Part shown: piece after piece, positions 1 through 64,000 of the stretch | How the letters are laid out: each line of letters begins with the position of its first letter | Numbering within the stretch: position 1 is the first letter of the stretch | Source of the DNA: Pempheris klunzingeri | Lineage: Eukaryota > Chordata > Actinopteri > Acropomatiformes > Pempheridae | Length of the DNA stretch: 64,000 nt | Assembly (NCBI RefSeq): GCF_042242105.1 | Contig: NC_092012.1 | Location: 28,062,978-28,126,977, forward strand | Direction of reading: 5' to 3' | Notes under the pieces: generated by a model | The model's database searches: none | Told to the model about the DNA's origin: nothing | What the model saw: the letters and a program-made list of their open reading frames with translations, nothing else | Program-made: the position numbers and the translations under genes

Positions 1-490
1 ACCTTCACATATTTTTCGCTGGGTTTCACTTGGTTGTTTTTCACCTTTTGTAGTGCTGTGGAGTGGTTTTCTATCAGCTGGTCCCCAATCAAGATTTTGC
101 GGCACTTTGCACATGGGTGATGCGATACTCGGTCCGACCAATGCTGTCACAACATGCCACTCATCAATGGGTGGCGCTAACGTGACAAAATATGGTGCAA
201 CGTGAAAGCAAAGGCACGCAAGAAGAAGACTGCTAGCTCGTGCACATGGATTTAAATAACTCAGGGCTTGTTCACTTTAGTAATCGACTCAAAACTCTAT
301 AAACTGGCCTAAGTCTATAATGCATGTGGTGTCTTCGAATAGGTGCTTGATATATGTGGCATCGTCTTGACGAAAGTCGACCACATGCAACAGCCAGATG
401 ACGCTCCTGTGGCCTACTTGGTCAAAGTTTGCCACAGATATTGCTTCAAGCTTGACATTGTGCAAGTGTGGCACTAAAGGTTATCTTTTG

Positions 491-563
491 CGCCCAATGG
501 GGGGCTCGAACCCACGACCCTGAGATTAAGAGTCTCATGCTCTACCGACTGAGCTAACCGGGC
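491..563 (-). tRNA. tRNA-Lys(CTT), array copy 1
   Basis: The minus strand folds as a 73-nt cloverleaf. The acceptor stem GCCCGGT pairs with ATTGGGC using two G-U pairs, with discriminator G. The D arm is GCTC/GAGC. The anticodon stem is TGAGA/TCTCA with loop CTCTTAA and anticodon CTT, which reads AAG (Lys). The T loop is TTCGAGC. A box (TAGCTCAGTCGG) and B box (GGTTCGAGCCC) are both present, so internal Pol III promotion is expected. CCA is not encoded and no intron is present, so this is not a retroposed tRNA. In this copy the T stem reads CCCCC instead of CCCAC on its 3' side, which puts a T-C mismatch at pair 50-64. Confidence 0.93.
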
Positions 564-973
564 CACAATTACTCTTCAAAAGCAGCCTTTTTCGCTCCTG
601 TGATGATAAAACCTTCACATATTTTTCGCTGGGTTTCACTTGGTTGTTTTTCACCTTTTGTAGTGCTGTGGAGTGGTTTTCTATCAGCTGGTCCCCAATC
701 AAGATTTTGCGGCACTTTGCACATGGGTGATGCGATACTCGGTCCGACCAATGCTGTCACAACATGCCACTCATCAATGTTAAGATTAAGCTTGACATTC
801 ATGTGCATGTGGTGTCTTCGAATAGGTGCTTGATATATGTGGCATCGTCTTGACGAAAGTCGACCACATGCAACAGCCAGATGACGCTCCCGTGGCCTAC
901 TTGGTCAAAGTTTGCCACAGATATTGCTTCAAGCTTGACATTGTGCAAGTGTGGCACTAAAGGTTATCTTTTG

Positions 974-1046
974 CGCCCAATGTGGGGCTCGAACCCACGA
1001 CCCTGAGATTAAGAGTCTCATGCTCTACCGACTGAGCTAACCGGGC
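974..1046 (-). tRNA. tRNA-Lys(CTT), array copy 2
   Basis: Array consensus sequence with a fully paired T stem. The spacer downstream of its 3' end (563-974 on the plus strand) lacks about 127 bp found in the other spacers, so the nearest run of four T on the transcribed strand lies about 360 nt away (plus-strand AAAA near 607-610). Confidence 0.95.
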
Positions 1047-1583
1047 CACAATTACTCTTCAAAAGCAGCCTTTTTCGCTCCTGTGATGATAAAACCTTCA
1101 CATGTTTTTCGCTGGGTTTCACTTGGTTGTTTTTCACCTTTTGTAGTGCTGTGGAGTGGTTTTCTATCAGCTGGTCCCCAATCAAGATTTTGCGGCACTT
1201 TGCACATGGGTGATGCGATACTCGGTCCGACCAATGCTGTCACAACATGCCACTCATCAATGGGTGGCGCTAACGTGACAAAATATGGTGCAACGTGAAA
1301 GCAAAGGCACGCAAGAAGAAGACTGCTAGCTCGTGCACATGGAGTTAAATAACTCAGGGCTTGTTCACTTTAGTAATCGACTCAAAACTCTATAAACTGG
1401 CCTAAGTCTATAATGCATGTGGTGTCTTCGAATAGGTGCTTGATATATGTGGCATCGTCTTGACGAAAGTCGACCACATGCAACAGCCAGATGACGCTCC
1501 CGTGGCCTACTTGGTCAAAGTTTGCCACAGATATTGCTTCAAGCTTGACATTGTGCAAGTGTGGCACTAAAGGTTATCTTTTG

Positions 1584-1656
1584 CGCCCAATGTGGGGCTC
1601 GAACCCACGACCCTGAGATTAAGAGTCTCATGCTCTACCGACTGAGCTAACCGGGC
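1584..1656 (-). tRNA. tRNA-Lys(CTT), array copy 3
   Basis: Array consensus sequence. The 5' flank reads ACAATGAC on the plus strand instead of the usual ACAATTAC, a marker shared with copies 9, 10, 13 and 17. Confidence 0.96.
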
Positions 1657-2176
1657 CACAATGACTCTTCAAAAGCAGCCTTTTTCGCTCCTGTGATGAT
1701 AAAACCTTCACATATTTTTCGCTGGGTTTCACTTGGTTGTTTTTCACCTTTTGTAGTGCTGTGGAGCGGTTTTCTATCAGCTGGTCCCCAATCAAGATTA
1801 TGCGGCACTTTGCACATGGGTGATGGGATACTCGGTCCGACCAATGCTGTCACAACATGCCACTCATCAATGGGTGGCGCTAACGTGACAAAATATGGTG
1901 CAACGTGAAAGCAAAGGCACGCAAGAAGAAGACTGCTAGCTCGTGCACATGGAGTTAAATAACTCAGGGCTTGTTCACTTTAGTAATCGACTCTGAAAAC
2001 TCTATAAACTGGGCTAAGTCTATAATGCATGTGGTGTCTTCGAATAGGTGCTTGATATATGTGGCATCATCTTGACGAAAGTCGACCACATGCAACAGCC
2101 TACTTGGTCAAAGTTTGCCACAGATGTTGCTTCAAGCTTGACATTGTGCAAGTGTGGCACTAAAGGTTATCTTTTG

Positions 2177-2249
2177 CGCCCAATGTGGGGCTCGAACCCA
2201 CGACCCTGAGATTAAGAGTCTCATGCTCTACCGACTGAGCTAACCGGGC
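2177..2249 (-). tRNA. tRNA-Lys(CTT), array copy 4
   Basis: Array consensus sequence. The spacer between copies 3 and 4 has the 19-bp deletion and the 2-bp CTG-type insertion (593-bp period), the same type as the spacer between copies 9 and 10. Confidence 0.96.
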
Positions 2250-2776
2250 CACAATTACTCTTCAAAAGCAGCCTTTTTCGCTCCTGTGATGATAAAACCT
2301 TCACATATTTTTCGCTGGGTTTCACTTGGTTGTTTTTCACCTTTTGTAGTGCTGTGGAGCGGTTTTCTATCAGCTGGTCCCCAATCAAGATTTTGCGGCA
2401 GTTTGCACATGGGTGATGCGATACTCGGTCCGACCAATGTTGTCACAACATGCCACTCATCAATGGGTGGCGCTAACGTGACAAAATATGGTGCAACGTG
2501 AACGCAAGAAGAAGACTGCTAGCTCGTGCACATGGAGTTAAATAACTCAGGGCTTGTTCACTTTAGTAATCGACTCAAAACTCTATAAACTGGCCTAAGT
2601 CTATAATGCATGTGGTGTCTTCGAATAGGTGCTTGATATATGTGGCATCGTCTTGACGAAAGTCGACCACATGCAAACGCCAGATGGGGCTCCTGTGGCC
2701 TACTTGGTCAAAGTTTGCCGCAGATGTTGCTTCAAGCTTGACATTGTGCAAGTGTGGCACTAAAGGTTATCTTTTG

Positions 2777-2849
2777 CGCCCAATGTGGGGCTCGAACCCA
2801 CGACCCTGAGATTAAGAGTCTCATGCTCTACCGACTGAGCTAACCGGGC
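2777..2849 (-). tRNA. tRNA-Lys(CTT), array copy 5
   Basis: Array consensus sequence. The unit to its left is the 600-bp type, lacking 10 bp of the AAAGCAAAGGCACGC stretch. Confidence 0.96.
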
Positions 2850-3386
2850 CACAATTACTCTTCAAAAGCAGCCTTTTTCGCTCCTGTGATGATAAAACCT
2901 TCACATATTTTTCGCTGGGTTTCACTTGGTTGTTTTTCACCTTTTGTAGTGCTGTGGAGCGGTTTTCTATCAGCTGGTCCCCAATCAAGATTATGCGGCA
3001 CTTTGCACATGGGTGATGGGATACTCGGTCCGACCAATGCTGTCACAACATGCCACTCATCAATGGGTGGCGCTAACGTGACAAAATATGGTGCAACGTG
3101 AAAGCAAAGGCACGCAAGAAGAAGACTGCTAGCTCGTGCACATGGAGTTAAATAACTCAGGGCTTGTTCACTTTAGTAATCGACTCAAAACTCTATAAAC
3201 TGGCCTAAGTCTATAATGCATGTGGTGTCTTCGAATAGGTGCTTGATATATGTGGCATCGTCTTGACGAAAGTCGACCACATGCAACAGCCAGATGACGC
3301 TCCCGTGGCCTACTTGGTCAAAGTTTGCCACAGATATTGCTTCAAGCTTGACATTGTGCAAGTGTGGCACTAAAGGTTATCTTTTG

Positions 3387-3459
3387 CGCCCAATGTGGGG
3401 CTCGAACCCACGACCCTGAGATTAAGAGTCTCATGCTCTACCGACTGAGCTAACCGGGC
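3387..3459 (-). tRNA. tRNA-Lys(CTT), array copy 6
   Basis: Array consensus sequence. First of a run of four 610-bp periods (copies 5 to 9) that look almost identical, a recently homogenised block. Confidence 0.96.
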
Positions 3460-3996
3460 CACAATTACTCTTCAAAAGCAGCCTTTTTCGCTCCTGTGAT
3501 GATAAAACCTTCACATATTTTTCGCTGGGTTTCACTTGGTTGTTTTTCACCTTTTGTAGTGCTGTGGAGCGGTTTTCTATCAGCTGGTCCCCAATCAAGA
3601 TTATGCGGCACTTTGCACATGGGTGATGGGATACTCGGTCCGACCAATGCTGTCACAACATGCCACTCATCAATGGGTGGCGCTAACGTGACAAAATATG
3701 GTGCAACGTGAAAGCAAAGGCACGCAAGAAGAAGACTGCTAGCTCGTGCACATGGAGTTAAATAACTCAGGGCTTGTTCACTTTAGTAATCGACTCAAAA
3801 CTCTATAAACTGGCCTAAGTCTATAATGCATGTGGTGTCTTCGAATAGGTGCTTGATATATGTGGCATCGTCTTGACGAAAGTCGACCACATGCAACAGC
3901 CAGATGACGCTCCCGTGGCCTACTTGGTCAAAGTTTGCCACAGATATTGCTTCAAGCTTGACATTGTGCAAGTGTGGCACTAAAGGTTATCTTTTG

Positions 3997-4069
3997 CGCC
4001 CAATGTGGGGCTCGAACCCACGACCCTGAGATTAAGAGTCTCATGCTCTACCGACTGAGCTAACCGGGC
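3997..4069 (-). tRNA. tRNA-Lys(CTT), array copy 7
   Basis: Array consensus sequence. Part of the run of 610-bp units. Confidence 0.96.
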
Positions 4070-4606
4070 CACAATTACTCTTCAAAAGCAGCCTTTTTCG
4101 CTCCTGTGATGATAAAACCTTCACATATTTTTCGCTGGGTTTCACTTGGTTGTTTTTCACCTTTTGTAGTGCTGTGGAGCGGTTTTCTATCAGCTGGTCC
4201 CCAATCAAGATTATGCGGCACTTTGCACATGGGTGATGGGATACTCGGTCCGACCAATGCTGTCACAACATGCCACTCATCAATGGGTGGCGCTAACGTG
4301 ACAAAATATGGTGCAACGTGAAAGCAAAGGCACGCAAGAAGAAGACTGCTAGCTCGTGCACATGGAGTTAAATAACTCAGGGCTTGTTCACTTTAGTAAT
4401 CGACTCAAAACTCTATAAACTGGCCTAAGTCTATAATGCATGTGGTGTCTTCGAATAGGTGCTTGATATATGTGGCATCGTCTTGACGAAAGTCGACCAC
4501 ATGCAACAGCCAGATGACGCTCCTGTGGCCTACTTGGTCAAAGTTTGCCACAGATATTGCTTCAAGCTTGACATTGTGCAAGTGTGGCACTAAAGGTTAT
4601 CTTTTG

Positions 4607-4679
4607 CGCCCAATGTGGGGCTCGAACCCACGACCCTGAGATTAAGAGTCTCATGCTCTACCGACTGAGCTAACCGGGC
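4607..4679 (-). tRNA. tRNA-Lys(CTT), array copy 8
   Basis: Array consensus sequence. Part of the run of 610-bp units. Confidence 0.96.
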
Positions 4680-5216
4680 CACAATTACTCTTCAAAAGCA
4701 GCCTTTTTCGCTCCTGTGATGATAAAACCTTCACATATTTTTCGCTGGGTTTCACTTGGTTGTTTTTCACCTTTTGTAGTGCTGTGGAGTGGTTTTCTAT
4801 CAGCTGGTCCCCAATCAAGATTTTGCGGCAGTTTGCACATGGGTGATGCGATACTCGGTCCGACCAATGCTGTCACAACATGCCACTCATCAATGGGTGG
4901 CGCTAACGTGACAAAATATGGTGCAACGTGAAAGCAAAGGCACGCAAGAAGAAGACTGCTAGCTCGTGCACATGGAGTTAAATAACTCAGGGCTTGTTCA
5001 CTTTAGTAATCGACTCAAAACTCTATAAACTGGCCTAAGTCTATAATGCATGTGGTGTCTTCGAATAGGTGCTTGATATATGTGGCATCGTCTTGACGAA
5101 AGTCGACCACATGCAACAGCCAGATGACGCTCCCGTGGCCTACTTGGTCAAAGTTTGCCACAGATATTGCTTCAAGCTTGACATTGTGCAAGTGTGGCAC
5201 TAAAGGTTATCTTTTG

Positions 5217-5289
5217 CGCCCAATGTGGGGCTCGAACCCACGACCCTGAGATTAAGAGTCTCATGCTCTACCGACTGAGCTAACCGGGC
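5217..5289 (-). tRNA. tRNA-Lys(CTT), array copy 9
   Basis: Array consensus sequence. Its 5' flank carries the ACAATGAC marker, and the next unit is the same 593-bp type that follows copy 3, so the copy 3/4 and copy 9/10 units are sister duplicates 3,633 bp apart. Confidence 0.96.
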
Positions 5290-5809
5290 CACAATGACTC
5301 TTCAAAAGCAGCCTTTTTCGCTCCTGTGATGATAAAACCTTCACATATTTTTCGCTGGGTTTCACTTGGTTGTTTTTCACCTTTTGTAGTGCTGTGGAGC
5401 GGTTTTCTATCAGCTGGTCCCCAATCAAGATTATGCGGCACTTTGCACATGGGTGATGGGATACTCGGTCCGACCAATGCTGTCACAACATGCCACTCAT
5501 CAATGGGTGGCGCTAACGTGACAAAATATGGTGCAACGTGAAAGCAAAGGCACGCAAGAAGAAGACTGCTAGCTCGTGCACATGGAGTTAAATAACTCAG
5601 GGCTTGTTCACTTTAGTAATCGACTCTGAAAACTCTATAAACTGGGCTAAGTCTATAATGCATGTGGTGTCTTCGAATAGGTGCTTGATATATGTGGCAT
5701 CATCTTGACGAAAGTCGACCACATGCAACAGCCTACTTGGTCAAAGTTTGCCACAGATGTTGCTTCAAGCTTGACATTGTGCAAGTGTGGCACTAAAGGT
5801 TATCTTTTG

Positions 5810-5882
5810 CGCCCAATGTGGGGCTCGAACCCACGACCCTGAGATTAAGAGTCTCATGCTCTACCGACTGAGCTAACCGGGC
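5810..5882 (-). tRNA. tRNA-Lys(CTT), array copy 10
   Basis: Array consensus sequence with the ACAATGAC flank marker. The next period is 612 bp. Confidence 0.96.
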
Positions 5883-6421
5883 CACAATGACTCTTCAAAA
5901 GCAGCCTTTTTCGCTCCTGTGATGATAAAACCTTCACATATTTTTCGCTGGGTTTCACTTGGTTGTTTTTCACCTTTTGTAGTGCTGTGGAGCGGTTTTC
6001 TATCAGCTGGTCCCCAATCAAGATTATGCGGCACTTTGCACATGGGTGATGCGATACTCGGTCCGACCAATGCTGTCACAACATGCCACTCATCAATGGG
6101 TGGCGCTAACGTGACAAAATATGGTGCAACGTGAAAGCAAAGGCACGCAAGAAGAAGACTGCTAGCTCGTGCACATGGAGTTAAATAACTCAGGGCTTGT
6201 TCACTTTAGTAATCGACTCTGAAAACTCTATAAACTGGGCTAAGTATATAATGCATGCAGGGTCTTCGAATAGGTGCTTGATATATGTGGCATCGTCTTG
6301 ACGAAAGTCAACCACATGCAAACGCCAGATGGGGCTCCTGTGGCCTACTTGGTCAAAGTTTGCCGCAGATGTTGCTTCAAGCTTGACATTGTGCAAGTGT
6401 GGCACTAAAGGTTATCTTTTG

Positions 6422-6494
6422 CGCCCAATGTGGGGCTCGAACCCACGACCCTGAGATTAAGAGTCTCATGCTCTACCGACTGAGCTAACCGGGC
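6422..6494 (-). tRNA. tRNA-Lys(CTT), array copy 11
   Basis: Array consensus sequence. Opens the first of two 2,388-bp higher-order blocks with periods 610-591-587-600. Confidence 0.96.
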
Positions 6495-7031
6495 CACAAT
6501 TACTCTTCAAAAGCATCCTTTTTCGCTCCTGTGATGATAAAACCTTCACATATTTTTCGCTGGGTTTCACTTGGTTGTTTTTCACCTTTTGTAGTGCTGT
6601 GGAGTGGTTTTCTATCAGCTGGTCCCCAATCAAGATTTTGCGGCAGTTTGCACATGGGTGATGCGATACTCGGTCCGACCAATGCTGTCACAACATGCCA
6701 CTCATCAATGGGTGGCGCTAACGTGACAAAATATGGTGCAACGTGAAAGCAAAGGCACGCAAGAAGAAGACTGCTAGCTCGTGCACATGGAGTTAAATAA
6801 CTCAGGGCTTGTTCACTTTAGTAATCGACTCAAAACTCTATAAACTGGCCTAAGTCTATAATGCATGTGGTGTCTTCGAATAGGTGCTTGATATATGTGG
6901 CATCGTCTTGACGAAAGTCGACCACATGCAACAGCCAGATGACGCTCCTGTGGCCTACTTGGTCAAAGTTTGCCACAGATATTGCTTCAAGCTTGACATT
7001 GTGCAAGTGTGGCACTAAAGGTTATCTTTTG

Positions 7032-7104
7032 CGCCCAATGGGGGGCTCGAACCCACGACCCTGAGATTAAGAGTCTCATGCTCTACCGACTGAGCTAACC
7101 GGGC
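7032..7104 (-). tRNA. tRNA-Lys(CTT), array copy 12
   Basis: Full length, with the same T-stem change as copies 1 and 19 (3' side CCCCC, one T-C mismatch at pair 50-64). The rest of the cloverleaf is intact. Confidence 0.92.
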
Positions 7105-7622
7105 CACAATTACTCTTCAAAAGCAGCCTTTTTCGCTCCTGTGATGATAAAACCTTCACATATTTTTCGCTGGGTTTCACTTGGTTGTTTTTCACCTTTT
7201 GTAGTGCTGTGGAGTGGTTTTCTATCAGCTGGTCCCCAATCAAGATTTTGCGGCAGTTTGCACATGGGTGATGCGATACTCGGTCCGACCAATGCTGTCA
7301 CAACATGCCACTCATCAATGGGTGGCGCTAACGTGACAAAATATGGTGCAACGTGAAAGCAAAGGCACGCAAGAAGAAGACTGCTAGCTCGTGCACATGG
7401 AGTTAAATAACTCAGGGCTTGTTCACTTTAGTAATCGACTCAAAACTCTATAAACTGGCCTAAGTCTATAATGCATGTGGTGTCTTCGAATAGGTGCTTG
7501 ATATATGTGGCATCGTCTTGACGAAAGTCGACCACATGCAACAGCCTACTTGGTCAAAGTTTGCCACAGATGTTGCTTCAAGCTTGACATTGTGCAAGTG
7601 TGGCACTAAAGGTTATCTTTTG

Positions 7623-7695
7623 CGCCCAATGTGGGGCTCGAACCCACGACCCTGAGATTAAGAGTCTCATGCTCTACCGACTGAGCTAACCGGGC
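7623..7695 (-). tRNA. tRNA-Lys(CTT), array copy 13
   Basis: Array consensus sequence. The spacer on its 5' side (plus-strand right) has the 25-bp deletion near 7770, where TTTCATTACTAAGAGC replaces the longer stretch. Confidence 0.96.
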
Positions 7696-8209
7696 CACAA
7701 TGACTCTTCAAAAGCATCCTTTTTCGCTCCTGTGATGATAAAACCTTCACATATTTTTCGCTGGGTTTCATTACTAAGAGCGGTTTTCTATCAGCTGGTC
7801 CCCAATCAAGATCATGCGGCACTTTGCACATGGGTGATGCGATACTCGGTCCGACCAATGCTGTCACAACATGCCACTCATCAATGGGTGGCGCTAACGT
7901 GACAAAATATGGTGCAACGTGAAAGCAAAGGCACGCAAGAAGAAGACTGCTAGCTCGTGCACATGGAGTTAAATAACTCAGGGCTTGTTCACTTTAGTAA
8001 TCGACTCTGAAAACTCTATAAACTGGGCTAAGTCTATAATGCATGCAGGGTCTTCGAATAGGTGCTTGATATATGTGGCATCGTCTTGACGAAAGTCGAC
8101 CACATGCAAACGCCAGATGGGGCTCCTGTGGCCTACTTGGTCAAAGTTTGCCGCAGATGTTGCTTCAAGCTTGACATTGTGCAAGTGTGGCACTAAAGGT
8201 TATCTTTTG

Positions 8210-8282
8210 CGCCCAATGTGGGGCTCGAACCCACGACCCTGAGATTAAGAGTCTCATGCTCTACCGACTGAGCTAACCAGGC
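8210..8282 (-). tRNA. tRNA-Lys(CTT), array copy 14
   Basis: Full length. Acceptor base 4 is T instead of C, giving a T-G pair at 4-69, which is tolerated in RNA. The same change occurs in copy 18, exactly one 2,388-bp block away. Confidence 0.94.
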
Positions 8283-8809
8283 CACAATTACTCTTCAAAA
8301 GCAGCCTTTTTCGCTCCTGTGATGATAAAACCTTCACATATTTTTCGCTGGGTTTCACTTGGTTGTTTTTCACCTTTTGTAGTGCTGTGGAGCGGTTTTC
8401 TATCAGCTGGTCCCCAATCAAGATTTTGCGGCAGTTTGCACATGGGTGATGCGATACTCGGTCCGACCAATGTTGTCACAACATGCCACTCATCAATGGG
8501 TGGCGCTAACGTGACAAAATATGGTGCAACGTGAACGCAAGAAGAAGACTGCTAGCTCGTGCACATGGAGTTAAATAACTCAGGGCTTGTTCACTTTAGT
8601 AATCGACTCAAAACTCTATAAACTGGCCTAAGTCTATAATGCATGTGGTGTCTTCGAATAGGTGCTTGATATATGTGGCATCGTCTTGACGAAAGTCGAC
8701 CACATGCAAACGCCAGATGGGGCTCCTGTGGCCTACTTGGTCAAAGTTTGCCGCAGATGTTGCTTCAAGCTTGACATTGTGCAAGTGTGGCACTAAAGGT
8801 TATCTTTTG

Positions 8810-8882
8810 CGCCCAATGTGGGGCTCGAACCCACGACCCTGAGATTAAGAGTCTCATGCTCTACCGACTGAGCTAACCGGGC
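8810..8882 (-). tRNA. tRNA-Lys(CTT), array copy 15
   Basis: Array consensus sequence. Opens the second 2,388-bp higher-order block. Confidence 0.96.
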
Positions 8883-9419
8883 CACAATTACTCTTCAAAA
8901 GCAGCCTTTTTCGCTCCTGTGATGATAAAACCTTCACATATTTTTCGCTGGGTTTCACTTGGTTGTTTTTCACCTTTTGTAGTGCTGTGGAGCGGTTTTC
9001 TATCAGCTGGTCCCCAATCAAGATTATGCGGCACTTTGCACATGGGTGATGGGATACTCGGTCCGACCAATGCTGTCACAACATGCCACTCATCAATGGG
9101 TGGCGCTAACGTGACAAAATATGGTGCAACGTGAAAGCAAAGGCACGCAAGAAGAAGACTGCTAGCTCGTGCACATGGAGTTAAATAACTCAGGGCTTGT
9201 TCACTTTAGTAATCGACTCAAAACTCTATAAACTGGCCTAAGTCTATAATGCATGTGGTGTCTTCGAATAGGTGCTTGATATATGTGGCATCGTCTTGAC
9301 GAAAGTCGACCACATGCAACAGCCAGATGACGCTCCCGTGGCCTACTTGGTCAAAGTTTGCCACAGATATTGCTTCAAGCTTGACATTGTGCAAGTGTGG
9401 CACTAAAGGTTATCTTTTG

Positions 9420-9492
9420 CGCCCAATGTGGGGCTCGAACCCACGACCCTGAGATTAAGAGTCTCATGCTCTACCGACTGAGCTAACCGGGC
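9420..9492 (-). tRNA. tRNA-Lys(CTT), array copy 16
   Basis: Array consensus sequence. Equivalent in block position to copy 12 but without its T-stem mismatch. Confidence 0.96.
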
Positions 9493-10010
9493 CACAATTA
9501 CTCTTCAAAAGCAGCCTTTTTCGCTCCTGTGATGATAAAACCTTCACATATTTTTCGCTGGGTTTCACTTGGTTGTTTTTCACCTTTTGTAGTGCTGTGG
9601 AGTGGTTTTCTATCAGCTGGTCCCCAATCAAGATTTTGCGGCAGTTTGCACATGGGTGATGCGATACTCGGTCCGACCAATGCTGTCACAACATGCCACT
9701 CATCAATGGGTGGCGCTAACGTGACAAAATATGGTGCAACGTGAAAGCAAAGGCACGCAAGAAGAAGACTGCTAGCTCGTGCACATGGAGTTAAATAACT
9801 CAGGGCTTGTTCACTTTAGTAATCGACTCAAAACTCTATAAACTGGCCTAAGTCTATAATGCATGTGGTGTCTTCGAATAGGTGCTTGATATATGTGGCA
9901 TCGTCTTGACGAAAGTCGACCACATGCAACAGCCTACTTGGTCAAAGTTTGCCACAGATGTTGCTTCAAGCTTGACATTGTGCAAGTGTGGCACTAAAGG
10001 TTATCTTTTG

Positions 10011-10083
10011 CGCCCAATGTGGGGCTCGAACCCACGACCCTGAGATTAAGAGTCTCATGCTCTACCGACTGAGCTAACCGGGC
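10011..10083 (-). tRNA. tRNA-Lys(CTT), array copy 17
   Basis: Array consensus sequence. The spacer to its right has the same 25-bp deletion as the one next to copy 13. Confidence 0.96.
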
Positions 10084-10597
10084 CACAATGACTCTTCAAA
10101 AGCATCCTTTTTCGCTCCTGTGATGATAAAACCTTCACATATTTTTCGCTGGGTTTCATTACTAAGAGCGGTTTTCTATCAGCTGGTCCCCAATCAAGAT
10201 TATGCGGCACTTTGCACATGGGTGATGCGATACTCGGTCCGACCAATGCTGTCACAACATGCCACTCATCAATGGGTGGCGCTAACGTGACAAAATATGG
10301 TGCAACGTGAAAGCAAAGGCACGCAAGAAGAAGACTGCTAGCTCGTGCACATGGAGTTAAATAACTCAGGGCTTGTTCACTTTAGTAATCGACTCTGAAA
10401 ACTCTATAAACTGGGCTAAGTCTATAATGCATGCAGGGTCTTCGAATAGGTGCTTGATATATGTGGCATCGTCTTGACGAAAGTCGACCACATGCAAACG
10501 CCAGATGGGGCTCCTGTGGCCTACTTGGTCAAAGTTTGCCGCAGATGTTGCTTCAAGCTTGACATTGTGCAAGTGTGGCACTAAAGGTTATCTTTTA

Positions 10598-10670
10598 CGC
10601 CCAATGTGGGGCTCGAACCCACGACCCTGAGATTAAGAGTCTCATGCTCTACCGACTGAGCTAACCAGGC
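10598..10670 (-). tRNA. tRNA-Lys(CTT), array copy 18
   Basis: Full length. It shares the T4-G69 acceptor pair with copy 14. The first base after the discriminator is T instead of C on the transcribed strand. Confidence 0.94.
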
Positions 10671-11197
10671 CACAATTACTCTTCAAAAGCAGCCTTTTTC
10701 GCTCCTGTGATGATAAAACCTTCACATATTTTTCGCTGGGTTTCACTTGGTTGTTTTTCACCTTTTGTAGTGCTGTGGAGCGGTTTTCTATCAGCTGGTC
10801 CCCAATCAAGATTTTGCGGCAGTTTGCACATGGGTGATGCGATACTCGGTCCGACCAATGTTGTCACAACATGCCACTCATCAATGGGTGGCGCTAACGT
10901 GACAAAATATGGTGCAACGTGAACGCAAGAAGAAGACTGCTAGCTCGTGCACATGGAGTTAAATAACTCAGGGCTTGTTCACTTTAGTAATCGACTCAAA
11001 ACTCTATAAACTGGCCTAAGTCTATAATGCATGTGGTGTCTTCGAATAGGTGCTTGATATATGTGGCATCGTCTTGACGAAAGTCGACCACATGCAAACG
11101 CCAGATGGGGCTCCTGTGGCCTACTTGGTCAAAGTTTGCCGCAGATGTTGCTTCAAGCTTGACATTGTGCAAGTGTGGCACTAAAGGTTATCTTTTG

Positions 11198-11270
11198 CGC
11201 CCAATGGGGGGCTCGAACCCACGACCCTGAGATTAAGAGTCTCATGCTCTACCGACTGAGCTAACCGGGC
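11198..11270 (-). tRNA. tRNA-Lys(CTT), array copy 19
   Basis: Full length, with the T-stem 50-64 mismatch also seen in copies 1 and 12. Confidence 0.92.
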
Positions 11271-11807
11271 CACAATTACTCTTCAAAAGCAGCCTTTTTC
11301 GCTCCTGTGATGATAAAACCTTCACATATTTTTCGCTGGGTTTCACTTGGTTGTTTTTCACCTTTTGTAGTGCTGTGGAGTGGTTTTCTATCAGCTGGTC
11401 CCCAATCAAGATTTTGTGGCACTTTGCACATGGGTGATGCGATACTCGGTCCGACCAATGCTGTCACAACATGCCACTCATCAATGGGTGGCGCTAACGT
11501 GACAAAATATGGTGCAACGTGAAAGCAAAGGCACGCAAGAAGAAGACTGCTAGCTCGTGCACATGGAGTTAAATAACTCAGGGCTTGTTCACTTTAGTAA
11601 TCGACTCAAAACTCTATAAACTGGCCTAAGTCTATAATGCATGTGGTGTCTTCGAATAGGTGCTTGATATATGTGGCATCGTCTTGACGAAAGTCGACCA
11701 CATGCAACAGCCAGATGACGCTCCTGTGGCCTACTTGGTCAAAGTTTGCCACAGATATTGCTTCAAGCTTGACATTGTGCAAGTGTGGCACTAAAGGTTA
11801 TCTTTTG

Positions 11808-11880
11808 CGCCCAATGTGGGGCTCGAACCCACGACCCTGAGATTAAGAGTCTCATGCTCTACCGACTGAGCTAACCGGGC
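11808..11880 (-). tRNA. tRNA-Lys(CTT), array copy 20
   Basis: Array consensus sequence. The next period is 612 bp. Confidence 0.96.
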
Positions 11881-12419
11881 CACAATTACTCTTCAAAAGC
11901 AGCCTTTTTCGCTCCTGTGATGATAAAACCTTCACATATTTTTCGCTGGGTTTCACTTGGTTGTTTTTCACCTTTTGTAGTGCTGTGGAGCGGTTTTCTA
12001 TCAGCTGGTCCCCAATCAAGATTATGCGGCACTTTGCACATGGGTGATGCGATACTCGGTCCGACCAATGCTGTCACAACATGCCACTCATCAATGGGTG
12101 GCGCTAACGTGACAAAATATGGTGCAACGTGAAAGCAAAGGCACGCAAGAAGAAGACTGCTAACTCGTGCACATGGAGTTAAATAACTCAGGGCTTGTTC
12201 ACTTTAGTAATCGACTCTGAAAACTCTATAAACTGGGCTAAGTCTATAATGCATGTGGTGTCTTCGAATAGGTGCTTGATATATGTGGCATCGTCTTGAC
12301 GAAAGTCGACCACATGCAACAGCCAGATGACGCTCCTGTGGCCTACTTGGTCAAAGTTTGCCAGAGATGTTGCTTCAAGCTTGACATTGTGCAAGTGTGG
12401 CACTAAAGGTTATCTTTTG

Positions 12420-12492
12420 CGCCCAATGTGGGGCTCGAACCCACGACCCTGAGATTAAGAGTCTCATGCTCTACCGACTGAGCTACCCGGGC
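12420..12492 (-). tRNA. tRNA-Lys(CTT), array copy 21
   Basis: Full length, but acceptor base 7 is G instead of T, giving a G-A mismatch at the base of the acceptor stem (7-66). A and B boxes are intact. Confidence 0.9.
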
Positions 12493-13021
12493 CACAATTA
12501 CTCTTCAAAAGCATCCTTTTTCGCTCCTGTGATGATAAAACCTTCACATATTTTTCGCTGGGTTTCACTTGGTTGTTTTTCACCTTTTCTAGTGCTGTGG
12601 AGCGGTTTTCTATCAGCTGGTCCCCAATCAAGATTTTGCGGCAGTTTGCACATGGGTGATGCGATACTCGGTCCGACCAATGCTGTCACAACATGCCACT
12701 CATCAATGGGTGGTGCTAACGTGACAAAATATGGTGCAACGTGAACGCAAGAAGAAGACTGCTAGCTCGTGCACATGGAGTTAAATAACTCAGGGCTTGT
12801 TCACTTTAGTAATCGACTCTGAAAACTCTATAAACTGGGCTAAGTGTATAATGCATGCAGGGTCTTCGAATAGGTGCTTGATATATGTGGCATCGTCTTG
12901 ACGAAAGTCGACCACATGCAAACGCCAGATGGGGCTCCTGTGGCCTACTTGGTCAAAGTTTGCCGCAGATGTTGCTTCAAGCTTGACATTGTGCAAGTGT
13001 GGCACTAAAGGTTATCTTTTG

Positions 13022-13094
13022 CGCCCAATGTGGGGCTCGAACCCACGACCCTGAGATTAAGAGTCTCATGCTCTACCGACTGAGCTAACCGGGC
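13022..13094 (-). tRNA. tRNA-Lys(CTT), array copy 22
   Basis: Array consensus sequence. Confidence 0.96.
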
Positions 13095-13621
13095 CACAAT
13101 TACTCTTCAAAAGCAGCCTTTTTCGCTCCTGTGATGATAAAACCTTCACATATTTTTCGCTGGGTTTCACTTGGTTGTTTTTCACCTTTTGTAGTGCTGT
13201 GGAGCGGTTTTCTATCAGCTGGTCCCCAATCAAGATTTTGCGGCAGTTTGCACATGGGTGATGCGATACTCGGTCCGACCAATGTTGTCACAACATGCCA
13301 CTCATCAATGGGTGGCGCTAACGTGACAAAATATGGTGCAACGTGAACGCAAGAAGAAGACTGCTAGCTCGTGCACATGGAGTTAAATAACTCAGGGCTT
13401 GTTCACTTTAGTAATCGACTCAAAACTCTATAAACTGGCCTAAGTCTATAATGCATGTGGTGTCTTCGAATAGGTGCTTGATATATGTGGCATCGTCTTG
13501 ACGAAAGTCGACCACATGCAACAGCCAGATGACGCTCCTGTGGCCTACTTGGTCAAAGTTTGCCACAGATATTGCTTCAAGCTTGACATTGTGCAAGTGT
13601 GGCACTAAAGGTTATCTTTTG

Positions 13622-13694
13622 CGCCCAATGTGGGGCTCGAACCCACGACCCTGAGATTAAGAGTCTCATGCTCTACCGACTGAGCTAACCGGGC
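13622..13694 (-). tRNA. tRNA-Lys(CTT), array copy 23
   Basis: Array consensus sequence. Opens a block with periods 612-600-600 (1,812 bp) that is repeated at copy 26. Confidence 0.96.
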
Positions 13695-14233
13695 CACAAT
13701 TACTCTTCAAAAGCAGCCTTTTTCGCTCCTGTGATGATAAAACCTTCACATATTTTTCGCTGGGTTTCACTTGGTTGTTTTTCACCTTTTGTAGTGCTGT
13801 GGAGCGGTTTTCTATCAGCTGGTCCCCAATCAAGATTATGCGGCACTTTGCACATGGGTGATGCGATACTCGGTCCGACCAATGCTGTCACAACATGCCA
13901 CTCATCAATGGGTGGCGCTAACGTGACAAAATATGGTGCAACGTGAAAGCAAAGGCACGCAAGAAGAAGACTGCTAACTCGTGCACATGGAGTTAAATAA
14001 CTCAGGGCTTGTTCACTTTAGTAATCGACTCTGAAAACTCTATAAACTGGGCTAAGTCTATAATGCATGTGGTGTCTTCGAATAGGTGCTTGATATATGT
14101 GGCATCGTCTTGACGAAAGTCGACCACATGCAACAGCCAGATGACGCTCCTGTGGCCTACTTGGTCAAAGTTTGCCAGAGATGTTGCTTAAAGCTTGACA
14201 TTGTGCAAGTGTGGCACTAAAGGTTATCTTTTG

Positions 14234-14306
14234 CGCCCAATGTGGGGCTCGAACCCACGACCCTGAGATTAAGAGTCTCATGCTCTACCGACTGAGCTAA
14301 CCGGGC
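14234..14306 (-). tRNA. tRNA-Lys(CTT), array copy 24
   Basis: Array consensus sequence. Confidence 0.96.
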
Positions 14307-14833
14307 CACAATTACTCTTCAAAAGCAGCCTTTTTCGCTCCTGTGATGATAAAACCTTCACATATTTTTCGCTGGGTTTCACTTGGTTGTTTTTCACCTT
14401 TTGTAGTGCTGTGGAGCGGTTTTCTATCAGCTGGTCCCCAATCAAGATTTTGCGGCAGTTTGCACATGGGTGATGCGATACTCGGTCCGACCAATGTTGT
14501 CACAACATGCCACTCATCAATGGGTGGCGCTAACGTGACAAAATATGGTGCAACGTGAACGCAAGAAGAAGACTGCTAGCTCGTGCACATGGAGTTAAAT
14601 AACTCAGGGCTTGTTCACTTTAGTAATCGACTCAAAACTCTATAAACTGGCCTAAGTCTATAATGCATGTGGTGTCTTCGAATAGGTGCTTGATATATGT
14701 GGCATCGTCTTGACGAAAGTCGACCACATGCAACAGCCAGATGACGCTCCTGTGGCCTACTTGGTCAAAGTTTGCCAGAGATGTTGCTTCAAGCTTGACA
14801 TTGTGCAAGTGTGGCACTAAAGGTTATCTTTTG

Positions 14834-14906
14834 CGCCCAATGTGGGGCTCGAACCCACGACCCTGAGATTAAGAGTCTCATGCTCTACCGACTGAGCTAA
14901 CCGGGC
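14834..14906 (-). tRNA. tRNA-Lys(CTT), array copy 25
   Basis: Array consensus sequence. Confidence 0.96.
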
Positions 14907-15433
14907 CACAATTACTCTTCAAAAGCAGCCTTTTTCGCTCCTGTGATGATAAAACCTTCACATATTTTTCGCTGGGTTTCACTTGGTTGTTTTTCACCTT
15001 TTGTAGTGCTGTGGAGCGGTTTTCTATCAGCTGGTCCCCAATCAAGATTTTGCGGCAGTTTGCACATGGGTGATGCGATACTCGGTCCGACCAATGTTGT
15101 CACAACATGCCACTCATCAATGGGTGGCGCTAACGTGACAAAATATGGTGCAACGTGAACGCAAGAAGAAGACTGCTAGCTCGTGCACATGGAGTTAAAT
15201 AACTCAGGGCTTGTTCACTTTAGTAATCGACTCAAAACTCTATAAACTGGCCTAAGTCTATAATGCATGTGGTGTCTTCGAATAGGTGCTTGATATATGT
15301 GGCATCGTCTTGACGAAAGTCGACCACATGCAACAGCCAGATGACGCTCCTGTGGCCTACTTGGTCAAAGTTTGCCACAGATATTGCTTCAAGCTTGACA
15401 TTGTGCAAGTGTGGCACTAAAGGTTATCTTTTG

Positions 15434-15506
15434 CGCCCAATGTGGGGCTCGAACCCACGACCCTGAGATTAAGAGTCTCATGCTCTACCGACTGAGCTAA
15501 CCGGGC
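15434..15506 (-). tRNA. tRNA-Lys(CTT), array copy 26
   Basis: Array consensus sequence. Opens the second 612-600-6xx block. Confidence 0.96.
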
Positions 15507-16045
15507 CACAATTACTCTTCAAAAGCAGCGTTTTTCGCTCCTGTGATGATAAAACCTTCACATATTTTTCGCTGGGTTTCACTTGGTTGTTTTTCACCTT
15601 TTGTAGTGCTGTGGAGCGGTTTTCTATCAGCTGGTCCCCAATCAAGATTATGCGGCACTTTGCACATGGGTGATGCGATACTCGGTCCGACCAATGCTGT
15701 CACAACATGCCACTCATCAATGGGTGGCGCTAACGTGACAAAATATGGTGCAACGTGAAAGCAAAGGCACGCAAGAAGAAGACTGCTAACTCGTGCACAT
15801 GGAGTTAAATAACTCAGGGCTTGTTCACTTTAGTAATCGACTCTGAAAACTCTATAAACTGGGCTAAGTCTATAATGCATGTGGTGTCTTCGAATAGGTG
15901 CTTGATATATGTGGCATCGTCTTGACGAAAGTCGACCACATGCAACAGCCAGATGACGCTCCTGTGGCCTACTTGGTCAAAGTTTGCCAGAGATGTTGCT
16001 TCAAGCTTGACATTGTGCAAGTGTGGCACTAAAGGTTATCTTTTG

Positions 16046-16118
16046 CGCCCAATGTGGGGCTCGAACCCACGACCCTGAGATTAAGAGTCTCATGCTCTAC
16101 CGACTGAGCTAACCGGGC
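16046..16118 (-). tRNA. tRNA-Lys(CTT), array copy 27
   Basis: Array consensus sequence. Confidence 0.96.
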
Positions 16119-16645
16119 CACAATTACTCTTCAAAAGCAGCCTTTTTCGCTCCTGTGATGATAAAACCTTCACATATTTTTCGCTGGGTTTCACTTGGTT
16201 GTTTTTCACCTTTTCTAGTGCTGTGGAGCGGTTTTCTATCAGCTGGTCCCCAATCAAGATTTTGCGGCAGTTTGCACATGGGTGATGCGATACTCGGTCC
16301 GACCAATGTTGTCACAACATGCCACTCATCAATGGGTGGCGCTAACGTGACAAAATATGGTGCAACGTGAACGCAAGAAGAAGACTGCTAGCTCGTGCAC
16401 ATGGAGTTAAATAACTCAGGGCTTGTTCACTTTAGTAATCGACTCAAAACTCTATAAACTGGCCTAAGTCTATAATGCATGTGGTGTCTTCGAATAGGTG
16501 CTTGATATATGTGGCATCGTCTTGACGAAAGTCGACCACATGCAACAGCCAGATGACGCTCCTGTGGCCTACTTGGTCAAAGTTTGCCACAGATATTGCT
16601 TCAAGCTTGACATTGTGCAAGTGTGGCACTAAAGGTTATCTTTTG

Positions 16646-16718
16646 CGCCCAATGTGGGGCTCGAACCCACGACCCTGAGATTAAGAGTCTCATGCTCTAC
16701 CGACTGAGCTAACCGGGC
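16646..16718 (-). tRNA. tRNA-Lys(CTT), array copy 28
   Basis: Array consensus sequence; the last full-length copy. The spacer to its left is a near copy of the one to its right. Confidence 0.96.
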
Positions 16719-17247
16719 CACAATTACTCTTCAAAAGCAGCCTTTTTCGCTCCTGTGATGATAAAACCTTCACATATTTTTCGCTGGGTTTCACTTGGTT
16801 GTTTTTCACCTTTTCTAGTGCTGTGGAGCGGTTTTCTATCAGCTGGTCCCCAATCAAGATTTTGCGGCAGTTTGCACATGGGTGATGCGATACTCGGTCC
16901 GACCAATGTTGTCACAACATGCCACTCATCAATGGGTGGCGCTAACGTGACAAAATATGGTGCAACGTGAACGCAAGAAGAAGACTGCTAGCTCGTGCAC
17001 ATGGAGTTAAATAACTCAGGGCTTGTTCACTTTAGTAATCAACTCTGAAAACTCTATAAACTGGGCTAAGTCTATAATGCATGCAGGGTCTTCGAATAGG
17101 TGCTTGATATATGTGGCATCGTCTTGACGAAAGTCGACCACATGCAAACGCCAGATGGGGCTCCTGTGGCCTACTTGGTCAAAGTTTGCCGCAGATGTTG
17201 CTTCAAGCTTGACATTGTGCAAGTGTGGCACTAAAGGTTATCTTTTG

Positions 17248-17314
17248 CGCCCAATGTGGGGCTCGAACCCACGACCCTAAGAGTCTCATGCTCTACTGAC
17301 TGAGCTAACCGGGC
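17248..17314 (-). pseudogene. tRNA-Lys(CTT) pseudogene at the array edge (copy 29)
   Basis: Six bases (AATCTC on the tRNA strand) are missing, which removes the 3' half of the anticodon stem and leaves 67 nt. One G in the conserved D-loop GG is also changed to A. The 5' half of the anticodon arm and the B box remain. It cannot form a normal anticodon arm. It lies about 120 bp from the point where the array is cut, as expected for an edge copy no longer corrected by exchange with its neighbours. Confidence 0.93.
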
Positions 17315-17435
17315 CACAACTACTCTTCAAAAGCATCCTTTTTCGCTCCTGTGATGATAAAACCTTCACATATTTTTCGCTGGGTTTCACTTGGTTGTTT
17401 TTCACCTTTTGTAGTGCTGTGGAGTGGTTTTCTAT

Positions 17436-20400
17436 TCCGTCGAGGCTTGGACCTCCGGACGGACTGATGGGGGATGTCATGAGAAAAGAAAAGAAAGAAA
17501 AAAAAAAAAAAGGGAAAAAGAGGAAAAGGTTTGACATGTTTGTCTGTATGGTGTTCGAAATATGGGTTCCCAGAATATGACTCTTAGTATGAATGAACTG
17601 AAAAATACTGTAGGAAAGATTGGAGAAGCGAGACAAAGGATAGGAGAAGGAAAAGGAAAGTGTTCTGTAAAAGATTTAGAAGATGTGGAGAAACATATTA
17701 AGTGCCTCATAGTGTGGGAGAAGGAAGCGGAAAGTAGGGACAGAAAGCGTACAGCAAGTTGTTAAAGTGATTGTATGAATGATGTGAAACCTGACGATAA
17801 ACCTGAAGTAATACAAACTTCGCACGCACTTGATTGTCCTTCCGCATACTCGCAGCCTGTTTCTGCCTTTTTTATCCGCAGCTCACCGCTCTGAAGCTGG
17901 ACCCCGACCTCAACAACACTGCGCTGCCCCGTCGTCAACAACAAGCCGCTACAACACCACCTCCCTCCCATGAACATCAATGGAACAGTTTTTTTTTTTT
18001 TGTAGCTCAGTTAAAATGAATTTTGCCGTCAATTCCAGCCCACAATGCCTGAAATAAAATGCCTTCTGGGTAAGAAAGTTTCTGCTACGGACTTTTCCAA
18101 GGTTGCTGACAAAAGCAACGGCCATGAACACATCACACACCCTGACTGGGACCATCAGGATAACGCTGCATACAAACAAGCGCTAAAGACACTAACAGAC
18201 GTCATTACCACTGCCTTCTCTGTTAAAAAGTTGACATGAGCAAAATCACAACATGCACGCAAAATCATTCGGAAACTCTGTGAAGACCTCCTGTGTATGC
18301 TACACTGAAGCAAGATTAAATGAAATCTGCCGACATGCCATTCACGCCGACCAACAGCTGATGGAGAAGAAACAAATACAGGAAAAGAAAAAAAACACCC
18401 GGATTTATCTTCCTTTGGTCAGCACTTTGGTCACCACCTCACACATCGGATTTACATACAGGCGCCAGTGGAGAGGGAGGAGTTCCAGAATCAGGTCACA
18501 TACACACACACACACAGGTCACACACACACAGGGCACACACACACAGTACACACACACACACACACACACAGGACACATACAGGTCACACACATACAGGA
18601 CACACACAGGACACACACAGGACACCCACACACACAGGACACATGCAGGTCACACACATACAGGACACACACACACACAGAGGTCACACACACACAGGAC
18701 ACACACACACACAGGACACACACACACACACAGGTCACACACACACACACACACACACACTGTGTTGCAATGGAGAACCTGCTTCTGCTATGTAATATCT
18801 TAGACAACAGCTGACACCCCCTATAGGCACATATACAAAGTACAATAAGGAGACATGTTACAGAAAGCCGATGTAAACATTAACCATTTCTGGACATGAT
18901 TCTCTCCTTTTTAGTCGACTTGGGTGCCACATACAGTGTTTTGAAAGCTGATGCTCTGCTAAGCTAATGATAGGTGTACCCTCTGCTAAACAATGTGAAT
19001 GTGACACTGTTGAAACACCTAGCTGAAAGAGACCACAAAGCTAGCCAATCAAAATTTCAATTTGTGAAACAAGAAGTAACATTTCTAGGACATGCTATCT
19101 CTTCCACAGGGCAAATTTCTCTCTCTCTCTCAAAAAAAAAGGAACTGAAGCCAATCACAGACAAAAAGCAAATGATGTCCTTACTGTGAATGTGTTCTTA
19201 CTGTCACACATTCATTCAAAACTTTGCCATTATAGATAAACCACTCCGTGAGCTCACAATAGGCCTTCTCCATGCGCATGCGCCCCCTGACCCGGACTGA
19301 CAAAGCCAACAGCTGACTACTCTAGTCTTGCCTGACTCGACTCGACCCTTCATACATACTGTAGACGAACGACAAGATTGCATGACTTCTGTGCTTTTGC
19401 AGGACCATGGAGGAAAAACTGTGCCCTGTGGCGTATTTTCTCTGCAAAACTTGACCCTGTGGCTGCAGCACTCCCTCATTGTCTTCGTGCTGTCGCAGCA
19501 GCTGAGAAGGCTGTGCTGGCATCACAGGGTATTGTGTTTTATGCTCCTCTCACCCTGCCTGTTCCTCACTCTGTATGTCAACTCCTCCTCGAGCAGAAAA
19601 CATCTAACCTCTCTGCTGCTCGATGGCTACAGTATCACTCTCTGTTCCTTGAGATGCCAAACATCACCATCAAACAATGTGTCTCTCTCAATCCAGCAAC
19701 TCTCCTCCCTCTTCCAGATGATGGCAAGCCAAATGACTGTGTGGCTGCAGTCCAACAACTCTGTACCCCTTGTATAGATCTGTCTGCTTAACCTCTAACT
19801 AATCCTGACTTGATTCTTTTTGTAGATGGCTCAGCTTCCCGGGACCCCACTACAGGACAAAACTGTGTGGGTTTTGCTGTGTGCTCTCAAACTGAAACTC
19901 TTGCTTCAGGTTCTCTCCCCTCTTATTTCTCTGCTCAAAAAAAAAAACTGAACTTGTAGCGCTCACTGAAACCTGTAAAATTGCAAAAGGGAAATCTGTT
20001 ACTATACATACAGATTCCAGGTATGTCTTTGGAGTTGTTCATGATTTTGGTACCCTCTGGAAACAAAGGGACTTCATTACCTCCTCAGGCACACCTATTT
20101 CCAATGCTCAACAAGTGTCTGATCTTCTCAAAGCCATTCTTTTGCCTTCCTCTATTGCTGTCTGCAAGTGTGCTGCTCACACCAGCAACTCTGACCCTAT
20201 TTCCACAGGCAACGCTGGTGCAGATGCAGCTGCTAAGGTTGCTGCAAAGAACAGTGGAAGTTTTCCCCTCCATCTCACCTCTGACATTTTTGTTTCTCTC
20301 CCTCTTGACTGATGATCCACTTCTCTCCATACAGCAGTTTGCCACTGGGGATGAAAAGGCATTGTGGCACAAATGCAATGCTATGTTTCCCCCACAGTTG

Positions 20401-21636
20401 TATGGATTGGCCCTGACAGCAAGCCATGCCTACCCAAACATTTCTTTTCACATTATGCCCATTTGACACACGGTTCTGACCATGTGTCAAAAAGGGACGA
20501 ATGTTGGATCAGATTTCACAGTCTTGGTTCACTAATACAGTCTTGGTTCACTAAAGAATTTTCAGTTGCAGCTCAAAATGTTTTGTAAAAAAAAAAAAAA
20601 AAACACCCCCCCCCCCAACCTGCATCATTTCAATGATGGAGACTGGATGGTCATCAGAAATTTCCAACAACGCCACTGAAAGCACAAACATTGGCTAGGT
20701 CTGTTCCAGATTCTCCTAACCACACACACGGCCATAAAGACCTCCGGAAGATTCACCTGGATCCACACTAGCCACTGCAGAAAGGTCCCAACTCCACCTG
20801 GGGACATCTCTCCTCCTGTGCACCAACTTGAAACCACAAGAGAGTGCACAGGAGTGAACACTCGCTCTCGCATGAGACGAGACTGCGTTGATTCTTCCTA
20901 ACACTAAGTGCGAGCCAAGCGCCGCTTAGCGTTGCACCGGTGAAACACATAATGCACATACACAATCCAGAGAATACAGGTACACAAGTAGACCTGATCT
21001 GCCCAAGTTGGACAACGGTGGAACGCGGACGTGGACGCCGATGGAATTTGTGTAAACAGCCTAGGCTGCATGGAACTTGATCACACCCCCAACTCTTTGC
21101 AAAATGTGTCCATACTCCAGAAAGACAGCATTATTTTCTCATGAATAATTTATGATGACAAACCTTAAATCTACCTGAGATTTACCTGAGGTTTTGTTTG
21201 ATGTAATATTCTTGATGTTAATATTGTGATTAATGTATAATCAAAAGGGAGGAATTGTGAAGGGAATTTGCATGTCAGAAGACAAAGAAATGTAAATTCT
21301 CAGTTTGATCCACCAGGGTGTGTCCCGACCAGACGACAGAAGAAAGAGGTGTTAAAACATTTGGTCTTTCAGGATGCATCCCGGTGAGGTATGAAACAAA
21401 GGGGTGTTAAAGTAACGTCTGATCAACAGGACGTGTATTGTCTTGCATATCCCAGGATCTACAGGCCAACCCCCAAGCCTACAGGTCCTCACCTCATAAA
21501 AAGCAACACAGACAGAAACTCAGGGAACACTGTTTTCAGAACTATTTTGACTGCATGATTGTCTCTGTAACAGCTGTTCCTTTCTGCAAAAATAAATGCG
21601 CACAAGAAACTCCATGCAACAGACTTTATCTCCTAG
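17436..21636 (+). mobile_element. Broken retroviral fossil (class I / epsilon-gamma-like), 3' LTR present
   Basis: Pieces of a retroviral gag-pol order lie on the plus strand. There is a gag-like stretch at about 17.55-18.25 kb, a protease-like stretch near 18.91 kb, the end of a reverse transcriptase (FVKQEVTFLGHAIS) near 19.07 kb and an RNase H stretch (LFVDGSASRDP) near 19.82 kb. A polypurine tract ends at 21254, directly before TGTGAAGG, where a probable 3' LTR of about 380 bp runs from 21256 to about 21636 with a TATA-like and an AATAAA-like site. I see no 5' LTR and no recognisable env. A long CA array sits in the middle. It is clearly dead, with many breaks. The family is inferred from motif style only. 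It joins the tRNA array abruptly at 17435/17436. Confidence 0.75.
18497..18760. repeat. Compound CA microsatellite
   Basis: About 260 bp of (CA)n broken by repeated ACACAGGACACA and CACAGGTCACA variants. It creates open frames of His/Thr or Cys/Val repeats on both strands that have no coding meaning. Confidence 0.97.
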
Positions 21637-22055
21637 AAAAGGTTATCTTTTGCACCCAATGTAGGGCTCAAACTCACAATCCTGAGATTAAGAGTCTAAT
21701 ACTCTACCAACTGAGCTAACCAGGCCACAATTACTCTTCAAAAGCATCCTTTTTCGCACCTGTGATGATAAAACCTTCACACATTTTTCGCTGAGTTTCA
21801 CTTGCTTGTTTTTCACCTTTTGTAGTGCTGTGGAGCGGCTTTTATCAGCTGGTCCCCAATCAAGATTTTGTGCAAGTTTGTACATGGGTGATGCGATACT
21901 TGGTCCGACCAATGGTGTCACATTATGCCACTCATCAATGGGTGGCGCTAACATGACAAGATATGATGCAACGTGAAACAGCCAGATGGCAAGAAGAAGA
22001 CTGCTAGCTCGTGAACATGGAACTAAATAACTCAGTACTTGTTTACTTTACAAGC
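21637..22055 (-). repeat. Isolated, diverged copy of the tRNA-Lys unit
   Basis: From GGTTATCTTTTGC near 21641 to the GACTGCTAGCTCGTGAACATGG block near 22018 and a little beyond, the sequence follows the array unit in the same order and orientation, with many substitutions and small indels. It ends where array units would read CACTTTAGTAATCGAC. It lies 4.2 kb from the array edge, beyond the retroviral fossil, and is much older-looking than any array copy. Confidence 0.9.
21653..21725 (-). pseudogene. tRNA-Lys(CTT) relic
   Basis: It has the 73-nt length and the CTT anticodon of the array tRNA but differs at about 10 positions. Changes include a T-stem mismatch and loss of the invariant C56 in the T loop/B box (GTTTGAGCC). 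Most changes are C-to-T or G-to-A, as expected from CpG decay. Expected to be silent. Confidence 0.88.
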
Positions 22056-24650
22056 CGATTTTGATAGCGTTCTATGACGAGGGACATGCAATCTGCAGGA
22101 GTCGGATAACAAGGATATATACAATGCATTTTGGTGAGCAACATTGGATATAGCCTAAATATAGCCCCTCTGTTTTATTTTTTCAGGAAAACTCTATAAG
22201 GTGTCTTTAAGACAGTGATCAAGATTAGGTTTAATCCAACCCTAGCACGAACATTAAAGACTGCTAAAAACAACAGAGAACGTTGTGTGTTGTCTGCATT
22301 CTATGAGTAGGGAACTGCATTTAAACGTTTTTCAGATGTCATGGATGTAAATAATGCATTCCAGTGAGTACACTAAATGTGCACATGCACTCTAAGGGTG
22401 CGTATCAGGTTTGCTTTGGCTTTGGCTTAGCAATAGAGTGGGTTGCCAATCAATCGGAAGGTTGTTGGTTTGATGCTGCAGAATTAACATCAATTATAGT
22501 GTGACTAGGCAATAACCTTTCATCACAACACTTGTATTTTCTCACAGTTCCCCGTTAAAAGTTTTCTGTTCTTGGATGGATAAAGAGAGAGGTTGGGCTG
22601 ACATTGGATGAACCATATAGATGGTTCTTGTCTTTACTGCACAGTGTTCTGGGTGCCATTTGCACACAGTTTTGAAAATATAAGGACCCTGGGAAAATGA
22701 GTTGATAAAAAAGCCCTTTTGTTCAGTAGACCAATAAACATGTAGTTTCCACTATTTTAACATGGCGGGGAAACCAACATTAAATTCTGGTGGACGTACT
22801 CTCTGCTATAAATTGTCTGTTTATAATTGTAACAGATTTACAGTGTACAGGAAGTACAAGCTAAAAATAACTATGGTAAATTGGACCAGCATGACAGGAT
22901 AAGAAAGATGAAAGTTATATAGAAATAAGTTAACATATCTTGAACGTGCTTAGAGATGAGATACCTCTACAATCCTCTAGTGTTTCTTTCATAGCAGGAA
23001 ATGTCTAGATATTTCTAACCTGGATCCATATCTACATCATCGTGATAGGCCAGTGGTTCCTTTTCTTTTTTCCATCAGTGTGACATGCTGATCAGATTAA
23101 TTAATATGAAAGTGTTCAGTCAGTTAAATTAAATTTAATGTATGACTTTCCACCTCACCTCTAACCCTTTTTCTCTTAAGTTCCCTCAAGTGTTTTATCA
23201 TATTGTAATAATTACTTCTGACATCAGTGGTGGACGTCTTTATTTCTGACAAGAAGCCCTGACAGTAAAATAGATTACAGTTGATTGCAGATTAAAACAA
23301 TCAAAATGTGGACAAAGAGACACTGCTGACCACAGACAATGAAGAATATAGCCGATTCATGTAATGACCAGTTTAAGATTCCCATGCACATTTGTCCACT
23401 TATGTGTATGTAATGTAATTTCCAGTTTGTACTTTTTCGTACTTTGTAAATTCTACAATGAACAGATAGTATAAAAGAAACAAAAGAAAAATATGAGCTG
23501 CAAATGTCTGTCCAGCAGTAAACTCAGTTTTATATTACTGCTCAGTCTCATGACAACAGTTACAACATGAAATACACTACTGCAGTAATATTAAAATACA
23601 ACTGCATTAATATTAACACAAGCTGACTACAGTTTATAATGGATCTACTGACAGCAGCTATGTTGGGAAATCAGACTGTGAAACTTAAAGCACTGCAGAC
23701 ATTCGAGTTATCCACATGGTCGTCGAAGAGACATAACTTTGACCAATCATGTAATTAATCAGGCACCATGACCTCAAACTGAATGCCAAATGACAACTGA
23801 CATAAATTCAGAGTGAAAATTGGGGTGATACACACAATGTCTGCTTGACTTTACGTTTCAGCCTCCAAAATCCAGATCAGAGAAGAGAGAAGCTGATAAA
23901 AATATTCAAAAGCTCATCTGAGTCGCCTTCACTTATTATTGTGCACACATAGCAATGACCTTCACAAACAGCACTGAATGGGAGAAGAAGACCGGAGTAA
24001 ATTTTGAGTTTCCTTTAACTGTAAATTAAAATCTGAGTAGGTCAGTCAGGAAATTATTTCTATAAGACAAGAACTGTATTTTCGCTGTTAGTTCGTACCA
24101 TTAATTTCCCAACACACAAGATAAACTCTCAGAAACAGAGATCTCAGTTCAAAGTTTTACTTGCAACAAGCAAGGAGTACAGGCAAAGATCTACATCTGC
24201 ACTGAGCGGTCTCAGTGTCTTTCAAGCATATATGTAACATGTATAAGCAAAGTTCCTCCTCTCAGCAGTCCTCCGCCGCACCCTGCTCCCTCTCCTCCTT
24301 GCAGGGGCGGTTCGTGAGAAACGCAGGTACGCTGACTTCTCACTGTTCAAGGCCTTCTCGAACTCTTCTTTATCTCAAGAATGCAAGCACAGTCTGATAC
24401 ATCCTACACCAACACACATCTCTTTGGTCTGTGTAAAGGTCACAGCAACTATCACACAGTCCTGCATCAGGCTAAAACTTCATGATAATAAAGCATAAAT
24501 GTACTAACATAAAAACATGAAAATGTATTAACACAAGCGTGCCTGCACATTTTCTATTTCCTAACAAGGTCAAAGAACAAGGCTATGTATCCAAATTTTT
24601 ATAAAAGTTACTTTTATTTAGTTTTTTTTTAATCTCTCTGAATTTAGAAC
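22056..24650. other. AT-rich intergenic stretch
   Basis: Apart from the SINE-like piece near 22.4 kb I see no coding frame, RNA gene or clean repeat. Frames are short and broken. A purine/pyrimidine-balanced segment at 24.1-24.5 kb has the look of an old LTR or promoter-like repeat, but no terminal repeats were found. Confidence 0.5.
22414..22490 (+). mobile_element. Degraded tRNA-derived SINE head (tentative)
   Basis: The stretch GGCTTAGCAATAGAGTGGGTTGCC...AATCGGAAGGTTGTTGGTTTGATGC resembles the tRNA-like head common in fish SINEs (A-box-like GGCTTAG...GAGTGG, B-box-like GGTTTGATGC). Both boxes are degraded. The 3' end cannot be set. Confidence 0.45.
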
Positions 24651-24664
24651 ATGTTAGAGGAAGC

Positions 24665-24955
24665 CTTCATATCTGGATGTGGATGTGCGTCTGTCCAAGG
24701 CTACAGCCTGTCCGTCCTTGGGAGCTGGATCTCTCCTTCACTGTGGTGCTCCCGGAGGTTTCTCTTTTCCCACTGGGTTGTTTGAGTTTTTCCTTCCCGA
24801 AGAAGGAGGGTCATAAAGGGCAGGGATGCCTCGGACAGATCCACCGGACTCATCCATTGGCCTCAACGACTGCTGGACTCTTTATTAGATTGTTTGTTCG
24901 CTTACACTTGTTTATTTCAGTGAACTTTGTAAAGCACTATGAGACACTCATTTGA
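24665..24955 (+). repeat. Retroposon 3' tail, family not assigned
   Basis: The order GGAGGTTTCTCTTTTCCCACTGGG, then GAGTTTTTCCTTCC, then GTAAAGCACTATGAGAC matches the layout of 3' untranslated tails of fish non-LTR retroposons. No coding part or target duplication is seen, so it is probably a 5'-truncated copy. Confidence 0.5.
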
Positions 24956-24959
24956 CAAC

Positions 24960-25612
24960 TCATTCCAAACATTTTCCCACCACAAGGTTAAAGATTGATT
25001 GCTACTTTCCCAGAAGCCAATGGATAGATACAGGGAGGTAATCAATCACAGAGTGTCTTTTACTTTTTACAAAGTTACTTTATTGCTGTGGGGAGACACA
25101 GTTGAGAGCAGTGACTGTTTGGAATCTTCTTCAGTGATGCATTAGGATGCTTGTGTAAAAGTGGGGAATATGCAGCCATCCTTTGAAATTTCTGTGGTGT
25201 TTTGGAAAACATCCAGTGAATGTGATGTTAGTCTGATTAGAAAAGAGCGCGATTTTGTGTATTAAACAGATAATACATAGATATGGGCTCAAGGTGTGTG
25301 CTGTGGCTGTTTTGCAGGATTAGTGAAATGTATTAAAGCAACATTTTTTTGTAAAGACACCTAGACAACTTGTAGATAAACAAATATTTCTTAATGAATA
25401 AAACTTCCTACTCAAAACCACATGGTGGTCAGAAAAAGTAAAACTGAAAATGTGACTCATGCCTCTGCTGTGTACTCATGGAGCGTGCAGAGGATTTTTA
25501 GCGTCGGTTTCCTGGGAGACAGATCTGTGGCCCTGACGGAAATGGGTCATCAGGCCTAGCCCAACACATTTCTGCTCTGTTGAAACCAACATAACCTGGC
25601 CTGGTCTCTTAG

Positions 25613-25645
<33 letters not shown>

Positions 25646-25646
25646 G

Positions 25647-25699
<53 letters not shown>

Positions 25700-27440
25700 G
25701 TAAAGGTGATCAATCATAGCGAAGGGCTGACAGGTGTGAAGAGGAGACGACCATGTAGTGCTTCTCAAAGACGCTGCACCTGGCTCATGTGGAGGGAAGC
25801 TGTGTGTGTATGTGTATGTGTGTGTATGATGAGTGTGGTGTATGTGTTTACGTGTGTGTGTTCAGGAGCTGGATGCAGGATTACCACATCTGCTGCAGTG
25901 GTACAGTGATAAAATATCTCTTTGTGTATGGACTCTGGCAGAGGCAATCTGCTTCCTGCAACTCACAGCCATGTTATTTTGATTCATCATTGCAACAGCA
26001 CACACACTGATAGGAAGGATGAAAGTAAAGGTGCAGCTGTGAAATTTAAAATGAAACCTGTATAAACACAGGTTGGTGATGAGAAAACATCTTCCTGATC
26101 AAGCAGTCAGTGACTTTTACCCTATAAGTGAAATAATACATGAAGGAGTTACAAGCTTTGAGAAGAAACCGTAACGATCCTTTGGAGTTTGAAAACACAA
26201 TATAATAGTTGAAGAAATGTCATGATTCAAACACTTAAAAAGTGATATACTCCAAAAGGACAATGACGCTCAAGGAAAAGATACAGTATGTGTAGATAAC
26301 CATAATATGAAGGAAAGGTGCAGATGCTCATGGCAAAATATTCAGAACATTTGAGTAACATTTTAACTTGTTTCTTCCCAGTTGAAGCAACATTAAATTG
26401 TATAAAAATGCTTTCAACACCACATAAAAACATCTACATGACACACATGAAGTGCGTGACCTAAACACCACTCAACCATCTGTTGGTCTGATTAGACCAA
26501 TCATTAATGTTAAAATTCCCTGTTGTTCTAGTTAACTTCAGGAAGCACTGCCTATGGGAAGGCTAGAGGTCCCATCAAACCCCATTAATAATATCCAGAG
26601 CTATTGTGTACTGTTATTGTTTACTGATGTCATTTCAAGCTTTTGACTTGGAAATGGTGTTTTAAATTGTTAGAGATTGCTGAAAGGATACTGAGCCACC
26701 TCAGAGGGCATTTCAGTGGACAAACAACTGAGGTCAAGGCTTGCATTTATTTTAGCTTTACTACTTTACTAACAGTGTAATTGAAATAGAAATTATTATT
26801 ACCTCCAAGTGCTTCAGTTTCCACCAAATTGGAAGACACACACAAAACACCAAACGACTGCTGTGCTCTCAATCATCAGGTCATCAAATATTGCGAAGTC
26901 GAAGGCCAGATCTACTGGACCGTAGAACATTTTCCTCCCTTCCAACAAGCTTCTCCATATTCTTTGCAGTGCATCTTTGCGCCAATGTTTTTGATAAAAA
27001 ATGGAAAATCTGCTGTTCTAATTTTAAGAGCACTTGGTAAATATTGCATACGAGATTTCTTTTCATATTAATGTTCTTAATATAATGATGAAATATATAT
27101 TTTTATTATATGAAAATGATGAAAGTTATCACATAAGTAATTTAGGTTAAGTTTATTAATGCACCATTGAGAAAAATCTTACAGACTGCAGTGTAGACTG
27201 CAAAAATAGTCATTAAAAACAATGTTTACAATACCATGCAAATGTAAACCATGCATATTTCACTGTGTGTTATTCACCCTGACTCTGACGGTTATCATTT
27301 CCTTCTTACCAGGTACTTTGGTTTCTATGATGAAGTTCTGAGATATGATTTTGGGGGAGTTGGGGTAATGTCTTCCAATAAACTACATGCAACAGGAGAG
27401 GAGGACGGAGAATGGAACCACAGCTTCTAGACAGCTGAAC
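24960..27440. other. Intergenic stretch without recognised genes
   Basis: Contains the microsatellite above and otherwise only short frames. Nothing else can be supported. Confidence 0.5.
25611..25697. repeat. CT/CA compound microsatellite
   Basis: (CT)n from 25611 to about 25655 passes directly into (CA)n to 25697. A looser TGTG-rich stretch follows at 25800-25862. Confidence 0.97.
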
Positions 27441-27830
27441 ACACACTTACAAGGTTTAAGGTTAATTTATTTGTCATTCTACAAGTTACACAACAAAGTG
27501 CAAGTTGTAGTCTCTTCATGCTACTGAAGACAAACTTCTTTTTTTAGCACTGAGGATGAACTGTGGATCCTCACGGCCTGAGGGAAGAATCTGCTTTGTA
27601 GTCTTGTGGTATGACAGCAGATACTTATGTGTCTCTTGCCAGATAACAGCAGTTGGCTGTTGCTAGGGTGGGTGTGGTCTTTTAATGTCATTTGGGCTCT
27701 GTGCAGGCACCTCACTTCACCAATATCACTCATGCTCCATAGATGGGTACCAATGATGTACTGGGTGTTTTTAATCACCTGCTACAGTGCCCTCCTGTCC
27801 TGGGCTGTGCCGTTTAAGCTTTCTTAAATT
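27441..27830 (+). repeat. Degraded fish interspersed repeat, family not assigned
   Basis: The series TTTATTTGTCATTCTACAAG, GGCCTGAGGGAAGAATCTGC, TGCCAGATAACAGCAG, GGGCTCTGTGCAGGCACC and CTCCTGTCCTGGGCTGTGCC follows the order of an abundant fish repeat I know by sequence but not by name. The open frames it contains (27521-27778 minus, 27627-27827 plus) are by-products. Confidence 0.45.
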
Positions 27831-29940
27831 CATAAGCTTATAACAGTTAATAAATACTAATAACAAATAATTATAAATGCATATTGAGTTTTGCTAAAGC
27901 TAATAGACCTACCTGAGTGTGATCTACAGAAACAGCTTAATAGCTTTTGATTGTTTGTGCTGTATTTGATCTGTATTTATCTCTATATACTTCCATGTAT
28001 CCAACAGGAAGAGTGAGATAGACCTCTTCCTGCTTTGCTTTTACTTCTGCCTATTTTGCTTACTTGGTCTTTGTTGCAAATACAAGAATAAATAGGTTGC
28101 CTGTCTGTGCCTTCCACTATGACATATAGGAGCATTTCATGGCCTGACACCTCCTATAATTAAGGTCTACTCACATATAAGAAAGTAAACAATAGGTTAC
28201 GGTCAGGGAAATATTTTCTGGGTTACAAGAAACCTATTAGACCCAGTAACATTTGAAAAGTAAGTCAGCTAGCTCAGCCAGATGAATTCTCACAGTGTGC
28301 AGTTTTCTTAATAGATCCATAAAAAAACAAATGCTGTCTGTTACTCCATGACTGAGTCAACCAGTTATAAAGGCTCGCACACGGCCCACACAATGTATGA
28401 TATCATCAGTGTATCATCCATGGATATCCTGTGTGTGTGCGTGAGACTGGGAATAAATCTACATTGTTCAACACCTACACTATTTTATGATGAAGGATGT
28501 CAGAGACATATGACTGTGACAACAGTTTTGTATCAAATGTGTAAGGTTACACTCTCATGAGGGAAAATCCATTTAAACCATGCACAGAATCATTAAAGCT
28601 GATGTCACATTGCCTTTACGGCTCTGCATTTTCAAAGTTAAAGTCAGGGGGAATTGTTGCTGAAGGGCTGCAAACTTATTTTTTCTGTGTTTGTATTCAA
28701 GGCTGTTTTATCGCCGTTATATCATTTTGCTCTTAAATGAATTATTTTTCTGTCACAGCAAAGATGAGGAAGGGAAAGGGACAACAAATGTCCTAGATAT
28801 GTTTTGAACCTTGGATGTTATTACATGGTCAGTGCCTCAGCATCAGATGTAGATGTTGCTGCGACATGGAGCAGCTGCATGGAGACATTCACACACTAGT
28901 CACAGCTGGACTGTTGAGACCGGAAGTATTTCAGCTTCTCCAACACTAAAACAGCACAGAAAACAGTCTGAACTGTTCTACAACGGACAGAATTTGATTT
29001 TTCTTCACCCACCTTCCTCTCTCTCAAACTGACATTAGTGCACATGAGAGTTAACAGCTAATTACAGTATGTTCACTATATGTGTTTCTGTGATGTGTGT
29101 TAGAATGACAACCTCACTAAAAGTGCAACATGTGATATGGTGGCACTGAAGTAGTGTGGAAGTGGAAGTAGACAGCTTTGCTGTAACTTCTCATAAATGT
29201 TGATTGCACACTGTAATGGCTATAAAATAATGACACCATCAGCATTTAGACTGGTTCCATGTAAGCCCTTCTTTCCTCATTGCAATTCTGTCTGGCAAAA
29301 TAAAGGCTCAATTTATGCCACAAAGGATGTGCATACACATACAACATTGGACAACCAAAATGCCATTCAGGTGGCATTTTTTATACTTTATCAGTAAGAC
29401 ATTACTCACACAATACTTGTTAGTAGGTTACAATTATTGTTGATTTAGTCTTTCTTGGCATTTCTTGATAATTGGGAATATTGCTAGCCTTATCATTTCA
29501 GTACCAAAACTAAGGGAAATGAAAGACGACAGGAGATCTTTTACAATCTGCAATCTCTTGTTTGTTCTTGTGCTTTTGTCTGTACGTCATCAATCAAACT
29601 GCTGTTCACTTTAAGAGTCACATTTAGACAAATACAACTCACCCATGGCATTATGGGAAACCAATGCACTGTGTGTTTGCAAAGCATTTCACATCATGCA
29701 GAGGCAATGGTCTAGACTCAGGTTCAACGCTGTTATAATTTTCACTTTATTAAGTTTGGATATTTTCTCAGGTGAGAAAGTGACTCTTTAGATTAACAAA
29801 ATGTGGCAAATTTACCTAAATACTGTCTATTTGAAAATTTGGTCTTGGAGATGTGAGGACCGACCGGACATCTCAGCAGAGCTTTCAGTCAGGGTCTATG
29901 GTCAGCATCCTGTGGATGGAACAGTGTGATGTCAGCAGCT
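27831..29940. other. Intergenic stretch without recognised genes
   Basis: AT-rich, with short frames only. No RNA gene, terminal repeats or microsatellite of note. Confidence 0.5.
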
Positions 29941-29943
29941 CTT

Positions 29944-30160
29944 TGTTATGTCTTGTCAAGTTTGTCAAGTTTAGTTCATGTGTTTCATGTATTTCCTGTT
30001 TTATTGTGGCATTCAACTTTTCACTTGACTTCCTGCACTTGTGTGATTGTCTGCCCCTCCCTGATTATTTCCACCTGTGCTCCCTTCCCTGGTGCATATA
30101 TTGTCTGTGTTTGCCCCTGTCCTGTGTCAGATCGTATTGTGCCCTTGTGTCAAGCTTTGA
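29944..30160 (+). mobile_element. LTR fragment of the Ty3/gypsy family found at 61553 (fossil)
   Basis: It shares the block GATTGTCTGCCCC..CCTGAT, TTTCCACCTGTGCTCCC, GTGCATATATTGTCTG and TGTGTCAGATCGT in the same order as the LTRs at 41.3 and 61.6 kb. It starts with TGTTATGTCTTGTC, a plausible LTR end. It is incomplete at its right and has no adjoining internal sequence. Confidence 0.6.
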
Positions 30161-30700
30161 TGACAACTAATTTCTGCAATGTTGTTGTGCTTTAACAAGT
30201 GGTAATGTTCAATTTGGCTATCAGAAATAATTAATAATTATCAAAGATAATTAATAATTATTAAAATGAATGGAACTTTGAATAAAGTCCACCTCGATTG
30301 GGTCACCACCTCGAAAAACGAGGAAAAGACAGCCGTTTTAATTGATTTAGTCTCATAAAAGTACTAAACTATCAATTTGGAATTATGTTTTATAATTAAT
30401 TTAATAATTACTACCAAAATTACCACATTGATAGCTAGCTGAGGGATTTTGGAGTTCTTGACAGTGTAGAGGTTGGCAGTGTTCACCCTTGTACAACATT
30501 AAAGGAGACAGCAGGTATTAAAACATTTATTAAAACAGAACAAAACGCAGTTTTAATGTTATGCATTAAGGTGAAGGACTTGTACTTGTTTGCAAGTACA
30601 GCTGAAGCAGAGTAGGTATTAAAGACATTTGCTGTTACAGAAACAAAATCAATCAAACAATCTAACTAAGTCTCCATGACTAAACTAACAAATAATAGGA

Positions 30701-30713
<13 letters not shown>

Positions 30714-30750
<37 letters not shown>
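30714..30750. repeat. TG microsatellite
   Basis: Uninterrupted (TG)n, 37 bp. Confidence 0.97.
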
Positions 30751-30752
<2 letters not shown>

Positions 30753-30895
30753 ATACGGCTGAGGAATGTGAGATGGGCCCACAAAGGTGGGGGAGAGCTC
30801 AAATGGTGATGGCCAGCCCCCCTGGGGTGTGGGGCAAAGGAGACAAAGGAAGCTAAGTGCTGTTAGCTTAGCTTTGTCCCTCAGTGGCCTGTTGG

Positions 30896-30900
<5 letters not shown>

Positions 30901-30927
<27 letters not shown>
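30901..30927. repeat. TG microsatellite
   Basis: Second (TG)n, 27 bp, 150 bp after the first one. Confidence 0.96.
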
Positions 30928-32214
30928 AGATAAAGGTGCCTGGTTAAGAGAAGGTGGTTAGTTGTGTGTAGACTCTGTGTCTGTGTGAACAAACTAACAT
31001 CAACTAAACTTAATGGCTGCACAGTAATCTCACAATAATCAAACTCAATGAACATTAAAGCAAGTCAATACATTAACAGGGGTAAACCATGTATGCAGTA
31101 ATGCTATGCTAATTATGCCCAGTTAGAGTTTGTTACCCGTCCTTAAAGGGGAGAAGGAGAGTCCTTGAGGATGCTGCTTTTTCAGCCTGTTGCTGGAGGA
31201 AAGGGTTTTGGTTGTGTCCTTGCTGTGGTTACAGGCTGGAGGAATCCGGTCGCTCCTTGATTCTGGCTAGTTAGCAGCTTGATACCAACTTGCTGGTGTG
31301 CTCCTGTTTTTGGTTCTGGTTATCAGCTGGCAGACTCTGGGTCGTACCAGCTGGCGCTGATCTGCTTACTTCAGGCAGGACCTTGTGTCGCTACCATGAA
31401 GGAGGTAACTGCTCTGGTACAGGCCACACTGAGGCAGAGCTTAGATGAGTTGAGCTGGTCTCTCCTCTTCAGGAGAGACGTCCGGATAGAGACTTGTCTC
31501 TCCTCCAGGAGAAGACAAGGGGAAAGAGTGGTCTCTCTCTTCTTGAGGAGAGGTGTCCAGGAAGAGAGAGTTCAGTGGGGGTGAACTGGTTTTGTTGGCC
31601 TGAGGTTGTAAAATCATGTGTCCCCTCCGTCCAATGGTGGAGCTGGGTGCAGGGGTGATTTCACACCTATCTCTGAAACTGGGGGACACTGGGGAATGGA
31701 GTCCGTAGTTCCACAGACAAAGAAACATGCGGTCTTCACCATGTGCTATTCGCCGTGTAGTGAAGCACAACAATGTGTTGAACTTCTTGCTGTCATGAAA
31801 TTCTGTATTATTTGTTCATGTAAAATCACACTGAAATCATGTCATTAGATATCAGTGTTTCATGCAGAGAGCTGGCAGCTGCATGCAGTGCATGGCTGAA
31901 CAATGACACCACAGTCCATTGTTCAGTACATACTGTAGAAACAGGGCACAGGACACTGTATTATGTGAACTGTAAACTGGAGCATTTGGCTGTGTTTCCA
32001 TTAGTTCAGCACTGTTGGCTCTTAAAGTTTAATTATGGATATGATTTGCATGTTAATTACCCCTCTTGGCTTTTATGTTGAATTAACATATGGTTTTTCT
32101 TCTTGTTAACACAGTGAGAAGCACTTCAGGTCAGTCAGTTTCCTTCCCTCAGCTTGATCTCGTTTGCTCAGATTGTTTGCTTTGTTATGGCCCACACTTG
32201 GTTCCTCAGTCAGT

Positions 32215-32430
32215 CCACTGCTTTGGTCCACACTGAAATATTCACAAATTTGATCAACTGACATTTTGTACAGACAACCAAAGTCTATAGATGATGGATG
32301 CTAATGAATGTAATGATCCCCTGACTTTGGTTCAGACTGAAATATCTCAACAGCTATTGGATTGGCATGGATTGTCATGAGACGTGGCTCAGACATTCTC
32401 GTTCCCCTTGAGGTGACTTTTCATCTTGCT
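32215..32430 (+). repeat. Degraded tandem-type fish repeat
   Basis: Two related monomers can be seen: CACACTGAAATATTCACAAATTTGATC... and CAGACTGAAATATCTCAACAGCTATTGGATTGG..., each followed by a GACA/GACATT end. The second matches the theme CTGAAATATCTCAACAGCTATTGGAT common in fish repeat DNA. Confidence 0.5.
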
Positions 32431-34690
32431 TCACGAGGTGGACATATACCTAGAAAATACCTGCAAAATTAGAAAATGCCATCTTAGTGATGTCAGTCAG
32501 TCCATTAATCAGATGATCCGTCATATAACATAGGATTTCCTAAATTTTAAATAGCCAACGTTTACTGCATGTTTACAGCACAAATACTGTACATTTCTAT
32601 AATTTTCATTTAATTTTCACCAACTAAATTTAATTCTTCTAAATATTGTTTCATGCATTGTTTTGACTTTCAGTTGCCCCTTTAAAAGGTGTCACACTAA
32701 TATATTTGCCTTGCCTATGACATTTGTTTCTGTGGTGTTCCCAGAGGACAAATCCTAATCATTTTAGAACCCATCAGTTTCAAACACCCTTTAACCAAAA
32801 CTCTGGTCCATGACAAGCCATCTTGGAAACAGGCATTTACATTTAAATGGATATTCATAAGCTAGACAGGGTGAAGTCATTCCATTTTGCAAACTCCAAG
32901 AGCCTCCCTCTATTGTCACTCCAGCCAAGATCTTTCCAAATCTCATTCACAGTTTCCTTTGAAATTTACTAAGCATATTTGTGCTCCCAAAATATTAAAC
33001 CATTCTTAATCTCATCATCTCATGGCGCTTTCCTGTAAAACTACAATCAGGACATAAACAGACCCTGAAAACAGTCAATTCTGCCCACTTTTTGTTTTAG
33101 GTTTGTCATTAACATTTCAGCTGCAAGCAAGGCTTTGTGTTGTAGTCTTGTGATGAATGTGGGAGAGGGTCACATCAGAGGTTTCATGGACGTTACAGCC
33201 AACTCTTTCCTCTTATCTTCTATTCTATTGGTATTCTGTGGTTAGTGTGTCTGAGTGCGTGCGTGAGTTACATTAAGTCTTTTATTTAGTAAACAAGACT
33301 TTCTAATTGGATGTTTTGGAACAAAAGCATGCAAGCCTAGAAGAGATGGGACTGAAACAATGATGAATTGGTTTGGGGGATGCATACCCATTTACATTAC
33401 CTAGCTGTGTTGTGCAACATTGGTAGAAATAATGGAGCAGTAACAAAATGCTAAAACCAACAAGGTGCAAGGTTGTGAGATATATGCTTTTTTCAGATCA
33501 AGACATAAAAAACACTTCAGTTCTTAATGAGGGGCCAGTCAGTGCAGTTCAATTTATCTGAACAACTAATGGCCACTATCACTGGAATTCCAATTGAGCC
33601 CACTGCAAATGTTCTGTTACTACATACTACTAACCATACTACTATAACCAAAGTACACTAACCAAAGTCCATGTGTACACACATTTCTTACTCAAACTCA
33701 GGGATAGCTTCTTATTTAAAGGCACCATTAGAATCTAAGGCACATCTAGGATAAATGATGAATAATAAATAAATTTAAAAAAAAAAAGATATTTGTTGTA
33801 TCAAAAATGATTATTAAACTTGATTGTTAATATATTGATAAAACCAAACAAAACCACAAGCTGCTGTCGATAGTTGTTATAACAAAGGTTGAATGTTATC
33901 TACGCTGGATCAGTGGACAGTGATGAGTGACTGAAAATGGGAAACAGTGATCCATGATTTTAAACAAAACTCGTGTGTCACAACTCTGCAAAGTTCTGAC
34001 ACACTTGCAAATCTGTCAACAGACATACTGACATATAAACACCTGAAGAGTACTCAAAACAGCGTCTGTGGTAGTGCCCGCTAAAATTGTTGTCTCCGGG
34101 ATCAAATTTTGCCATTTTGGCACACACACTCAGAGCACAGTGTGAGGAGCAGCTGCCAGGAGCTGCTACCACAGTGGCAGCTAATGGGGATCCAAATAAA
34201 TAAACAGATCCAAATAAATAAAGACACACACATGCACACATAGACTCACAATGTGAAAACAATACAATCCACAAGCTATTGCAGCTGGTAATTATTCATT
34301 TGATGCCATTACCAGTCAATCATCTCAGCCTAATAAGCCTGAAGGCAGCAGACAACGGAGAGAGCAACCTATTTAGCCCACTGACTCACAATTTCGCAGC
34401 TGAAGCAGTAAGACAGAAAACAACAGGCTTAAAATGAGAAAGATCTGGGGTTGGCTAGCTGGCTATAAAGCTACATTGGGTGACAACAAACTTTCAAAAT
34501 GTTGAACCATTGATCACCACCACTTGGTTGCTTGAGAAATACAGAAATACACTGATACATCAAATGCAATGTAAAGATCAAATCTATTTGGTTTTGGCTA
34601 TCAACTAGTCAGTGAATAGTACAAACACAGATTTAAAAAACATGCAAAAACTGGAGTAGCCTACAATTCCCAGATAAGGCATCAGCTGTT
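32431..34690. other. Intergenic stretch without recognised genes
   Basis: Low-complexity A tracts near 33.78 kb. No gene, RNA or element boundary could be supported. Confidence 0.5.
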
Positions 34691-34699
34691 ACGTCTGTG

Positions 34700-34830
34700 G
34701 TCTGTGGAGGAAACCGTTGCACAGTCCTGATTTTCGCCTGCACCAGACTTCACCACCTTCCTCAGGTAGGTCACGGTGGTCTTAGCAAACTCATATTTGG
34801 CAAGACTGATTGTCGAGCAAGCCCAGATCA
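34700..34830 (-). mobile_element. Ty3/gypsy pol scrap (fossil)
   Basis: The minus strand shows a short piece resembling the end of a Ty3/gypsy reverse transcriptase (LAKYEFAKTTVTYLRKVV). It is an isolated remnant of about 130 bp with no LTR nearby, broken, in orientation opposite to the gypsy element at the right edge. Confidence 0.55.
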
Positions 34831-35849
34831 ACCTATCAAAATAACATTTGTTTCACAGGTGTCTCAATAACCACTTCATCATCATCATCATAACCCATAA
34901 TCAGAGCGATTACATGCCTCACCCACTGTTTTTGACCCCCCTTGCCGAAAGTATGTATCATTTTTATGGTCTCTGTTTATGTTTAAAAAAGCTTCTATGT
35001 GTAAGAACGTATTTGTGAGGCAAGACTGCAGCCTCACTGGGAGTTTTTACATTATGCTGCACGTAGCAGCACACTCTTGCACAACATTTTTGAGTTGCTC
35101 TACGATAACCAGGTTACAACTATCCTCAGATTTGTGTACCAGCAATTAAAATCATACCACGAGCAAATTCAATATCGATTTGATTTTCTAGTTTTTTCCT
35201 AAATCTAAAGATTTGCCACTTTCATACTGCCAACTTTACTGCTTCATAAACTTCATTAACTAACTGCTAAATTCAAAGCTTAACAGGCCTCTGGTGCCTT
35301 ATTAGTTACATCACACTGTTACAACATAGTTCTCTCTTAATCTAAGAGCAAAGAACATGTCGGAATGAGATTTGGTGAATTTGGGATGCAAGTGCAGTTA
35401 GCTTTGGACACATCTGAAAGCTTACCCTCTAACCAATGAGTGAATTTTCACACTCCTTTACCTTCTTATCGTCACAATACTCCAGAATCCTCCAAGTCTT
35501 TAGTACACTTGTATAGATTTTGAAGGATTCTGAATAAAGCCAAAAGCCAAACACAGAGATCACTGCTAACCACAACCACTGAAGCTATCTAACTAGCTCA
35601 CTTTTGGTTTTTGTGCAATTAGTGTGTGCTGGACATACATGTGCTGCCATATGTTTTATATCTGTATCTAACTTAGTCTAGAGACTAACTCTGGTTAGAC
35701 AGAATTCCAGAATCCTGTGAACTTGCACAGTGAATGAAGCTCATAAACATAAACAAAATAAAACGAAAATAGTATTTTTTCTATAACAACTGAACAGAAC
35801 TATAACAACCTTAAACTGGACAGATTGACTCTCAACAGAGGTGTTGGCA

Positions 35850-36272
35850 TCAAAATTCAAAGGCTGAAAGGAGGCCAGTTTTAAAATGCCTACATTTGTT
35901 AACCTTCATATCTCTACATGTCCGATTCATCCATAGACCCAGGTAACGCGATTTAATGTCAAATGAATCACTATCATTGTTATCACAAATTAAGGATAGC
36001 AGCACATTACCATAAAGTTTTGAAAGGCGTTGCAGAATCTGCCGCTGGCTGATTCTTTGGTAGTGTTGGATTTGTGGTGGTGCACATGGTCTTATGTTAT
36101 TATAGAGTGTTGTATCTCTCTCGTCCAGAATGTTGTAACTTTGATCCAGCCTGTTGTTTTGATTTTCCCTGCTCATCGACTTAAACTGTGAACAAACGCA
36201 CTGTATGTACTTTGGCCTCAAGGGCCTCAAATCCAGTTGTGTAATCTCTGTTTCCTGCATATAGGCGAACAT
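35850..36272 (-). CDS. Open frame of 140 codons, unrecognised and doubtful
   Basis: An uninterrupted frame with normal-looking amino acid mix, ending HFKTGLLSAFEF. I recognise no domain, signal peptide or membrane segment. A GC-richer stretch begins just upstream (36.32 kb), which could be a promoter-like region or a separate repeat. In 64 kb of AT-rich DNA one such frame can occur by chance, so it is listed only as a hypothetical. Confidence 0.2.
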   Translation of the reverse strand: MFAYMQETEITQLDLRPLRPKYIQCVCSQFKSMSRENQNNRLDQSYNILDERDTTLYNNIRPCAPPQIQHYQRISQRQILQRLSKLYGNVLLSLICDNNDSDSFDIKSRYLGLWMNRTCRDMKVNKCRHFKTGLLSAFEF

Positions 36273-36309
36273 ATCGCCAGCTGATATGCTAGCTACATGA
36301 AAGAAGGGA

Positions 36310-37140
36310 TGTTGATGTATGTCACGACTTTTACGCCCCGCTCTCTTTCACTCAAGTCAATTCCCACTGTTCAAATGGTGCCACCCGAGGATCATCGTGA
36401 CGTTAACCCCGCCGACGACGCAGCTTAATGGACCATCGCCTCCCTGCCATCCAAGCCGGACCAAACCCCACCAGGCGCACAAGGACACTCACACACTAAT
36501 CGCTCACAAAGCGATCCCAAGTAAGAGGCTTTTGTCTGGGCAGAGACAGTTAGAACTTTACTGTGCTGTTGCTGTTTTTTAGTTTTTGAAACTACAAGCT
36601 AAATTGCTGGACCGCTGTGTCCTGTTTACAAAGATTGTGTTTGCTGCTGCTTTTGTTTATGCATTGTCTGTGGTATCCCGCGCAGGGGATTTTGTTGTGT
36701 TGACATCCGACACATGAAAAGCTAGTTAACGTTATTTTATCAGTTAAAAGACCAGTGCCATGATCGGTGAACAGAGTTTACCAGTCGAGTCGCTGACATA
36801 GATGGCTACTGTGCATTTCTGCAACAGTTAAGACCCTCTTTCCTGTGCTTCGAGTGGTTACCTTTCTTCTCTATTTCTTCTTACTAACCTACACATGTAC
36901 ATTTACACATGCATATACATACCTACACACACCTCCACCTAAATTACAGGCGCGGCTGTGCCATTACACATTCAGCGGTGTCCTGCACTCTAGTGTTTAG
37001 ACTAGTAAATTACAGTCTCCATTGTGCTCCCATTGTTCCCACTGTTCAACTCTCGCGGGCTCATCTGCCATCTTGGAGTGACCATCTTGGAGTATCCACT
37101 TGAGTACGTCACTCTCCTGCCGTCTCCTCTTCGCCCATAT
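36310..37140. other. GC-richer unassigned block
   Basis: It stands out from its AT-rich surroundings with CpG-containing sequence such as CGTGACGTTAACCCCGCCGACG near 36.4 kb and GGTATCCCGCGCAGGGG near 36.68 kb. It may be a promoter, an untranslated first exon or an old transposon end. I cannot decide from the sequence. Confidence 0.3.
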
Positions 37141-37149
37141 TCGCTATGT

Positions 37150-38590
37150 TGAGATTCAGGGTGTGTGATGTCTAGGAGTGACTGGCTGTCATACAGTTAT
37201 CATGAGTGACAGATGGCCATTTACAAATCAAACATTGGAGATGCTCACCCTCAGAGTTTCACAGTGCACATTTTGACTTGTTATAGTAGGAAAAGCCATC
37301 ATCCATTTGGTTATTTACACCTGTGCTTTTTCTACTTTGGCAAAGCAAAATATATTCATAATGTCGAATAGGTTATTCACAGATCTAGTATGACAGATGC
37401 ATGTGATAAATGGCATATAGCTATATAAGGGAGAATGGTTGTCTCATAAGTTGGGTGTTACAGTGCTTACTACAACCAAATTAGAGAGCACTGTTTTATC
37501 ATGTAGATATCTAACATTAGGCGTGATGCCATAGTCACTTATATTTTTTGTAAGATACCCAAAAGAGATTTCAACAATTTCAACCCAAGACCTTAATCTT
37601 CACCTCTAATGTAAGAATGACTATTGTAAGATGTGTTGATGATGAGCAGTTCACACAAGAGTAAAAAGTGTGACAACACACCCTGGTCACTCTGACAATA
37701 ATCAATCTGAAGTACAGGTAAGTGCATATGGTTAATTCAAAATGTCCTATGATTAGCGTTTATGATCTTTCACGCCATGTTTCTATTATTGCACATTAGA
37801 TCCATGGTGTAATGTAGGTCAGAGAGCTGAATGCTTATAAATACTCTTAGAAAAAGTAATCTGGAGAGAGCAGAAGAGGTAAAATGGAGGCTGGAGCCTC
37901 CTCAGCACCTCATGCCTCTGCTTTCCATTTCTCTGTATGAGGTAGAGGAGTTATACAGTTTTATTGCCATAGGCCATCTGTGGTGAATTGTGGTGGTAAT
38001 CAGTCTTCTCCTGAAGGTGCTCTCGTGCAAACATAAGTACTTACAAAAGGCTTGGGGTGTGAAGAGTAATTGTATTTGATTGAGTGGAACGTATGGGTGA
38101 GTGAGGATTGTGGTAGCATTGAAAGCAGCCAAAATATCAAACCGAACCCAAAAATTGGAGGAGTGAAGCCTAGGGGAAAGATGAAGACAATGAGCCGAGG
38201 CTGGTAATTACAGGCTGTATTTGGAACTCCCAACTATGTACTACTGATTAAGAACACAGTATGTACTACATAGGCCTACTTCATACTGCATTTCATAGTG
38301 TTATACAGTATGAAACTGTTGAATCAATTTATTTTGCAGCATGCTACACCAGGCGTAGTCAGTTTATGGTTTTGAAAAGCGTAATTAAACAACAGCATGG
38401 TTAATGGCAAACCAAAACTAATGTGTAGCATGCTGTTATGTTCTAAAACAGAGAAGTCTTAAATGTGAGAAATTTTCATCAGTGCAAATGTAATGTGTAA
38501 GCAACAGTATTTCTGTTGCTTTGGAAGTGTAATATTATCCTTGTTATCTGTGATTCAACTAAACAAGGTGTTCATAAAACATGGCTGACA
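37150..38590. other. Intergenic stretch without recognised genes
   Basis: Short frames only. A motif series of GTATGTACTACAT, CTTCATACTGCAT and ACAGTATGAAAC near 38.26-38.31 kb resembles fragments of palindromic fish MITEs, but ends are not defined. Confidence 0.4.
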
Positions 38591-38604
38591 AAGCACTTTT
38601 ACAC

Positions 38605-38790
38605 TACAATGACCGTTCATACACTGATGGGAGGTTGCCAACCTCTCCATCAGAAGGAAATTAACCATGCACACACATTCACACACCAAAGCTGTGCTTC
38701 AGGAGCAATTTTGGGGTTCAGAGTGTTGCGCAAGGAAACTTGCTTGATATATGGACTGGAGAAGCTGGGGATTGGTGTGCATCTCTGCCT
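38605..38790 (+). repeat. Tail half of a fish interspersed repeat
   Basis: ACACTGATGGGAGGTTGCCAACC, CAGGAGCAATTTTGGGGTTCAG, GCGCAAGGAAACTTGC and GGACTGGAGAAGCTGGGGATTGG follow the order of a common fish repeat. Its head half lies separately at 39240. Confidence 0.55.
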
Positions 38791-39239
38791 TATGTGCCGA
38801 ACAGATACGGATCTAGATGATATGATTCAGGGACAATACCTTTTAATAAAGATTGATGCGATATGATTTGATGCAATCTGAATCTATTTGTATGGAAGAA
38901 ACGAAAAATCATATAATAATAACATGCCATTGTGTTGTTTTTTTTTAAATAGACAGACAAAACAGACTTGCTGAATGAAATCTGAAAAAATACACAGTGA
39001 ACTATTTAAAATAGTTCTGTGTCTGTATATTGTTCAGAGACAATATCTCCTGCTGAATGCTCCCCCTGATGCCACACTGGTAGCTGATATACAGAGATAT
39101 TTTGCAATAGGCGACAGCAGTGGTGTGTCCACCTGTGCTTTCCACTATTGTAGTGAGTTGTCATTCAGGGGGAAAAGGAATCCGCTCTCTATACCTCATG
39201 ATATTATCACTGGCCTTGTCCTTTGAAGCACTAAATGAT

Positions 39240-39345
39240 AAATGGTAAATGGTCTGTATTTGTATAGCACCTTTCTAGTCATTTTGACTACTCATAGCAC
39301 TTTTACATGACATCCTCATTCACCCATTCACACATCATTCATATA
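39240..39345 (+). repeat. Head half of the same fish interspersed repeat
   Basis: GGTAAATGGTCTGTATTTGTATAGCACCTTTCTAGTC..., then CTCATTCACCCATTCACACA, is the start of the repeat whose tail is at 38605-38790. Both are on the plus strand, but in reversed order. Confidence 0.6.
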
Positions 39346-41100
39346 GGAAGTCACTTTTATTGTCAATTGTGTTACTTTCAAAAATATTTCATACTCATGA
39401 GTACATTTTTAACAAGAAAAGCAGTGTGTCTTGGAAGGACCAAATGACAGGGGACCACTGCTCCTGGCGCTGCCATCAATGCATCACAGGAGCATGAATC
39501 ACATGCAGCACTTTTTGGTACATTGTTTGTGCTCTTGCAACAATTGATCTCATTTAATTAGTAACTATTAGTTCTTCAGGTTCAGGTTATTTCAGGTTCA
39601 GTTATACTCACAATTAAATGTCATTGAAGCCTGGCTACAAACTAAATTTCTATGTCGGCAAAATATTCAATTATTGTGTTCTTTAGGGATAAAATGGCAA
39701 TTTGGACGCAATATAATTGCTGGTCTAAATTATAAACAAAGTAGAGGATGGTAGTGTGACATTTCCAATAATTCAGAAATAATTAATTATTAAATTATGA
39801 AATAATAAAGAATTAACTCAACTATTTTATTTAAAGCTGTGGGAGGAAAAAAAAGAAAATCCAGAGTTCTAAAAACACAGGCCTGTACCTGCAGCTCTCC
39901 TTTCTACTCTCTATGTCCTCAGCCCCTCCCACTAGATGAGCATTGATGCGTCAGCCTCTCTTTTAGACTCTCATTTTGATAAGTCCATCTTCCTTTGTTT
40001 GGGTTGCTTTGCAGTGTAGGCAGTTGTTGCCAATGGATTTTCCACCACTGAATCAGGCTTTCACTGACATCTGAAGAGACGTGCATGCGCATCTGTGTTT
40101 GTAGAACAGCCAATAGGAACGTCTTTTCTCTGAAAGGATGTGATTAGCCAAAATCCCTAGACTAGATTTTTTGAAGTAAAAAGTCAAGAAAAAGTGCAGA
40201 AGTATAGTTTCCTCTCAGACCACTTGAATTGCAATACGCTGAAAGGTTATTATGTAATTTCTGATCAATTACATCAAAAATAAACTAGATACCCCAATTT
40301 AAGCCTAGCTTATTGAAGAAGCTTTCCACATATAAGATCAAATGTCTCTGTGTCCTCTCTTCCCTTGCATTTTCATTGTCTCTCTACTCCAATTACTCCC
40401 TCCATTGCTTCCCCCACTTCTCCTCTCCAGCTCCCTTTTCCTCACTCTCTCTCCAGCTGCTCCCTCTCCTTCCTCCCGTCTTTGTGACTTTTTTAAGGAT
40501 TCGGACCCACTCTGGCTCCCTCTTTCTCTTTGAGGGTTTTTTTGCCTCTGGCTGGAGTTCCCTCTGTGAGGGAGGAGAGACCATTAATTTGTACCACTTT
40601 CAGGATGCGGCATTGGCCTCTCCTCCCTCTGTGCCAACTCCTGTCCTAGGGGCCTTCAACTCCTGTAAAACCGACATACACACACACACACACACACAAA
40701 TATGGCATGACAAATGTGTTTGTTGCTCTCCTGGCTGTCTATTGCTTTCATGGCTAACTCTCAGCAGAAAAGCAATGACATTGCAGGAGGTCTAACAGAA
40801 CTTAAGGATGCACCAGTTTATGCTAAATGGGAAACTTAGGCAACAGCCTAGCTAACTCACTTCACTTCAGTGGGCTCTAATTTACCCACCAGGGAATGCT
40901 CAACCAGTTCTCTTTCCCAGGGTGTCAAATCCACTTTGTCACCCCCCTTGGCGTCTGAAACTGACGCACTGATGCTGTTTTGCATCAATATGGGATGCTC
41001 AAACCAAGAGGTCTAGCCATACATTCAAAAAGGTTATCATTCCAGGTTTGTTAAACACCAATGCTCCTGTATATTATGGTCTAATATAGACCATACCAGA
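39346..41100. other. Intergenic stretch without recognised genes
   Basis: Includes a pyrimidine-rich block (40.34-40.60 kb, CTCCCTC repeats) and a (CA)n at 40676-40698. The open frame 40313-40795 crosses both and is not supported as a gene. Confidence 0.5.
40676..40698. repeat. CA microsatellite
   Basis: Uninterrupted (CA)n. Confidence 0.95.
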
Positions 41101-41109
41101 CCTCACCAT

Positions 41110-41290
41110 GGTAACAATAAAAAACATGGTTAACGTTGTGAAACTGTTTGGTTAGGTTTAGGCACTCCTTAGTTGGGTTTAGAAAAAGATGATGGTTTGG
41201 GTTAAAGTAAGAACCCCACTTTCACAGTGAACACAGACCCCATTCTCCTGTCTCAAAGTTTGAGCTGTCCTGCCACCTCCACCTCTACAT
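41110..41290 (+). repeat. Degraded fish interspersed repeat (GGTTAGGTTTAGGCA type)
   Basis: GGTTAGGTTTAGGCACTCC, GTTTAGAAAAAGATGATGGTTTGGGTTAAAGTA and CCTGCCACCTCCACCTC are in the order of an abundant fish repeat. Ends are not clear. Confidence 0.45.
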
Positions 41291-41334
41291 GCTTTGAAAA
41301 ATGTACTGAGCTTTCAGCACTTCGGTAACCAGCA

Positions 41335-41650
41335 GCTGGTCCTCTTGTTTCAGGTGCCTTGACTTCCTTCCCTTGTGTGTTTCCCACTCCTGTGACTGTC
41401 CACCCTGCCCTGATTGTTTCCACCTGAGCTCCCTTCCCTGGTGTATATATTGTCTGCGTTTTCCCTATCCTGTGCCAGATCATCTTGTGCCTTCGGGTCA
41501 AGTGTTCAAGCGTCCTAGTCAGTGTTAGTGTCTTGTTGAGTGTTAGAGTCTCGTCAGGTTTGTATTCATCAGTAAGTATTTTTTGGATTGTTTTTGGTTT
41601 TTTGTCTTTGATTGTTTTCAACAATAAACTGCAACTTTTATCATCTGTTT
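41335..41650 (+). mobile_element. LTR fragment of the Ty3/gypsy family found at 61553 (fossil)
   Basis: It shares with the LTR at 61553 the order CTTGTGTGTTTCC, TGATTGTTTCCACCTG, GTGTATATATTGTCTGCG, TGTGCCAGATC and a run of TCTTGT...GTCTCGT, then AATAAACTGC. It has no internal region beside it, so it is a solo or truncated LTR. An open frame of 189 codons on the opposite strand overlaps it by chance. Confidence 0.65.
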
Positions 41651-41659
41651 GCCTTACGT

Positions 41660-43335
41660 AAAGTGTTTGAGTCTGTTTATTGAAATTTAACTGAAACCTC
41701 CATCTTTCAGTAACATTAACCAAAGGTTTTTTCTGTTCTCTAAACCACAGACAGGAGTCGGAATGTGAACTTGCTCTCTGCTCTAAAAGTCTTAAACTCT
41801 GATCTCTGACATGTGATTCCAATGTGGTACATAAATGCTTCGTTCACTCTAAGTGAACATAATTCAGGCAGAGGATGTTTGTCACCATTAAGTCACTAGG
41901 TAAACAATTGGTCATATATAAAGGTAGTTTCTAGCAGACAGGGATGCAGAGATCCTTTCAGCAAATCACACACAACCATGTTGACTGCAGTGAACACAGT
42001 GTATACGTCATCCGTCCATTCCAGCTGAAAAGTTTGGCAAGGTGACACTTTGATATTTTAGTATCATTTTAGTGTAAAATTAAACAATTTATTACTGCAT
42101 CTATAGTGGAAGCCTGTTTGAGGAAAAAATATCAGAATTTTTGAAACTGAAAGTTTGAAGAACCCTTGAAGAACAGCAGCTGACACAACAGTCTCACCAC
42201 AGGCATCACTCTTCCGAAGCAGATGGAGCTGCCCAGTTGTCATTGAACATTTCCACTCAGCTGAGTGCTTTGTAGCTCTCTTGTCCGTGTTGGCATAGGA
42301 AACAGCCATTGACATAACAGTCTCTCGCCTTGTGGTCCGATTACTGTGTGCTGCTGAAGATTTAGTGAAGTACAACACAAGTTCTTTTTACCAAATAATG
42401 ACATTAGATTTATATATTTATATGATAAAATCAATGACAGAGAAATATGACAATTACTAAACCTTACCAAATCTGTTATAAGGCACTACAGGGATGGTAC
42501 AGAGATATAATGCAGGGCCTGAAATGAGAGGAGAGGAAGCAGAGTAATGCTCCTCATTTGTTTTGAGCTGATCTTCTCTTTTAGAAAAGATATTTTGTGT
42601 AATCCATAAAGATAATCCCATATTTAGATTTGTTGTGTTGCAGCTCTAGTTCTGTGGGTTAAATAGGTTGTAAATGGGTTGTTAAATGAAATGATATTCT
42701 TAGATGGCATGATGGACACATTTTGTTATTATAAGGCAATGAAGCAAGTATTTCTCCTCAGATTTCAATTTCAGTTGAAATTCGAAATGAAAAACTGAAA
42801 TTTTACAGATAATGTAGAAATGATGAAGGTCATGACATCAGTTGGTGCGACGGGTGACAGACTGCCCAAACTGCTCCATCTACTGCTGCAGTGCATATAC
42901 TGCCAGCCAATAATGTCACCACCCTTTAGTTTCATGTTATTATATTTATGGCCTGTAATCCTACAGGAAATTAATACTACCATCCAGGTCATTGGACAAC
43001 TGTTTACCACAGTCCAGTATCATTTCATACTGTGCTTTTTGTGTTTACATTGAAACAGTTTGCTGGCGGCATTTGTCATCGAAAGCAGTGTCAGTTTTTC
43101 CAAACTTGGGGAGAAAAAAAGAATTCCGTCACCTGTTTTGATTTCCTGAGTTTTCTGTTGTTTCCCTGAAGTTGACTATTTGACAATATTATTATTATGA
43201 GGGCAGTAGTCACACTGCCAACACAGCTGCTGTCCTCCAGAGATAATCAGTGGCAGTGACACATCAACACTCTGCCTCTTGCATATTGTCACATATGCAT
43301 ATTCTTAAGATTCTCAATACTGGTATGACAAACCA
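41660..43335. other. Intergenic stretch without recognised genes
   Basis: Frames on the minus strand at 42.06-42.47 kb and both strands at 42.77-43.05 kb show no domain I recognise. Confidence 0.45.
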
Positions 43336-43339
43336 TTCA

Positions 43340-44221
43340 TTCATTCAAGTGTCGTTCGGCCAAGGAAACTTAGTGCAGCAGTTGAAAGACACATGATGCT
43401 TTCTTCCCTTCAGACAATGTCCAGCAGTGCCATCAGCTCAGAAGCAGCAGAAATCACTTACCCAAGTACATCCATCTACTGTCTGGAGAAGTCTGGCCAG
43501 AAATGGTCTTCATTGAAGAATTGCAGCCACAAAGCCATGCCTCTGACATGGAAATGTGGCCAAATGACTCAACTATGCATGAAAAAATAGGAACTGGGGT
43601 GCAGAAAAATGGCACCAGGTGCTCTGGGGCAGACAGCAGTTTGTTCAACAAAGGGCTGGAAAGCGGTACAATAAGGGTGGAGGTTTCTTGCAAGTTTGGG
43701 GCTGCATCTCTGCAAATGGAGTTAGGGATTTGGTCAGGATTACTGGTGTCCTCAATGCAGAGAAATACAGGTAGGTACTTATCCATCATGAATATCATCA
43801 GGGAGGTGTCATTAAGAATTATCTTCAACATAAAGAAGAGTTCTGGAAGTGATGGTGTGGCCCCCACAGAGTCCTGATCTCAACATCGAGTCTGTTTGGG
43901 ATCACAAGAAGGATTTGAGGCAGGCGACATCCACAGAAGATCTGTGGTTAGTTCTCCAAGATATGTGAAACAACCTTCTTGCTGAGTTCCTTCAAAAACT
44001 GCATACCTAGTGTGTACCTGCTGTGTACCTCAAAGAATTTATGCTGTTTTGGACAGCATTTGGTGTGACCACTAAAATGTTGATTTGTTTTAGATTTTTC
44101 TTCTGTTCACTCACTGTGCATTTTGGAAATTGATAGAAATAATTATATTTTATATTTTTGAAACCATTCTTACTTTACAGCATTTCTTCACACCTGCATA
44201 CGACTTTTGCACAGTACTGTA
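43340..44221 (+). mobile_element. Tc1-like DNA transposon, 5'-truncated and internally deleted
   Basis: Transposase sequence is readable in pieces. GGCCAAGGAAACTTAGTG is near its start, SSAISSE and VHPST-like helix-turn-helix residues lie near 43.45 kb, GTGVQKNGTRCSGA is near 43.59 kb and PQSPDLNIESVWDHKKDLRQ (the catalytic E region) is near 43.87 kb. Frames shift several times and the block with the first catalytic Asp is missing. The right end is preserved: the 3' region runs to CACACCTGCATACGACTTTTGCACAGTACTGTA, a typical inverted terminal repeat. The left terminal repeat is absent. Confidence 0.88.
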
Positions 44222-44254
44222 AGTAGTTTTGTTTATGTAAAAGCAGGAAATGTA

Positions 44255-44708
44255 CAGTGGTCCCTCGTTTACTGCGGGGGTTACGTTCTAAAAATAACCC
44301 GCAATAGGCGAAATCCGCGAAGTAGTCAGCTTTATTTTTTACAATTACTATATATATTTTAAGGCTGTAAAACCCCTCACCATACAGTTTATACACTTTT
44401 CTCAGACAGGCATTAACATTTTCTCACATTTATCTCTTGTTTGTTTGTCTTGCAAACAGGCAGCACTTAAAAGTCACACTGCTAGCGATTGAACATTTAT
44501 GTAAATTTGGCAAGCCGAACGCATTCTGTACTGTACAGAGACACGGCACGGAGATTGATTGACATTGGTCTACAGTCCCTTGGCCAATCAGGACGCAGAA
44601 CACAATGCGCATTCATACACTGTAAAAAAAAAGCATGCAAAATTGCACTAAAAAAATCCGCGAAACAGCGAGGCGAAAGGTGAACCGTGTTATAGCGAGG
44701 GACTACTG
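44255..44708. mobile_element. TA-flanked MITE (Tc1/mariner superfamily, non-autonomous)
   Basis: 454 bp with terminal inverted repeats: left CAGTGGTCCCTCG, right CGAGGGACTACTG (two mismatches), extending inward as further imperfect pairing (GCGGGGGTTACGTTC against GGTGAACCGTGTTATAGCG). It is flanked on both sides by TA (44253-44254 and 44709-44710). No coding capacity. Internal CCGCGAA/TTCGCGG-like segments add secondary structure. Confidence 0.9.
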
Positions 44709-45069
44709 TATTGCATTTTTGCACCCTGGTGTGTTTCTTCAAAGGAATTGAACAGCCTGATCAAATTCCTGTCATGGATATAAATATGGCCTCACCATTG
44801 CCTCTTCTTCTCACACTTAATCACCTTGGATAACAGAATTTGTGCTCTGCTCTGTTTTAGCTCATTTGTGTTGTATTATGCATCAGTGTTGCTCTCCTCT
44901 ACTAATAGGCCCTCAGAAAGTAATTACTGGCCGGCAGCACCTCTTTGTCTCCCCCCTTCCCTGTGGCTTTGGATATAAACATTTCAGCAGTGATGGTTGA
45001 CTGTGCTGTTGCAAAGCAGACATGGCTGTCATTATGACTTCTACTGTCTATTCTTAGCAACATCTGACG

Positions 45070-46178
45070 ACATGAGCACTACAAAACTGAAGTTATTCTG
45101 CTTGGCCCTAAACACCTTAGAGACACATTTTCTAACAATATAGGTACTCTGGATGATATTACTCTGGTCTTCAGCTCCACTGTGAGGAATCTGGGAGTTA
45201 TCTTTGATCAGGATTTGTCCTTTACCTCCCACATAAAAGAGATTTCCAGGACTGCCTTTTTCCATCTACGTAATATTGTTAAAATCAGGACCATCATATC
45301 CATAGATGATGCAGAAAAATTAGACAACGCATTTGTCACTTGTAGGTTGTACTATTGCAACTCCTTATTATCAGGCTGCCCCAATAAGTCCTTAAAGACT
45401 CTCCATCTGGTCCAGAACGCTGCTGCTTGTGTACCGTCGAGAACTAAGAGAAGAGATCATATTTCTCCTGTACTGGCTTCTCTTCATTGGCTTCCAGTAA
45501 AATCTAGAATAGATTTTAAAATCCTTCTCCTTACCTACAAAGCTCTTAATGGTCAGGCTCCATATTTTAAAGAACTCATAGCACCGTACTACCCCACTAG
45601 AGCACTGCACTCCCAGACTGCAGGCCTACTGGTGGTTCCTAAAATCCTCTAAAGTAGTGCAGGAGCCAGAGCTTTCAGCTATCAGGCTCCTCTCATGTGG
45701 AATCTCCTTCCAGTTTGGGTTTGGGGGGCAGACACCCTCTTTACATTTAAGAGAAGACTAAAAACCTTCCTTTTTGACAAAGCTTATAGTTTAGGGCTGG
45801 CTCAGGCCTTGGACCAGCCCCTAGTTATGCTGCCTAGACTGCCGGGGGACTCCCATGTTGCACTGGGCTCCTCTCTCCTCCTCTTCCTCTCCATCCTTAT
45901 ATTTCATGTCTCCTTAGTGCCTGTTACTAACTTGGTATCTTCCCCGGAGCCTTTCTGTGCTTTTCTCATCTCTCTGGTTCCTGTGAATCCTGGTCCTGGT
46001 TCTCCTGCTGTGGTTCTCTGGCCTAATGAATCACTGCTGCAGATCGTCAGCCGCTGACACTTTTTACTAATATTAGTCGTGCTATTATTATTCATACTAA
46101 CTATTGTCATGTTTTTCAATGTTAGCATATTCCTATTGTCAGTACTATAGTTGCTGTTATTATTTTGGCTACTGTTTG

Positions 46179-46217
<39 letters not shown>

Positions 46218-46495
46218 CAACCTCCACCCAACATGGACCCCGACAGAAAGCCTCCCCACCTCTGAGCCTGGTTCTGTTTGACATTTCTTCCTGTTAAAGG
46301 GGAGTTTTTCCTGCCACTGTTGCCTAATATAATATCTGATGCGGCTAATGTGGGGATTCTTGAATCCTTAATTTAAAATTCCTGAATCGTTGGGTCTCTT
46401 TCTAAATTACGAGTTTGGTCTACACGAGCTCTTTGTGGAAAGCGTCTTGAGATAACACTGTTGTGAATTGGCGCTATATAAATAAAGATTGATTG
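45070..46495 (+). mobile_element. L2-type LINE, 3' part
   Basis: The end of a non-LTR reverse transcriptase reads through one long frame (45182-45652). It begins VRNLGVIFDQDLSFTSHI, then has CRLYYCNSLLSG, LHLVQNAAA, HISPVLASLHWLPV and ILLLTYKALNG. It then changes frame and continues as LMWNLLPVWVW and FKRRLKTFLFDKAY. The 3' untranslated part has GGGGAGTTTTTCCTGCCACTG, GTCTTGAGATAACACTGTTG and GGCGCTATATAAATAAAGATTGATTGA, the standard tail of fish L2. It is 5'-truncated and lacks the catalytic palm. A CT microsatellite lies inside (46181-46214). Confidence 0.92.
46181..46214. repeat. CT microsatellite inside the L2 copy
   Basis: (CT)n expanded in the L2 3' untranslated region. Confidence 0.95.
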
Positions 46496-46499
46496 ACAA

Positions 46500-47070
46500 A
46501 CTGTATTTGTCCTTAGATCATTTTTTGGAATTCCTATGCAGCAGCCATTCAGGCCTTCTCCTGAGAAACTGGTGGGTCTTGCATCTTCTTAATTCAAAGA
46601 GATATTTTATTCCACCTCACCGCCCATATAGATAACATTTACTTTACCAAACCTGCTTTTGACAACATAAAGGTTTGGGTTTGCTGCAGAAGCACTGGTG
46701 CAGCTCTTACACTACAGTTACACCCAGGATTACACCGTTGGTTCACTGTCTGGCCACAGTTGTTGTGTTTTTAACTGGCTTGTGGCTAGCTAAGCTGTTT
46801 TGCAGCGCTAGTGAACCTGACTGATGGCGTGTCATCACCATCCCTGGTCCATAAGGGAGCCTCTCCATGGGTCAAAAAGCAGGGTCCCTCTCCCTGCTCC
46901 CTGAACAGCTCTTTGGTGACATCACGAGAAGAAACATTTCCATTTTACTGCATTCTCCACTGCCACATCCACAGGCTGCCTTGGCCCAACAGAAAGCCAC
47001 CACACTGTCAGACACAGGCACTGGTCACTCTGACTAACCACAGTGGCTCTAATTTTGGCCCAAGAATTTC
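46500..47070. other. Intergenic stretch without recognised genes
   Basis: Only short frames. The frame 46811-47101 has no recognisable domain. Confidence 0.4.
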
Positions 47071-47074
47071 CTCC

Positions 47075-47560
47075 ATCTTTGTAATGATAATACTGAGGTA
47101 ATTGTTATTGGCCCTGGCACAGATAATGCTAATAGGCCACTTCAGAATTGTCATGCATGCTTTTATTTTCTCTCATTTTTTTATTCTCTCTCCACGCATA
47201 TCTGAGCACACTAACATGTATAAAATACATCTTGTCCAAAATGCAGCAGTCAGACCACCAAAACTCTCTTCATTGACTTCAGATGTTATTGATAACTTCT
47301 GCCCACCCTGGACTCACATCCAAGTACATCTCAGATGTCCTGACACCATATGTGTCCGCTCGCAACAGGAGGTCCCCTGCCAAGACTCTTCTTGCCATTC
47401 CACAATCTCAGCAGAGGAAGTGGGACCAAGCCCCTTCTCTGAAACAACCTCCCTGAGGAAATCAGACTGGCAAGCTTCTTTTCCTCTTTTAAATGTTTTG
47501 ACGGGGCATGTGGTCTAAACTCACTGTCATTAAGACACTTCTTAAAACCTTAATCATTTT
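47075..47560 (+). mobile_element. Second, heavily decayed LINE (L2-like) fragment
   Basis: TEVIVIGPG-like, then HLVQNAAV, then LKTLLKTL can be read in order in different frames. These are the same landmarks as in the L2 copy at 45-46.5 kb but much more eroded and shortened. Confidence 0.5.
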
Positions 47561-47564
47561 GCAA

Positions 47565-48000
47565 ATTCATTCTCTTAAGTTTGTAGCATTTATTATTGAT
47601 TACTTCAGTTATACTATATTGCTTTATTGTTGCATTGTTGGTTTTGTACTGCTTTATTTGACTCTAAGCAATCCTTTATCAGGCCCCTTATCAACACGTA
47701 ACTGCTTTTCCCACCTCCATCTGGAATGAGCACTACACGTGGTCAAAGCTGATAGAATTTGAATAAAAATGTCATATCAATGCAATGTTTTAGTGAAACA
47801 ATATTATTTGTTTTTATTTGTACATTTGTACAACATAGATATACAAATAAAAGAAAAAAAACCAACAGCAGACACAACACACAAGAAACAGCAACAACAA
47901 CAAAAATATGGAAGGGTACAATGACGCATAATACAACAGGCCATAACATAACATGAAAGGGTATTGAGTACAGTGCCTCATAATTATTTATTTATTTCAT
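47565..48000. other. AT-rich stretch without recognised genes
   Basis: A-rich tracts near 47.85 kb. Nothing supported. Confidence 0.5.
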
Positions 48001-48399
48001 TATTACAGTGGGTACCTGACCGGTTTTGAAAAAAACTCACTTAAGGCTGCTCAGTTTCAGTCCATATTAACTGAGAATGCACAATGCTAATATGCGTTGC
48101 CAGACTTGATCCTAGGTCAATCCAGAATTTATTCAGATTCATTCATTCATCAGCTATTCATTTAATACCAATAAGGTTAAAAAATTGAAGTAGCCATGTT
48201 TCGTTTAAACATTTTGGCATATGAAGCTTCCAGTTTAGGAAAATCATCCTTTTAGCAGTAAAAAACTATTTTGACCTTATCTATGCAGCCGTAAAAGACA
48301 ACAGAACAAGGGGAAAGATTTGTATTAATTATTTCTGAAATCAAATGTAACACTGCTGTCTAAAAGGTATTAACTGCACAGCAGTGTATCAAATTTCCC

Positions 48400-49720
48400 A
48401 CTTGTCCAAAACCGTGCCAGCAGAGATCAGAGGAGCATGTGTCTATTTTTTTTTAATCTGGAGGGAGTGATATTAGCTCTCTGAGAGATCTTCAGATGTA
48501 TAACTCTGGATCTGACTGACCTGATGATTACTGCAAGGTCCCTCCACATCCTTCCCTGCTCTGCCAAGGTGAAGGTGAATCGTCTTCCCATTGGGATTGA
48601 GTCTGAATGTTGAGATTCAAGTAGGAGTGAATCCACACTCTATGTAGACTTGAGACAGTACCTCTGTCGAATGCTAAGCAGAATTGCTTATCTTTCTCAT
48701 AATTAGAATCAGAGAGTCTCTAAGGCATTTTTAAGAAAATTAAGAAAATTCATTTTAACTGGGCATATAGTAAGAAAGTATGTTTTCAAGTTATATCTCC
48801 CTCCACAAAGGATAGAATCTTCCCATTCTCTAAAATTTTTGAGATTTCTGTAAGGTTGCTGTACATAGTTCGGCAGGGGATTCCCTGCTGCTTCAAAGGT
48901 TGGATTGTGAACGTTTTTAATAATGTCACATGGGAACTTCTTACTATTAATACTATTATCTAATTCTGTATGTGGAACATGATGGTACCACAATGACGAT
49001 AATGAAATCAATTTGTTCCTGTCCATTACAAAATGCTCCTCCAGCCAATTCCCACTACGTTTGCTTCTATCCTCCTTATGGCTCCAAATTATGAGACATC
49101 TGCCGTTAAAAGGAAGATAGTGCAGATATACATCTGGGATTTTAAGACTTCCTTTATCTCTTGGCAGTGATAGTTTTTACTGATTAATTCTGAAGAGTGT
49201 TTGGTCCATAGGCAGCATGGTGGTGCTGTGGTTAGCACTGTTGCCTCACAGCAAGAAGGGTTCGAATCCCGGTTTGAACCCGGGGTCTTTCTGTGTGGAG
49301 TTTGCATGTTCTCCCCATGCTAGCGTGGGTTCTCTCCGGGTTCTCCGGCTTCCTCCCACAATCCAAAGACATGCACATTAGGTTATTTGGTAACTCTAAA
49401 TTGCCCGTAGGTGTGAGTGTGAGAGTGAGTGGTTGTCTGTCTGTCTGTATGTGGCCCTGTGATTGGCTGGCGACCAGTCCAGGGTGTACCCCGCCTCTCG
49501 CCCAAAGTCAGCTGGGATAGGCTCCAGCTCCCCCTGCGACCCTGACGGATAAGCGGTATAGAAAATGGATGGATGGATGGATGGAGTGTTTGGTCCTTCC
49601 ACAGAGAAGAAGAGATCATCCTATTTATATTATCAACCCAAGGTCCAGGGTCCAAAGTGAGCGTGAGTTTTTATGTGCTATATCTTTGCAATAAATTAAT
49701 TTCATCATTCAGTATTCCAG
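48400..49720 (-). mobile_element. Possible L1-like LINE C-terminal fragment
   Basis: On the minus strand, LKIPDVYLHYLPFNGRCLIIW (about 49.08-49.15 kb) and the 105-codon frame at 48709-49026 resemble the loosely conserved region after the L1 reverse transcriptase. The match is by texture only. If right, the SINE at 49208-49583 was inserted into it. Confidence 0.3.
49208..49583 (+). mobile_element. tRNA-derived SINE with (GGAT)n tail and 13-bp target duplication
   Basis: The head has A-box-like CTGTGGTTAGCACTG and a full B box GGGTTCGAATCCC. The body has GTGGAGTTTGCATGTTCTCC, TCCTCCCACAATCCAAAGAC, TCCAGGGTGTACCCCGCC and GCTGGGATAGGCTCCAGC, as in a widespread fish repeat. The tail is (GGAT)n. 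The flanks are an identical GAGTGTTTGGTCC at 49195-49207 and 49584-49596, a 13-bp target site duplication that proves insertion by target-primed reverse transcription and sets both ends. Confidence 0.92.
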
Positions 49721-49965
49721 GTATTCCAGGCCCATTGTTGTGCCATTCATCCACGACCATCACCTCATGTTGCAGCATGATGATGCACGGCCCCATGTTG
49801 CAAGGATCTGTACACAATTGCTGGAGGCTGAAAACATCCCAGTTCTTGCATGGCCAGCATACTCACCGGACATGTCACCCATTGAGCATGTTTGGGATGC
49901 TCTGCATCGGCGTCTACGACAGTGTGTTCCAGTTCCTGCCAATATCCAGCAACTTGGCACAGCCA
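49720..49965 (+). mobile_element. Tc1-like transposase fragment, left of the 4.6-kb insert
   Basis: Reads FIHDHHLMLQHDDARPHVAR (second catalytic Asp in QHDDARPH) then PAYSPDMSPIEHVWDALHRR (catalytic Glu in SPIEHVWD), PANIQQLGTA. The frame is cut at 49965, where the CACTG element starts. Its continuation is at 54581. The 5' part, with the DNA-binding region and the first Asp, is missing. Confidence 0.9.
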
Positions 49966-50110
49966 CACTGCAAAAACTGAAATCTAAGTAAGATGACATA
50001 TCTTAGATCAAGGGGATATATTATTATTTTTTGTCTGATAAGACAGTTCTTCTTATTAAGCAGTTTTTATGTTAGATTGTTTCACTTGTTTTAAGTGTTT
50101 TGGTCCTTAA

Positions 50111-50696
50111 CCCTTCAGAGTCTGGGGTAAAACGGCGTTTTTTACTACTTTTCATTTTACCTTTGTGTTTCCCATTAAAACTGCTTAGCTTGCCTTTCTT
50201 TGTGTCTTTCTTTTCAGCACAACCTCACCTATGCGATTCTACAAGTATTTATTTATTTTGACATAATATATGGACACACTGTATGTAAAAGTGCAAAAGA
50301 AACACAAAATCCGAGTAGGAACTAGTTGGATCTTTGGAGGAGCGGGGGTCTGCGCGGACACCTCCTCTCGTTTGTCTTCACGCGCAGCATCCACTTCATC
50401 CTCTGAAACTGGAGTCAGAGTCTTCCAGTGGAGGAGTCTTCCTCAGAATCAGAACGTTCTTCCCCAGATTCAGCATCTTCTAACTCGTAGAAGAGCTGTA
50501 GTGCGTGACTTTGGCTCTTCATAAATTTAGTCTTAATAGGCCGATCAACAAAATTCAAACACTTGTAAAAAGTTTGAAGTGTCCGCTTTCCAACAGTCTT
50601 TGAATTGAGCACCTGCGTGCTTGTGTCACAGCTTTACGTTTTCAAACGTGCGACATGTGACTTTGACGCCGTGTGGCGGTCCTAGACTCCGAAGGG
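50111..50696 (-). mobile_element. piggyBac-type MITE nested in the CACTG element
   Basis: 586 bp flanked by TTAA on both sides (50107-50110 and 50697-50700), with 13-bp terminal inverted repeats CCCTTC(A/G)GAGTCT. On the minus strand it keeps a short piece with an acidic stretch (MKSQSHALQLFYELED then SGEERSDSEEDSS), which resembles the N-terminus of piggyBac transposases. It is therefore likely an internal-deletion derivative of an autonomous piggyBac. It cannot move on its own. Confidence 0.88.
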
Positions 50697-51635
50697 TTAA
50701 TTATCTAAATAAGATATTACAGCTTGTTACTGAGATTATATGACCTATTCTGAGTGACTGATGCTTGGAACTAGAATATCAATCGTTACACAGCTTTGTC
50801 ATCAACACTTACAAGTATAAAACTGCTTTTTCAAAGTAATAATTTCTTATTTCAAGCACAACCAAAAAATCATAACACCCCCCCCCATGCTGTCTGGTAT
50901 TTGAAAGTCTTTGAAACTCGCGACGTCATGGTTGAAGACGGAGGGGCTTTTCCGTTAATTTGTTTTTTTCTCTCTTTGGGAGTTAGGCTAATTGTGAAGT
51001 TGGCTAACAAGTGGTCGCATGCTAATTTTCACAAACTAGTTTACTTGCAGCCCTGTTACATGGGGGCTAAGAACAGTTAATTAGTAACTACACAAACAGT
51101 CACACTTTAAAAATGTATTGATAGTGTTTTCTTGCCAGAATCTGTATTATGGTACAGAACGTAGGTAGTTAGCTTTCTTTAGCTTTGGCTTACTTTTTTG
51201 GCTGATGTTAGCATGACATGGTGGGAGGGTCTGACTCTGCACAGTTTGGGCGGGAGGAGGGTAATATTATACTTGCTCGGTCATTGTAGCACTGTACAAT
51301 TAACTGTTTAGCAGCTCAGCATTTATTTATGTTCCCCTGCTATCCATGCATGTATATGGGTAAGAGAAAGACCGAGTCCAAGTGGCTCACGCTGAAAAAG
51401 ATGGGAGATGGCGGCTGCCAAAGTCTCCTTAACTAATAGGAAATACTGGTTGATAGGGTTAATAATTAAAATCAGAAAAAATCAGAAAATAGAAATAAAA
51501 TAAATAAAACAAAATAATTTCTGCCTTTAGTTGAAATGGTGGTAGTAGATTCATAATTTCAGTGAGGCATTGCTTTTATGGTAGTTGTTTGTAATACACT
51601 GTTATTGACTTATGATAAATGCTTATCTTTTTCAG

Positions 51636-53658
51636 GGTGAGGATTCAGACCAGCCAGGCACCTCCTCTGGGACTTCTGAGCTTGCCAGCTCCCACTATCC
51701 CACTACCTCAACCCCTTTGCCCATGCCTTCTTCCTCCCCCACTTCTCTCCCCCCTTCAAACAGCAGAATTGTACAGCTTGTAAACCTGCAATATGTCGTC
51801 TACACAGACACAGAGCTGGAGCAGTCAAGAGCCACCTTTTTTGAAAAACAGTGTGCTTGAGCATGATTGCCATCAAGAGAGCTGCAGGGGATGATATCCA
51901 ATATCCATGCAGCCGTGAGCTTACTGTGATGGCTAAGCGTCTCATTGAGTACTACCCAATGCTGCGGGACAGGTCTACAGCCGGTCGAGCTGAGTGGGTA
52001 GGAAGATGCTTTATTTAGGATCATTGTTTGTATGGTTTAATTTCATTTTGATTAATGTGATTTTTACACATTCTGTTTTGTGTTTTTGTCAGGACTCTGT
52101 GAAGAAGCAGCTTTTGAAAAGGGTCCAGAATGTGACACCTGCTAAAAAGAAGCAGAGAGCAACTCCTTCGAGAAAGAGGCGACGGGGCATCAGCTTTGAA
52201 AGTAGTAGCAGCAGCCTGGAGACATCTGCTGATGACACTGAGTCTAATACTTCCACCATAGTCTTGGAAAGATCACCAGCAAGCAGTTCCCCAGAGGGTG
52301 AACAGTTGGAAGGTGAGAGCACATATTGAGATTGTGTTTTGGTGTTACTACTAGTATTGACAAGAGGGATGCTCTAATTTAGTTTTATATTTAAGAAAAT
52401 AATCTCATTAAAGTCATACAGAAATGAAAAAACTTCAATTCAACTTCGACTTCAACAACATCAGGATCTGTCATCTGTCAATCAAATTGCTGCCGTCACT
52501 ACGAGCGGTCGCGAGCGAGCCACGAGCTGGACAGCATCCAATCATATTCCTTCAAAACACTCAGTGTCCCACCTCAAACAGTGAACGTCTCGCCCGCTGG
52601 ATAACGGCCAATCAAATTTGTTTTCCTTACTCAGGGAAGACTCAGGGAAACGGCCATTTCTGTACGTCTTTAATTATTATTTCATTATACTTTGGGTATT
52701 TGTTTTTATTATATATCTTAGAACCAGGCTAGACACTACAAAGTTCTGCAGGAGCTATACAAGTCCAGGCCCAGGCCAAACAAGAAGGATGTTGCCCAGC
52801 TCTTGGACCTTGAATACCAAGCAAGATGGGCTTTCATTGACTCAGATGTGATAAAGAGCAAGACAGACCAGCAAAAATTGTTCAAGCATATCCCTGCTTC
52901 AAAGAAGTGGATCATGTAAGCAAATCAAATCATTTTAAGGTTATGTTTGATAAGATTGTAGCAGTAAGACATTAATATTGATTTTATTTTTAAAGATATT
53001 TTCCACATGTCTTTCTGTGGCAGATCATGGATGAACTGCAGAGGATTCTCACTCACTTCCCACTTCGTACCTGAGCTGAAGGACCGCTGGGGGGCCTTTT
53101 GTGAAAAGGCCCAGTTTTATGGGGTTTTCAAAAAAGTCCTAATAGAAAGTTGGTGGCCATGTTTGTTTAATAATTTGTTTTAAATTGTATTGCAATTTAT
53201 TTAATTAAATTGCAGTTTATGCTTCTCATCCTTGAGGTAAGAAATTCATGCAAGTATGACAGTGTACAGTTTTTTGTGTTCCATTACTTGACCACAGTCT
53301 GTCAACATTTAATTGTTTTGTGATTGTTTTTCTTTTTGTGTTTCAGTCTGCTGAAGACCCGAACACCTTCCTCCAGGGAAGACCACTGCTCAGCCCCGTC
53401 GTCATTGTGTGTGAGACCAACTGCATCCTGGCCATTGGCACAATGCCTGTGTTCATCTTCCCAAAAGAGGACATCCCTGACAGTGTGATGTACATAATGG
53501 CATGCTACTACACTTTTCACCTCACCTACCCGAAATGCATCGCCACTCTCCTCTCTGTGCTGCAAACAGAGGTCTTAATGGACACCATACATGACAGAGA
53601 CATGACATCCTCATATAAGAAAGCTATGGCTGAGTGGAAAAGATTCATCACAGAGTAG
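51636..53658 (+). pseudogene. Multi-exon gene carried by the CACTG element, function unknown
   Basis: Coding-like blocks lie between good splice sites: 51636-51997 (TTTTTCAG before, GTAGGA after), 52093-52312 (TTTGTCAG before, GTGAGA after), 52728-52915 (AACCAG before, GTAAGC after), 53024 to about 53150 (GTGGCAG before), perhaps a tiny block at 53215-53237 (before GTAAGA), and 53347-53658 (TTTCAG before, stop TAG). Block 1 is Ser/Thr/Pro-rich then has DDIQYPCSRELTVMAKRLIEYYPML; block 2 is basic then Ser/acidic; the last has CETNCILAIGTMPV and HLTYPKCIATLLSVLQTEVL. The style matches a multicopy family of uncharacterised fish proteins. Block 1 changes frame near 51858 and blocks 2 and 3 do not join in phase, so this copy is probably damaged. 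No catalytic DDE motif was found. Confidence 0.6.
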
Positions 53659-53823
53659 TACATAAATATCAAAGCTGATGTCTGCTTCCATTAATGTTTG
53701 CCTTAAGTAATACAGTTTGTTGAGGTCACTGCTACTGTATCAGATGTTTATATATTGTTATGTATGTTGTTATACCTCTTAGTTTAGGCTCCACCCACAC
53801 TCCCACCACCTCATATCAACACA

Positions 53824-53846
53824 CTTGCACACACACACACACACAC
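53824..53846. repeat. CA microsatellite
   Basis: (CA)n in the 3' region of the CACTG element, with a shorter (TG)n at 53957-53970. Confidence 0.93.
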
Positions 53847-54580
53847 GGTCTGTTTTGCACTAGTTATAATTTCTGTTGGGTGATTTTAAGCAGGAAATAA
53901 TTTGTTGCCCGTTCTTAACTGTCCAGCTCATATGCAGGTGCATGCACACTACTTGGTGTGTGTGTGTGTGTATACGCATCTGTTTGAGTATGAGTGTATT
54001 CAAGTGTCACTTTTGCCCTTTAACCTTGAGGCTGTCATGCTTGTTGTACTCATGTGCATGTTAAATATAATAAAGAAACATTGCATTTAACCAGGTCTAT
54101 TCTAGTACTTTCAGGATCATTCATTATTAAGCATTAATTCCATGCCTTGTGCCTTATTTCAAGAATTGTAAGAGAAATATTCTACATACAGAGAAGAATG
54201 TGCTTAGCTGTATCAAGAAAAGTACACTAGTTTATAGTATGACTTTGCTGGTTTCAAGAAATATAATGCCTAGTGCATGTCATTATATCAAGATTGTGGT
54301 TCTAGCATTTAATTAATTTAAGAATATTTTTCAATATATTGAGAAAATCCGTCAGGTGTATTTCATTAGAAACAAGAAAAATGCACTTGTTATTAGTTAA
54401 AATACACTAATTCTAAGGTACTTTTAGTTTCATTGACATTAGAAATTTTTGCTTGTTTTGGGAAGTCTTGACAAGCAAAATTTTCTTGTTCCATTGGCAG
54501 ATAATTTTGCTATTTTTAGGCAAAATAGACCTAATTTTTGTACTTTTTTTCTTGATTTTGGAAGCTGGCTTTTTGCAGTG

Positions 54581-54800
54581 CATTGAGGAGGAATGGACTA
54601 ACATTCCACAGGCCACAATCAACAACCTGATCAACTCTATGCGAAGGAGATGTGTTGCACTGCGTGAGGCAAATGGTGGTCACACCAGATACTGACTGGT
54701 TTTCTGACCCCCCCAGACCCTCCCAATAAAGCAAAACTGCACATTTCAGAGTGGCCTTTTATTGTGGCCAGCCAAAGGCACACCTGTGTTTGGTCACATT
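54581..54800 (+). mobile_element. Tc1-like transposase fragment, right of the 4.6-kb insert
   Basis: Starts CATTGAGGAG and reads IEEEWTNIPQATINNLINSM then RRRCVALREANGGHTRY and stop at 54693-54695, the usual C-terminus of this Tc1-like transposase. Followed by part of the 3' untranslated region (CAGAGTGGCCTTTTATTGTGGCCAGC). The right terminal repeat could not be found. Confidence 0.9.
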
Positions 54801-54809
54801 CACCACATC

Positions 54810-55360
54810 ACAATAGTTACACTACAGATACAGTTCAGTTCAATAGCCATCAGTGGTATGTGTATGTGTGACATAATGACAAATAAACATGTTTAAAATG
54901 TTAAATGTATAATTGCTTGGCCCAAACCACAGCTAAAGTGATTATTTGAAGCAAATTATTGTTATAGTATGAAGAAATTTGATTCAAAATCATACTTAGA
55001 TAAATGGGTCCTTGTTGACCCATGTGTGTAAACTTGATGTAAAAATACAAAAACCTATTTTTGTTTATAAAATAAGAAAGAAAAATAGATAATAATAATG
55101 ACCCGTATTAATCAAAAACAAGATATTAAAAGAATACTTGGAATTTTCAATCATAAAATAAATTGATTTCAAAAGAGACAGCAGAGACACTCACCCAGCA
55201 TTAAATCACAATGAAATCACATAGAAAAAGAATGTGGGTATTAGAAGGGGTGTGCATATGTCAAAGGGTTAAGAACAAAGGCAGAACAGAATTCAAATAA
55301 AAAATGTATTTGTAAATACACCCAAATATCTCATCCCCTCTGCCTTCCATATAAACAGAG
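54810..55360. other. AT-rich stretch without recognised genes
   Basis: Short frames only. May include more of the decayed L1 fragment that follows. Confidence 0.4.
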
Positions 55361-55369
55361 CTGGTCAAA

Positions 55370-55760
55370 GATCAGTGTATGTAGTGATTTAAAGGTATGG
55401 CTTCACTTTTGGTCCAATTTATTTTATAGCGTGGGAATCTACCAAATGATGATGACCTGATGATGGATCGAACAAGACCAGCGAAATATAATTTAAAGGC
55501 ATATTTAGGCTATAATCAGGATCACCAATAAATTACCTGTAATGTCCCTGTTCCTTCAGATTGTGTATGCTGAAGGTTCTACAGTTTCTAGGGCTAAGAT
55601 TAACGGTAATGGAGACAAGGGACAGCCTTGTGTTTACCATCACCTTACATTATCTTGAATAGGGAGATTAACCAGCCATTTCAAGCAGATATACTTTTGA
55701 TAAATCACAATTTTGTTTCAAGCATGTGTTATTGAAAGCATAAACTCATTAAATGCTTTA
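55370..55760 (-). mobile_element. L1-type LINE reverse transcriptase fragment, decayed
   Basis: On the minus strand one reads TQGCPLSPLPLILALETVEP near 55.6 kb, matching the L1 motif TRQGCPLSPLLF.LALEPLA. Further downstream, near 55.4 kb, is FGRFPRYKINWTKSEAIPLN, matching FG.FSGYKINW.KSE..PL. NGWLINLPIQ precedes the first motif. The catalytic ADD segment between them is missing, so the copy is internally deleted as well as truncated. Confidence 0.8.
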
Positions 55761-55769
55761 TATATGAGA

Positions 55770-56940
55770 CACAAAATGCATTTAGGCAGACTTGAGAGGC
55801 TTCTTTTAAAGTAAATCTAAGTGCATTTAGGAACAGTTAACTGTACTGGTTTTCCCTTTCATCAGTAATAGTATGCACATTTCAAACTTTTATAAGTGAG
55901 ACAAAATAAGTGCATTTTGTACAGGCACTCATTTAAAGAACTGTGCAGTGGGCTTGTTGCAATAACTGCAATACTGCTATACTGCGCTGTTAACAAGCCA
56001 ACCGTGGGGGAAACAAAGCAACAACTATAACAGCAATACTAGATGTGACCGGCGCTACTGATGTGCTCACTGACAAGAGTGTAGCCTCCACAGCTGTCTG
56101 GTGGCTGCACAATGCACAGACTTTAGTATGGGACTGGTGCTACTGATGTGCTCACTGGCCAGCCCCTGCAGTGAGAGCTCAGGGATGCACAGAAGAACTT
56201 GAAGAGAATAGTAGGTAGAGATCGTGTAGAGTCAGAGTGGCTGCAACACGAAAATGTCAGCCCCAGTAAAGGCAACATTATTGGTGAGGGCCGAAGAGCT
56301 CCCTCTTAATTACAACAGAAAGTGCTAGTGAAGGTTTATCTATTTAAAGCTGTCATTGTCAATGAAAACGCAACAACATACCTGATTTGAGCTATTTCAT
56401 TGAGTTCCCTTTTAGTGAAAGGCTATTAGTGAACTGCCTGCATATTATTTCCAGCAGTGACTGTGTGTATTCACCTGGTCGTTGCTCAGAGGTGTCTCTG
56501 CAGCTATGATCACCTACTCAGACTGCGGAGCCTCCTGTTATTATTCTAACCACTATTACCGTATACCGCACTATGGAGCCACTGTAAATCACCACATGGG
56601 AAATTCCTTGACCTAAACAGCCCTTCTGTAGAGTGTAATGTTGGTAGAAATACCAACAAGCTCCCTCATATGGCTCAAAAATGCACTGAAGGAATAAATG
56701 TTAAACAAAAGACCTTGAGAGAAATTCTGGAAATATGTTTGGCGGCCCAAATCAAATCTCCTGCGACCACATAAGTAGCCCAACACAATATCTGGGTATG
56801 ACTGGCCTTAGGGAATTATTTCCTTTACCCTTCCTTTCCTTTCATGTTGTCTGACAGCAACTGGGCCCCATCCTCTTTGGGTTGAGACCATCAACCCAGA
56901 AAAGATCAAAGTTGTGTACATAAGGGACTCCAATGGAACT
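55770..56940. other. Intergenic stretch without recognised genes
   Basis: A short direct repeat (CTACTGATGTGCTCACTG at about 56.06 and 56.14 kb) is present. No gene could be supported. Confidence 0.5.
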
Positions 56941-56954
56941 GTCGCAGCCTCTTA

Positions 56955-57462
56955 TGGCGCGTTTCCACTAGTACCTACTCAGCTCTACACGGCTCGACTC
57001 TACTCGACTCGACACGGTTTGGTTGCGTTTCCATTACAGTAGCGTACCACTTCAAAGTAGCAAGGCGGCATAGCAAGGCGGGCCGAAACTCCGGTGGCGT
57101 AATTTGTATATGGCACAAACAAACAACTAAGGACACGGAGCATTTGGTTTACGTGTATCCGTTTACCCCGTTCACAGAAATAATAAAAACGCCCGGTCTC
57201 TGTTTCCAGGGTTTTAAAAACGGCGGGTTTGATTCTTGTGAACGAGTCGCTCTCATGACTCATCAAGTGACGCCGCTCCCTGGCCAATCAGTGGCCTGCA
57301 GTCTGGTGACATCGCATTGTCAGCTCGACTCAGCTCGCTTGGAAAACCCCGGCTGAGGAGGTACTAAAATAGTACCTGATACCTGGTACTAGCGCTGGTG
57401 GAAACGCAAACAAACCGTGTTGAGTTGAGTCGAGCCGAGTAGTTACTAGTGGAAACGCGCCA
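56955..57462. mobile_element. TTA-flanked MITE (PIF/Harbinger-like)
   Basis: 508 bp flanked by TTA (56952-56954 and 57463-57465). The terminal inverted repeats start TGGCGCGTTTCCACTAGTA on both strands and continue imperfectly through CTACTC(A/G)GCTC and CTCGACTC. The interior is GC-richer and has no real gene. A 3-bp TTA duplication is typical of PIF/Harbinger. The open frames 57000-57287 and 57144-57356 are by-products. Confidence 0.85.
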
Positions 57463-57469
57463 TTAGTCA

Positions 57470-58650
57470 GCAGTGGGGGCCAGTCAGCCCCCGAAGTGGA
57501 TGGGAAGGAGGCCAGATATTATAATGTGTTTCCCTGTGTCTAGTGATGATAAAAGAGTAAAAGAGAAGATAGTGCTTCTCACCATGCTCAAGGGGCATTC
57601 AGAGAGTGTTGGGGGGCACTGGAAGCAATGTTTTTGAAAGGGGGGCAGTGAGGTGTTCTCAGGGGGCATTTAACTCACTCACAAAACTCACAAGAGAGTT
57701 TACACAAAAGGTTCACTACGAGACAGGTTGAAATATGCAACTGCTTGCAAAGCAATGTTGTCTACAATACTTGCCACTAATGTTACTGTGTCATTTCCCT
57801 ATGAATGACCCTTCAGAGTTTTTGTCAGCTTCCTGTAGCTGGATCATTTGTGATGTAGCTCTGATGTGGCCTTCATGAGAACGGACTGTCATTGTCAAAC
57901 CATTAATTTCTTCTGAGGATACCCAGAAAATGCTGTTTTATTGCTACAGTTACAAATTTAAAGGTATAGTCGACTGTCCGACTTCCTGTGAAAGCAACTG
58001 GGCACCAGCATCCAGACACACATTTACATTATTGTAAATAACTACTAGGTGTTGTCCTGAATCCATTCACAAGTGGACACACACTGAAAAAAACTGAAAC
58101 TTTTTAATCTTTGCATCTTTGAATTGGTCTAACAGAAAATCATGGTTTCCAGTTCAAACCTGCTTCATTCAGTTATCCTATAAGCAAATCACACCCAACG
58201 CAGTAGTTTTACAGCAATGGTATTTTCACTTCAGATCCATGACATCGCATCAGTTTGCTCTGTCCCGGTTGATTTTTCCTACCCCCCTTTACCTTGCATC
58301 AAAAGTGAAGACCACCATTTGCTCCACGCCCAATAGCCTTCAAAGTAAAGGCCGTCTTTTGTACAAAAAAAATGTTTAAAATGGGATAAGAATTCAAAAA
58401 CTTGTTCGAAGGGAACATTATTTTCACACACATTTATGGTTTTGTGGTTGGACGTTCAGAATATTAGCCAACGCAGGCTCAAAATCAACACGATGGCGAT
58501 GCCTTTGTTGCCTCCGTTTGACAAGTTGAACGTTAATATTGCTGGCAATGTTATTTTTCTGTAAAGTAGGGAAAAAGTGATGGTATTAGGGCTTGTTTTT
58601 CTACACTACTTGTATAAACTGGACTAGGCCAACTCCAGACAATGTCCAGA
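57470..58650. other. Intergenic stretch without recognised genes
   Basis: No gene or clean repeat could be supported. Confidence 0.5.
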
Positions 58651-58654
58651 CCTA

Positions 58655-60276
<1,622 letters not shown>

Positions 60277-60279
60277 TAT

Positions 60280-60830
60280 GTTAATGTGAGTAAATGGCTT
60301 AAAAGAGGCTGCTGCTTCTGCTGCTCTGTGTCGGGACATATTTTTGCCAAGGGTGACACTGGGCTCCCCAACCACACATACAGAAAAACAAGGTTGGTAC
60401 CAGAGCTAGCTAAATGAGGAGAAGAAGGTGAAACTCTGTGGACACATTTATCGAGTTTATAACTGAAAGGAGTATTAATGTTAGTGTAAGAGGCATAAAC
60501 CTTTGGAGGAAACATGAAAGAACAATTATATCTAACTAATCAAAGAAATATTTGACAGATCTGACACCCATTCACCTGCAGTGTGTCTTTTAGACAGTCG
60601 ATATGTTTCCACAGCTCGTTGTCTGTGCCATGTAACCATCGAGTCTATAGCCATTTCAGACATGCACCCCTTTTTATTAATCTAACAGCAGCTAAACGTT
60701 CCAGCCTCATATCTGATAAAATGCACCCTGGTCACTTTTCCTGGTCTCATGTCTGAAAAGACTAAAATAACCCCCCTGACATCAAAAGGGAGCTGCTGAA
60801 CATAAGACGTCCTCCAGTGGATATTAATGC
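60280..60830. other. Intergenic stretch without recognised genes
   Basis: Nothing could be supported. Confidence 0.5.
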
Positions 60831-60841
60831 TGCGTAACTCC

Positions 60842-61153
60842 CTACAGACAAAACAAACCCATCATGAATGAAAGGAGCTTCAGCTGCCATAACATCCAGA
60901 TCACAAGAGTGAGAGGTAAGCGCCTCTTCAACGGGACAATAAATGCAGTAGGCTTAACACCAATTCTCAATCCCTTGGTTTTGGCCGTCAGCACAGGACA
61001 ATATGGCTTCCAATGTCCTTTCTCATGACAGATGTTATTCCTGTCAAAGTTGCCACTCACTTTAAAGGCAGCTTTCAACAAACCAACTTTCTTTGAATGT
61101 TGCAATCTCAAAGAAAACAGTACCAACCAGAAACCAGAAACACTGCCAGCCAC
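60842..61153 (-). mobile_element. Possible retroviral gag zinc-knuckle scrap (fossil)
   Basis: A minus-strand frame contains CHEKGHWKPYC, which looks like the second half of a retroviral nucleocapsid knuckle. Nothing else retroviral is recognised nearby. A short isolated remnant at best. Confidence 0.3.
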
Positions 61154-61552
61154 AGAGCACTCTCTGACACTGCAGCATCAGCAAAAGAAGTAACTTTCCA
61201 GTCTGTCATGTGCAGTGTGCACTATTTTATGTCTTTGTCTTACATTCTCAATTTAACTGTGATTTTTTTTGTACATATTGTGTGAGCATTGATAAAGGGA
61301 GCCTGAGAACTAAGAATTTCATTGCCAATGACTGCCTCACTATAATTGCTGTGCATATGACGATAAAGACCTTGAAACGTGAAATAACTTACAACTGGTT
61401 ATTATCATACACGTCTCTGTACACGTGCACGTCTCACATTTGCTTCTTCACCTGTGTATATATGTATTTTTGCTCTCAGAATTCTTATTCATCTGAATTA
61501 ACAGCTGCTGCAGAGGTGATGACAGACGCTAAGAACAGTAATAGTGGCTCAG

Positions 61553-64000
61553 TGTCATGTCTCGTCGTGTGTGTTAGTTTCTCTATGTTCACTTGTGTCT
61601 AGGCTTGTCTCCCACTTTCTGTTTTATGTTGAAACCCTAAACTCTCCTCTCGTTTCAGGCTGTTGACTTCCTGTCCTTGTTTGTTTCCCGCCTTGGTGAT
61701 TGTCTGCCCCGCCTGATCGTTTACACCTGTTCCCCATTACCTTGTGTATAAATAGTCTGCGTCTCCCTTTGTCTTGTGCTGGATTGTCTTGTCTTGTTCG
61801 AGTGTCAATGGTCCATAGTACTCTAAACCAAGCCATAGTTTTTCCATGCCTTGTTAGTAGTACGTATCTTGTCTCTGTAAGTATCTTGTTCAATTAAAAG
61901 TTTGTTAATCTGTCTCTGAATGTCTTGCTTCGTGCATTTGGGTCCTCCCTGTCTCTGAGCCCCGTGCTTAACAGTACAATCCGGCCAGATATGGACCCAG
62001 CTGAAGTCAGCTCCTTTAAGACAGCTCTGACAGCTCAGGGCTCCATGCTTTCCAAGCATGAGGAGCAATTTAGGTCCATCCACCGCGGGGTGAAGGATCT
62101 GGTCGACTGCCAGGGGAACTTCCAGGAGTCGTGACGGCGCAGGTGCAACACCTGGCGGAGCAACTCCACCGGGTTCTAACACGGCTAGAGCCTGCACCTC
62201 CTTCCCCAGTTGGCCATCACCCACAGGTCTACCGGCCGATGCACCGCCGACCCAGTCACCACTGACCCAATCACTGCCGTCCCAGTCACCTTCCCTGTCA
62301 GTTCCGCACCTTGCCGCACCGGAAAGGTTTTCTGGGGACTCAGGTGACTGCAGAACTTTTATTGTACAGTGCAATTTACATTTTAAGCTCAATTCTGTCC
62401 TGTACACCACAGACCAGGCCAAGGCGTCGTTTATGGTGTCATACCTGGCTGGGAGGGCTGTGGCATGGGCCACAGCTGAGTGGTCCCAACAGGCTCCTTG
62501 CTGCCAGGACAGAACTTTTTCAGGACACACTGAGTCGGGTTTTTGACCACACCTCTCCGGCGAGGGAGGCTTCACGAGCCCTTCTCCAGTGCAAGCAGGA
62601 GATGGGCTCTGTGATTGACTATGCTATTGGGTTCCACACGCTAGCTGCTGACTGCGGCTGGAATTCTCCTGCGGAACCGATAAAGGACCAGTTGGCTCCG
62701 TTCGAGCTCCCCACAGAGCTGGAGGACCTCATTGACATGGCTACCCGGGTGGGCAACCTTTTATGCGACCGGGCGGGTGAGCGACGCTGGGCTTCCAGCC
62801 AACCTGTTGGCTACCCGGGGCTCTCCTCTAAGCCGTCGGAGTTCCCAAGAACGGTACTGATGGCATCCCAGCCTTTGGGAAGGAAGGCACCACTGGCAGG
62901 CGGAGAGGAGCCGATGCTACTGGGCCGGACCAAGCTCAGCTCGGAGGAGCAGCAACAACGACGATCAGAGGGGGCCTGCTTTTACTGCGGGCAGCAGGGC
63001 CACCTTTTAACGTCCTGCCCGTTGCAAGACAGGGCTCACCAGGCGTGAGGAGGGCACTGGTGAGCCATTTCTCAAACAATGACTACCCTCCTCGCACCTT
63101 GACCAAGGTAAGTCTCGGAGTAGGTAAGGGGGCCAGAGACCTAGAGACACTAATTGACTCAGGGGCTGACGAGAGTCTCATGGACTGGTCGCTGGCCAAA
63201 GAACTCCATATAAAGACTATTCCCCTTGACCAGTCCATCAAAGCGAGCGCTCTGGATGGGCGAGTGCTTTGCCAGGTGACTCACTGGACAGAGCCGCTTC
63301 AGGTGACAATCGACCCGGACCATACAGAACTCATGTACTTTCATTTATTTGACTCTGCACAGCACCCCTTGGTTCTGGGATATCCCTGGTTTTTTGTGGG
63401 CAAAAAGGATGGATCCCTAAGACCATGTATAGACTACAGCCCCCTCAATGCAATAACTATAAAGAACCGCTACCCACTTCCTTTATTGTCATCTGCCTTT
63501 GAGTTGTTGCAACAGGCCACTGTATTTACCAAGTTGGACCTTCGCAACGCTTACCATTTGATCAGAATAAGAGAGGGGCACAAATGGAAAACGGGTTTTA
63601 ATACACCTACAGGTCATTATGAGTATTTGGTGATGCCTTTTGGTCTCTCAAACGCCCCAGCGGTGTTCCAGACGTTCATCAACGAGGTGTTGCAGGAATT
63701 TTTGAATGTCTTTGTATTTGTTTATCTAGATGATATACTAATCTTTTCCCCCGATCTAGACTCACATCAAACCCATGTCAGGAAAGTCTTGTCTCGCCTG
63801 TTGCAACACCAGCTATATGTTAAGGCAGAAAAGTGTGATTTTTCATGCCGCCACTGTCACCTTTTTGGGATACATCATCACAGCCAATCAGATTCGCATG
63901 GACCCAGAAAAGGTTAGTGCCGTCGCCAACTGGCCCACACCAGGTAACCGAAAGAAGGTCCAACAGTTTCTGGGTTTTGCAAACTTATCGGCGTTTTATT
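61553..64000 (+). mobile_element. Ty3/gypsy LTR retrotransposon (sushi-ichi-like fossil), cut by the window end
   Basis: The 5' LTR is 61553-61973 (421 bp, TGTCATG...TTAACA), with TATA-like GTGTATAAATAG near 61.75 kb and AATTAAA near 61.9 kb. A gag region follows from 61991 (MDPAEVSSF) to about 63050, ending with a zinc knuckle [15 protein letters not shown] pol region follows with a protease motif ([12 protein letters not shown]) near 63.15 kb and reverse transcriptase motifs ([38 protein letters not shown]) from about 63.4 kb to 63.83 kb. Related LTR pieces lie at 29.94 and 41.34 kb. The copy is damaged, with a few breaks in the part visible. RNase H, integrase and the 3' LTR lie outside. 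Confidence 0.93.

Follow-up and report, generated by a model that had tools for sequence, protein, structure and literature searches.

A single-isoacceptor tandem array of tRNA-Lys(CTT) genes in the teleost Pempheris klunzingeri

Background

Clusters of tRNA genes (tDNAs), defined in the relevant passages of PMC2888827 by a distance of under 1000 nt between neighbouring tRNA genes, are described there for teleosts, Xenopus and Nematostella, with teleost clusters of fifty and more members and 87% of tDNAs clustered in stickleback. The same passages report that tDNA pairs in zebrafish and the clawed frog are mostly heterogeneous; neighbours that share amino acid and orientation (homogeneous parallel) form a subtype, and are not required of all tDNA clusters. 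Tandem units built from tRNA genes are known from two further systems. The human 1q23.3 tRNA VNTR, in the portion of PMC4041453 that describes it, has a 7.3-kb unit whose five tRNA genes represent several types, and binds CTCF, and the arrays of the protist Entamoeba, as outlined in part of PMC2652664, carry up to five tRNA genes per unit with short tandem repeats between the genes. Among fishes, 2,077 tRNA genes are reported for Asian seabass in PMC4833346, in the relevant sections of which we found no comparable array, and a section of PMC8869645 describes fish transposons of the Dada type that insert in tRNA genes, Lys included. A literature search, with most subscription journals outside its scope, yielded no prior description of the array reported here.

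Results and discussion

Extent and composition of the array

We analysed 64,000 nucleotides of the P. klunzingeri genome (assembly GCF_042242105.1, contig NC_092012.1, here C1, positions 28,062,978 to 28,126,977), referred to below as the window. Positions 1-17435 are occupied by a minus-strand tandem array of 28 full-length units with a partial unit at each end; position 1 falls within a unit, and the final unit is truncated at 17435. ARAGORN identifies 28 full-length tRNA-Lys(CTT) genes between 490 and 16718, all on the minus strand, each of which is also matched by Rfam RF00005 (60.8-67.4 bits), and successive genes are spaced 483-612 bp apart in all 27 intervals. On the same contig upstream, 15 further Lys(CTT) copies lie in the adjoining segment L012 (C1:28053000-28062999). 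The array observation is therefore confirmed: at least 28 full-length genes of one isoacceptor and strand, one per unit of about 0.6 kb, had been predicted from the sequence, in an array that begins outside the window and ends at 17435, and the array is larger than first described. In all it comprises 43 units over about 26.4 kb, with its upstream limit near C1:28054012 (window position -8965). It sits within a single 36.7-Mb contig, and the 104 kb examined contains no N; copies outside C1:28023000-28126977 were sought through genome-wide searches only. With a longest period of 500, Tandem Repeats Finder detected no more of the array than its first, 483-bp pair.

One identical tRNA sequence is shared by 22 of the 28 window copies and 31 of the 43 copies in the whole array. 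In the window these are the genes at 973-1046, 1583-1656, 2176-2249, 2776-2849, 3386-3459, 3996-4069, 4606-4679, 5216-5289, 5809-5882, 6421-6494, 7622-7695, 8809-8882, 9419-9492, 10010-10083, 11807-11880, 13021-13094, 13621-13694, 14233-14306, 14833-14906, 15433-15506, 16045-16118 and 16645-16718. The variant window genes carry A64C (490-563, 7031-7104 and 11197-11270), C4T (8209-8282 and 10598-10670) or T7G, which leaves a G-A mismatch at 7-66 (12419-12492). A 29th copy, damaged, lies on the same strand in the truncated last unit (17248-17314; Rfam 49.1 bits, six gap columns within the tRNA). Across the array, 35 of 43 copies have an intact cloverleaf with a CTT anticodon and keep all helix pairs, wobble pairs counted. 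The damaged eight comprise four with A64C, two with G49A and G71A and one with T7G, each with broken pairs, together with one edge copy that scores 45.4 bits and has one gap and four changes. The main sequence contains A and B boxes, TAGCTCAGTCGG and GGTTCGAGCCC, identified by eye against the consensus.

How does this locus compare with the systems outlined above? As in the teleost, Xenopus and Nematostella clusters of PMC2888827, as far as they are described there, the genes are parallel and less than 1000 nt apart (27 of 27 window spacings), and the cluster is a large one in a fish. Unlike the mostly heterogeneous zebrafish and clawed frog pairs of the same account, which agree with the expectation of mixed isoacceptors in many fish and frog arrays, there is here one isoacceptor and one gene per unit; all 28 window genes and all 15 upstream Lys(CTT) copies are on the minus strand, which places the array in the homogeneous parallel subtype. 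With the human VNTR, as partly described in PMC4041453, it shares tandem tRNA-gene units that are about 98% identical and endogenous-retrovirus LTR elements at the flanks, but the Pempheris unit is 0.6 kb long and carries one tRNA-Lys. With the Entamoeba arrays, on the partial account of PMC2652664, it has in common that tRNA genes are the units of a tandem array.

The arrangement of the units bears on how they have been kept alike. A block of six units recurs at a lag of 15 units with 0, 0, 0, 0, 1 and 0 differences, and none of 1000 shuffles of unit order reaches a run of six (the longest is four; runs of two or three are within chance). This block duplication shows unequal exchange, and as a long head-to-tail array homogenised in this way (43 units, six-unit block) the locus also has the properties of a satellite or macrosatellite. 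Among the 28 window units, nucleotide diversity is 0.0056 in the tRNA versus 0.0200 in the spacer, with variable columns at 3/73 and 51/539, respectively. Excess conservation of the tRNA over the spacer was nonetheless dropped as a claim, since variable columns do not differ across all 43 units (8/73 versus 54/539, P 0.84), nor across 42 units with the edge copy left out (6/73 versus 53/539, P 0.83).

CpG observed/expected is 0.69 inside the array versus 0.32 outside. We considered this as an indication that the DNA is unmethylated and active, but it is no clean sign of missing methylation, because CpG transitions within the array are about 4.5 times commoner per site than other transitions.

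Genome-wide distribution of array sequences

Across the 646 Mb of the genome the main 73-mer has 31 occurrences, every one inside the array, and its reversed control pattern has none, so the array sequence is not a product of chance. At three or fewer mismatches, the gene interior has 43 matches in the genome, 42 in the array and one on contig C23. Nearly all Lys(CTT) sequences of the assembly thus belong to the array, most copies of which retain cloverleaf integrity. Several Lys(CTT) genes are usual in vertebrates.

The C23 match is a solitary tRNA-Lys(CTT) gene (C23:5955533-5955605) that scores 65.1 bits, compared with 67.4 bits for the main array copy. It is identical to the main array sequence at 71 of 73 bases and differs only at positions 7 and 66; as both positions form one acceptor pair, U-A in the main array sequence and C-G in the C23 gene, the difference is a compensated change. 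Its neighbours are tRNA-Asn(GTT) genes, and a global alignment of its flanks with those of the array gives scattered identities. Six Lys(TTT) genes are present on C11.

A decayed outlier unit, absent from the original prediction, lies on the minus strand of the window at 21638-22050. It is about 89% identical to the array and contains a degenerate tRNA at 21652-21725, detected by both ARAGORN and Rfam.

A search with chance reading frames, taken from the outlier and three array units, gave no match at E <=0.001 among 37 candidates, and viral contigs contain no exact match to the gene's 3'-terminal 30 bases. A plasmid search matched 53 records, and among the 20 listed only query 1-79, the tRNA itself, is covered. 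Because the viral and plasmid collections are not intended to include fish, these results say nothing on related fish.

Origin and function of the array

We consider the locus a teleost tandem tDNA cluster with a single isoacceptor, and probably a real gene bank. The founder would have been one tRNA-Lys(CTT) gene with about 0.5 kb of flank, part of it derived from an old dispersed repeat. Head-to-tail amplification of this segment at the DNA level would have given about 43 units, whose likeness would since have been maintained by unequal exchange, on at least one occasion involving a block of six units. RNA polymerase III would transcribe many of the copies from the internal A and B boxes, and their products would feed into the tRNA-Lys(CUU) pool serving AAG codons. 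Whether the array is a real reservoir or a satellite in which a tRNA gene is included by chance had been left undecided in the original prediction; confinement of the 73-mer to the array, together with 42 of 43 gene interiors, favours the reservoir, whose transcription we infer.

The satellite alternative, under which most or all copies are silent and the cell is supplied by the C23 gene and by wobble reading of Lys(TTT), strikes us as rather doubtful, though it accounts for several observations. There is no signal of selection on the tRNA within the array, eight of 43 copies are damaged, and in the decayed outlier the tRNA has changed to the same degree as the flank (10/73 and 33/340); the Lys(TTT) genes on C11 could provide the wobble supply. 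The termination signal might also seem to speak for silence: all 28 window genes have only TTT, 12 nt downstream, with the first TTTT at 177-362 nt, whereas the C23 gene is followed by TTTTT 6 nt on. In this respect, however, the array hardly stands out, because only eight of 37 control tRNAs of the same genome have TTTT within 25 nt (absent in 29 of 37), close to the frequency of 0.20 at random window positions, and we dropped the absent terminator as proof of pseudogenes. These controls are ARAGORN calls, not curated genes, in loci L001-L003, L005-L008 and L013-L021, mostly around the best-scored Rfam hits (L004, which overlaps L003, was excluded), and at least one of them (L014 1241, called Lys-ctt) is unlike a tRNA-Lys by eye. 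Against a satellite, moreover, the compensated 7-66 change and the 35 intact copies point to constraint on the founder, and a single Lys(CTT) gene outside the array at three or fewer mismatches would be unusual where vertebrates normally have several.

Could the units instead be copies of an ordinary interspersed repeat, namely a tRNA-derived SINE that accumulated in tandem? The spacer does include a fragment from an old dispersed repeat, but a SINE is dispersed and has a tRNA head, a body and a tail, an organisation absent from the array unit: the repeat piece (spacer query 162-306) is located 5' of the tRNA, not directly 3' as in a SINE, and no CCA follows the tRNA. A search of the genome with the spacer gave ten matches, one to the local outlier, at 89%, and the others to nine pieces at eight places (70-81% identity, 76-144 bp), and ARAGORN finds a tRNA in none of the nine dispersed relatives (L023-L031), nor does the main 73-mer occur outside the array. 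Thousands of dispersed spacer sites, which would have made the array an ordinary repeat, are thus not what the search returned, although the ten matches are no census, because very frequent words are ignored by the search and the array itself was not among the matches. We regard a SINE origin as highly improbable, and give equally little credence to an assembly artefact, whether through multiplication of a small cluster or collapse of a larger one. In favour of an artefact is the identity of several units (v03, v20, v21 and v30), but the assembly itself speaks against it: the units form a mosaic of distinct types and varying lengths in one contig free of N over the 104 kb, and decayed unit pieces are found beyond both array ends. 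The copy number of the array in the assembly may still be off.

Returning to the gene bank, a more far-reaching version, which we advance tentatively, is that nearly the whole tRNA-Lys(CUU) gene set resides in one rDNA-like array that evolves in concert and carries U7-A66, a compensated acceptor pair specific to the array, making it the main, copy-number-variable source of AAG-reading tRNA, with a single gene of the old type elsewhere. If the array is transcribed, one locus would control almost all copies of one isoacceptor, and the way in which tRNA gene number, array recombination and codon use interact in a vertebrate could be tested cleanly in a natural setting. U7-A66 is a marker that separates transcripts of most array copies from C23 transcripts in any tRNA-seq data set, and therefore makes the use or silence of a large fish tRNA array directly testable.

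Flanking sequence

Homology to the array stops at 17435 and resumes with the outlier at 21638. The intervening stretch (17436-21637) carries the remnant of a retrovirus-like element on the plus strand, with an RNase H domain (PF00075) within 19896-20309, and pieces of the old dispersed repeat extend past the outlier unit to about 22152.

Extent and kind of the array

Within the window, which spans C1:28062978-28126977, ARAGORN identifies 28 tRNA-Lys(CTT) genes between 490 and 16718, all on the minus strand and spaced 483-612 bp from gene to gene; Rfam recovers a damaged 29th tRNA copy at 17248-17314 and a decayed one at 21652-21725 (42 bits). The locus directly upstream (C1:28053000-28062999) carries another 15 tRNA-Lys(CTT) genes, and loci L009-L011 hold zero further copies. 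Alignment to one unit places the array at approximately -8965 to 17435 in window coordinates (negative being upstream), some 26.4 kb with 43 full-length units. The 104 kb of joined sequence contains no N bases, and the enclosing contig is 36.7 Mb long. The array is unusual in having a single gene per 0.6-kb unit, of a single isoacceptor, and in comprising almost every copy of that isoacceptor detected in the assembly (646 Mb, 439 contigs).

Tandem tDNA clusters are an already known kind, to which this array belongs. One source (PMC2888827) describes teleost clusters of fifty and more members, 87% of stickleback tDNAs as clustered, and tDNA pairs in zebrafish and clawed frog as mostly heterogeneous. 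The human 1q23.3 tRNA repeat (PMC4041453), likewise arranged in tandem, is bordered by LTR elements; the fish array is similar in this respect, with a retrovirus-like remnant that includes an RNase H domain at 17436-21637, between the array and its decayed, detached outlier (21638-22050).

Variation and homogenisation

One common 73-nt tRNA sequence accounts for 31 of the 43 copies. The variants C4T (three copies) and C60T (one) keep every helix pair; A64C (four), G49A with G71A (two) and T7G (one) each break one or two; and a damaged edge copy (45.4 bits) has one gap and four changes. All pairs are thus intact in 35 copies and, counting the edge copy, eight are damaged. Identity to the reference unit is 92.8-100% for full units (two, of 483 bp, aligning in two pieces), 86% for the left-edge partial unit and 89% for the outlier.

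Neighbouring units are not closer to each other than randomly taken ones (13.02 vs 13.10 differences). However, units v08-v13 recur as v23-v28 with 0, 0, 0, 0, 1 and 0 differences per unit. When unit order was shuffled, a run of six arose in 0 of 1000 trials, the longest run being four; runs of two or three units at other lags were within chance. Such a six-unit repeat is a signature of unequal exchange or of multi-unit block duplication.

Origin of the unit

In the outlier, the degenerate tRNA is changed at 10 of 73 positions and the flank at 33 of 340. A search of the whole genome with the spacer gave ten matches: the outlier and, at eight further places, nine pieces that are 70-81% identical. 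The number of dispersed pieces is a lower bound, since the search passes over very frequent words and the array itself was not among its matches. Seven places are on other chromosomes and one is 4.5 Mb away on C1; ARAGORN found a tRNA at none of the nine loci. The seven relatives on other chromosomes match each other, while that on C1 matches the unit but, at E 1e-8, none of the others. Three dispersed loci also match, in pieces of 39-44 bp, the outlier surroundings at 22110-22152, past the end of array homology. The unit therefore looks like a tRNA-Lys gene fused to a truncated old repeat copy and later amplified as DNA. No CCA directly follows the array tRNA, so the gene is not a back-copy of a mature tRNA.

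Share of the genome's tRNA-Lys(CTT) genes

All 31 genome-wide occurrences of the main 73-mer lie inside the array; the reversed 73-mer, used as control, has none genome-wide. With up to three mismatches allowed, the interior 58-mer (positions 8-65) is found at 43 sites: the array has 42 of them, 28 inside the window and 14 upstream of it, and the remaining one is at C23:5955533-5955605. The damaged edge copy lies beyond this mismatch limit, and more diverged tRNA-Lys(CTT) genes could escape the count. This solitary C23 gene, which neighbours tRNA-Asn(GTT) and has TTTTT six nt downstream, differs from the main array sequence only in having C7-G66 in place of U7-A66; it probably matches a human tRNA-Lys(CTT) sequence. 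Position 7 pairs with position 66, so that one change compensates for the other, though the compensation count pools seven array-type sequences (outlier included) with two others, and its shuffle control alone is weak evidence.

Small homogeneous clusters also occur elsewhere: six tRNA-Lys(TTT) genes, the other lysine isoacceptor, on both strands within 2.6 kb (C11:26524579-26527206; positions 3580-6207 of locus L015), and five tRNA-Cys(GCA) genes on one strand within 2.5 kb (C7:2430233-2432723; positions 2234-4724 of L020).

Gene cluster or satellite?

Is the array used, or silent? Intact copies, internal promoter boxes, the compensated pair and the near-monopoly of the isoacceptor type favour a real gene bank, which we consider the probable reading. 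A satellite with a silent passenger tRNA is a less likely alternative: variable columns are equally frequent in tRNA (8/73) and spacer (54/539), and the damaged copies point the same way. So does the downstream sequence: in all 28 window copies the run of T found 12 nt past the gene is just three long (TTT), and the first TTTT comes no earlier than 177 nt. This last point is weakened by 29 of 37 other ARAGORN tRNAs of the genome (L001-L003, L005-L008, L013-L021), some of which may be pseudogenes themselves, that likewise lack TTTT within 25 nt. CpG observed/expected is 0.69 inside the array (42 windows) vs a mean of 0.32 outside (121 windows; 95th percentile 0.68). Transition states inside the array affect 8 of 46 CpG sites vs 22 of 564 others, indicating faster CpG mutation; because CpG sites mutate faster here too, youth of the array explains its CpG richness as well as lack of methylation does.

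Among the 37 sampled tRNAs, TTTT within 25 nt downstream is no more frequent than at random positions. Either a good number of them are pseudogenes, or fewer than four T suffice as a terminator.

Other elements in the window

An uncharacterised protein family frame at 53260-53658 has 41 matches, the named ones all from teleost fish (best named, Trachinotus anak), and no Pfam match; it is perhaps transposon-derived. These named matches make a percomorph the likely source of the DNA. A Tc1/mariner-type transposase frame with a Sleeping Beauty-like HTH lies at 58872-59960 (362 aa stop to stop), and a retrotransposon reverse transcriptase (RVT_1) with an aspartyl protease, apparently the second retroelement in the window, at 62832-63917.
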